Assembly: GCF_037038585.1 (NCBI RefSeq)
Contig: NC_092523.1
Coordinates: 42,745,001 to 42,809,000, forward strand
DNA from: Patagioenas fasciata
Lineage: Eukaryota; Chordata; Aves; Columbiformes; Columbidae
DNA length: 64,000 nucleotides
Direction of reading: 5' to 3'
The first letter of the stretch is position 1. Every line of letters begins with the position of its first letter. Positions 1-64,000 of the stretch are shown here, piece after piece. The translations under genes were made by a program, and so were the position numbers. The notes under the pieces were generated by a model, which was not told where the DNA came from, did not search any database, and saw nothing but the letters and a program-made list of their open reading frames with translations.

Positions 1-3000
1 CATGAGCTATATGTTGCTAGCTGTATTTAAGCTTCATTTGATCTCAGACAAAAAATGCTGTGCCCAGTTGCTCTGCAAAACATACCGTCTTCCAAAACTT
101 TAAAAGCACATACCAACCTCTAAGGTCTCTTTGGGTAGCTGCATAAAGCTGTTCAAACCATATGCCCGAACTTTCCAATTTCAGCGGTAATTATGTTGTG
201 TTCCTCTTAGTAATATCAAGAAATGCCCTTCTGTCTATCAAGTAGACTTAGGAGAGACTTATGCTGAATAAACTACCAGAGTTCCTAATAAAACTGCATA
301 TCCAGCCTTATTCCTTTCCACTACCAGAAGACTACTGGTGCCATCCCTTTAGGGTGCCACTTGAGGTCTGCATTATGAAGGTAGATGCTGCTATTGGTAA
401 GAGAGCAGTAAATGTTTTTCCACCTAGCCCTGGGGCATTACTATCTGCTACCACAACAGATTAGCTATATGTCAGCCACCCAGATCCTAGGAAACTACTG
501 CCTTTTCTGTCCCCATCACTTCACTTCTGCTGCAAATGGAAAAAGTATGGGGAGGTGAGGAGAAGGAAAACTGTAGCGGCCTCTGTCAACACACACTTCT
601 CCAGGTAAAGTCTTCCTGCTATTGCTGAATTTGTTGCAGTGGCTCATTGGTCGTTTGAGGGAAATGGAGAAGTATCCTTTTCTCTTGGTGAAATACAGCA
701 TTATACTTGCCACATGAAATGTTGCTGTCTCATTTGCTGAAGACATGGATGGGGAAAACAAGCTTATTGGATTTCTTTCCTCTCTGCTTCTGCAAATGTG
801 CACAAACCTTGTGGGATGTGGAAGCACCAGGTTAGCTTCTGATGCACAGCCTGCCAAATGGGCAAATATCCTGGAGAAGTTAAGCCATCATAGTATTATG
901 TGGTAGAGTTGTAATGCATTTCTAAAGTTATCTGTATGTAGCATGGAGTATTTTGTTTCCTCCAACTTTTTGTGCCAAGAAATGGAGTCAGGCAGCAAAT
1001 AGCTGCTTTGTTGGCAGCTGCCTAGTTACATACAATTCTGGAGTGTATGAGTAGGATATATTGGAGTGTGGTAGGGCTGGGTTTTTGAGTGGATTTCCTT
1101 CTGCCAAGCCTTTCTCTTCTGCAGGCTTCTGGCTCCTGTCAGGAGACTCTGGAGTGCAGTGTAAAGTGTCCAGGCTAGCAATAATTTCTTTTTATTAACC
1201 CCATCTTTCCTTAATCCCCTCTGTGTATGTGCATTCACAGAACTGAACGTAAATACTACTTTATCTAAGAATTTTTTGTATATAAAAATCCCCTGTACTG
1301 AGGTAAAGCACCTGTTCTTGGACTGTCCTGAAATGTAAGCAAAACATCTTTAAGTGTCACCTTTAATGCCAGCTACCTGTTTCTTCTTGCACACCCTGGT
1401 AGTAGATGAGTAGAACTGCAATGCCAGGCTATTTCTGCTGACATCACTTTAATATAGCCATTTTCTACACCTGGAAGGAGTAGAACTAGATGTGTTACTG
1501 GTTTAAAATGGCAAACTGAACAGTAAGTGGACTGAATAAAATATGGGTTAGTTAGATTATTCTTAGCTTTGTTAGAAACAGAGGTGGTAAAATAATGGAT
1601 TAAACAAAAGTGGTGTGGATAATCCTCCCTCTTATTTAACTTAATCTAGGTACTTATCCCAAGGTAATTTTGGATTTAATTTGCGTTTGAATAATGGTTT
1701 TATGGATAATATAAAACACACTTCTTTCCTCCAACCTTCTGTCCTGTCTGTCCTCTACAACGTCTGGTTTAAGTATGATTGTTGTGTGAAAGTTATTTCC
1801 CCCTTCCTCCCTCCAATTACCTGACTCTACTCATAACCGGAGCAAGTTGAGGGTGGCTCATATCAAGAGTAATTAAATGGTTCTGAAAGGCTAATATCTA
1901 TGAAGGAAGTTTATTGAGAAATGGCAAGGATATGAAAAATAAGTTCCAGGGAGTGGGAAGGAGGTGGTGGGCTCTTAGATGTCCAGACAATTGAGTATGG
2001 AAACAAAGCTACTGAATGAAATCTGACACTTGCCTCCATCTTCGGTTCTGTTGTGTTTATCAGTTTTGAGCTGTAGAACATTGGATGCTTTTAAAGTATA
2101 TTAGTGGTACTAGACTTTTGCAGACTTGAGGCAATTTTTGTTAGATTTAGAAGTTCTCAATTTACTTGGTGGGAGTTGCTTACGAACTGTTTTCAGTTCT
2201 GTTAGAAAATATTTCTATTCTGCAGAATGAACCAGGATGAGAAAGTATTGTATTGTTCACTGAATGAAAATGGTAGAGAGTATTTTCTGACAAAAGTATT
2301 CTATAAGGATTAAAAAAAAAAAGCCCTCTGTGTATACATACATCCCACATAATGTGCCTTCTGGTTGGCCAAAAGATTGCTGGTGCTGAAAACTTGAGGA
2401 GTCTAGAAGATGGGTGGCACCAGTCAGAAAGGATAAGTGTATGTATAATCTGACTGACTGTAGTCTGGTCATTCTGATATGAGTTCTGAGCAAAATGGAA
2501 AAAGCTGATAGTAAATATACTGAATAACGATTACCAACTGGCAAAGGTGCCTAGCCAGTGGTAATAATTCACTTTGTAAGCTAATATGATGTTTCCCTTT
2601 TTTTTTAATGTCACAACGTGCAGATTATCTGTAATGGATTTAGTAAAGGGTTGATTTTTAATTGATGAAATTACAAGTTAATGAAATGTAGAATGTACCA
2701 ATAAGATATGAGGTTGTCCTGCAGAGTGGTAAACAAGTGTAAATATGTGATTTTTTTTTTTTCTTTTTTGAGGGAATATAAATGAAGTTCTCCCTGAAGT
2801 AAAAAAGACATAGTGAAAACGTATTCTGAAATAAGATAAATTCGCTATGAAGGAGAGTCTCAGGAACAGTGAAATTGATTTAGAGGAAATTCTGGGATGA
2901 GTGGCAATTCTCAACTCTGTTCTGCTGGGCACTTGTTGCCCTCCTGGAAAACAATTATACTACTTAGCAATTTCAGTCATCAGTATGTTCCCAGAATGGC

Positions 3001-3214
3001 ATGTTGTGGTTGTAGTAAGTGTCTAATGTCTTATACATTATTTCAGCTCTCATAGAATCAGTTCAGAAAGCAATATATAAGGAATAAATTACATAAGCTT
3101 GTGGTTTTTTGTTTTTGTTTTGTTTGTTTTGTGTGTTGTGTGTGTGGTGGTTTTTTTTTTTTTTTTTACAGTTAAATGTTGACTTCAAGACTCTTCTCTT
3201 CCTTTCTCTTCCAG
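1..3214 (+). other. TMEM192 intron 2 (partial)
   Basis: This is intronic DNA ahead of TMEM192 exon 3. I searched for the conserved N-terminal exon (dileucine DPLL region and TM1) and did not find it, so exons 1-2 are outside the window. Contents are poly(T) runs at 2,748-2,762 and a G/T low-complexity tract ending in T16 at 3,100-3,170 just before the acceptor. The short ORFs here lack coding features. Confidence 0.8.
3100..3170 (+). repeat. G/T-rich low-complexity tract with poly(T)
   Basis: A gtttt/gtgtgt-type simple sequence ends in an uninterrupted T run followed by acag. It lies 45 bp upstream of the exon 3 acceptor and may extend the polypyrimidine tract. Confidence 0.7.
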
Positions 3215-3479
3215 GTTGCTTTTGTTGTTCTGGCATTTTTAGCAGCCATGTTCTGTTCTTACCCCAATCCAAATCAGGATAAGTGCCCTGGAAACTATAC
3301 TCACCCACTCAAAGTGCAGACTGTCATAATCACAGCAAAAGTAATTCTGTGGGTTTTACATGTTGTTTTTGAACGATACATCCAGCACCACCACAGTAAA
3401 GTCAGAAGCAGAGGTTACTTTTCAATATACCGATCAACAAGGCATCTAAAAAGGCTTCCACTGCTGATACACTCCACAG
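3215..3479 (+). CDS. TMEM192: TMEM192 coding exon 3
   Basis: The exon is 265 nt, entered in phase 0 after a pyrimidine-rich acceptor (ttctcttccag) and left in phase 1 at ACAG|GTGAAG. It encodes the end of TM2, the cysteine-containing luminal loop ([16 protein letters not shown]), TM3, and the basic [11 protein letters not shown] segment. Open reading frame continues on both sides of the exon by chance, so the splice sites and human homology, not the ORF limits, set the boundaries. Confidence 0.95.
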
Positions 3480-6400
3480 GTGAAGTGAACTTCTTTTTCT
3501 ATTTGTGTTTTTTTCTTCTAAAGCTTAAAACTATAATGCAATAAAAGACTGAAGATTTATATATAAATGTATATACATTATGAACTTTTCAAATGCCTAT
3601 GAGCACTTATAAATGGTATTTTAGTCAGATGGACCTCCTGACTGAGCTTTCTCACCTGCCAGGTATCTGTCATAAAGAACTTCATAGTGGAAAAATGCCC
3701 ACAAGTGTGAAGTTGAGTAAAATATCTAGTCATTTGCTTCTGGTCTTCAGCCACAAAATGTTCAGCCAGCAAGGTCTGTGTTTGGCTGCCAGGGATCTTG
3801 ATTTGCATACTCATTTGTCTAGTTGGATATGTGGCAAGACTGCTAGTCCTTCCAAGAAGGACTACTACTACTACTCTTTTCTTTCTAAGCTCAGCAATTC
3901 AAGTAGAAACAGCTGATTTGCCTTTTGCTCAACAGCTGCCTGAAATCAGTAAAATAAGCAATTTTCTGATCTTTAGTGGTGTCATGTGCAACATTCAGCT
4001 CTACTCCTGCCTTTTTCTACCTTCTATGGAGGAAGGTTGGTGTATGGGAGTGGTTTAACTCTCTATTCCAAGTTATATCACTGACCAGTGAAGCTGAAAG
4101 AAATGTTGGTACAATTAGCTGGTGTAGCTTTTCTAACAGATAGTACTTCCAACAAATTTAAAATCCATATACCTAGAAGGGATTTTTGACACAGAAATAT
4201 CAGGGGGGAGGGAACAGTGGTGGCTTTTACAGTATTTTTGTGGCTCATAATCCCATCTCCCTTCTGTAAATCTTCTGAATAGCTAGACTTTTTTTTTTTT
4301 CACCCAAATTGTTGTTACATTGGTCTTGCTTTCTATAAAAACCTAGCTTTACTTCCAGCCAGTCACTAAAAGAGCTGGGCAACTTGATGAATGTGTAAAA
4401 ACTTCAGGCTATGGCCACTAGGTAGAGCTCTGAAGGTAAAGATGTATTTGGAGTGCAGTGACAAAATGAGGCTACAGCATGTTTAAGGATGTGTTGAAAG
4501 AGAGTAAAAGGACTACTTTGGACTCCTGCATTGTAATCTGGAATACTTAGCTCTGTCTTCAGTATGAGATGGAGCTCACTTCTCCCCTACCAGACAGACT
4601 CTGGGCATGTATAAATGTTCAGGTGCAGTCAGTCGCATGCTGTGGTCTTTATGTAAGTCATCCATAGTTCAGAAGGTGGTTGTCTCCATTGCTGCAAACT
4701 CACTGCCCTGCTAATTGCTGCTGATACCACTTCTAGCCTGATGGTTCAGTCACCTAATGCAGTATGAAAGAGAACTGTATAGTCCCCTAGGTACATTAAT
4801 GGTTTTAATACACTTAGTGCTTTACTCAGCCACTGGTTATAACATTTCTACAGGAAAGAAAAGAACACTTCACACTCTATATCAGAGGAGAAGAGGGTGT
4901 GTAAAGGGGAAAAAAAAAAGCTTGTTAGGTCTGTAATTCAACAGTTGCTCTCTTCAACTAATGGTGCTCATTTCAGTTAAACTTCCAGTAACTTGCAAGT
5001 AATAGCTAGGCAACTGATGAAAGGCTATGCAAGTATCTCCCTGTGAAAGGAAGGTGTTTTGCTTTTTGTTTTTTCTTCTCTGTTAGCCTCATTTAAATAC
5101 ACTCAAATCCGCCACTTGAAGGAAACCTCCCTGTCACTTGGAATTGACTGATGTGACCTCTTTGGAATTGAAATAAATTGTTTCCCAACAGTTTTGGGGA
5201 TGGATAGCAGCAACAAGGCTAGAAACTCTTTAAGCCCACGCATATATATATTAGGTATTTCTAGTGCATTTCTTCCATTCCTCTTTAAGTGAGAAAAAAC
5301 TATAAAGAAAATTAATAATTCTCTACCATTGCAGTCAAATACTGAAATGAAACCTCATTGTGCTGCCAGCACTTGTAAGCCTGCATCACTTGTTTTTAGG
5401 AAATTAGACAAAGAGGCAAGTATGGTATGAAATGGAAAACCATTACTGACGTGTTGCAGCCTAATGCAGATACTGAGGATGAGAGAATGCGAAATTATTT
5501 CAACAGCTAATTGTTACACCTGTGAAATATTTGTTTTCTAGGTAATGCAGCCCTGCTTTTGATTCTATCAATGCAGCATTCCTTTCCTGATCACAGTAAG
5601 GTGTACCTATATCTTATTCTGGGAGTCCTGGGCCTGGAGCTGATTAGTTCCCTGACATGCTTAGTGATTTACACAGGTGAGAGGCAATTTTTGCCTTCTT
5701 GAGTGAAACTTATTGCTGCTACTTAACTGTTTTGTTTGTATCCACAGTAACTCATTTGGGGTACCCCAAGACACTTACCTGCAACTATAAATACAGAATG
5801 ATCCTGTGCTTGTAGAAGAACTAAGGCAAATCCAAAACAAAAGGAAAGGTTGTCAGGCTTGATCTGATCTCTAGGTTCTCCTAAATGAATGCTCTATATT
5901 ACCTCAAAGCTGTTGATCCGGTGAAGTGGCAATAAATCCATAATTGTTGTGAAAGTATCCTGTGAGCAGGCTTGTCTAGCAGTGTGTTCTCAAATGCATG
6001 CACCACAAGCTGTGAAGCAGTAAAAGCTACCTGGCTCTAATCAGAACTGCTTCTGGGATTTACACGTGGGACTTGCATAGTTGATAGCATGATTGTGCCT
6101 TACCCTCCAAAGTCTTCCTCCTTCCCTAATCCCACTCCAAAAGCTTCAGTTCCTCCTTGTCACTAAAATGGAAGATTCCCTCTAATGAATGTTCAAAAAG
6201 ATATTATGGCTTTTGGAATCTGTACTAATACTAAAATTAGATACTGCTTCATAGAACTGTGAGGCATTGCTTTGTACTGTCACTGTTGGCTTGTAAGGTT
6301 ATCTGCTATTAGGCTTGATGTAAAATATCTAGACTTGATAAACCTCTTTCCATTAAACTATTTCAGTATGATCTAAAATGTTGATTAATAAATGTTTGAA

Positions 6401-9400
6401 CCAAATAGTTTTCTCTGATCTTATCTTAAACTATTTGGGTTTATGGCTTGCATTAACTTGATTGAAAATAACTGGGTAAAAAAAAAATATGGAAAGGTAT
6501 AAGACACTAAAAAATGCAGTTATTTTTGTTGCCTGAAGAAAATTAGAGATATTTACTGTGAATTTCATATCTGTTTAAATGACATGTAGTTCCTGCTCTT
6601 GAGTTAGTTTATGCATCTGCTTCTGAGATTATGTTTTCTGATTATTTACAACTAAACCCAAAAAGATGACACTGTAGCTAAGTAGCCTCAGTAGCACTGG
6701 TTTCTCTGGGGCAGGGAGGACAAAACAAGTGGGCAAAACTTAGTTTGCTCTTGACTTCTAATCAAACAGGAGGAAGGAGAATCCTTTGGGACTGCATGAA
6801 GCTTAAGGCTTAAAGTAAAAGCCATTGCTGTGGTGATCAGTATTTGTACTAATCTGACTTCTGTTGTGATTTCATAATTAGTAATTAATCTAGGATGTAT
6901 TTTATTTTGGAGGAGAACACTTTGATGTTATTAGTAATGACTTGCAGAGAAATAATGCCAGGCAGCTTGGTCATATACAAAAATCTATTCTTGACTCTCC
7001 TGCAGCAACATTAAAATCAAAATGCACCAAGAAATAAGGTCCCACCTCTAAACTACATCTTGTCTTAAAACTGTGCAGAGGCCCTGGTGCTGTAGGCTGG
7101 TCAGGCTTTCCTGTGAATTGAACTAGCATGGCTCAAGTGGACCAACTGTCTTCTGGAGCAATAGAGGCAATGCATGGTGGCCCTAGAGAACTATTCCAAG
7201 AATGCTGGAGATCATCCCTTTTTTGCATATGCATACTTACTTTCCTGGGAAATTCAAGAAGAGATAAATTGCAAAACTTTAATAGAACATCAGGAATTCC
7301 AGTGAAATGTTATTTCTTATCCTGAGGCCTCTTGGAGCTTATGTGCCTCTTACCCTGGCAGAAAAGGATAAGTGACTGCAAGAAGGCAGGCTGGCCTTCA
7401 TAGTAGTAAGGTCTGAGCCTGGATTTCCACAAGTGCTTTCAAACTCCTTCTGTTTTGTCACCCATAGGGTCTTGTTCCGTGGCTTGTACTATGCTGGTTC
7501 CTGTGCCCATCAGATCCATTAACCAGCTTATACTAGGAAGTTGTGGAGAGCAAATTTTTGCTTTCCAGTTGAAGGAGGCTTGAAGGGTACAGTGAGTCCT
7601 GGAACTGAAGTGAAGGAGGGGCAGAGCTCCATTGCTAGGAAGGAGTAAGGTGATCTTCTGGCAACAGTGACCTTATTTCCAGAGCACCCCCAAAACAACA
7701 CTGTGAGCTTCATTCTCAAAAGCTTGGTATGCAAAACTGAGGTTAATTTTTGTAAGTTACACTTGCTTTAAGATGAGGAAGACTTCCAGTCACCAGAGGG
7801 TATTGTAACTTGTTTTCTGTTCTAATACATGTTTAGGTAAGCTAAGAAACTGCCTGCATGTCTGTCTCTTTTGCATAGTTGTGTTTGGTTGTTTTTGTTT
7901 TTACATTTTAAGCATCAAACTAAAGCTCTCTTGAAGCAAAACAAATGTATTTGCCCAGTTTTGAAAACAGCCTGAGAATCTGTAGTAATAGTGACACTCC
8001 AATAATTTTTTTTTTTTTTCTCTCAAACAGCACAGAGTATGTGACTAGAAGCATGAAGTTTCTTCAGTAGGATAATTTTAAGGGCAGTCCTCTGTTCAGG
8101 GTTAGAATGCCCCTCTCCATGGCAAGCACTTAACAGATACCACTCACTGTTAAGATAGTATCTGCTAATGTAGGTGAGCAACAATGAGGAGATTAAGGTC
8201 ACTTCACACTAGCAACTCATGATCAACCTCTTCCTTGTGTTAATATGTTACTCCTGAATTTTGGAGGGAAGGTAGCACCAGTTCATACATCGTTTCTCTG
8301 TGGTAGAATAATTATTTCGTAAGTATTTTTGCCTCATTCTAGTAGATACCTGTAGAAAGTTAATGTACCTGACTTATTTAAATATTGCTGCTTCACAAAT
8401 AGAAGTGGTGGCATGGAATAACTGATTGTAATTCTAGGTATTTCTTCTTGCTTGGAGCTGTTTTATGAATTGTATGATGCCCGATGTTCTGTGAAGTACT
8501 ACTGCCTCCTTAAAATTCTCTCCATTCAGCAGTGTATGTACATATAGCTGTAGCATGCAGAGGCAGGGATTCAGAAATCTGCAAGGAGTTGCTGTGATTG
8601 ACTTATAACAGGCTTGACAGATATAAATTGTTAAAGTGAGGTAAATGTGCATGGAATGAAGTATGATACAGATAGCTCTAAATGTCAGCTTACTATTGTA
8701 AGGTTGTTATTGATAGGATAGGGAGTCAAGCTGTAAAAGGTTTACTAAATATATGTATTTAATGGCTTCCTTACATACTTCTAGTATCACTTGAGTAAAA
8801 GACTAACATTCCCACAAACAACACATGTTGGGAATTCCACACCCATTCCTTTGTGGCTTTATTTGTAGAGGAATACAGTCATAGAAATAACTAACCTTTG
8901 AGCCTAACTTGTAGTTAACCTCTGGAGGGTCTTAGCATTGTTTTAGCAGGGTGGCCTGTAAGAAACCCCATCGTATTATTGACTTGTAAGTACAGTATTT
9001 CTCTGCAGTAGCTTGGATTTCTCATGGAGTCAGACTGTAATGTTTTTAGTAGCATTAGATTTATTGCTTCACAAGCAACCTTAACTGCAGTCCTAAATGT
9101 GTACTCCAGATCTCCTGGTACTTTGCTTTAATCGGGATCTGATACTGAATACCTTTGAGTATTTTCAGCTTCCTTCCATAAATAATGCAGAGTGTGCCTA
9201 CAGCTTTTCCTACCCCCACCCATCCCCATTCCATATCTGTTTCAATTTAATCTTAAACTTTATTCACAGGTGCCCAGGAATGATTTCTGGTTTTGATAGC
9301 CAGCACTGCAAAGTTCACAATGTGAAGCTGATCAGAGCTGCTCTGGTTTGAATACTTAATGGCTTTCTGTAGCAAGCCTGCCCTAGTTTTAGAGCAGGCA

Positions 9401-12400
9401 AACAAGCTGCTGCTTCACTGCAGGTAGCCTAGCTAAAACAGTATTTATCAAAGAACTTAAGTTAGAAGTTCTGACCTAGATACAAGCATCATAACTTTTA
9501 CAACTTTTTTTTTATGGTCTGTAGCTTAATTTATGGCCTGAATTTGGAGACTGAATCTCAGTACCCTTACAAAGACCACTAAGGTTTCAGCCTCTCTTAG
9601 GTGACAAATTAAATTTCGCAGATGTTAAGCAGTATGTCCAAGCTTTGCCATTTGGGTCTTCAATTACCTGTGGTCTTCTAAGCAGTAGGGCTGAGGGAAA
9701 AAAACAAACTGAAAGCCCACCAAACCACCACTAACATATAATCAAAGCCATTACAGACATGAGCAGAGAGAGAGAGTCTGCTTTTTCTCTCCTTCTTCCC
9801 CACTCCCCAGATTCCCTTACTATCTTTTCAACTCCTATCCTAAGGCAATCTTAGCAAAATCTGTAATACATGATTGTTTTTAACTTGGAGCCTGATCACA
9901 AAACTTTTCTTTTGTGGGTTGCTTTCCAACTTTAATTAATAAAACTTTGTTGCAGTGAAAATAAGCAACTTCAATCGTGCAAAACCAAGACCTGACATAA
10001 TTGAAGAAGAAAAGATGTATTCCTACCCTAGTCACATTACCTCAGAAATTGGATTCAGGTAATCTTGTGCTGTGTTCAACCATGGTATATCGGTAACGGT
10101 GACTAATATAATTGCATTACTTTCTGTAGACTTACGTATAATCTTGAATCTCTCAACCAAAACAGAGGTGGAGATAAGTGTTTTGAAGGAAACTATATGC
10201 TTAAGGCTGCTGTTTTACATGCACGGATGAGAAGTAGCACAGTCTTTTACTTTTTACATAATGATGCCAATTTGCTATGATACGGAAATCCTCAAACATG
10301 AGGACAAATGATTTGACCATTTATGGCTTGTTGCATGATTTTTTTCAATCTGCTATAAATAACTGTGCTTAATCTGTGTTAGCTGACTTTATATGGGAGT
10401 TTGAGGAGAGAAACTGGTGTCTTACCCTGTTACCTAAAGTATGCTTACAGAAGCCTAACTTCTGCACCAGTTTCAGACAAAAAAAAAAAAAAATATAAAT
10501 TGTGGACAGTTGATAGATGAAGAAAACTTTGCAGCTTTGTTCTGTGCCAGCAGTTGGGCATGAGATTCTAGCAAGGGCTTTGGAATATATTTCCAGCTTG
10601 GGAAGGTACTTAAAGGTGGGTGGGATACATAAGAGGTAAGAAAGTTCCTGCTGAGACAGAGAAGGTATCCAACACGAACCTCACTAGCACTGAGACTTCT
10701 GGCTTGCTTGTCCATTATGTACCTTTTGACTACTTTAGCATCTTCCAGTTGCTGAAATGAATCTGGTATGGCTTAACAAAAACCAATCATCAAAACTCAC
10801 ATGGATTTCCATACAAGAATTTATTTAGGAGTTTTCTGATACAATTACTTGCATTTGTATGTGTGCCTTAGTAAAAAAATTAAAGTGCAGAGGTGATTAA
10901 TACTTCGGCATTTCCCCTGCTGTTACAAATGCAGCATGCACATGCTTTTATGGAACTTGGAAGTAGATGTCCAGGATACAGGAAGGATTTAGAGTTGTCT
11001 TGAATTTTGATACAATGTCTGACTTCCATCTTGATATAAACACCATGGTGAATGCATGGTGGACCTCATTACTTTCTCATTCAGCTTCTCCCTTGAGAAA
11101 TTCTCAAATGCCCAGAGAATGGGTCTTCAACAATGACCAGCTGAGGAAAAGACTGGATTTTTTTGATTAAAGAGTGCAAACTTCCTGTGAGAACTGATTG
11201 CAAAACAGTTATTTTAATTCAGCTCTATACAAGTCTGACTCTCTCTCCCTTGAGAGTTAAGGTCTATTGAAAAGTGAATCCTGTCAGGCCTTCAGTTGAC
11301 CCTGGCTGTAAGAATGTTTTTTGAATATTATGACCTCTACAACCCAGGCCCTCTTCAAGTTGGTTGTACAGATTACTGGTTAAGGTTGCAAGCTTTCTAT
11401 CTACAGAACTTTTTCCTACACTAGCTGTCCTCCTTGGCACTTTGTAAGAACTATGAAAAGGGCAGTGTTCCTCCTCAAAATGCTGCAAGGCCGAGGAGCA
11501 ACTTTCTAAGCTCCGAGATGTTCACATGTGTACTGAGAAGGCAGATTCCCAAGTGAACTAGAAAAAATAATGTGTAAGAGAAGACTGGAATGTGCTCAAG
11601 CATAGGTACTTGGTTTTGCTATGCTCTTAAGTATTATAGATTTGACAAAATTATCTACTTTTATAGATTTTTCTCAACTTGGCTCTACTTAATGTTGCAG
11701 TGTTACTATCCTAATTAAAATGAAGGATGTCTGAAAGCTGGAAGTGTTTTAAGTGGGCGGTTTGCTGTACATAAGGTAGATCTGGAATAGCACATCTGTT
11801 TGATGCTGTTATGGTCTTGTGACAGATAGTATCACTTTTTATAGTATATCTGCAGATTAATCAATAAACTTCTGTCTTAAACAGCTTATGATCCCCACAG
11901 CTGAATAAAAATATTATGGCTGCTTAAAATAAACTTCTTAGTGTATTTGGAAAAGGTGCCACAGATTTCTCAGTATACTTCTGGCATGTTGTCTGCCTCA
12001 CTAACTCAAGTTTCTTAAACAGTAGGAATGCTCATACTATACAACTTTTCTGTAACTGTATAGAGGGAAATACCCAACTAAATTACGTATACATGGCATG
12101 AAGTTCAGATGAACTTTTTTCTCTTCCTCCCTTCTTATTCAAAAAGGAGGTTATACATAAAAGTGTTGTAGATTGTCTCCTTCAAAAAAAAAAATAGTTG
12201 AGATCAACAAAATTAAAACTGAGGGAAGAAACTTGTTAAAGTATTTGTTAATTAGCTCTGACACTTTTGTGTGTTAGAAAGCTGCTGTCACTTATTAAAA
12301 CCCATATTCACTTTTGTTGTTTCAAGGGAAAATTCAACTTTAGAAGAGATAGTGGAGAAGCAAGGAGATGTAATAGAATATCTTCAGCGACACAATGCAC

Positions 12401-12450
12401 TGCTCAGCAAGAGACTATTGGCACTAACATCTCAGCAGATCAAAACTTAA
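3215..12450 (+). CDS. TMEM192: TMEM192, lysosomal transmembrane protein 192 (exons 3-6; 5' part outside window)
   Basis: This is a four-pass membrane protein of late endosomes and lysosomes, widely used as a lysosomal marker. Four exons joined at consensus splice sites (phases 1, 1, 2) give 208 codons plus TAA, colinear with human TMEM192 from about residue 59 to the end. Visible blocks are the rest of TM2 (FVVLAFLAA), the luminal [16 protein letters not shown] loop with an NYT sequon, TM3 ([16 protein letters not shown]), the [12 protein letters not shown] stretch, two more hydrophobic segments in exon 4, and a cytosolic tail. The tail ends in a probable coiled coil ([18 protein letters not shown]). 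Roughly 59 N-terminal residues, encoded by exons 1-2, lie left of position 1. The C-terminus is five residues shorter than human and lacks its cysteine. The identification is from remembered family sequence and is very secure. TMEM192 converges on APELA. Confidence 0.96.
3480..5541 (+). other. TMEM192 intron 3
   Basis: Intron of 2,062 bp with GT-AG ends (GTGAAG...tttctag). It contains an octamer-like ATTTGCAT near 3,801 and a 9-A tract near 4,910. No exon-like or repeat family sequence was recognised. Confidence 0.85.
5542..5676 (+). CDS. TMEM192: TMEM192 coding exon 4
   Basis: The exon is 135 nt, phase 1 in and out. The acceptor is tttgttttctag and the donor is ACAG|GTGAGA. It encodes [20 protein letters not shown] followed by the hydrophobic run [20 protein letters not shown]. 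These correspond to the last two membrane segments of human TMEM192 (human counterparts LLLILCMQHSFPE and LELICSLICLLIYT). The internal segment is too short and too strongly spliced to stand as a separate ORF. Confidence 0.95.
5677..9955 (+). other. TMEM192 intron 4
   Basis: Intron of 4,279 bp with GT-AG ends (GTGAGA...ttgttgcag). ORFs of 65-84 codons occur but lack family resemblance or splice context. A T run lies at about 8,008-8,019. I see nothing else I can assign. Confidence 0.85.
9956..10058 (+). CDS. TMEM192: TMEM192 coding exon 5
   Basis: The exon is 103 nt, entered in phase 1 after tttgttgcag and left in phase 2 at TTCAG|GTAATC. It encodes the start of the cytosolic tail: [20 protein letters not shown], then [15 protein letters not shown]. 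The human counterpart is [20 protein letters not shown], so conservation is clear. Confidence 0.94.
10059..12326 (+). other. TMEM192 intron 5
   Basis: Intron of 2,268 bp with GT-AG ends (GTAATC...tttcaag). An A13 tract lies near 10,480. Nothing else was recognised. Confidence 0.85.
12327..12450 (+). CDS. TMEM192: TMEM192 terminal coding exon 6
   Basis: The exon is 124 nt, entered in phase 2 after gttgtttcaag, and ends at TAA 12448-12450. It encodes a conserved coiled-coil-like tail ([20 protein letters not shown], then [11 protein letters not shown]), then a divergent QQIKT end. Human continues with about ten residues that include a cysteine reported to form the inter-subunit disulfide. That cysteine has no counterpart here. 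A longer open frame starting at 12,267 overlaps this exon in another frame and is a shadow. Confidence 0.95.
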
Positions 12451-13880
12451 CAGCATTTGGAAAACAACTGCTGGACCTCTGGTGGGAACATGAGGTAATG
12501 TAATATCCGGACTGATTTGTACAGATGACTCTTCTTCAATCATCTTTCACACTTTGAAATAGAAGTTAAGATGGAAGGATGAGCTCTGCATACACTCCAA
12601 ACCTGTTACAACTGGACACTCTGCCTCTCAGTTCTGGAGCTTCAAGGATTTTTAATTCCTAATAGGTTAAAGTTGGACCTGAGGTAATGGTTCAACTTTG
12701 TTCAGTTGTTGCCATCATTTTGTACTGCTGTAACCTTTAAGCTTCAAACTACCAAAGTATTTTATATTTCTAGAACACACATTTGTTCTCTAAAAAATTC
12801 TGACTTCACAAAGGATGTATTTTGAGTTTCTAGTGCTGAAGCTGAGATTAGATATATTCTGTCACTGATTCCCATTACTTCTTATGTTAGAGGTGGTGTA
12901 CTTCAATAATCCTATACAACATAGATACCTGCTTTCTAGATCAGTCTGCTTTTGTACTTTGTCAAGAAAAGGAATTAAACTGTTGTCTGTGCCAGTGGGA
13001 AAATTTAGCATCTAATTTAGGATTAAAAAAAAAAAAAAGCAGTGGGTGTCCTAGAATGGCAAATCTTACATATGTGTGTGGTACAAAACAGTGTCATGAT
13101 AAGCAATTTGAGCAGTTTTTCAGAATTCCGGTTTAAAAACCTGTAAGAGGGATATCTAAGGCTGATGACTTTCTCATTACTTGAGTCTGGCTGGTAATCA
13201 AAGATTTCTACTCTGCCAACTGAACTAACTGAATGGGTTTAAAGATGCATCAGTTACATACATCCTTGCTCCTTACTTTGACCCTTAAAATGTCAGCATC
13301 TTGATTCAAAAGCTAAAATGGTGTATGTGGGAAGGTGAAAAGCAGCAGAAGACAGAAAAGTCGTCTAAAAGTCTGAGAAACAATAGTTCTAGGTTCTATC
13401 TCATGGATTTATTGGGAAGGCTGGTGAAAGAACCATTCTGTTCCAGGTACTACTTTTGTCTACCAGTGTAGACCAAGAATTATTTTAGAACCCAATACCT
13501 CTGTGGGGAGATGGGTGATCACTAATCAAAACTGAGAGGAAGGCTCTCATCAGGAGTAGTCTTGTGGTTCAATATAAGAAAAAAAAAATTCCACCTTACT
13601 GTCTTACTTTGGTACTAGGGCACAACTTCAGAAATAACTAAACTGTTCAGTGTGCAACAAACACAGGAAGGAAGATAAACATTGGAGGTTTTGCTGCTAT
13701 CAACACTAGACTGTTCTCATTAACTGTTTGTGGAAAATGCATCCAAGGTTTTATAGTATAAATGTAATGAATACAAATGTTTTTGGTTTTAGAACTCAGG
13801 TTTTGATGTGATTGTGTATATGAATTTATATAATTTCTATGAAAAGCAGTAAAATGTGACTGAAGTTCATGCACAATAAA
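12451..13880 (+). other. TMEM192: TMEM192 3' UTR
   Basis: This untranslated region runs from the TAA at 12,448 to the first AATAAA downstream. It is A+T-rich, without a conserved frame. Short A tracts occur at 13,023-13,037 and 13,581-13,589. The extent is inferred from the poly(A) signal; longer forms using later signals are possible. Confidence 0.6.
13875..13880 (+). terminator. Probable TMEM192 polyadenylation signal AATAAA
   Basis: This is the first canonical AATAAA after the TMEM192 stop codon, about 1.4 kb downstream. A GT-rich stretch (acaagtgtgaattctgtc) follows 17-35 nt later, as expected for a downstream element. Further AATAAA hexamers occur at about 15,535, 15,951, 17,400 and 17,952 and could serve longer transcripts. 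Confidence 0.55.
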
Positions 13881-13899
13881 TGCAACTGAGGACAAGTGT

Positions 13900-16217
13900 G
13901 AATTCTGTCATTTCTAAGCTCGTGCAGCTGGTGCAGCTTGTTGCAACAGGCAATCTGTTCAGATTTTCTGTTTTCCTGGAGTTCTCACAGCACAGTTTTG
14001 GTGACAAGGATAGCTGTTTACTTGTTTTGAAGCTTTAGGCTTAGTTCTATTCTCTTTCCTGGGTAACACTTCAATTGCACTTCAGACCTTCCCTGCTACT
14101 CCTGTTTCTCTCCAACACAGAGGAATAGGCTGTGCAGTGTAGCAGAACAACTTTACTGTATTTTTGAGGGTATTGCTCATACTTCTCTCATCTCATTCAA
14201 GACTGCTTGAAGTAAAACTTGGAAAGCAATACTGCTGGTTAATCCATGGAATGGGAAAAGTGTGGGTTCTATCTCCTACCCTTTGTAATTCAGAGCTCTT
14301 CATAAGTACACAAATTATTAACAACTTTAAACAATCATCCCTCATTTTTATATCTGTATGATACACCCACCCTATCGTGATTAAGCTTCTGAAAACAAAC
14401 AAACAAAAACAAAATAACAAACTTTTAATGCTTGTACAGGCTCCAAATAGATGCAGAGTCCTCGTTTTTCTAGCTATGCTCATCTTGTTTATCTTAACTT
14501 TAGCCTCCACCAGAGTAGGGTTTGGTGTTGTGGTGACTGATACCATCTGACCAGCTTTGGAGCAGCTTGGGATCTGTCACCAACAGCACAGCCTGGTAAC
14601 CACCCCTGCAGCCTCACAACTAGAGGCAAGTTTCAGGAAAAGAAGAATCACTCAGTGAACGTGGTGGTTTGCACGTGCTCTGCTGCAAACCATCGGAGTC
14701 CTCCTTAGGCATGCTCTGGCAAACCTGCATGTAGGTGAATGCATGTGAGTCTGAAGAGCTGAAGAAATTAGTGATGTTCTTCATGTAATTATAGCTGCTG
14801 AAATGCATAAATATTTGTAGGCCTGTGGTCTTAACTTGGTAAAATATAGCAGATTGCAACCGGGGCAGCAAGAAGACAAACTGAATAAGAATGATTTTAT
14901 TTTTTGTACCCCAGTAGCTTTTTGTTTCTGTAGAAAAACAATGTACACTTTTTCTGGTTTGGGAAAACAAGTACTTCAGACTACCTAAGAAACATAAAAG
15001 ATTCAGGGCTGCCCAAAAAATGTTTGCACTGGGATTTTTAATTCTAATTAAAATAATTTCTAGATGTAATGCTGAAATGTGATAAATATTTTGTACACAT
15101 GAAAGAAAAGACATTGTGATCATCTCTTACAAAAGCACATCATGTTCAAGGGGAAAAACTCTTAGTTGGTAGTTGTGTTTTCTGTTTCTGAGTTGCTCAT
15201 AGAGGAAGCTCTATGTAAATGCTTCAGTATTTCACCTCAAAAAGGAAATCCTTGGTTGCAAACAATTTTAACAGGATTTTCATGTGTTAAGGTTCTAAAC
15301 AAATATGCAGTTAAGCCTGCTTGCAGTCATTCTTAATCTAAAAAAGAAAGTATCAGTGACCAAAGGTGCTTGGGCAGACAACAGTCTGACCTTGAGGTAA
15401 CTCAAGAGATACAAAAAAGCATCCTTGTTATTTGAATGAGTTTGGTTTTTAGGCATTATTGCTAACTAAAGACATAGATTGCACTGCTTGTGCAGTTGGA
15501 GTGTTTCCTACTTCGGACAAATATTTTGCAGAAAAATAAAAACCGTGGACAGGAGTGAGAGATCAGTATGCTAATTGTAATCGTCTGATGATAGTCAAAC
15601 ATTTGAAACTTATTTACCATACTAATGCTTCTCCTGATTGATGTTGGTATAAATCTTATGTGACCCTTAACAAAATTTGGCCTTGCATGTACAGATACTG
15701 AGATATTTATAGTATATGTATGTTGTGTAAAGGCAATATTTCCAGTCTTTATTCTTCTATAATTTCCTTTCTTCCATACTGTAAAGGGAAGAGGTGAATT
15801 GTTTATTATCCTTTGGGAACACACTAAGCTGCTGTTTCTCACCGTAGCCTTACATTTACCTCTATTTCCTGTTGACCGGCTGTTACATCATTTTATATTT
15901 CACTCTAAAATAGACAAATAATTTCAAAGATTTAATTAAACTGACTTTCAAATAAAATTTAAAACTTTTGTAGCTCTACAAGACAAAAACTTAATTTTAA
16001 ATTTCAAAAACTTGCATTTTAGCTTTCACAGTTTAAGGTCTGAGTTTACCTTTGGATCAAGTATTTTGTTAATTGCATCCATGCAAACATCAATTCTGAC
16101 TTTCAATACACAGCAATTTGTACTTGTATATACTGCTTTTATATGTATGCTCATACATGCATATGGAGAGTTCAGTCAATTCAGCTGTTGTAGCACAGTG
16201 TCCAAAGGCTTTGTTTT

Positions 16218-16253
<36 letters not shown>

Positions 16254-18320
16254 AAATGTTCCCATGCCAAACTGTTTTTACCAGATGAAGCTTATGTTGT
16301 GCAAATCAAATAGGTAATTTCAACAGTCAAAAGCAAGTCCAGCTCAGCTGAAAACAAGGTAATTTGAAGCCCTGCCCTCACTGAAGTTAGATGCCAATAT
16401 AGTGCTGTGCTGTAGTAGCATCTTTAATTCTGTTGTGCAAGACCGTCTAGCACTTAAATTTATCTATGGTATCCAACCTTTAATGGGAGAAGTTGGCACA
16501 TATTTCAGCTTCTGCTATGCTTCACACTGCTTCTGACCTTGGTTTTTTTCCCTGAAATAAGGACATTTTCTTTAGTTTGTGAGAGCATTCAGATTTCAAC
16601 ATTTAACATTCTGAGATAATTAAAAATTTTGCTTGTTCTGTCTGGGCATGGAGACAATGCATGATCTGGGTTCTGAAATAATCAAGTATCAAGATGTCAT
16701 GACAGAGTGTGCTGTGATTACACCAACTGGTACTTTTAAATGAAGTTTTTTCTATATGGCTTTTATCAGACTTTTGTGTTTTTAGAAAAACAGAGAATGT
16801 GAGGAATATGGTTACGTGAATAACTACTATTTATTTGTGCCAGAAATTCCATCTGAATCCACATGGAAACAGGACAAACTCTCCATTTTTTTTAGATACC
16901 CTACCTTTGACAACTGAAGAATATAAATTTTGACAAGTGTACAAAATTTATTTAAAATGAGATGTTATTTGAAGTGCATACTATCTTTTTATGAAATATA
17001 CAGTCAACAAGCCAGTTTATAAACATATCCATCAAAGATCACAATCAATGCCTTTTTCAAGAAGATTTTATGGTATCAGCATGTATAAGACGAGACATTT
17101 ACAATAATTTTGTAGACTGACAAAGGGCTTCGTAGGACACTTTGGTATTTACTTTTACATCTGTAAAGGAAGATGCATATATATAGCTCTCTGATAGATA
17201 ACATGTTTTTCTTATTATTTTATCAAAGTTAATTGAATAATTATGATTATATAAAATACCCAGTGCCACACTAAATCCATATATTCATTTATAAGGCATA
17301 ACTGTTAAACAGTTACTCTTCACCTTTCTTGCTTTCCCATATTCTTTACCTGTCCTTCTAAACATACATAGGCATGGATGCATGTGAAAGCTAGGTTAAA
17401 TAAATACTTAAGAAATAAAGTCAGTGGTAGCATGCCTCTGATTTTGGAAAAGGCTTTTTCAAAACTTTTAAAGGTTCACCTCCAGGGTTGGTTTTTTTTT
17501 TTTTGTAGGTATAGTCAAGTTTGACCATCTTTTTATATCCCATCTGGGATGGGATTTTATTTTTCTACATGGAGAAATTTGAAACTCCTGTTAAGCTCTG
17601 CCAGTATGAATCTGATTAAGGTTTTAAGTTCTTAGAGATGAGGGGCTACATACAGACACTGATTAAAAAGTTTTTGATTACTGTTCTTTCACTTATTCAA
17701 AACTGCGTGCGGCAAGAAAAAATACTGGATTTAAACTATGACACTGCTGATATTCCCTCAACTTCATACAATTTACAGAAAATTTGATATTTCAAGACTA
17801 GTACGATTACTTAAAAATCTGGGTATGACTTACTTTCAGGTTTGTTTTCATTCTGCTAATGAAAGGGCTACCATGTTTTCCTTAAGTGTAGGTTTGTAAT
17901 TTCTGCTGATATAAAAAGATGTGAAACGTGTATTTTCAAAAACAAAATGTAAAATAAAAGCTCAATGTATTCTTGACCTCCAGTGCTGAAAAGAACATCC
18001 TATTTTCTGTTTGAAGTTCTCATTCATTGTAGTGCTGTGTTCCAAATATCCCATTCATTTTAATTACAGGAACAGAGTACTACGCAACACTGGGGTTGAC
18101 CAAACAAAGGTTTATTTTCAATGGTCTATTTTTGTGCTCTATTTATAATACTGTAGTGGGTATTTTAGGAAAACTACTATTAAGCAAATAGTTCTCTAGT
18201 ACTGAATTTTCAAGTATGTTTAGCCGTCTGGTTTGGCAGCTCAGTTTAAGAAAACAAACGACAGGCTTCGCAGTAACAGCTCATTAGACAGGAGGATGGG
18301 CTTGACCTTAAGGCCTGACT
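13900..18320. other. Intergenic DNA between convergent TMEM192 and APELA (left part)
   Basis: This is A+T-rich non-coding DNA. It includes a minus-strand open frame of 167 codons at 14,620-15,123 and one of 126 codons at 15,462-15,842; neither has recognisable domains or splice support. A TA microsatellite lies at 16,216-16,253. Several AATAAA hexamers could serve extended TMEM192 3' ends. Confidence 0.7.
16216..16253. repeat. (TA)n microsatellite
   Basis: An alternating TA tract is interrupted once by TG (atatgtatat). It is perfectly self-complementary over most of its length and therefore likely polymorphic. Confidence 0.9.
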
Positions 18321-18324
18321 TGAA

Positions 18325-18460
18325 AGATCTGAGTTATCAGTTTTACATGACCCTTGGCTAATCCCTTATCTCTCTACTTCAATTCTCTATCTATAGAATG
18401 AGAGATAACACTCTCTTTGCTTTCTTATATTGTAAACTCTTGCTATGCTTATGGTACAGT
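18325..18460 (+). repeat. Ancient MIR/CORE-like SINE remnant, sense
   Basis: The order of blocks follows the tRNA-derived MIR-type consensus: a tgacccttggctaatccctt block, a block like the 'tctctgtgcctcagttt' consensus, a block like 'tcatctgtaaaatgagagata', and a downstream ttgtaaactctt block. Many substitutions are present, as expected for an old insertion. The family label is by recall only. Confidence 0.45.
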
Positions 18461-18642
18461 AAGCCAGGTGGACCACTAGTGTGGTGCTGATTTTGGTGCT
18501 ATTACAGTAATAAATTCTATATTATTAAGGTAATTCTGTAAAGCTGTAATGTTAGGTGTTAAAACATGTATGTATACAGTATTAATATGTAAAAGTATAG
18601 ACAAAAAATGGACTTTGTAGTTCTGTGCTGGAGTTTGACATT

Positions 18643-19038
18643 AATTTATTCTAACTACTGCCCTGCATACAGCCTGAATCAAGTAGTCAACAGCAGGTCC
18701 GGTTTCTCTCAGTCCGAACAGTACAGGCCATTAAGAGTGCCCTTGGACAGATCCTTAATAATGCCATGGGAAATCCATCTCTAGGCACCTGGTGTTTGGT
18801 TTGGTCTTTAACTTTCACTGGTCTTTATGAGAGCCAAAGAATGTATAGGGAATGTTTCAACCAGATGAATTTCATGTACATCCTCCCACCGCCACCATCC
18901 ATTTCTTCTCTCCCTTCCCAGGGTGTGAGCCAGGGCCCTTTGCTCCAGGTCTCGCAGAATGTGGCAGACAGGGCTGCTGAGGGTGGGACTGCAGTGGCTC
19001 TATCAGGTCAGCAGTTCTTGATCTGGACTTGTGGTTAA
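18643..19038 (+). CDS. Unassigned coding-like open frame / possible exon
   Basis: An open frame runs from just after a TAA near 18,642 to the TAG-free stop at 19,036-19,038, about 131 codons, with the first ATG at 18,766. A plausible acceptor (tgccctgcatacag) precedes 18,675. Another strong acceptor (tctctcccttcccag) ends at 18,922, with a CAG|GTCAGC donor at 19,004-19,006. The translated text is less hydrophobic and more Q/S/G/A-rich than random A+T-rich DNA (for example SSSQQQVRFLSVRTVQAIK, SQGPLLQVSQNVADRAAEGG). I recognise no family. It could be an exon of an unannotated gene, part of a non-coding RNA, or chance. No downstream or upstream partner exon was found. Confidence 0.2.
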
Positions 19039-19143
19039 ATATCGGTTTAATTGTTGCTCCTTTAAAACACTGAAAAGCCCATTATGAAACTGCTGGGGGA
19101 AAAAAGGAGAGAAATAACCATTAAGGAGAGATTTAGAGGTCTA

Positions 19144-19184
19144 ATGTATTATAAAAGATATAATCTTTTATTTATCTAATACAT
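19144..19184. repeat. Short inverted repeat / hairpin
   Basis: Arms atgtatt+ataaaagat and atcttttat+aatacat pair over 16 bp, with a 3-nt loop and a 6-nt bulge on the right arm. It is A+T-rich, so weak as RNA. It may be a remnant of a small inverted-repeat element or chance. Confidence 0.5.
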
Positions 19185-20760
19185 GGTTGAACTTTTGGAA
19201 AATGTTTCTTAATTTGGAAATTTTAGCTTAAAAGGTTAAAAAAAATCAAAAAGCCAAAAGCAAGAAGGCCTCTAATATTAGATTTTCTTCCATTTTTTTA
19301 TCCCATGTTTTGCCTATGTAACTGATTAAAAATCAAATTCAATGCTCTCATCATTTCAAGCACTGTTGTGAAAAAGAGAGGCTGCTATGCTCATCCCAGT
19401 TTCCAACCACCTGTTGAAATTCAAGCTTAAGAGTCCATCCTGTTTGCATCTGCAAATAGCTTTATCCATATGTACAACTCCATTGAGATCAATAAGATTA
19501 CTCACTTTGAGTTAAGTTACCCAGGCATGTAAATATTTGCTGAATTAGGACTAAAACTGGAAGGGAATGTAAACGTAGATGGTAAATCCTACTTAAGATA
19601 AAGGAGCTGAGCACCCACAATGATGACTGGAGTTAACAGAGTTGGTTCAGGTGCCTGTCACCCCTTATTCCCCAGTCAAGCTTTCTGGATTTCTAAACAG
19701 CTTTATAAAGCAGAATTATCTTTAACTAAATGTCTACAAGATGAATACATACTATGATTTGATAAGTACGCTGTTTGGCTTCATCATTGACTTTTGTTAT
19801 AATGAATCAGCTCCCCAAAGAAAAGGAGATAACGCTGAAAACAGCTTTATCTTGATACTATGTAGTGTGAGTGCCTATGCATCATGCAGCTACTGCAGTC
19901 TCAAGCAAAATGCATTATGTACTGTTTCAGAGCATGTTAGAGAAAACGTAACTGTTTTCTGCACAGTCTCCAAATTATGGAAGCTTAACTGGAGAAAATG
20001 GAGTAAATTTACTTTTCTTAGGAAGTGAAGCAAGCCATTCAAAAGTCATTCAAGAAGTCTCTAGACCTAAATTCCACTGTCCCTGTCATTCAGTCTCTGC
20101 ATGTGGAGTGAATTGATCTGATTGCTTATCTCTTTAGGTTTATGCTTAAACTGATGAGGGAATCTCATTTAATCTCTCTTTTTGAAATGAATGAAGTGAG
20201 GAGACAGAGCATTCAGTAGTAAAGCATCCTTCTGGCATGTACCTTTTTCTACTTGAAGCTCAATTCTGTCACTCAGTATGCAGCCCATCTGAGATTAAAT
20301 TTAAGATATGGTAATCTTTTTTTTTCAGCCTCACAAAGTTGCCAGTTTACCATCCCATATGCACATTCTACATGTTTATAGGCCAGTACTATATAGTGGA
20401 ATGGTACCTTTTTGCATGGCTGGTTTGGGAGTGGTGTACACTTTTTTCACCCAGACGAGATTCTTGGTATAGAGTTGTTAAAAGGTTGACTTTGGTCTCT
20501 TTTTTACTGTTAACTGCTTAGTAAATTGAAACATCTTGGGTTTTGCCATCATTTGTTTATGATGCTCTCATGCCTGGGGCTACATTATTTTAATATATAA
20601 TGAGTTTAGAAGATGCAAAACTCCTGACTGCATGTTTTATTCATTCTTAAATTGCAGGAGCGCCTTGGTTTCCTTTTGAAGCCTACCCTATTTACATATG
20701 CTACCTGTGTGCTTCTGCAGGCACTCAGTATTTGAATGTATATGCCCTCATCAGCTATAA
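19185..20760. other. Intergenic DNA / possible APELA 3' UTR end
   Basis: No gene was recognised. The right end (from about 20,636 upward) may be APELA 3' UTR. ORFs of 95 codons (19,741) and 60 codons (20,339) lack coding signatures. Confidence 0.5.
20589..20641 (-). terminator. Candidate APELA polyadenylation signals (minus strand)
   Basis: On the minus strand AATAAA occurs at 20,641-20,636 and ATTAAA at 20,594-20,589. They are the first such hexamers after the APELA stop codon, about 0.8 kb downstream. Usage is inferred; a further 3' non-coding exon could move the true end. Confidence 0.35.
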
Positions 20761-20769
20761 AGCATTACT

Positions 20770-20912
20770 GTTTTGCACTTGTATAGCCTTGCATCCAAAG
20801 AGCTCAAAGTCTTTCGCTGTCAATGATTAAGAATTACAGTCCCCTTTGAAGTGGGTAAATGCTACTACCTTCGTGTTACTGACAGGCAGAGCGAGGTGAC
20901 TTTGCCCTGCAT
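20770..20912 (-). repeat. Ancient SINE-like remnant, antisense (MIR/CORE type)
   Basis: Successive blocks match the reverse complement of an old amniote tRNA-SINE type repeat: cacttgtatagc, catccaaagagctcaaagt, a cccctttgaagtgggtaaatgctactacc block (consensus-like 'cctgtgaggtaggtaaatattatta'), then gacaggcagagcgaggtgac and ttgccc. It lies immediately left of the CpG island. Confidence 0.5.
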
Positions 20913-21438
20913 CCAAAACGAAAGAAGTGTTAGCGCAGAAGTCCCGGAGCATCCTCTCCAGCTACCGCTTTGTGCCTCCTTCACATGCGCTACACTGTTT
21001 GCCCCGCAGCTTTGCCAATAGCTTTAAACGTTTGCAGGGCAGCAGTTAGCCCTATTTATAATAGCAGACCAGGGGATTTCCCACTCTGCCTCGGCAAACG
21101 CATTTGCGCGGGAGCGGTGGCCTGGGAGGGTAACGCGGAGGGGGCGGCGTGGCCTGAGCAAAGCCGGGCGCTCACCCGCGTCCCACTGTGCCTTGTTTTT
21201 CAAAACAAACCACCGGCGACCGGGTGAAATCACACCTGCGGTTTGATTTGCTTTGTCAAATACCTCTTAAACTCTTCCGAAACGCAGGTGTACGTTAGGA
21301 AAAGTGCTTATCGCGGGGAGCGCTCCCCACCGCAGCCCGCTCCGCAGAAACCGTGCACGGAGGCGGCGGCAGCTGCCCCCTCCTGCCGTGCGTTGTACCC
21401 GTGCGGCGTGGATTACCTGGCCCCCGTCCCGCCGGGGC

Positions 21439-21527
21439 TCAGGGGAAGGGCACCCTGGAGTGGAGCGGCACACAGCGCCGGTGGGAGCAGCCGTGCCGGT
21501 GGAGCTTCCTGCGCAGGGCCAGGTTGG
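21439..21527 (-). CDS. APELA: APELA coding exon 2 (mature peptide)
   Basis: Read on the minus strand after a long pyrimidine tract and cggcag acceptor (21,529-21,528). It encodes (A)NLALRRKLHRH, then GCSHRRC, then VPLHSRVPFP and TGA at 21,441-21,439. The last seven residues HSRVPFP match the vertebrate family. It has no internal ATG and is too short for ordinary ORF detection. Confidence 0.95.
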
Positions 21528-22068
21528 CTGCCGAGAGAAGAGGGGAGGGAGGCAGGCAGGCAGGGCGTGAGGGGGAGGTCGCTGGCAATGTGTCCCCGTT
21601 AGTCGCGGCGCGGGGGCTAGCGGTCCTGCTCCCCCCGGAACGGGCAGGGGCGGCCCTGGCTCCGCCGCTCCCCGGCGTCTACCGCTGCCGTCCGCCGCGC
21701 GCGCAACAGCTCCCTACCTTGAGCCTTATTCTGACCCTCCCAAAGTTGCCAGACTCCTGAGATACCTGATGTATGATCCCACGCTGCCGCTATACGCAGA
21801 GATGAAGAGCATACAAACCCAGGCTGCAAAAACCCTCCGTAAAACGCGTGGCCGCGGAAGCCAGGCAGATAGGAACCCGGCCGGAGGGCAAAAACCGCGT
21901 GTCGGATGCGGTCTGAGAAACCCGCCGGCGGTGTCCGGGGCAGGCGCGACACCCCCCCACGGCACACGCAGTCCTGGTGCGGCACCGCTTACCTGGCCTC
22001 TGCCCGGCGGCGGGGAGGAGGCTCGCCAGGAGCAGAAACACGATACAGAGGAGCAGTCGGAGTCTCAT
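21439..22068 (-). CDS. APELA: APELA (ELABELA/Toddler), apelin receptor early endogenous ligand, complete
   Basis: APELA is a secreted peptide hormone that signals through the apelin receptor (APLNR/APJ) in mesendoderm migration, heart and vessel development and placenta. Two coding exons, 22068-21993 (76 nt) and 21527-21439 (89 nt), join in phase 1 across a 465-bp GT-AG intron. They give 54 residues plus TGA, the same length as human. Residues 1-22 form a signal peptide (MRLRLLLCIVFLLLASLL, then PAAG). The mature part starts QRP, contains the dibasic LRRKL processing region and two cysteines, and ends with the hallmark CVPLHSRVPFP. Start context is gacATGa. Two core positions differ from human: HGC instead of HNC, and CVP instead of CMP. 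The gene lies within a CpG island and converges on TMEM192, the same relative orientation as in human. Confidence 0.95.
21993..22068 (-). CDS. APELA: APELA coding exon 1 (signal peptide)
   Basis: Read on the minus strand from ATG at 22068. It encodes 25 codons plus one base, ending GQRP-G at donor CAG|GTAAGC (21,993|21,992). The hydrophobic core LLLCIVFLLLASLLP is a classic signal sequence, and human ends this exon with the same GQRP residues. Confidence 0.94.
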
Positions 22069-22326
22069 GTCTGCAGTCAGCGTAGAGGCGCGCTCTGAAG
22101 GGAGCAGAGATGTATAAAGGCGAAGAAATGTACAGAACAGCGGCCCGCGTGGCTGTAAGGGGCCGGCAGCGCCGCAGGCAGCCCCCCCCGCCTGGCTCAC
22201 ATGCCAGTGACAAGCTGGGGAGCCCGCAGGCAGCGGCGTCTTCCAGCAAGGTTAATGATCAGGCAGGGGCAAGGTTCCTGGTTTGCTCTGCGGTCAGTGC
22301 CTCCGTGCCTCCCTTCTCCTTTTCCT

Positions 22327-22502
22327 TTTTTTTTTTTTTTTTTGGTGTCACTCCCCCTTATTTTCCATAAGCAAACAATGCAGGAATGAAAAGTCCGTGT
22401 AAACAGTAGCTGCAGTCAATGCGTTAGGGGCAAGGAGGCTTCTGAACAATGCAGCGACTTCACTTTAAATTCAGCCCGGACAGGAAAAAAAAAAAAAAAA
22501 AA
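22327..22502. repeat. Paired homopolymer runs (T17 and A19) about 140 bp apart
   Basis: A T run (22,327-22,343) and an A run (22,484-22,502) face each other about 140 bp apart upstream of APELA. They could be tails of unrelated retro-insertions or simple slippage tracts. No SINE body is recognisable between them. Confidence 0.5.
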
Positions 22503-23298
22503 ACAAAAACGTAAAACAAGGCCTGGTGTTCCCTCCCCCATTTGCAACTGTTTAAACTTTACATTGCCCATATTGGTGCCACATGCAGAAAGCAATGGCA
22601 GTGGCAGGAAGTGTGTGTGTCCCCCTCCCCTTTGTCCCCTCCTGATTGGGGGGGGGGCTGGGAAGCTCCCCCCAGCACAGCCCTCCTCGCAGCTCAAATA
22701 CTTTCTCTCTTCTCTAAACTAGCTGCGAAGTTGTGGCTATTCAAAGTGAAACTGGTAGCAGTTAAGGCTAATGGCTGTCTTTTGTACCGTCAAGTATTTT
22801 TAAAGGATCAGAATATTCTGGAATTGATTTGCGAGTTTTTTGGGGCTTTTGTGTGTGTGGTGGTTGGTTTTTTTTGTTTGTTTTTTTTTGTTTGTTTGGG
22901 TTTTTTTTAACCATGACGGGTAAACCAGAAGTATTACGTGATATAAATGTTACAACAGTGTCATTTTAGGGAAAGCAGCTTTGGCTAGGACGTTACGTTT
23001 GCATAGCCCATTATATTTTCACTAGATTACGGCGAGAGCTCGCTTCAGTAACCTACACTGAAAACAGCTGGTGTAATAAAAGTGCAGGTATGCAAGCCTG
23101 AAGAAAGACAAGCCCTGCGAAATGTCTTAGCAGCAGGGATGGTTTTGAAATCCAGTGAATTACTGGCATCAGTTAAAATTTGACTGGTCCTTTTCTTATT
23201 TTCAACCTGAACATTTTTGGGGATGGAATAGCACCTGGAAAGTAGGAAAATGAAAACTCGTCCCTTTTTGGAAGACATTTGTGTTTTAAAATAGCAGC

Positions 23299-23338
23299 AA
23301 AGAGTACACTTCTGCATGAAAGAGTACATTTCTGCACA
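23299..23338. repeat. Tandem duplication, 20 bp x 2
   Basis: Two adjacent copies of aaagagtacaYttctgcaYR, differing at three positions. Confidence 0.8.
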
Positions 23339-23879
23339 GATGAAATACTAGTAGTACTAATAGCTAAGTATTATCAAAAGTTGTCCAAAGTTATTCGTTG
23401 CCTAATTCCATAAAGAGTGGAATACGTTTGTTTGTGGTTTTTTTGTTGTTTTGTTTTGTTTTGTTTTAATTCAACTGTCCCGGTATTTTTTTCCCCTGTT
23501 GTGGGTTTTCCCTTTTTCTTTAAAAGCCTATTTAACTCAATAGTGCATGCTAGTCCTTCCTCTTACAGTTGTGTGTCATTACTGGTTTACTTGATTTGTC
23601 TAGGTAAAGTATGTCTGTGTGAATTAAAAGACAACTTGCAGCTTGAATACATGGTGGGAGTAGTTATTAATGTTGTTACTTTAAAATTATGTCAAAGCTG
23701 CTGAGGAAGATGTCATGGACAAAACAGTAACCAAGTAAATCCTCTACTGATTGATCACATTGATCTGTCAGAAGCAGCACATGCATCTATCCCAGTGTTC
23801 ATCTATGCAGGTTGGTGGTCTTTATGTTATCTCTGTACAATCTCTGGCCTTTAAACTAGACTTCTGTTTAATGCTGATG

Positions 23880-24068
23880 CTGCTAGCTCAGCTGAAATTA
23901 GGGTCCCATGGCGCCAACGACAGAATTGTCCTAAAGAGTGTATAATTTCGAATAGAAAAGTGGTGGAGAAGTGGTGTGATCAGCTCACACAGCGAGTTTG
24001 TGACAGAATCAGGCTTATATCCTCAATATCCTTAATCTCACTCCAGTGTTCTCTCCACAGGGCTGCTT
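23880..24068 (-). repeat. Ancient tRNA-derived SINE-like element, antisense
   Basis: Read on the + strand, the blocks gggtcccatggcgcc, gacagaattgtcctaaagag, ctcacacagcgagtttgtga, cagaatcaggcttatatcc and ctccagtgttctctccacagg follow an amniote repeat known in bird and turtle DNA, in reverse orientation. That consensus runs 'agggccccattgtgc ... gtccctgccccaaagag ... gtcacacagcaagtctgtgg ... ctccagtgctctatccac'. The last block is the tRNA-like head. It is heavily diverged, so the insertion is old. Confidence 0.55.
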
Positions 24069-27000
24069 TTAGGGACACGTTCACTTCTTGGCCATCAATG
24101 AGAACACACTAGCCATGGTATTCATACAGCCCTGTAAATGACGATGACTTTCATTCAGCAGTGAACTATGTAAGGTTCAGACTCATAACCTTAAGGTGGA
24201 AAGTAGTACAGACTTCAAAGTGATAGGGACTCTGTAAATAGCTAAAAGGGCAGAAAGAATGCATAGACCTTTGCCAGTCCCTCGGGCTATCTAGGCCTTT
24301 TTTGCACCTCTATATGGTGAGGTTTACAGACATACTGAGGAGACATTACATTTTAAGGGAATTCAGTAAGAGAAAATATTTAAGTGAGCTTTTTTTTTTC
24401 TACTTTAGTTTAACTATGAGCTATTCATTCCACAGTTAGTGCAAAAATTTACAGAGACTTATTTGAATAATAAAGACCATGTCACTATAGCATGGCCATT
24501 ACAGATTTCTTGTAATTTTCCTGTACCCTATAGTAATAATTTGATGCTTACACACTGAAGAAGTTTCTAAAATGTATTGCAGTCCCAATCTAGAATTTAT
24601 AGTTCTTTTGCAAGCCACTTTCCTTCAGGTACTTTCTTTCATGTGGCATACCACTACTTGAAAGTAGGCAAAGAACAACTAGACAGAATGTAGTGATGTA
24701 ATAGTTCTGCCCTTTTCACAGTGTTTGCTGGTGTGGTTTTGGTTTGGGCTTGTTTGGTCTTTATTGGCTTAAGAGGAAAGGGAATGTAAAGTACATAAGA
24801 AAGCTGGAGGTCAGTAGATAATGCTTTATGAGCTCGAATAATTAATTATTTGAATCAAAAGCTTCCCTTCTTTCTTATAATCTGAAAGGAACACAATAAA
24901 GGAATGACAATTTCAGCATTTATTGCCTATACTATTGCTATTTTTCCAGGACGCACTCTTTTCCCTACCTCCCCTTTGATAGGATCAAAAGAATCAAATT
25001 ATCAGTTTACTTCAAGAAAGTGGAAAACATAGTTAGCACATTGCAGAAATAATTTCAAAAGTTCCAACAAGGAAAATTTATGACTGCCTTTCCTGGCTAT
25101 CAGACATTAACTGTAAGTAACACACGTGGCATTGTCTTTTGCTTGACACATTTCAGTAAGTCTTATTCAATACTGTATCACTTCACTGGATACACAATAA
25201 ATTGTTCTGCATTACATTTTCAGTAGAGAGTGGCTGTTACATTCTGCCTGTTTGGGGGGGGGAAACAATTTAAAATTGTTGTGCCATTTCTAAGAATAAG
25301 ATTGGGAGAAATCAGGGAAAAGTGACTGAGGGAATATAAAATTATTTTGTCATGTATAGAAACATATAAAGTCTTTTGATAATTTAAATGAGTGAGTGAT
25401 TGGAAGCATGAAAGATAAAATAATGGGTAGAAGTAGAATAAGCAGAGTTGGATGATAACAAGAAGACAGAAGGATAATTGGACACCTGCAGTAAGGAGTA
25501 AGGGATTAATTAGCATTCCCTATTGGGCTGCTAGTCAGGGATTGAATCCTACCTTACCTTTGAAGGCCAGCACATAACTATAAATATTAGTGTTTGTCAT
25601 TAATCTTTGAGAACACCTTTCGGCTGCATGTTAAATGAAACTTCTCAAGTACCAAAATTACTTGTTATATATGGCAATACTATTTTCAGTCTCTGTATAT
25701 CAGATACCCCCTTGGATAATATCTCTTCACATCCTAAAGATCCATAAAAATACACTTATCATTTTGGATCTCTACTGTGCTATGAGAAGACATGCTGAAT
25801 GCTTGTCAGAGTGATAATGACAGTGAAAATTCTTGTTTATTTTGACTTACAAGTATCAGATAAGATATAATATCAGAGTTCCTAATTGGATTTCCTTGCT
25901 TTATGTTCCTCAAATCCACCCATCCTGCTGATCTGGAGGAATTACTTCAGCAACCTGACAAGATCAGGGATAAAACCTTTACTTCAAAATAATTTGATGA
26001 AGCAAATAGTCAAGTCCAATGGCAAGTGTCATTAGGAAAAATTCTGGGCTTTTCCCAGTTCTTTTCTATTACAATGCAAAATGGCATATGAACTGTGCAA
26101 CAAATTAAAGGAAAAATGGAAAAAAAAGGAGTCTCTATTTGAAGAGGGAAAAAGTTGGCAAAGAAATGCCGGAAAGGATAAATTTTGAAATGTTGTTAAG
26201 GCATCAGTGATGCATTTTTTTGCCGCAAATTTCACTGGGGATTATTATCACATGGTTTTATTTGGTCTATGTGCCAGCCACGAATATACAGGATGTTTTT
26301 TCTGCAGACCAGGGTACAGCATTGGAGGCCAAAGGTAATGTTTGCCTCCTTCATTGCGTATAATTGTGAAGAATACTTTTTCTAGACAAAACTCATTGGC
26401 TTGAGAATTACAATTTCATAAGAAAGTGATGGGCTTTCTTTCATTATTTTAATGTCCTTGGAAATGACAGCCTACTCAGAAATTAAAATCCGTTCCACCT
26501 CTTTTGCATTTTATGCTTTTTCTGGAGGAAAAAAAAAATCTGTTTCCCTGCCTGTTTGTGCTCAGCTGCCTTTCCTGCCTGGGGGGTGAGGGTGCTCTGA
26601 AGAAAATAGTGAAGGAGGTGGTCATCTGGCAGAAAGAATGCGCACCAGTAACCTGACACTGGAGACAGATGTGCTCAAGGAAAGGAAATGGGGGACGGCT
26701 CAGACTGGGCTAAACCTTGTATAATTTTGACTTCCTCAACCTCTCCCCCCTGGCTTTGAGGGTTTTCCATGTGCATTGCAGAGATGCACAGCTTAGAAAT
26801 TTTAAACTGGGAAGAAAGTTTGCTGCATCCATGGCAGCATCTCCAGGATCTTACTCCAGTGCAAACCATAATTAGAATATTAATAATATTAGAATAATAG
26901 CTAAAAGGAACAACATTCTCTGGTAGATTTGAGTCTATCTTCTGTAACCTTACAATCTGTAGGGTTGATTTCATTCAATACAATGAAAATAATAGCAGCC

Positions 27001-27140
27001 ATGCACCTGAATAATCATAAAGTCTCTCCTATTATTTTCCTTAAGGAAAACACACTTTCAAGGGCTTGAAGTTGAGCTTATTTTTTAGTTGTTTTCCATC
27101 CCTAACAAGTACATTTGATTCTAAAATTCATCTAGGAAAA

Positions 27141-27237
27141 TTATTTATTTATTTACTTACCTGATTACTTACCTATTTATTTATTTACTTATTTGTTTGT
27201 TTGTTTATTCATTCATTTATTTATTCAGAAAAACAAA
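27141..27237. repeat. (TTTA)n-type tetranucleotide repeat, imperfect
   Basis: About 97 bp of ttat/ttac/tttg/ttca tetramers in an unbroken four-base register (attatttattta..., ttacttac, tttgtttg, ttcattca). The tract has mutated but keeps its period. Confidence 0.9.
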
Positions 27238-30200
27238 GAGGCAAACTCTGGAGCATCAGTGCCTGTGATCCAGACCACATGTTCTGTTTCTGGCAACCCA
27301 TTCGGGGTCAGATTCTTCTCTAGCACCAGTCATGATTTCTGAGCTTTCTTAATTTGAAGAGACATTTATGTTGTCTTGAATTAGTGATGTTCAAGAAAAA
27401 ACACAATGCTTACACAGCACAAGGTTCTATAATTAATTTTTATTGGCCTGTTAACATTCAAATGTGTAACTGCTTTGCATATCTGGACCCTTTGTGCTCT
27501 AAGTTTCAGCAGGGGAACTATTTTAAAAATATACTTTTTATGTTACAATGAAAACCCCTTATAAGTGATCATGTAAATAGAGTGAATGAGGTTACCTTTC
27601 TGCTACAGCTTCTGACCTATGCATTTAGGAAGCCGAGGTGCTTACAGCAGTATTTAACATACATTTTACTGTTTGTATTTGCTAGGGAAAATTCAAAGAA
27701 ACGCAGATAGATTTTTGTCCTAAATTCTAAGATTTAGAGCTTCACGTGCACTTGGAAGAGTATTAATTTTTATCAAAATCTCTCCATTCAGTTGTACAAT
27801 TTTCAGTAAGCTTTTCAGTTAGAAAGATTTAATTTCCTGGAGATCATTTTCTACATAATTGATGTTCTGTTTTGGATCTGGGCAGCCACTAGCCACCGCA
27901 AAATTTTAATGCAGGAAGTGCTAGGATGTGCTTGGCAAGTTTCTGTAGGGGTTGGGTGAATAATTACTTGAGAGAGAATTTCAAATGACCCTCTAGCTCT
28001 TTGCGTATTCATACTTCTGACTGGGTAGTAAATCTGGTTTGCAGTTTCAGTAGATTTTTATTCTTTCTATCTTGCTTGCAGTTTATCATTAGGGTTATGA
28101 TGTCACATGAAGGAGCTCTGTTGGAAGAAGGAGCTCAAGTTCACATAAGGGGGTCTAGTGTGATGTTTTAGTATTCCAAATAGTTGTCACTGTTAATCTC
28201 CATATTAACCTCTGCAAGCCCAGTCACTGACTTGCAACAAGGAGAAATATGCACTTTCTGTATGGGTTTCCCATGAGGGTTTGGACCTTTCTGGTATGGT
28301 TCCTTGGTCTTAGTCTCCTGGCAAAAAGATTGTAGCTCTGCCTTGCTCTTCATCACCGGCTAGACTGTGTTACTGCCTTTTCGTATTTTTCCTATCTGAA
28401 TTATTTCTTTATCTGTGGTGGTCAGGAAGGTCAGCCTTTCCGTTGCCAACACAGCTGGTGTGAGGTGCAAAAGCAGAGAAGGTATGTATGATTTTTCACT
28501 TTCCCAACCTTCAAGCAAGCTGAAAAGCAGGAATTCCATGCTTATATTCAAATAAAAGTTATCAACACATGGAAAATAACAAAGGCAAGAAAGTCAGGCT
28601 TGTATTTAGAAAAATGTTGAATTTCTCATTGAATTCCTACGTTGTTTGTCTCTTGACTGCTGTATGGGAAAGAACAATGTTTTCCAGTTGCACCTAATAT
28701 AGCTTTGTTTATTGAAATGTTTTGCAATGTTTACTCTTAGTTAGGATAACAGCACCTACATGATAACTAACCTTGGCTATTTTACTAGCTGTTCGAGATA
28801 TTGTATGCTTCTAACTACTAACAGATTTTCCAAGAGACAAGATTTAAGTGGTAGACTCCTGAGACCTATCCGTGCCAACGTATTTTTCTTAATTACGTAC
28901 TCTGGCTAATAAAGTTACTGTGCAGTGGTAGCAAAGTCTGTGCCACTGAAAAGATTGCTCCGAAGAAGCTGTTGGTGCTTTAAGTGCTGCGCTTGCTAGA
29001 TGACTGCTCTGATCAGTGCTTGCCCTGGATCTTGAACACTAATGAGCCTACCATTTCTCCCACTGTTAGCTGTTGGAGATCACTGACAGGAAAGGTTGGA
29101 AATTTTGAGGGGAAAAAGCCTGCTGCAAGACAGAGCACTGTAACCTGCACCCCTTTCTAATCCCATAAGGAGATAAGTGGCTGTACAGCACCTACAGCTA
29201 TACCAAATAAGGTCCAGTCTTTTTTTTTCTTATTATTATTTTTTAAATGGAATAGCGTTATCTCCATAAATGGCAAGACCAAATACTAAATTAGCAGGGG
29301 TGAGGTAGTGGAGATTTTTGCCATGCTTGACATTGGGTACATTGTACAATGAAAGGATATCCAGTAGAAGCTGAAGCCCCTATGCAGCAGTTCAGCAATG
29401 CTTTGGGAGTTTATTTTGCTAGTTTTGAAAGGTGGCAATGATTTGCCCTGGTTTTGTTTCTGCAATATGTATTTTAAATAGTAATCTAATGTGAATAAAA
29501 GGCACAAAGTAAAGCTCGGAGTAAATTGAGTTGATCTTGGTATTCGCTGCAAGTATCCTTGCATTAAGCCCTCAAAGCAGATCTTGAGCCTCCAGGATCA
29601 TCAGAGTTTTGTAATGGATACTGTACTCACTCAAAAATAGATTAATCCAGGAAACAAAACAGCAGGCAAAACCACCAACTCTCAGACAAAATATATGCTT
29701 CATGGAAAAGAGGTTACACCAGGTTACATGCGTTACTTAACCTACCATCAGGGAGTGCAGTTCATGAGGGGTGTTGCATCACAGCTTTAAAAACTCTCAG
29801 TTGAATTTGGCAGTGGATTTATTTGCTCTTAAGGCTAGTAAACATTTTCAGCTTGCAAACTTCTACAAAATAATGCTAAAAATCTGTTACCAGAGACTCT
29901 GAGAAACTTTCTTTTCCATGTCTGCCATTTTATAAAGTCTCTTTTGCAAAAGCTGTGGTCCCTGCTCCTTTCAACTTTTTCCTGATTGCAGTGTTTGAGT
30001 CCTTTAAAATACAGAGATAGTGTTATTATTGATACAGAGATGAAGATGCTAAGGTACCAGATCCACACAATTTGATTCCTTCTGAAGAATTCTTCATTCA
30101 GATAATTCTGTGTGGTTGTGTGTCCCAGTCATAAACTGGTGTATTTCTTCATATGGGAAGCGTATTTTCCTTTTATTCATGTGCGAAATTGGTGTTCAGT

Positions 30201-30347
30201 TACTCATTTGCAATAACACAATAATATAATTTATTCCGTAAGTAAAATCTGGTCTTGCAGAAATTTACACAATTAATTTTTATGCATGAAATTCAGGTGA
30301 GAACAAAAATTTTCAAAACTGAGACAAGACCTCACCATTTTTGGACC

Positions 30348-30383
30348 AGTATTACTAATATGCATAGTATTACTAATATGCAT
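30348..30383. repeat. Exact tandem duplication, 18 bp x 2
   Basis: The unit agtattactaatatgcat occurs twice in direct succession without mismatch, which indicates a recent slippage or duplication event. Confidence 0.9.
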
Positions 30384-31343
30384 ACCACATACTTGAGCGA
30401 TGGTATCACTAGTACCACTTGCATTTGATTTTGGATTGGATATTATTAAATGTAAGAGTATAGTGGGATGAATATATCCTATAAAAGATATAGTCAACAA
30501 ATTTAGGCTTTTGTCCTTCAAGCTGATACAAATAAATATGTATACAGAGTGAAAGAGTAATTAGCAATTTCCTCGAATTTATTAAGTTTAAAGAACCTTT
30601 AATTTGTTCTAACTTCATGGACTACTGCACAGCTTAAATCCAGGTTGTGTTGTTTAGTTGCGGTCAACTGTGAGACAATCTCATTTGTTCTCTGTGATTC
30701 TACTCATAATGTTTTCTTACAAAAAATAAACTGATTGAAATGCTGTTTCTATTGCTCATGAAAACAGCTCTGTATTGTCTAAATATTTTCAGGAAGATTT
30801 CTTTGTTGAAAAGAAGTTGAAATGTAAAGTAATTGCAGTAATCCCAGTGAGGGTTGACTTTTAGTGTGCTTTTGAAAACCGGCCTTCACATTTGGATGCT
30901 ACTGTGCATATGTATGCATATGAAAGCTACTTTTTGCCCCATTTTTTTTTTTCTTCTTCAATAAGCCACTAAGATAAGCAGTGGGTAGCTAGCAGTGGGT
31001 TTACAGGATATACTTGGAGACAAAATGATTTGTGTCTTTGTAGTTAAATAAATTAATATTTTTGCAGCACGATACACGCAGGATGGAAAAATCCCAGCAT
31101 GAATGTTACAACTCAAGTATGTCTTGCAGTGCTGATAGGTAGCAAAACACAGCTTTTCGTTTCCAGTGAGCAAATTAAAAGTTGAAATTAGAGAGCTTCC
31201 TCTGACCAGTCCACAGGCCTTCCAAGTGCAGCAGACATGAGATAGCTGCACAGTGCCCTGGCTGCCATAGCTGCCTGGGGCTGCTGGCGTAACCCCTGTG
31301 TTACATAGTTTTAGGTTAAACTGTCTTTAGAGGCCTGTAGGGA

Positions 31344-31363
31344 GCTGTCGTGGCGACAGGGGT
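31344..31363. promoter_or_regulatory. X-box-like near-palindrome, copy 1
   Basis: Contains CTGTC-GTGGC-GACAG, an inverted repeat with a 5-bp centre, followed by GGGT. It resembles, but does not fully match, the RFX-factor X-box (GTYRCC-N-RGYAAC). It matches copy 2 at 32,462-32,481 in 19 of 20 bases. Confidence 0.3.
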
Positions 31364-32461
31364 TAATAAGATGCAGGACTCCAGGCTTGTTTCTGTCAAG
31401 GAGGTTGAGTGGGCAGTGGAGTGGCAGAGGCTGCTATCAGTACTTCTCCCATTTCTGTATTGTGTGGGTCTCCAGATATCTCTCAGGGGCTCAGTAATGC
31501 TCTTCCTCTACCCTGTCCACCTTGTGTTGTCCCGCTGCTACAAGGGCGCGGTAGCAAAGGTCCACTGAATGTGAGATCAAACATCATCATCTTTGCCAAG
31601 TCGTTTTTTCAAGACTTTTGAGCTTGGATTCAATGTGACTGCAATTATTTTCAGTATTTGTTTCCCTTTTGTAGCGTTTACAACGTTCTGGGTACAGATG
31701 GCACTTGCAGACTTATGCTTTATCTGCAGTAAATTTCAGTGATGTCCAGTGTTAAAAGCCTGGGGAGGCCTCAGCACTCGTCTGTCATATGTTTGGCACT
31801 ACTGCAGAGGTTCAGGTCTCGCAGTCTGCACCTTCATGGATAGAGTCTTAGAGGCGCTGGGCTTTCTTTGTGAGTGCTGCACTGCCCATGGACACAAACA
31901 AGTGCCTCTTGGCTTCCAAGCTGCTTTGAGAGAAGGTGGCCAGAGATGTGGGCCACCACTGTCCAGGCATTTATTGCAGCCTGTTGCTAGTTGTTTGCAC
32001 TCAGGAATGACCAGGATAGAGAACACCAGCTGTATTAATTGGTTTTGTGCCAGTAGTTTCTTGCTTCTGCAGTCTTTCCTGAGGAGTCGTTTGATTTCCC
32101 ATCCGTTATATGCGATTGCATAGTTTTCACAAGATGTGAAAGGGTACTGTGGTCTGGAGATCGGGAGGGACTGAGAACAAAAGCTCCGCAGCTTGTTCTG
32201 GCCGACAGAAGATGTTCTGTGGACTGTAGCTTGGACAACTTGTGGATGGTATTTCAGCTGGAAATCCCAATGAAGAATGAATTTATAGAATGAGCACCAG
32301 AGGTGTTCCTTACAAGACTGTGTTATCGCTGCAGTGATTTACCCATACAAGGTTTTGATGTGCTAGCTCAGGTAACCATAGCAGTGTAACAGTGACATAG
32401 CTGTGCTCCTGAGTGTTTGCTTGTGTCCTCTGATGTGTTTGCAACCTGTTCTTAGAGCCAT

Positions 32462-32481
32462 GCTGTCATGGCGACAGGGGT
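32462..32481. promoter_or_regulatory. X-box-like near-palindrome, copy 2
   Basis: Contains CTGTC-ATGGC-GACAG followed by GGGT. It differs from the copy at 31,344 by one base in the centre. No function is demonstrated; the resemblance to RFX sites is inference. Confidence 0.3.
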
Positions 32482-35381
32482 AGCCTTCCCAAGCTAAAAG
32501 GCCGTCATTGAATTGGTACTAATTTCATCCTGATTAACCAACACTAAATGCTGTGTGCTTAGAGAGCTAAATAAATTATATGAGGGGTATAGAAAATATT
32601 GTGTTAATATAAGTGCATTCTACTTGAATGTCACCAGCTGCAACTTTTATTCTTTTAATCTGCTGTCTGTCTCTGGCATGTAGACCATGATCTATTCTTG
32701 TATGATAATTTATATGTTTTTCTATACCAACAGTAGGGTTTAATGACTTTAAGTACTTGCAATACTAGAAATATGGAAACTCAGAATTCAAACAGAAATT
32801 GACTGCAGTCATCTTTGGAAGCCTCAAACAAACTTGCTATTCTTCTCCCATTTTTCAAGGGATTTGTGTGTGGTTACTAGGACCTTTTATTTGAAACTTA
32901 ACAGCAATAAACTTATCTGACAGTTTTATTGATAAAGAATATACTGTATAATTTTATCAGTCTGTATCAATAGTAATTGAAATAATAAAGTAATGTTTAT
33001 ACTGCAAAAATATTTTTCCCTTTTTTTTTTTCAAGAAGACCCAAGAAGAACCCAAATAGAAAGTTGATATTGATTACACTCTAAGCTTAAATGATTTATA
33101 ATGTTATATTCATAGATCTCTGACTACACTTCTTATGTAGAGTTTTTATAGAGATTTTAAATATAACTTGGTGATTTACAGCTAGCTGGTTGAGATATGT
33201 TATTTTCAGGGTTTGTTCCAGTTGTTACACATTAACAGTGTTCTAACAGCTAAGTAAATATTTGGCAACTGATCAGAAGCTCTTAATGAGGTCATAATTT
33301 ACGGAAAGGTCCTGAGAGCTTGCAATTCCTATGTGTCCCAATGAGTATTGTAGCTACCAACCATCCTTCACAACTTGTAGGCTCTGATCCAACAGTGCAC
33401 TTGAATGTATGCAGATCTTTAAGTCAATAGGTAGATCCATCAGCTTCACTAAGTTCTGCTTAAAGTTATGTACAGGAACGTATACTTTGCTAGGCCAAGA
33501 TGTCATGGAATAAATAAGTATTTTTAGGAAAATTTTGGTATGACAAGGTGAAAGACTTGACAAACACCTTTGTCCAGCATGCTTAGTTGCTGCTTGTTAA
33601 TGTATGTGAGCAGCAATTGATTTCCTCTACAAAAAGTGGTGTTTTCTATCTGATTGCAGCTTCTGAAATCATAAATACATTTAATGTACTCTTGTTTTAT
33701 CTTTGCCTAGAATTTATCTTTGTAGCTGTCGTGATGTATGCAGAACTGTGAAAGTAATGATTTTAGGCTAATAGGAGTGTTTGTTATGATGTCAGGCTTA
33801 ATTGAGAGCCCAGTATTTCAGAGGAAAGAGTTTAGATTCCTCTCATTTAGTCTCTCATAGTTTTAATATAATGTGGATTAATGGTTTGATGGTATTGCAG
33901 AGGCTGCTAACTGGAGTGTCATGGTAAGTAGAAATGCATGAAACAAAAGTACCTTCTTCAATGAGGTAATTTATAGGAAATGTATCTTCTGAAGTATTTC
34001 ATTGTAAGTAGGGGAGAAGATCTCAAAGTCTTTGCCCTGTAAAACTGATGGCCAATTCTTCATACTAAGCAAACTCAACAGTAATGAAAACATGAGTTAT
34101 CTGGACATTTGTATGAGGTCTTTCTCCTAGTGAGTTGTAGAGAACACTAAGAAAACTGGTACAAAACACAGAAAAGTATTTTTTTCAGTTTTTTGTTGAA
34201 ATACTATCAGTTTATTCTGAGATTCATTATCTCTTCTGTTATCAAACAGGAAATCCTATCTTTGCTTTCTGTCCCTGGAAGGTGCTCTTATCAACCAACC
34301 ATTCTTTGTGTTTGGCTCCACAAAGTTTCTTCCACTTCTAGTATCTCACAGAGTGATTAGCTCTGAAAGAAGGTGGAGCCAGTCCCCGTGTACCACTTGT
34401 ACACACCATTGGATATTTTATTTGTGTGCAGACAGAAAATATTAATCTCAAACCACCGAGGCTAATAAAAAAGGAAGTGGCCTGTTTTTCAATTTGTTCA
34501 GGATTCCACTTACAGAAAATATAATTGCTACTCAGAAGGGACCTTGTCTTCAGTGACATCAGACCATGTTTAGCAATACTATCAACGTTATTGTGATGAT
34601 ATCCTAATGGTGGTGTTAGATATACTAAACTTAGTTAGCTGAAGTTAAACATCTTGAACTGGAATGACTTTAGGAATGTGTTTGGGTTTTGTGGTTTGTG
34701 GGGTCGTTTTGTTTTGTGAAGAATATGGTACTTGTCTTCAATATTGGGTCCTTTAAAAATAGATTTTGTTAAAACCCATCTTTTGTCTTTTGATGAAGAT
34801 ACAGAATGGTTTAAAAAACAAACAGAACCTTAAGAAAATTTCTGTTGACTTAAAAGTGCTTTTTTTTTCCCCCAACAAAATAAATTAAAAGAAAAATCCT
34901 GGTAACCTTTATTTATGACTAATTTCCCTCAGGTTCAATGCATATATATAATCCCATAGTGAGGACCAGCAATGATGTAGTGCAGATTTCAAGGATGAGG
35001 ATGAAGCTAAATCCTCCTAATAATTTGGTCAGGGTTTTTAATTGTTAAATTTCATGTTTTTAAGTTGTTTGTAGCTTCATTGTTCATGTGAAAAGGCTAG
35101 CAAAAAGAGAAAATGAATAAAATGTGAAATAGATTATATATTCATTAACTGTGGTAAGACTGTCTTTTCCTTGAAAGAATGTGTAGAAACATTTGGAGAA
35201 CCGTGATTTTTAACAATAAACATCTTTTATTTTACACTCGTAAATTAAAAATAATCTTACTTCTGTAAGATAACATGGTTGTTTACCTGTTGACCTGGCA
35301 TCTAAAGTCCAGAGTGTTACAGATTTCTAATTTTCACAGCAAAGCTACTAATTATTTTCTTGATTCTGCCCTGGCACTCTT

Positions 35382-35420
35382 CCCACCCCCCCCGCACCCA
35401 CCCCGACCCCCCCCTCCCCA
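35382..35420 (-). repeat. C-rich tract, predicted G-quadruplex on minus strand
   Basis: The minus strand carries five G runs of at least three, separated by 1-3 bases (GGGG-A-G7-TC-GGGG-T-GGG-TGC-G8-T-GGG). This fits the G3+N1-7 quadruplex rule easily. It is isolated in A+T-rich DNA. Confidence 0.75.
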
Positions 35421-37126
35421 AGTGTTCTTGTCTAACCAGAAGCCCAATAGATATATTCAGATAGCATGATAACGTCACTTCTGCTTTCAGTCTGTCTTGT
35501 AGATGTTTCCAGGGGATGAAAGGAGACCTTCTGAAAATTGTGTGCTCCTCTCTTTTTTGTTCAGTGATGGAAAGCACACCGGAGTACTGACAGGCTGCCT
35601 TTATGTTGTTGACATGTACACATAATTTATACAGCCTTATAAATCTTGGCTTTATGGGACTATGCGTCTTACAAATGAGACGAAGAGTGTCCTTTTTGGA
35701 ATGGGTTTATTAACGCTGAGAAAGGGTGGTATTCTCTCCCTTTAACCTCTTGTCTACCCTTTTTGTAAAATAGCATGGTTTAGAGTTAATGAATTAATGG
35801 CACATATAGTAAACATCTTCATTTTCCAAGTCAGTGCATGCTGACACCTGTATTGTCTTGTATTAAAAATAAGACTGTTTCAGAGAAAAGAAATAGTGAG
35901 GAAAAGCTTGGTAGGGTAACTTATAAAGAAAGGCCTATTGTGTTTAACAGTAAACTTTGAAAGGCCTTGACTGTGTTTATATCTGTTATAGCAGTTAGAC
36001 AATTATTGATATAATAGATATTAGACAATTATATCCCTTCTAAAAACATTTAAAAGATTTTTAGAAATGTTTTCATTTCTTTGTATGTTTTTAGATTTGT
36101 GTAAATGGTAACTTCAATCCCTAAAACTTTGGAACTATTCTTCCCCAAGCTAGCTATAGTCTTTGAAATTTTATTTTACCCAGATTAATTTAACAATCTA
36201 CCTATATGGAGACAAAGACTATCCAAATAAAAATGCATTTTTTTTCCCTCTATTTTTGTGAAGAACTCTAAGAACTGGGTTATCCCCTTGTTTTAGCATT
36301 ATACAATAAATTCTTTGTACAGAATTATCTTTGGCAAAAGTGGGGGATCCCAGCATTGCATACTGAGGAGAGTACCCCACTTAATCAAACACAATTATTT
36401 TCAATTCAAAATGTGTAAATTTGTTTCTTGCTAAAAGATATTTAATGTTAGTATGTTAAATTGCTGTCTGAACATCTATCCATTAACAAACATAGTAAAA
36501 GACCAGTTCTCTTTACTGCATCATCAAAAAACTGACAGAGGCGAACTACCCCTAAAAAAGTAAACATAAGTGAATGTTTGATATTCCCAGGTAAATGTAA
36601 ACTTAGGAAGAAATAAAAAAACATTAAACCAGATCTCCTAACAAAACACATAAAAGCAAGAAGTCTTATTAAGAAGAAAAACCTGCAAAACCTAATTAAG
36701 TAGTTAAATTCTAATTTTCATTAAGATTTATTGGAAAAAATAGACCTTTGATTTATTTTTCTCAATCACTTTTAAAAAATAAGTTTACTACAGTACTGGT
36801 TCAGTTTGTTTTAATTGCTCACACACAACTGGAGAATGTGTTAATTTGCTGTGATGCTTGTTTTTATACAGGAGTTGTTCTGATTTAATTTATTTAGAGT
36901 CTACTGTAAACTGGCACTGTTCTCTTTTACAACAGTAGCAGATGATTTGATTTAGTGTTTTCTCATACCATCTTAATGCTAATTGGCTACTAATTTATGC
37001 AATTCCATGTATCTTGCATGTTATTAGGCTTTGATTTTTGTCATAGTTACTGGTCCTTGGCTATACAAACTCAGACATTTTCTTTTTTAGAAGATGTAAA
37101 AAAATTTGTGACAACTGTACCTCCTA

Positions 37127-37290
37127 ATAGCATTGGTCCATCTAGTCCCATGTTAATCAGAAGTTTATCCTAGATCTGGAAGACCGACAAGAAGCAGGGG
37201 AGAAGTGATGGGTCAGTATTAGTTGTATTGTCACCTCAGTGCTCAGGCAGCCTGGACATGGCTTACTACCTGTTGCTGTAGGTACCATCC
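37127..37290 (+). repeat. Possible ancient interspersed repeat
   Basis: The block attggtccatctagtccca matches a motif seen at the start of an old amniote interspersed repeat ('ggtccatctagtccagtatcctgtct'). The following 140 bp diverges and cannot be assigned to a family by eye. Confidence 0.3.
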
Positions 37291-38637
37291 AAAACCAAAG
37301 CTGAAGCCCACCAAACTGCCACTGTATAATCATAGTATCATTGTGGCTGTGGGTGATTTAAGGCAAGATTTATAGGAAAAAGGATCTCTCATTAGATCAA
37401 CCCATTCACTGAAAAAAACAGATGACTTTTCAGGCACACAAGCCATACTTCAGGACTGAGATAGAAACCAAAATGTTATATATAATATTAGGAATGCAGT
37501 AGAAGTTTGAGATGTTTTGTTTTGTTTGTTTGTTTTTTGTTTTGTTTTTAGCACATTGTATTTTTCCCCATATGTTTTACATCACCTAACAGTTTTGCAT
37601 TTTAGTGTCTGTCCCACAAGAGCTCTTTGCTTACTAATGCCCTCTTTTGTTATATATATTCTAAGTTTTCTATTCCTTTGGATCATCTGATTTAGTAATA
37701 TAATTAATATAAGCTTAATGGAAATTGTTCTCAACCTGTGGCTTCTATTTCAAACCTGTCCTAAAGATTGTCTGTTTCTCCCACTTAGATCTATCAGCAT
37801 AATAAAAGGTATCCTTTCTGAAATCCTGATCTTTTGTAACATAAGTGTAAGTAATAGTAGATGGAAGAGATGGACAATTAAATAATATCAGTAAGTTTAA
37901 AAGGCAGTGACCAGAAGTCTGTCTGTTCTGTTCATTTTTCTGCTCCCTCCATCAGTTTTGGAAGAAAAAATGCAGCAAAACTAGATTTTTGTGTTTTGTT
38001 TGTTTTAAACAATATGAGTTGTATCTCCCAAAGCTCAAATAGTTGGTTTGGCATTTTCTAAGACAAGCAGAAGCAAAAAGATGGAAAGTGGTTATCATTA
38101 GTTTTGTGTATATTTAAAAAAATACAGTGCCTGAATACATTCAATAACTATCAGAGTCATATTTACTCTGGTGTAGAAACTATGCAAGCCCCATCAAAAT
38201 GGGTGCAGAGATCTTTATACTGTGATAAAACCTCATTCAGAACAAGAGCTCATGGTGAGGTCGAAATTCCTGATGACATTAGCAGCAGAGTACCTCTTCA
38301 GCTGAATATTTTATTACTGAGTATTGAAACGTGGCTCCTAACTTTTCTAGTTAGGTGCACTGCTTATCTATAAGTAAATGAGATCACACAGTGGCAGCTG
38401 TAAGGACTGGCGTGGCTGGATGTGGCCGAGGCACACGTGACTGTGCCCAGGTCGGTCCTTCATGCAGTTCTTCAGGGGCTACTTATGCCTTGAGCTAGTG
38501 GGCTAGAAGTGTCCTCAGGAGCAGAGGTAAAGGAGTTAAGGCTTCCCTGGCTTCTAGACCATTGAATTCTCTCTTGAATAGATAAGGTTTTTTCCTAATC
38601 TGCCCTTGCTATCTCTAGTTCAGGTCTCTCATTTAAC

Positions 38638-38657
38638 TTTTTTTTTTTTTTTTTTTT
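38638..38657. repeat. Poly(T) tract
   Basis: About 20 consecutive T followed by CCCCC, preceded by aac. No SINE body was recognised beside it. Confidence 0.85.
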
Positions 38658-40442
38658 CCCCCACAAGCCTATCTCTGCTGTTGCCTCCATTTTCTTCAGC
38701 TGTCTTTTTTTTGCTTGCCCGTTCTAAACAACTCCCCAACAGCACTGTCACAGCTAGTGCTGGCTCTCCTCTTTCCTCAGTGTAATACAGGGCAGCACTC
38801 TGTGACTTATATCCTGAAAGCAGTGTAGCTTGGATCATATAGGCTCTGCTTTCCAGCTAATAAACCTTACCACTCAGCTGTGCTAATGCAACCTCACTGC
38901 TTGTACTTCCAGAGCTTGCTTGATCAGGCCTGGGTTGGATACTTCCACAGGACAGGGCAAATATGCTTTTAGCTGAAGAGATCATATTTGATTATTTTAT
39001 ATTTTCTGAGCTGCTGTCACTTAGACCTGTCTACTCCAGAATGTCATACTATAAAGCATTACTAGCCTTCTAATGTGGCTGCAGTTTTATCAGTACAGAA
39101 TTATTTTCTATTGACGTTATTGTTTCTTTATTGAAATAGTTCCACTACAGAATAAAAAGTTACATTGTCAATGAGAATAAAACATAGCAATAAAATTTAG
39201 GCATTGATAAATTTTAGCATCACCTGCTGCATACCTTCTTAAATAGCTCTTGGAAGATGGTTTCTAAGTATTTGAGATATGCAACGCTATGAAAAAAACT
39301 ACTATGTAAAGCAGCCCTGTCATCATCATCCATGCCAATATGTGAAATGCTTTCTCAAACTAATTTTCAAGGAGTAGGAATTTGTGGCTGTGTCATAAAC
39401 TGTTCCATGTGTGATTGACTGAATGTTTTAAATTTTAGATTTTAAGACTAAGCGACTTGTTTGATGGGGGCTGGCAGATAAATAAAAGAAATAATTTTGA
39501 GAGAGACTGTCTTTACAGTTGTCTGGACTTTCTGTATTCTAGTCTAGGTAACTTATAGTTCTGCATTCTTTCTTCTGTATTTTATGTGATTGGAGAAGTG
39601 CCTGAAGTGTTCTGGGTGCTTTTGTTCCTACTCTGTGCAACTGATATATATTGGAGAACAGAGATTAATATAGAGATACATGAGTCTGTTGATCAATAGA
39701 AAAGTGAGCTTTCCATCATAGGAATGGATATAAAATCTGAATTTCTCAAATCAAATAGTTTTGAACATTTTCATGTATGCTTGGAGAATCAAAGAAATAC
39801 TAATCAGTGACACACGAATGAGAAGCATTTCTAATGTCAGTCTGAAATACATTATACATGAATATAATGGTTGGAATATTTGAATGAGATGAAAAATGTT
39901 ACAACACACAGCTTTAGGCTACCTCAGAGCTTTAGTGTGCTGTGAGTTGAATGATGCTGCAATGTCTTCCTGAGCGTGTTAGCATCTTGAAACGGTGATT
40001 CAGAGGCCTCTTAGGTTAAGCCTAAGTTTTGGAACTTCCCTGAAGGGTAGAACACAAGTTGAATTGTCATTTCAGAATAATCTGTGCTCATGTGTTCAGG
40101 AATAACTGGACATAACCAGAGTTACAGTCCAGCAGTGCTGGTCTTTAACACAGGAAGCTATTTTTTTCTTCAGCTTCTGGTATGCAAACAAATGAAAACA
40201 ATGTTGGGAATGTTGAAAAACAAAGGACAGAAACAGATGAACTGTATTAGGATCCTTTGGGAAGGGGAACTTTGGTAGGACTTTGCTGTAAGGCCATCTT
40301 GTAGCACACGGTTACGCTGAAGACAACTGATAACCACTGACCATTTCAGTGGAGGTAAGGTGAGCGGAACCACAGTGGGCCACAGAAAGTGTTGTGAAGT
40401 CTAGCTCATCACAGACAGTCACTTAGAGGTACCCAGCCATGT

Positions 40443-40460
40443 TAAAAAAAAAAAAAAAAA
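40443..40460. repeat. Poly(A) tract
   Basis: About 17 consecutive A. It could be the tail of a decayed retro-insertion, but no body was recognised upstream. Confidence 0.8.
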
Positions 40461-41144
40461 GTGAGCTGTTGAGGAGTATTACTAAAGAGAAAATACAGTC
40501 ACCTTAACCTGTGCACACCAGAATAATCTAGAGGATCAAGGGCATTATTTTAGTTTGTCCCATTTTTTTGTTATGGTTTGGTCATGAATTATTACATTCT
40601 CCTCACTGAGGTCACTGAAGATACTTGATGCAAAACATTACATGGTATGGAGCATTATGATTCTGTCTTAGAGTCTTCTTTATTATGTTGTTAGCTATTC
40701 CCATAAGCAAGACATAAATGTACTTTGTGAATATGTATGAAGACAGTGTCTTTATCCTGAAATTCTTGATTAGATTAGATTCTTGATTAGAAGTTGCAGT
40801 TCAACATACTTACAAGTTTGGTTTGATGTCTTAAAAGCAACTCTTAAAATGTCATTAGGTTCACAGATCAATGCCTGTTTGAACTGAATGGTTGGAACTG
40901 GAGGCAGCTTAAAACAACCTGTTCTTAGCAAAGGCAAGTCAGAACTTGGCTAAAAGTAAAATTTAGACATTTTAAAAAATTATATCAACAAGTGTTGAAT
41001 TACTCAGGCACTGAACTTTTTTTTGTCATTGTAGGCAACCTACATAACACCAGTTTTTAGTAATTGTAATTGTATTACAATTAGTTTATATAATTTTCTG
41101 TTTTGCAACCCACTGAACTTTTTTTTGAGATCGTGGTGTGGGTT

Positions 41145-41172
41145 TTCTTTGTTTTTGTTTGTTTGTTTGTTT
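41145..41172. repeat. GTTT-rich low-complexity tract
   Basis: A run of gtttt/gttt units (tttgtttttgtttgtttgtttg). Similar tracts occur at 3,100, 23,430, 37,516, 55,854 and 56,707. Confidence 0.8.
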
Positions 41173-41199
41173 TTCACTTTTTAAATGTTCAACGTACAC

Positions 41200-42480
41200 A
41201 ATGAATTCAGACAGAAGGGCAGCAGCAATTGAAAGACAAGGACACTTCAGAAAGAGTCCAAATGTGGGAAAGCAATTTCATCCAAAAAAGCTAACCACTC
41301 TAAAATCTAGGTATGCCGGTAATCATCACAATTTCAATTGTAGAGGTTCTGACAAGACAAACAGTGAGAGAGGAGCCTAAATTGGAAGAGTTGTGTCACA
41401 GACTGCATGAGCCTTATGCGCTTTCTGAGGAAAGAGGGGAGGCTATTCAGTACAACTCTTATCTACAGCCAATTCAGCTAAGCAAATACATACCAACACT
41501 TTAGGTAGTGGAGCCACCTGTCACGAAAATTCCAAAAGCTACCTCCCTGAAGTAATATTGCTTTTTAGATATCCACCTGAACAAAATAAATACTTCAAAA
41601 GCAAACAACACATAAATGTAATAAATTGCTTACAACAGGAGGTGTGAACAACTTCTTTACCTACAACAGAACATTGATAAAGACACATACTGTAAGAAAA
41701 CTAGTTGAGAAGTGCCATTCATATTCCCACTGCACTTTTTATGTCCTCTCCAACTCACAAAGTCCATAGAAGATATTTGGGAGGAAGAAGAGAAGGGTAA
41801 TAAGAGATGTTATGAATGCAAAAAGTAAAGAAATGACACTTTGAGAGGAGATAACTAGAATACCCACAGACAAGCTTTTGCCAAAACCAGGAAAAAAAAA
41901 AAAGTAGATAATTTGATGAGCTCTGAAGAATTGAGGGGATGTTGTGCTTTCTTGAAGCACTGAGCTCACTGTGCTATAAATGAGTAGCAAGGGCTGCTGA
42001 TGTCTATGCTGGGTTTTCCTTAGCGTGCAGAATGTACACATCAATTGCTTTTTAATGAAGAGAGATCTATTATATATTTTTTTCTCAGTTTCTATTTATA
42101 GTGATACTTTTTTTTTTTCTCTGCTAGAATTTCTTCTTGCACGTTTTTTAGTGTTGCTGAGTTTGTGTTCTTAGACTTGCTGAGCTTGGTTTTATTCATA
42201 TGACAAAAAGGGAAGCTATTTTCCTTGCCAGTTGTGCTTTCATTGATGCTGACGGTGACAATAAGAATGGCACCACTGTCAAGGAAGTCTTATGCCTGGC
42301 TGAAACTTACGACAAGCAAACCAAAGAAGTGTAACATTTTCCTGTTGTATGTGTTTATGAACAAGTGTTTAGCCAAGGATGGTAGTACAAAAGCTTTCAC
42401 TGAAGACTTTAAAAAAAGGTCTAAGAACCCAGAGAAACAGACTAAGAGCCAAGTTGTAAAGAAAAAGAAATCTTAAACAT
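41200..42480 (+). pseudogene. Decayed coding-like stretch, possible processed pseudogene, parent unknown
   Basis: Several open blocks of coding-like text follow one another on the + strand in shifting frames. They are MNSDRRAAAIERQGHFRK (from 41,201), EEPKLEELCHRLHEPYALSE, SKSYLPEVILLFRYPPEQNK (about 41,540-41,600), NNFFTYNRTLIKTHTVRKL (from about 41,647), MTKREAIFLASCAFIDADGD (from about 42,200), then CLAETYDKQTKEV. After a frame change comes CLAKDGSTKAFTEDFKKRSK. No introns need to be invoked between them, which suggests a retrocopied mRNA broken by frameshifts. The A-rich strand favours K/N/T codons by chance, so this may be illusory. I do not recognise a parent gene. Confidence 0.25.
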
Positions 42481-45400
42481 CTAAGAGTCATTTAAGTGGT
42501 GCAATGAAGAGAAGTAGTTCTGGTAATAAGCAATTAAAAGAATGCCAGTATAATGGATCCTTTAGTGCAAGATCATGTGTAACTACTGGTAAAAGGGACA
42601 GACAATTGAGTGAAAAACATGTCCAAAATTTATTTTTTGCCTGATTTCCTGCTTTCTCTTCATCTTGCTTTTTTTTTCCTTCCCTGATCTCTCTATCCAT
42701 GACTTTTTATAACTCTCTGTTAGTTTTATCCTTCCTCATTTTGTGACTCCAACTCTCATACTACTTCCAGACTTTATTCTTTTAGTCATGCCCTTGTTTG
42801 GTTACCATTTTCTCTAACTCAGTTTGAATGTACCAAGGCCACAGCAGCTGCAGTGGTAGTAGCTTGTCCCATCTCCAGTAGCTTCAGGGTCTCTAAAGGA
42901 GAAGTAAAAACATATTTCCAAGTTTGTGCCAGTTTTGGCATGTGGCTATGCAGATATTTGTACTTAATTCTGTGTTCATTCTTTAAGATCATGTGTTATC
43001 ATTCAAACGTGGGCAGTCAGGAGGGAAGTTTAAAGAATGTTAAAGATGAGCCAACTTTTGGAGTTTTTGTTTTGAAGTTAGGTCAGTCCTTGGCTTTTTG
43101 CTTTTAAATCTACAGCAAAAAAGTGTTCAAACTAAAAAATGAGCATGAATCAAATAAATGGTGGCTGAAAACTAGTTACTTAAATATCAGCAAATTTTCT
43201 TGAAAACCATAAAAAACCCAGATGTAATTTCTAACAGTTTGAAACATCTTAATGGATACAGTAGTTATAACAACTTTACAACTATTTTTTTTTTTTTTTT
43301 AATACGAAATAATTTAATTTACATTCTTTCACTAAAATTTTGGATTTTAAAAGGGAGAGACACTTTCTCTATGCTATCATTCAAGCCATACAATTGATGC
43401 AAACTCAAGGATGCAAAAGGATCTGAACACTCTTCTGAGGTAGGAGTAGAAAACAGAGGGGAAAATGCTGTTAAAATGAGGACATGTCTTCCTGAGGGTG
43501 TAGGCATCCTATGGAATTCATTCCTGCAGAAAGTTACTGATTCATAAATTCTGCGACTGGATTTGAGATGGTTAATTATGAAAACTGCAACTACAAATGT
43601 AGGTGGGTGAAGACTTCAGATCTGAAAAGGAATTTCTGCATGTGTTTGCATAATTGGTTTAGAACATTACAATGTTAATAGCTGTAATGGGTATTTTTAA
43701 GAGATGCTTGATGTTCTAGCATGGTAAAAACATGTAGCATGGAAAAAAGTATTTGCTGTAGATAAAACTTTGTTTCAAATATGTTTAAGCAGAATAGTTA
43801 AGTCTGAAAATGAGAACTTGCATACAATAACTAAAAGAATGGCAAGAAAATCCATACTTTTTACAAAAGTGTTCTAGAAAAATATGTTTGCAAGAATGGA
43901 GTCGTAATTAAAGGATGAGAAATTTATCTAAAATGTAGTAAATGCTTTGGAAAATTAAAATAAATATTTTGTACTACATATCTAACAATGCAAAAACCAC
44001 TGAAGAATTTTATATCAGGTCCAGAAATACTGAAAATATTACTAAATGTTAAATAAAATGCGTTCTTGTTGATTACTTCCTCTATGCAGAAGGAAGTCAC
44101 ATAATTTTTTTCCAAAGCAATAGTATTTTTATTGTCTACGTTTATAAAATTGTAAAACTAATCACTAGGAGTAAAGATTAATAATATAAAATGTTTCCTG
44201 AAGCCTTATAAGGGCAATAAATTCGAAGGAAAGGACAGTGATTGCACTTCCGATGAAATGGATGTTCCGCTCAGAACATTTATTAGCTCAGATTTCAAAT
44301 GTTAATCAAGCTTGGTTGAGAAAGGTGTTTCAGCAGATTTTCATGTTTATAACTGACATTAAAATGCGTTCCTTTGAGGTATTTCTTTGGTAATAGTCTT
44401 AATATCAAGCATGGAATGTTGGATCTATATATTGCCTTTTCTACTTTGTTCCTAGTCTTCAATAATAAGACAGAAAACAAAAATGGTTGGTTTGCAGTGC
44501 TTCAAAATAGCTGGTCTCCTCTTTCCACCTACTGCAAAACAAATGGAGAGCTAAAATCACCATCCTGTAACTATGTTTTTGTGCTACGTTTTAGGCTGTT
44601 TTCTAAAAGCTCAATTAATTTGTCAGTTGATGCTGAATATACCGGTAGTGTTTCTAAAGGAAGCCTGCAATTCTGTTGCAATCTCACCTTTACAAGGTTG
44701 TTTTGGTTTGTTTTTTTTTTTCTGCTATTGTGCCTATTATACATGGTATGTGCACTGCTGGTTCCATTCTTGTTGATTAATAGGGTGTTAAGAAGAAGAG
44801 GAGGAGGTGGTAGGAAGAGGAGAAAGAATTGCTGGGTACGTAAAAGCACCTATCCATATCATAGCTGTTTAATACCTTTGTAAATATGTTCTTCTTACGT
44901 TCAGGTTCCTTGCCACAACTTGAAAGCAAACACCAAAACACTATGTCTTTAGCACTCTACTTTCATCTCTTCCGGCCTGGAGCAAGAACATCATAACATT
45001 TATATCTGTAGTATTGTCCTTCAGTTCTGCTAATCTTTCTTAACAGGGCTGTAAATGACGCCACTCAGATCATCTTTAAAATAAAAAAAAAAACCCTAAA
45101 TGAAAAAGAGGGAAGGAAAGTCAGCAAATAACTCCTCCCAGGGCCGTGACCTCTTCCAGCTCTAACGACCAGAGCAGGTAGATAAGGAGGTTTCACAGAA
45201 AAGCAACCATTCGGAGTGACTACACATTAAATCAGCTTGTGGATCAGGTTTTGACAGGTGCTGATATGAAGGGCTGGCAGAGGCCGTGTGGGAACTGTGT
45301 GATACACAGCCATTATTTTTCTGGTTCCCCATGATATCTGAACAAAGCAGAAAATATGAAAATCCATATTTATGAGTAGTTGTTTACTCCCCTCTCTCTA

Positions 45401-45739
45401 ATGGATATGCAGCTCTTCTGGAGCATTATAGTGTTCTCAAACTATAATATTTCACTCCGAATAATCTTTTGCTTGAGGAAAAAAAATACATTGAGGCATA
45501 GAGCCAACAGTTGAAGTACTATGTTTTCATCAGTTCTATCTTCAGTTATTATTTTGGGCTTGCATCCAAGTGTAAATTGCTAACACTTTATGCAGTTTCC
45601 ACATTAATGGATGGTTAAATGGTACATCTAATAAAACAAGGCTAAAATTATTAAAATGGTAAGGACATTTATTTGATGTAGAGTTCTAAAACATTCTATG
45701 CTATTTTTTGGTGCTATATGAAAAGAATATGACCTTTAC

Positions 45740-45830
45740 TACAGCCATTATCCCATTATAGAAATGAGCAAACATAGATAGAAATAAAGACAATTTCTTG
45801 CCAACAAACCTGCCACTCAGAAAAAAAGTG
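45740..45830 (-). repeat. Possible antisense MIR-like fragment
   Basis: The + strand reads acagccattatcccattata, then gaaatgagcaaacatagata, then gacaatttcttgcc. It resembles the reverse complement of the MIR core ('attatccccattttacagatgagcaaactgaggca...gacttgccc'). Confidence 0.35.
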
Positions 45831-48800
45831 TCAGGTTTCACATGCTGTTCTATTCAAGTTCATCTGTTAAACTGAGTTGAAGAGATCATAGCTTTGAAAC
45901 TGATGATTTACTTCTTCATAGAGAACTCATATGAAGATAATGAACAGATTAAAAACATTAGAAATTTATGCATCAAAGAGTAATCTTAAAGTCTAAATCC
46001 ATGATAGCAGTCTAAAAGAAATATGCAAACAGACTTTTAATCCTCCAGCCTGACTGCTTGCTGGCCTAATTTGAATTCATGTCTTTATAGAGTCAGAGTG
46101 TGTGAAACAGAGTAAAATGTCAAATTTTAAGGCTGAGCACTTCGGCTGAGTTCTAACAAAGCAGGTAAGCATATTAAACTTCAAGTTTTTGTGCAGCTAC
46201 ACTAACTACGGATATTCACGAAATCATACACTGTCCAGTGGATTGCTGAACTTAGTTGTTTGGTGTTTTTGGTTTTTTTAATCCAGAATGCACCTTTTTA
46301 AAGTGAATATCCCAATCATTGCCATTTACTGTGCTTTCCTTCATGTCAGGAAGGAGTATCAGAAATTACACACTGGATTCTTTTGTAACTAATTATGAAT
46401 TGAAGGTTGGTGCAACAGATGAGTCCAAACGCCTAACGAGCATTTGATCTGCAGAAGCTGGTATCTGAGTGAATGCTCCTGAAATGCCAGTAGTGAGGAT
46501 ATTTTGTCCTCACCACCATGTTGCTTAAACAAGCCTTCTCCTGTGGGGCTGCACTACTTGTTCATGCAGGTGTAAACTCAGTCTTCTGAATCAGAACTTC
46601 ATCTTTTTTGCAGTCAATCTAGTTCTCGGGATTTAAGGCTGAAAGTGGGCATATTCCCTTATAGTCCAGGGCACCTCAGGAGTGAGCCTCAGAGGAATTT
46701 AGAAAATACGAAGGAGCATAGGTACATTATAGAAAGGGATGAGAAAAGCCCAGCAAGGGTGAACTTTTTCTTATTTATACAGAATACTCATTTTATGATT
46801 GGTCTACCTTGATCAACCTCAAAAAATTGTACGGTTTGTAAAGTTAGAGGTAATGGCACAAGTGTGTGTTGCATGGCTTCAATATCACTGTACTTTGAGG
46901 GTTATTAGGAAAGGAATGAGAATACATCCTGAATGCTTTCATTTAAAAAATAGGTGAGTGCTATTTTTAGTGCTTTAATATGACATTTCTTTAGAATATG
47001 TAAACATATAGTCCCATGAATTTACATCTGCCGATTACATTTTGACATGTATCATATAAAACAAGGAAAAAGGCTGCACTCTGTAGCTAACTTCTCTTAT
47101 TACTCACTTAAATTAGTATGCAGAGTTTAGTTCTTAGCCAAATTGGAGAGATACACAATTTATGTCTAACTTCTTTCCTTTTTAGGGGCTTTTTCTTCTG
47201 TGTTGTATTGCAACGTCATCTTTGAAGACATTATTGCTGGAATTAATTACTTCTCTGTATACTGCAGCATTTGCATCCTGAATTTGTTACATCAAAGGAT
47301 ATTGACTGAGAAGACAAATAATTAAATGACCCGTAACACAGGTAAATGGTACTCCTGGGATCAAAGGGATCCCCTATGAATACCGTGTGCTGCTCTGTTC
47401 TGCCAGTCATAGAAAGCATCATTTGGCTGCAATGGCTGTAGTGAGGCAGCTTTTGTCAGCCCTTCAAAGTGAGGGTTCTCCAAACAGGCTCTTCCTGTTT
47501 GTTTCCCTTGTTTGCTAATTGTTCAGAAAATACTAAGATGAATGTAAGACTTGGTCAAATATCAATTCATATGACACAGCTACGTTAGTACTTGTGAGCT
47601 AGGCTTCTGCACTACCTTCAAGTGAAAGAGAAGAGAGTCACCAGTAGTCTGGTTTGGAAATGGGTGGAGATGGCTTACTAAGAATTTTCTGGTGCGAGAA
47701 AATAGTATGCAGAAGGTATTACTTTTGAACCATTGTTTTTAGTCTTCTTCAAAAGTGGGTTAATCTTAAGAGGTAAAAATCACCACTCTTCAAGAGTGCT
47801 CATGTAGAAAATTAGTGGGGAACAGCTAGTGTAGCTGTAAGAGTTTGGTTGCATTGAAATGCTCTGAATTGTCTTCTGTAAATGTGTTTTCCTAGGAATC
47901 ATGGAAGTGTCTGTCAGTGCCTCTGTCCACTCATTGCTCACTTTTTTGAATATAAAGATCTTATTCAGCTGACAAGGTTAACACTTTACATATCATTAGC
48001 TTTGAACTGGATTGGTTGTGGCACAAATCAATCATGAGACTAAAAATCTACGTGAGTATTAGACAGCAGAAATAGTATCTGTGCTGTGAAGCAGTCATTC
48101 TTCATGTTATAGCTTCTCTGATTGTGATGGATAAGAGCTGCTCTCCTGCAGCAAAATAATTTGAAATATATATGTGTGTGAAATAATATTAAGAAGAATA
48201 ATAAATTAAAGGTATTGTGTTTGTCTAGAAGTTGATGACTGGATCACCAGCTGGTATAAATTTACATACTGCTGTTGAGAGTCAGAGATACTACTAAATG
48301 ACTCAGTACTAAGAATCAAAACCTGAATATTTTGCATGATAACATAAAAATATTACCATTCAAAATGAAGCAGAAGTCTATAGCTGCAAGAATTTTTGGA
48401 AGATTCATTAGATACTGTCTGTTATAATAAAACATATATTCAGGTGTACAAATAAATAACCTCATGCTTTTCAGCTGCTATACTACTATATACAAATTTC
48501 TGTTCTGCTATAATGGTAATCTGGTATGATTAATTTTTTATGTAATTTTATGTAAAATAATTGTTCTCACACATTTGTTTTCCTTCTTCCTGTTTTTTAT
48601 TACCTTGTTAAAGTTCAAGGCTTACGCCCATATTTTTGGTGATGTACTTCCCATTGGTATTTAAAATTAGAATTCTCAACTAAAGGTTTTTCTTTCCTGC
48701 TTCTTACTGTTAGTAACCTACTAAAGCTTGATATGGGGAACAACAGTTAGCAGGAACTACACATATTAGTCATTGCAGAAATAGTACACTTTGTGGGTAG

Positions 48801-50106
48801 AACTAAGGAGCAATAGCTACTAAATCTCAGAATAAGAAAATAGTTACTTCACCTGTGTGGTATCTGTACTCGAAAGGCTTGCTTCCCCTTTGGAGTCACT
48901 CTTATGGGAATTTTTAATAAAAGATGAATTAATGTCAGCCCTGAGGATGTGGCCACAAGGCTGAACAAGTCACTCTCAACGTTACAATTTCTCTTCCCTA
49001 ACTTGTGCTGTGAGAAGGAATGGGCTATTAAGTCTAAGTTGTCCCCTAACTGAATTCAGCTGTGAAAATCTTCCTGACTTCAACAGAACCAGATTTACAT
49101 TCTAGGAAAGGCTTGTCTAATGGCAGGATTTTTCCTTGGGTTCTCCACAGCTGGAAGACTTTTACCATATATGATAGAAGTAATAGTGTTATTACTGACA
49201 GGAAAAGGAAGATACACAAAATGTGCAGAAACTACCTGCAGGGATGTTTGCAGCTGTTCAGGGTGTAAGATGATGTGTTGTCCTTTTACAGAACATAATC
49301 AAGCATAACAGTATCTGAATTGTGAATAATAATAGAAGAGAGTACAGAAGTTTAATCTGTTAAAGTATAACCGCATGTCACTAGTGAAAGGTCTTCCTCT
49401 TTACTGTGCCTGAATGGTTGTTTCCCGTCTCTTAATGGTTAGGTGAGTAATGAGGTGAGAATTGTATGATGCCCGTAATGTCCCAGTGGCTTTTATAACT
49501 ACAAATCATTAAAATTAGTTTTACTGTGACTGGGCAATAATGTAAGAAGTGATTTTACCTTCGTACAGTGGTATCTTTCAACCTGTTTGCGAAAGACTCA
49601 GTCTTTCCCTGTACAAGAATGTTAAGTTAATTTGCTATGAAACATTTTTAAGGTAATGCAGCTCCTGGGTGGATATTCTTATGTCAAAGCAGTTTCTTCA
49701 CAATTCAACTTAAAAGTGGTGACAGCCAGATTCCTAACTAAAAAAAAGATCCAAAGTATATGATGATCTATTCAGAGGCTATCTTCGTGTGAAGAGAAAT
49801 TTCTTGTCAGTATTTAATGTTCGTTTTTGTGTTAAGCAACAAAGTTGAAATTAATCTCTACCTACCAGAAACTTTTGTTTGCAATAGCAACTTCAGTATA
49901 AGAACACAGTGCTTTTTCACACTTACACCTCTTTTCATTTTAGGGCAATATTTTACTGTCTTTATTAGAGTTACCAGGCATCCAATCCTCGTGTGCTCTC
50001 ACCTTTGAAAGTGAGGTTATAAATCTTCATAAAACTATGTCTGTCTTAGCATGGCAAGTAGGACATAGATTACTGAAAACACGGATCGAGTATGTGCACA
50101 TAGATT

Positions 50107-50121
50107 TTTTTTTTTTTTTAA
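50107..50121. repeat. Poly(T) tract
   Basis: An uninterrupted T run of about 14 bases followed by taattcag. No associated element was recognised. Confidence 0.75.
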
Positions 50122-51060
50122 TTCAGTAATTTAATTAGCACACATTTTGTAATACAATTACTGTGCTGGGAGCTGAATCTTATATATCTTCTATGTTAAA
50201 AGATTGGAAAGTTCACTTTAATTCTGTTTGGAATGTATGCAGAAGCTTGGACTGCAAGTCACATGAATGTGTATGTTTGATGTGGATCTTCCAAGCAGCA
50301 ATTCTGAGTTGTTAAGTGCTCTCTTATCTTTGTGTCAAATGCTTTTTTTTCCTTTTCCCTGGCTGTATCTCTGTACAAATATTGAGTTGTTTTGGATGAG
50401 AACATTGGATGAAGAACAGTGGTTTCTTTTTAATAAAAATAACTGCTTTGTATATTAAATGTCTTCAAAACAACAACAATAATAATAATTAAAGACCAAC
50501 GAAACTCAATTTACAAAGAAATCCAATTTACTGTTGCTTTGAAATAAAAAATACAAGAATCTGTATCCTTGTTAGGTTAATTCATTCTAGAATTACTTGT
50601 AAACAGCGCATTAAACTAGAAATGCCTAGTAGAGGACCTTTAAAATGTCATATAGCTGGTCCATGGGTGGTTTATTCACTATGTAATATGTGATCTCTGA
50701 ACACATATTTTAAAACATAATTTGATGTTTAAGCAAGGCAGAAGATATTTGCAGCAATCAGTCTATATCTTGCTGATTTTTAAATTTTGCCCATTTTTTA
50801 TTTGATTTCATTTGTTTGGCCAAGTTTTCAATACCAGTAACGTTTAAAGAAAACTGAACTTGTTTTAACAATAATGTGTCTACTGAGAGAGATAGTTTAC
50901 AGGGATTTTTATTACCCAGCCATTTAAAATAGTGTTAAGACCTTTTGGTTTTGCATTGTGAGAACTTGCTACAATAAAATGAAGTGATTTATTATTTAAC
51001 CTGCTAATTAAGATGTGGAAAGAATGTATAATACAAAGCTCTATGAACCATTTCCCTTGA

Positions 51061-51600
51061 GAGGAAATGACTTCCAATGAGGTCCGTACCACAGACGTTT
51101 CCATGTTCAAGACCAAGCTGTGTTCTTCCAGTTCAGAGTTAAAGAGGTACGAACTTCTGAGACACCTTTGTCTTCCCCAGGAGCAGGATGTGACCAATCA
51201 CTTTTTAGCCTGGTCAGAAGAGGGGACTGGGATGCAGCTGGCCCTGAGACACTGTCTCTGAGCTCTTGCAAGCGTCTGCTCTGCATGGAGCATCTTGCCT
51301 TTGTGGGCTTCTGAACCCTGGGGAGCACAGTGGGAAGGTCTTCTGTATGAGGTACCAGCTCCCACTGAGTTCCTGCAAGCAAAGCAGGACATTGCCCACA
51401 TGGTTCATATTTTCTGCTTATTAAAAGAAGAGTGGAATAATGTTTTTTTGCTGTAGGAGGGTTTGACAAGGTGTAAACTGCACAAGGATTCCTGGAATTA
51501 ACTACCGTTACCGGAAGGCAATTGTAATTTAGATACCAGTTTTCACAGTGAATTGATTTGTTTTTGGAAACCCATTTTTGTGCTAGTACTTTATACATTT
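51061..51600. other. G+C-richer patch with overlapping open frames on both strands
   Basis: A minus-strand open frame of 163 codons (51,598-51,107) and plus-strand frames of 64 codons (51,067 and 51,120) overlap here. A pyrimidine-rich acceptor-like tttgtcttccccag ends at 51,180 on the + strand. No protein family is recognised and at most one frame could be real. The region stands out from the A+T-rich surroundings. Confidence 0.25.
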
Positions 51601-54600
51601 CAGACCTTGGGCTGACAAATAAAAATATGATATTATTCTTCCAGCAAATGGGTCTAATGTTAATTTGGTAATGGATTAATATGCAGCTGATTAATTTTTA
51701 AATTAATGGTTAATATGAACTTGGGGGGATTGTAACAATTTATTCTAAACATATAGTCTAGAAAAAGAGGGTGAATTCAGTTTCTGAAATGTTAAATTGA
51801 TTTAGATTCCCAGGGATCTGCCTTTTTTCCCCTCCTGGTATTTCATGCTCCCTGTTTGGAGAAGACAGGTAGGGGCTTGAGGAAACATCAGGAAATGTAG
51901 TTGAGGGTGAAGAGAAAGCAGTGTGGCAATGTTACTGGAGAAGACAGGGAAGTTAGCATGTAGTGAGACTTGAAGCTCTCTGCTATGGGTAAGGAAAACA
52001 CTGCAAACTGATGGACTTGCATACTTGGCAGAACATCTTAGGAGGAGGGTGGGGAAAGGTATGTCTGATATGGAAAAACAAGAATTAACGATCCATTATT
52101 AATCCTCCATTATGTATAATCGCAAAAGATGAAATGCATGCATTGCGATGATCTGGGGAAAATGCTGAGAGGCTCTTGAAGAACTTGTCTTATCCTCTTT
52201 TTCTAGAAAGAAAAAGTGCATCATATTGTAGCTAGTATTAAACCCAAGTCCCGGTTTTATTTTATTTAACCTTAGCTATCTGACAGAATAAGACGTTCTC
52301 TTTACTTTTCTGTAAAGCACCGACATTTTGAAAATGATGCATCAAAATTAGGCTGCTCAACAGTTACCATCTGAAGCTTTGTGTTACAACAAGGTCAACT
52401 TCTTGATATTTTCACTTTTGTCTCTATGGCGAGGAACAAAATGACTTCTCCTTCCCTGAATATATTATATGTTGTAGCCCAGCTCACAGCTCTTCCAGTT
52501 ATCTCCTAATATGCAAAAGGGAGTCTTCAAACAATTAGTCTGTGAGCTATTTGTTCTTTCCCTCACTTCTCTTCACTTGTACATACAAGAAGCAGTGCTG
52601 GTGTACTACTGGTCCTTGAGACCTAAGGAAATGGGTAGGATCCAAAAACTGAAAAATGGCAGAAATGCTTTGTCTGTAGGGCAAGAAGGATCAGTTCCAA
52701 CCTCAGCCTTAGAAGTTCAGCATATCTGGACTTTGAGGGAGAAAGGGGTATTGCATCATTAGCCCTGTGAAGAAATGGAGGACTTCAGTATGAAGGCTGA
52801 GGCACCTTTCAAGTGCAGCAAATCAACCTAATTTTTGTAGACCATACTATAAACTTTCTAAATATCTGAAGTCAAAAGCAGTTCTTGAAAATAGATGCCA
52901 TGGTACTGGGAAAATATAAAAAAATATTTGCCTGGTACTTTTCAGTCAGCTTCAGCAGCTTATTAATGTTAATGTAAATTAAATAACTACAACAATAATA
53001 GTCTCATTGTTAAAAAAAAAACTTCTGATGCCTATGTTCTGTTGACTGAACAGATAGAAAAGTAAATTCACTACTGTTAAATATACATGACTGAAAAGTG
53101 TGGAAGAAACCAAACGTATCTTCTGAATTAAAAGTTTCTCCTTTTGGAATTTAGAGCAGATGTGCTCTGTAAAATAAGCCCTGGTGGTTTTGTTAAGGCC
53201 ATGACGTGGGGTTGTAAAAAGGTGCTGAAGCAGCTTCATGGGTCGTGGTTCATTAACTCTAATTGTCATGTCTGGATTCCATCTGATGGATGATCAGGTT
53301 CTTCCTTTCTCACTTCCTTTTTCTCACTGTCTTCAGGTGGCGAGCTTCCAGAGCTACCTCAGTGAACTTGGGTAATATTCTAAACCACTTCAGTCATACT
53401 TGGATGTGTCTTTTTCTTCTTGGATTTGCTCCTTTTCTTGTAATCTTTCTGTGTGGAGCTTTCCTCTGGGGAGAATAGAGAAGTTATGTTACATAAATTT
53501 TCCTACTTGACATACCTTAAAAATAGAAAATGCAAAAGGCTTATCGAGCACCAAGTACCTTCTGATTTTTGGCTTGACATGAGGGAGTGAAGCAGCGATG
53601 TTTTATGTACCACCCACATAAAAAAACCCACATAATTGATAGTATTTGGCCATCTGTGTGTTTCTCAAGTTCTTGTTTCTTTATTAGAAGTAACTGTGAG
53701 CCAAAAGCAGAACATTAACTCTATGGACAGTGGAAAAGATACAGGATAATAAAGAATGTTCCTCCCTTTATTTCAAGCTATTTGTGACTGAAAGTTGTGT
53801 CATGATTGTTCTGTATCCCTAAATAAGGAATTAATGCTTTCAAACTAATGTTAAACACCACCTCTCTTTTTAGCAGTGAATATATTTCTACGGGCATAGA
53901 ACTACGTGTTTTCTCCACTAGAATTAAAATACTTAAAAAATGTTCAGAACTAGCAACTTATTTGGCAAGTCTAATTCCAAAGCATAATTAAAACCTTATG
54001 TCATGATAGCAGAAGGAATAAACTTTTATCACTATGGAGGATTACAACTTGATTGGTTTTCAGTGTGGTTTAAATACCATTAAGTACTGTTCTTTAAAAT
54101 AGGTAAATAAGTAGTGCAGCATTGTTAAACATTCATTTCATTAGCGTGATTTGTAGTAGGGAATTTTCCGAAATCAAGAGAAATAAGAGCTGTAAATCTG
54201 AACTCATGTTCTGAGTTTATAAAATCAAAGCCTAAGATTCTATAACGTTGTCTTTTCTTGGCTGTTAATGTTATCATAAGTATTAAAAAAAATATTTAAT
54301 TTTATATCCTTGATATACTGTGCCAAAATAAAATGGTCAATAAACTGTAAACATGTGAAACAGTTGCAACACTTCTCATGTTACTGTTTTTAAATCTATT
54401 GAATTGTCTATACATGTAGACTCTAAGGTTTTGAAAAAAAATTCTTATGAATCCATTTGCCATTAATAGCAGACAGAGAACTTCCTGGAAGTATTACCAA
54501 CATATTAGATATCTTTAAGTGTAAATATATTTTTTAAAATTTTGATTTTTTAAAGTGTATTGCATTTTTGTTAATGAATTTGTTTTCCTTCAGAATGCCA

Positions 54601-57600
54601 CCATCATGGGATATTCCTATCAGAGTTATCTGATACTGATTTCTCAAAATCCTATTGGCATTTATGTTTCTTTTAAAATATTTCTGATATTGGAAAATAT
54701 GAAGAAATGTCACAGACATATTGAGTATCCTACTTCCCACTTCTGTTAACTTGTTCAAAAGGTCACTTTGCTCATTTATAAATGCATTTGGATATAGCTT
54801 TCTATATGACATATGAATCTTAGGACAGTATTATTCTGTTTGTTCACGTTTATTATCTGAGCAGTGGTTTCATTATTTGACTTACAATCCTAAAAAATAC
54901 CAAGTGTGTAACAAAATTAGAACAGGATATCTTACCCATGTTTCAATATGCCTTCTGACTTTTATTAAAATAGTCTTCCTATTCTCTCAAAAAAATCTGA
55001 TGCTACTCTATAGTATAAACTCACTATTTCATTCTGGGTTCTGCATATCAGTATTAATTTCCTTCTTTTACAGCCTCCACTTTTCTATTATTTATTGTAA
55101 GTTGGGGTCTAACTGATATGACCATGGCACGCTAAGCTCATTAGTCTGTAATTCTGCAGTTTTCTCCATAGTATCCATGTGTCTGGAGCATAAAACAGAG
55201 ATGAAGACTGAAGGATTATTCAACAGCATCTTTCATTTGTAGTCTCACCACAGTTTCATATTTTTATTGTCTGAAAATCGACTTTTTCCCTCCATTTTAT
55301 TTTCACACTGCAATATCTTCAGCCTGTTGTGGTCCTTTAAATTTTCTTTTGTACAAGAAGGAAGGTGAAAGATGTTTAAATATACTCATAAACCATTTTT
55401 ATGCAAAAGTCTCACTTTGTCATTCTTCAATGTTATTTTACTTTGGTGTCCACTTTTCCTCTGGGAAGGCTGACTAATTTCCTTCATGTTACAGTTTCAT
55501 ATGCATCCTAGTCCATGTTTTCAGATATTTGGCCTTTATTAGCTAAATAAAATAGAATATAGTTTCTGCTTTGATAGCATCCAAACCCTGAAATTCATCA
55601 TTAGGGAGTTACCCCATTTCCAGTTCTTTTCTCTTGGACCACCACTAGTTGTTTTCAAATTTCAGTCTTTGCATAAGCTGAACATCCTTAGGCTTTGATA
55701 TCTGATCTGTACAATGTGCCATCAAAGAAAATGAGGCCAGCATATATTTGACCTGCTACATAAATTTGCAGCTAGGAAAAATATTAGATTCCCTGAGAAG
55801 AATGCTGATGCCTTTAGATGTTGTGAAGTCTAGTTTGATTTTCTTTCCTTTTTTTTGTTTGCTTGTTTGGGGTTTTTTGTTTGTTTTTTGTTATTCCCTC
55901 ATCTCCATCTACTCCTCTCTACTTTCTCCATAACTGACTGGTCCTGAAGTCCTTAGGCACCTATCTTCTTACCTTTAAAATATGCACTTTTATTTTTACA
56001 GCCTTCCAAAATGCATTTATCCAATACTTAAAATATTTGTCTAACCTGTTCTTTAATTATCTTCTGTATTTGAACTGTTACAGGACTCAGGTCTTTGCCT
56101 TGGTAATATACCTTTTTTTGAATTGTTCTTTCTGTTCGGGCTCATGAGTCTCATTTGTCTCATTTAGGCTATGGCCTATGCCAAACATGGCCAAATTATG
56201 TCAGCCTGACTAGTTACAGATGAGCCATCCCACGTGTTTGTGTGAGTGTTCTTAACTTGCCACACATGCAAGGAAAGTGCTGTTAGTTGGCATCTCAGTG
56301 AAAGAAGTTTTAAAAGCCCTGTGTTTAATATATGTGGGTGTAAGTTTATACATGGAGGAACAGACAAGGTAGACTGTTTCTAGATGGAGAAGGTGATGCA
56401 CAGTCGTAGAAAAGTAGACCAGGAGGGGGGTGCTTGTGATTAACTAGTCACTATTAGTTTCTATTGCCCTTGATATTAGTTGCTTCACCATGTTTCCAGT
56501 TTTTATAAATCTTTTTTGATATTAAGAGATCACTGAAAAGCAGCTAGGTTTTTTACCCTAACTTTGCCTTATTTTACCTTGTATCACCTGTATTTTACCT
56601 TGTATCACCTGTATCACCTGAGTATTTTCTCTTTCTCCTGCACCTCGTGACACATTAGATTATCTTCTGTGAATATCCCATTAACTATCTCTGAATGTTT
56701 TGATTTTTGTTTTGTTTTGTTTTGGGTTTTTTTTGTTAGCTTCCCTCATGTTGGAAACGCTTCTTGAGGAGGTTTATGGAAGTCAGGAGCATCCTCTGCT
56801 ATGGAACAGGCAATACGGAGGTCTTCAACTTAGAGGTTAGTAGATTCCTCACTGTTTTTAGATGGAAGATGCATGAAATCAAATAATTATGAGGAAATAT
56901 ACTGGTTTAAAAGACCTGACATTTCAAAAACATGTTTTATAAAGTATTTTTCTATTTAACCCTAGGTATCAGCCTTATTGAGTAATGAAAATATTTAGAG
57001 AAATTGAGTTTTTTTAGAAATCAATCCATCAAAAACTTATTCTTTGTTCTACACCAGTTTGAGCACAGATTTATGACATTTTCACAGAAATCTCCCCCCA
57101 CCTTTTCTTCCCACTGCATCAGCCACAAACAAAATTTATATGGAATTCAAGACTATATAGTGAAGAACACAGGAAATTAAAAGAAAACAAATTCTATTCT
57201 GAGGTATGTTTCCAAGGTTCCCGACAGGTTGTACAAAAGCCTACCTAAGGTCACTTATCTATGCTTTGACAGCTACCGCTATTCTTTACTTGATGAAAGC
57301 TGCCTGGGTTCTGTGGAGGCAGAGGTAGAATGGGAACTCAGTGGAACAGAAAGGAACATAAGAGCCATGCAGAATTGTGAACTAATTCAGACACACATTT
57401 CACATGTTTCTAGCTACAAAGTGAGTCTGAGTACATGCTCCTACAGGTAGCTTTGCAATATCTTAATAATTTCCTAGGGCACAAAGCCAGGAGACATCCC
57501 TGAGATTAGTGAGTCATTTTCTTCCTAAATTCTTTCCGATATGAATTCTTCTGCACATGCAGAACTGGAAACCTCCATCGTATTTGCAAAACATAGTCCT

Positions 57601-60560
57601 CAAAAAGCCCTTTCTAAACACCATTCACACAGATGGGGTACAAGAGTATCATGTTACTAAAGGAAAAGAGAACAGGAGCTGGTGGAGTGTTCTTATATAT
57701 TGTCTTCCTCCAACCCGAACTGTTAGTTTTCTAATCTGGGAAGGACTCCTTAAGTTCTCTGGCACTTACTCTGCTATTTATTTATCTGCAACATTTACCT
57801 CCCGGGGAGAGGGAAACTGTTGTGTACTTCTGAGTTTAATATGAAAGTCAACCCATCCGTGAGTGTTACCCAACAATTCAAAAGCATGACTATGACTACG
57901 TCACTATGACTTCAATATGGATTGAATTTAGTCTTAAAATAATATAGACCAATTCTTTAGGGATTCCTGGGAGAGTCTTAATGTTGAGTTCTAACTCCCA
58001 CATCGTCAGTTTGAAAACATAGAGCTGTTTTTCCTTTCTTTTCTATCCTCCCCATAGTGCTTTTCAAAGGCGGCTTACTTTCCTTGAGTTTTACCACAAA
58101 GGTAGTTAGTAAACTTTACACCCTATATGTTGGGAGGCAAAGGAATGACCTGAAAGCACCCTGGTAATATGTTTGTGTGTGGGGAGACTTGCTGTAGGCC
58201 TCTTAGGTTTCTCCAGATATTTTCTCAGAAAAAATCCAACCAACCAACCAAAAAACCAAGAAAAGAAAACTATCTTGCTCCTAATAACCCAGACCCCTTG
58301 AATTTTGTATTTGATTTTGATATAACTGTCTTTGAATACCTCCATTTAATTTTGATCAGCACAAGGCATTGCATGGTCTGCTCACTATGCTGTTTTTTGA
58401 GTCAAAATCCGGAATTCAGTCTGCACGTGACAGGGCAGTGGCAGGTGATGTTGATGGATGGAAGCATCTCCCAGTGCTGATACTGATTGAATGGGAGGCT
58501 GGGAGGAAAAGCACTTGTTGCTACAGGGTTTTCCTCCTGCCAGGTAAGTGATATAATTAACCAAGCACTCATTCTGGTTCTGCTGTGCTGTCCTGTGAGT
58601 CTTCTTCCTGGTAATGTGCCTTTTCAGTGCTTTCTGTCCAACCCTCAAGCAGTTTGGCACAGGTCCTCCAGTGGGACAGGAGCACAGCCATCACTTAGCA
58701 ATTAAGACCATTCATGGAGGAAGTAGAAGACTTCATTTCAGTACATTCCTCAAAGGAGCCGAAAGACACCAAAACAAGTGCTAATCCACCAAATTACAAC
58801 CTAAGCTGAAAGCACAATCTATCCTGTTGCAAGTGTGCAGAAAATAAGTAGAATTCACTAGGCTTCTGCTGTGGTTTGTGCACTTGCCCAGAGGAAGGTG
58901 CACAATTGAGTCTTCTGAAAAGAATAATTAGTTTGTTTATGTTGCTCTGGTGACTCTGTACCACTGGGAAGGCACTGAGCCCAGCATGAAGAAGGCAGAT
59001 TGTGCCTCCTGCACAGCCCTGATGGCTCTTACTGACCAGCATATGGTGGGATTTGGGAGTCAATGCTTTGTGCAGAGTTGTGTTTGACCCAATATAGACA
59101 GATTCCTGCTCAGCATACAGGGTACAGGACATACAGGATCAGCTTAAAAGGTACATCTTGCGTTGTGTCTTCTGCGACAGTGCCCATTAGCAAATACTTG
59201 CTAACTTTTAGAGGAGGAGTTAAAGAAGCAGATATGTATTGAGTGAAAGAAACAGATACGTATGTAGTGAGTTTTCCTCAAAGCATGAATTTAGGATGTT
59301 CTCAGGTAATAAGAAAATAAGAAAACTTACAATTATAAAGAAAAATATAAGGGAAAGGTGGAATGTGCCTTTATCCTCTTATATGTCTAAGGATGGCATG
59401 GCTACTTATTTAGCACTTTTATAGTATTCTGAGATGAGATGTGCTATGACTGGTCATTCCTAAAAATAATTCTGAATGGATTCTTATTCTGAAGCTCAAG
59501 TGAGTCTTTCCCACTGATTTCAGTGAACTTCGTTTCTAAGTACTCCTAGCAGTAAAAGGGACATATGCCACATGCTGAGGAGTCTTACATGTTCAGGTAA
59601 TTTTATTAAATTTAAAAAACTTTATAAAAATACCTATTGTGAAACCCAAGTAATACTTAAATATTCTGTGTCCATAATGTAGTGTAAACTGTATTATAAG
59701 TTGCATAAGGATATTATTGCAGTGTTTAAAATGGGTATTGAAAAATACCTTCATTTTACTGCTATATTATCAAACGAGTTGTAAGAAACATTTGTGGTTG
59801 ATTTTAAAACAAGGAATGTAAACTCCAACATTTCAAATAATTTTTTACCAAATTAACTGAAATTTTACTGTCATTTTGCTACTCAAATAGGTGGGATACT
59901 TCTGAATATTTTATAATATGGGTATAGTTTTGTCCTCCTATTAGAGAGGTTCTTGAATTATTTTAAAGACCTTTCACACAGGGCAAAATCAAACGTTAAT
60001 GACAGAAGGAACAGTTGTTAAAGAGAGGTGTTGATCATAACAAAGCCTAAAAAATACTAATTGCATTATTCTATGCTGCGACACAATCTTTAATAAGACC
60101 TGAGAGCAGCTTGAGAATTGTGAAGCAGCAGAAAAAAAAAAGACATTAAGTGACTGTGTAATCCCATGGTCTTTGACATTATTAATTGTGCCACCACATG
60201 GGGCGGAGCAAAATAAAAAGAAAACTCTCTAAACCTTACTATTTTGGTGGTTTAGAGTTTGAAAATATTGACTTCTAGATCAGAATGTGTCAAGCCTATG
60301 GATTGTGCTATTGCCCCTCCTCATGGAAAGAAACAGATTCTAAACAATCAAATCAACATATGTCACTAAGCATTGTTACCAAGATGGCAAAGAAGGTCCT
60401 TTTGTAACTAAAGAAAGGTTAAACATTAGTTCTCCAGGTTTCCTTCTACAGATCTAACACTGCTGTTATGTGCTTTGATTTTTTTGCTAATAAACACAAG
60501 TGCACAGCCAAGTCTCTTTATTCCTGAAATTATACTTTGTAGGTGTTGTAGGTAACATAC
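51601..60560. other. Non-coding DNA, probable SMIM31 intron
   Basis: If SMIM31 extends leftward from 63,864 as its orientation requires, part of this stretch is its intron and should hold its last coding exon. A minus-strand acceptor with a strong pyrimidine tract lies at 52,204-52,219. Tandem repeats at 56,570-56,620, low-complexity tracts at 55,854-55,890 and 56,707-56,736, and an exon-like 96-bp window at 56,740-56,835 are the only other structures noticed. Confidence 0.45.
56570..56620. repeat. Tandem repeat, 21 bp x 2 plus partial third unit
   Basis: tattttaccttgtatcacctg occurs twice exactly in succession (56,570-56,611), followed by a 9-bp partial copy (tatcacctg). Confidence 0.9.
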
Positions 60561-60583
60561 AGGTGAGGACTGATGAAGCTGGG

Positions 60584-60601
60584 ATGTTTCCATGGAAACA
60601 T
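60584..60601. promoter_or_regulatory. Perfect 18-bp palindrome, X-box-like
   Basis: ATGTTTCCATGGAAACAT is its own reverse complement. Its core GTTTCCATGGAAAC matches the shape of RFX-type X-boxes (two half-sites around ATGG). Function is inferred only. Confidence 0.4.
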
Positions 60602-62541
60602 GTGAAAAACTTTACAATGTAATGCAAAGTTTTTTATTTAAAATTATTTAGGAATTCCTAATAATATAAGAAAATTATTCAGTTTGTCCTTTTCCTCAGC
60701 ATTTTGTTCCCTGGTGTAATCAGGTTTACTTACTAGTACAAAAACATTGCTCCCAATGTTACCTTTTTTTTTTCATTTATTTCTTGCAGTGTTCAGAACT
60801 TGGCCCTTACCCTTTTCTTTCTGTAAAGTAGTAGCTGATGTACAACATTTATTGTTCCCTTTGGTTGGATTCTGGCAGTTTTGGATTCCAGAAATTGCTG
60901 ATGTCATTTTTCTAGAAATAATCTGCTCTTTGCAAATGGGTAATGACTGAGCTTGCTTGAGCCTTTATTTTTATAAGAAAGAGAAACAGAAGGGGTTTTG
61001 TCCGCAGATTTGGGTGCTTGCAGTATTCCATGTGACTCTATGCCTTCTCACCAGCAGTTCGTAATGGAAAGAAATTCTTGTTAGACAGAATCCTTTCCTA
61101 GATTTCTGTAACAGAGGCAGATTTAAGGATTTTGTACCAGTGGCGAGGGAACACATCAGGGCATCTGTATGAAAAAAGGCATTGTAAGTAATTTAAGTGA
61201 TTTTAACTTAAGTAGCTGTTAAAAATAATGGTGTAATATGGGCAATCCTTCCTTTTCTTCCTCTGTATGTATAACTGCTTTTCTTTTCTGGAAAAAAAAT
61301 ATTTATAGATCACAATAAACAAATTTTATGGACAAGTGTTGCTTGCTAGTATCTTATTGTATTACCATTCGATTATTCTGTGTAAGTGGAAAAAACCTGT
61401 AAATTTATTCAACTGCAATTAGTGCATATGAAATCAAGTTTTCCTGAGGCAAAAATCTGCTAAGTAAATAGCACTCCCTTGCATGCACCTGTGTTTGGAA
61501 TAGCTTGTCATGCTATAGAGATATGGATGGCAAGACAGGTATTTCAGTCTTCAGACTTGAGATATCAATTCTAGCAGACACCGCTGAGAGTGCCAGGCTT
61601 CCAGGAATTCATGTGTTGTTCCTGCTCTTCGCAAGAGAATTCTTCAAGCAGCGCAGCTAGTGGCTCTCGATGACTAGAGAACTCCCTCCAGTGGGAGATT
61701 TATTGCATGAACTTTACTTGAAACTGTGCTCTTCTAATGATTGTCTCTCTTTGGCAGCAAATGTATCATAAGCTATTAATGTCTTGCTCCCTTTTACTTT
61801 TCTACAATAAATCTGTAGTCTTATATATTTCTTAGAACACAACTGTGTAAAGCACATTGCTCTTTGCTTTAAGGAGCTGTGGGTTGGTTCTTGAGGGGCA
61901 TACAGGTCAAATAGTTAAAGGAACTGAAGTAAAGGCTTACCTGCTACACACCAGAAAGAATCTAAAGAACCCATCAGACTGCTTCCCCGCTGTTATTCCT
62001 TATACAGAAGAGCAACAGTGGCACTAGGGCATGACAATTATGTTCCATGTAAGTTGTGATGGTAGGTTTAGCCTTTCTCATAGGGCAGCTGGAAACACAT
62101 GCTGCAATCTCCTTCAGAAGGACACAGCCACTACAGATGCCCAAACAATTTGCATTCTTGTTGGCTTTTGCTCTCTGTCCTTAACCTGGCATGTGAAGAA
62201 CTAGCCCTATTGAGTCCACAAAGATTTGGCACCTATGAGCTCTTGCATCAGGATCCTGCTCTCATATAGTGCTCAGCAGAAGATTTAGCTTTTATTTTGC
62301 CAACAGAAGGCATGGCTGTAGTGATAAAAACAGAAAAGTGAAAAGTTCTCATGCAATTTTGACACTCGGGAAGCTGAAAGAAAGGAAGGAGACCTAACCT
62401 TGTCCTTTGCACGCTGGCAGGCATAAATTTAAAATCGAAACGATTCCATTAGCTTCCCTTTTTAATGTTGTAAGACATGTCAGTTGTAGACAGGTGAAAG
62501 TGTGTCTCATTTTCCCGTTCATGCCTGCACTAAATGTGTTT

Positions 62542-62555
62542 GTTGCCATGGGGAC
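62542..62555 (+). promoter_or_regulatory. RFX X-box-like site GTTGCCATGGGGAC
   Basis: The left half GTTGCCATGG is identical to the palindromic RFX consensus GTTGCCATGGCAAC; the right half has two mismatches. It lies inside a patch with few stop codons on either strand. Confidence 0.4.
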
Positions 62556-63849
62556 TGCAGGTCTTGTAGCACATACTTCCTCCATCCTCATTAGAGGAGT
62601 TGCTATTCTTGCCATGTCAGTACAAAGGACCTCTCTCAGGAAAAACTGCTCATGTCCATGCTGTCTCAATGAGGTCAGTTCTCATGGCAACTACACTTTA
62701 TCCACAGAAACGTGTATTGTTTTCTGGTACTTTCCCCTTCTGTGTAGAAATGATGTAAAATCCAAGGGAGCGGAAGACTAAGAAAGAAACCTAATTGGCA
62801 TGCAAGCGGCAAACGTTGTGACAATTATTTACCTTTCATGCTGCTCATTATTGTTTCACAAATTATTAAGCAGCCTGAAGTTTTATGAGATGACACATAA
62901 GAACACTCCAATAGGGTTGTTCAGCAAAATGTCCATACAACAGAGGTTTTTTTTTGTTTTGTTTTAGGCAGAAATCAATTTACCGCAGGATTAGTTACCA
63001 TCAGATACGGCAGAAACCAACAGCTCTATTACTGTGTGCCACAGGAGATTATTTCAGCCACTTCATCCCTCCTTCCTCTCCTGCCCCCCTCCTCCAGATT
63101 GAGGAAGCTCAGGAGGGCTGGGATGATCCCGTGAACAGTTGGGAAGAAGAAAGGAACTGCTTTGTTGGTGGGGATGGCCAGGGCACCCTGCTTGCACTCC
63201 GGCTCCTGCCAACAGGGGATTAGGTGGCATGATGGTGACTGATAGAACTACGCCTGTAACAAGGGAATTCTCCGCTGGTGGTATAAGGTTATGTTAAATC
63301 TCCTTTGTAGAACTAGCAGGGGATTGGCTTAAGGGTTGGGTTTTTTTACGGATTTCAAGACCTTTTGAATGGGAAAGACACCCCCCATGCTTTTAGTAGC
63401 ATTTTCACTCTTGAAGAGGAGGAGAGACTTGGCCTTAGCCTAAAAAAACCCAAGCATTTACCTTGATTACAAGAACATCCTCAGTGATGCCAGTCTAAGC
63501 ATTTTATAACTTCTCAGGCCACAAAGTAGAACTGCTGCTAGGAAAAAAGCCACTCCTATAACAAGAGACCGGCCACTTATTGACTGGGAGGTGACTTACA
63601 GCGCTGCTCTGCACTACGTGGCACAGCTCTGTCCAAGTGGGCAGATCTGGCTGTAAAAAGTCTTGCTCTCATACCTTAATGCAATTTCTACACTTGTGAC
63701 TTTTACTGAACCCTTAACTGACTGCTCTCTGTCATTCATATGGTATTTGTAAAGATAAAGTATTATGTACTATAAGTCTACCCACAAGATTTACCACAAA
63801 CCCTATAATTAGAATATTAGTTAATAAAACCTGTAAAGTACTATATTTA

Positions 63850-63993
<144 letters not shown>

Positions 63994-64000
63994 CTAGGAA

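Follow-up and report, generated by a model that had tools for sequence, protein, structure and literature searches.

Two small exons near TMEM192 in a 64,000-nucleotide window encode a predicted APELA (ELABELA, Toddler) precursor in Patagioenas fasciata

Coding exons, intron, and splice sites

This study analyzed a stretch of 64,000 nucleotides from Patagioenas fasciata, hereafter the window, and a predicted APELA coding sequence was delimited on its minus strand as follows.

21993..22068, minus strand: APELA coding exon 1, 76 nt, carrying the signal-peptide region (residues 1-25) and the first base of codon 26
21528..21992, minus strand: phase-1 intron of 465 bp with GT-AG ends, its acceptor pyrimidine-rich and ending in CAG
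21439..21527, minus strand: APELA coding exon 2, 89 nt, carrying most of the mature ELA-32 peptide, the HSRVPFP end, and the TGA stop codon

Read on the minus strand, exon 1 starts at an ATG and ends at the donor CAG/GTAAGC (the slash marks the splice position). This donor ranked 8th among the 6810 GT sites on both strands of the window when scored with a simple donor-site matrix. Joining the two exons in phase 1 and translating them yielded a 165-nt frame of 54 residues ending in HSRVPFP. An earlier note, made from the letters of this DNA, had proposed this structure; on re-translation its exon coordinates, its sizes of 76 and 89 nt, the minus strand, and the high G+C content (0.66 in exon 1 and 0.72 in exon 2) all matched, and the 465-bp intron, the phase-1 join, and the 54-residue precursor with its HSRVPFP end proved exact to the base.

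The same note had claimed that ordinary open reading frame (ORF) calling misses the gene. This holds for exon 2, which contains no ATG, but not for exon 1, the ATG of which opens, when unspliced, a 92-residue frame that runs into the intron and sits inside the listed ORF 21790..22200 on the minus strand. ORF calling would therefore not overlook the gene entirely but would give exon 1 an incorrect tail.

The exon join and a chicken primer

We compared four chicken Apela primers with the locus, and only one of them, the qRT-PCR primer Apela-R2 (from Table 1 of PMC7485868), demonstrated a good fit. On the joined exons, where it lies across the junction, 16 of its 18 bases matched; in the unspliced window, at most 12 of 18 matched in either orientation. 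The two mismatches were synonymous (AGG/AGA and CCA/CCG, codons read by eye). This finding suggests that the Apela-R2 site crosses the exon junction in chicken too.

Identity of the product

The 54-residue product was searched against Pfam, and PF22050, described as Toddler, apelin receptor early endogenous ligand, was the sole family returned up to E 1. The match (E 3.6e-24, 85.3 bits, cut-off 27 bits) covered residues 1-54 of the product and positions 1-58 of the 58 in the profile. A stop-masked frame scan aimed at other genes also hit this family (E 1.4e-7) through the C-terminal 20 residues of exon 2 on their own. Human ELA-32 (PDB 7w0n, 7w0o, and 7w0p) was the sole Protein Data Bank match up to E 1 (E 1e-11) and aligned end to end with residues 23-54 of the product, with identity at 23 of 32 positions of the mature peptide and at 10 of 11 in its C-terminal end. 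The start of the precursor was hydrophobic and leucine-rich when read by eye and was a predicted N-terminal signal; dibasic pairs begin at residues 31, 32, and 42, and cysteines lie at residues 8, 39, and 44.

The two exons are very short and rich in G+C, and open frames arise easily in such sequence, which could favor a reading of the locus as chance open frames linked by chance splice sites. We consider this reading vanishingly improbable. A tblastn search with human ELA-32 against the window scored 50.8 bits at 21525-21442 on the minus strand, the next best score being 18.9 bits, whereas the maximum over 100 first-order Markov resamplings of the window was 23.5 bits. This control and the PF22050 match refute the chance-frame reading. 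Because of the family match, the ELA-32 match, the primer fit, and the chicken-like length, cysteines, and dibasic sites, the locus reads, by sequence, as an intact APELA orthologue.

Genomic setting

The predicted gene lies in a CpG-rich stretch of approximately 1.5 kb, and Pfam matches to a neighboring gene, TMEM192, were identified on the opposite strand. The coordinates of these matches were converted by hand from residue numbers.

21001..22500, no strand: CpG-rich stretch holding the gene, observed/expected CpG 0.70-0.91 per 500 bases
3203-3493, plus strand: TMEM192 exon-like match (PF14802)
5529-5678, plus strand: TMEM192 exon-like match (PF14802)
9853-10062, plus strand: TMEM192 exon-like match (PF14802)
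12319-12426, plus strand: TMEM192 exon-like match (PF14802)

Within 20001-24000, the five remaining 500-base bins had observed/expected CpG ratios of 0.06-0.47. The 2-kb bin 20001-22000 had a G+C content of 0.52, and all other 2-kb bins of the window had 0.32-0.44. The four TMEM192 pieces together span positions 30-236 of PF14802, the first part of the profile lying to the left of the window or being unmatched; the second piece (5529-5678), taken alone, scored E 1.3e-4 and 21.6 bits, which is under the PF14802 cut-off of 25. TMEM192 on the plus strand and APELA on the minus strand are convergent, with approximately 9 kb between their coding ends, and the predicted gene thus occupies the place beside TMEM192 that is expected of a member of this family.

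In bats and other mammals, TMEM192 and APELA form the boundaries of a TRIM60/TRIM61/TRIM75 cluster, according to the available part of PMC10145180. Between the two genes here, Pfam returned no TRIM match up to E 0.1 in three frames each of minus-strand 12501-21502 and plus-strand 12427-18002 and in one frame of plus-strand 18001-21000. The lack of a TRIM match in these frames of the approximately 9-kb interval fits a non-mammal. The residues QRPANL shared with the chicken primer and the short spacing from TMEM192 suggest, more narrowly, a bird or a related sauropsid. On the other side of the gene, MARCHF1, which we presume from human gene order to lie to the right of APELA, gave no match up to E 0.1 in three plus-strand frames of 34001-64000. 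In all, the stop-masked frame scans covered the plus strand up to 21000 and from 34001 onward, and the minus strand from 12501 to 21502.

This setting bears on whether the locus could be a silenced or decaying copy of APELA. The intron is kept, so the locus is not a retrocopy; the frame, both splice sites, the hydrophobic start, and the C-terminal end are intact; TMEM192 is the neighbor, as at the mammalian locus; and the CpG-rich stretch is retained. A pseudogene is accordingly very improbable. The locus is almost certainly an intact, ordinary APELA gene of a vertebrate, to judge from its sequence. The identification in the earlier note was borne out by the full-length PF22050 match, the match to the solved human ELA-32, the processing sites and cysteines, the primer-consistent join, and the TMEM192 neighbor; the similarity search of the 54 residues that it had proposed as a check returned APELA from both Pfam and the Protein Data Bank.

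Other content of the window

The window contains 36 ORFs of at least 90 residues, 10 of which were scanned against Pfam, and only 3176-3544, which belongs to TMEM192, reached its cut-off. A tRNA scan of the window returned no matches, none of the Rfam families attained its gathering score, no ungapped repeats of at least 80 bases were found, and three exact variants of the avian CR1 3'-end motif were absent from the window.

Several weak Pfam matches, all below cut-off and probably due to chance, were observed. An A+T-rich ORF of 163 residues (51107-51598, minus strand) matched the P-11 zinc finger at E 0.017, and a 169-residue ORF with a TTG start (44374-44883, plus strand) matched DUF7338 at E 0.3. 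Among the stop-masked plus-strand frames, 61002-63998 matched Fer4_19 (E 0.0031) and ASFV_360 (E 0.024), and 3-3002 matched DUF7702 (E 0.056).

Transcript ends and regulation

The earlier note had called the gene complete, which stands for the coding sequence but does not extend beyond it: the chicken ELA cDNA has three exons (PMC6315173), and a third exon, looked for beyond the stop codon, was not located here. One possible piece of the 3' UTR adjoins the stop codon.

21417..21438, minus strand: possible 3' UTR stretch, predicted to run up to the donor-like CAG/GTAATC with its GT at 21416

The GT at 21416, 22 bases past the stop codon, scored 7.1 and ranked 160th among the 6810 GT sites, which is not exceptional; it could lead on to a third, non-coding exon. 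On the gene strand, 21 AATAAA/ATTAAA signals occur from 20641 down to 12656, too many for one to be chosen.

The three remaining chicken primers, F1, F2, and R1, had best ungapped matches of 13/20, 15/21, and 15/20, respectively. These lay at scattered places and were rejected as true sites and taken as chance. In 18001-26000, gapped comparison revealed a weak partial match of F1 at 22157, immediately upstream of exon 1 where the 5' UTR is expected, which is possibly real. In the same interval, F2 and R1 had no match in a fitting place, their gapped matches (20852 and 22641, respectively) each lying on the side of the gene opposite to that required for the primer. Because these three primers fit poorly, the UTRs would differ from those of chicken or be spliced otherwise.

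The transcript end matters for a proposal made for mouse Apela, in which a locus makes the hormone while its transcript doubles as a non-coding RNA. The mouse Apela 3' UTR is reported, in the available part of PMC7666558, to bind hnRNPL and to favor p53-mediated embryonic stem cell death. At the present locus the extent of the 3' UTR could not be fixed, and the empty Rfam result says little on such a role; a double use of this kind, as proposed for mouse, appears rather unlikely here. It is also quite unlikely that the transcript ends differently from that of chicken, with other UTRs and perhaps without a separate third exon, and that the lineage retains the hormone but lacks the RNA role proposed for the mouse 3' UTR. 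If that were true, the lineage would separate the hormone role from the RNA role.

Chicken Apela is reported to be estrogen-induced (PMC7485868). No estrogen response element was found anywhere in the window, even with one mismatch allowed, against 0.98 expected by chance; estrogen control may act through other sites or sit elsewhere.

Proposed function and comparison with known systems

By family membership, and by analogy with work on chicken, human, and zebrafish, the product would be a secreted hormone acting on the apelin receptor. A signal peptide of approximately residues 1-22 would be removed from the precursor, and ELA-32 (residues 23-54) would be released and secreted, possibly to be trimmed further at R31R32 and R42R43. 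The C-terminal end of ELA-32 would then activate the apelin receptor and, through it, Gi and ERK signaling. Such activation would guide mesendoderm movement and the formation of heart and vessels in embryos, and endocrine roles may follow later in life.

The APELA gene is already known: it has been described across vertebrates, and in chicken it has been cloned, tested on its receptor, and studied for expression, as reported in the available parts of PMC6315173 and PMC7485868. Our analysis adds no new biology; it yields exact APELA coding coordinates and one conserved neighbor for this species, and it confirms that raw sequence can suffice for the correct reading of a hormone gene that is small, split, and easy to overlook. 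The remark in the earlier note that the locus was long annotated as non-coding agrees with the available accounts for human (PMC5428527) and zebrafish (PMC7666558).

The closest likeness is to chicken APELA/ELA (KX017223), which according to the accessible parts of PMC6315173 and PMC7485868 shares with the present product a length of 54 residues, a coding sequence of 165 nt, the pairs R31R32 and R42R43, and the cysteines C39 and C44. Read by eye, the codons of Apela-R2 give QRPANL, as found here. The two differ in their UTRs, where nothing suitably placed corresponds to the chicken primers F2 and R1 and F1 has only a weak gapped counterpart; the comparison with chicken covered these features. 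Chicken ELA-32 activates chicken APLNR1 in HEK293 cells (PMC6315173), and APELA protein records exist for chicken, quail, great tit, and zebra finch (PMC7485868).

Human APELA likewise has a mature peptide of 32 residues, from which that of the present locus differs by nine substitutions. Unlike in bats and other mammals, no TRIM match separates TMEM192 from APELA in the frames scanned here. Apelin (APLN) has a receptor in common with APELA (PMC6315173); in contrast to apelin, the present product matches the Toddler family alone in Pfam, and its precursor comprises 54 residues compared with the 78 of chicken apelin given in the available part of PMC6315173.
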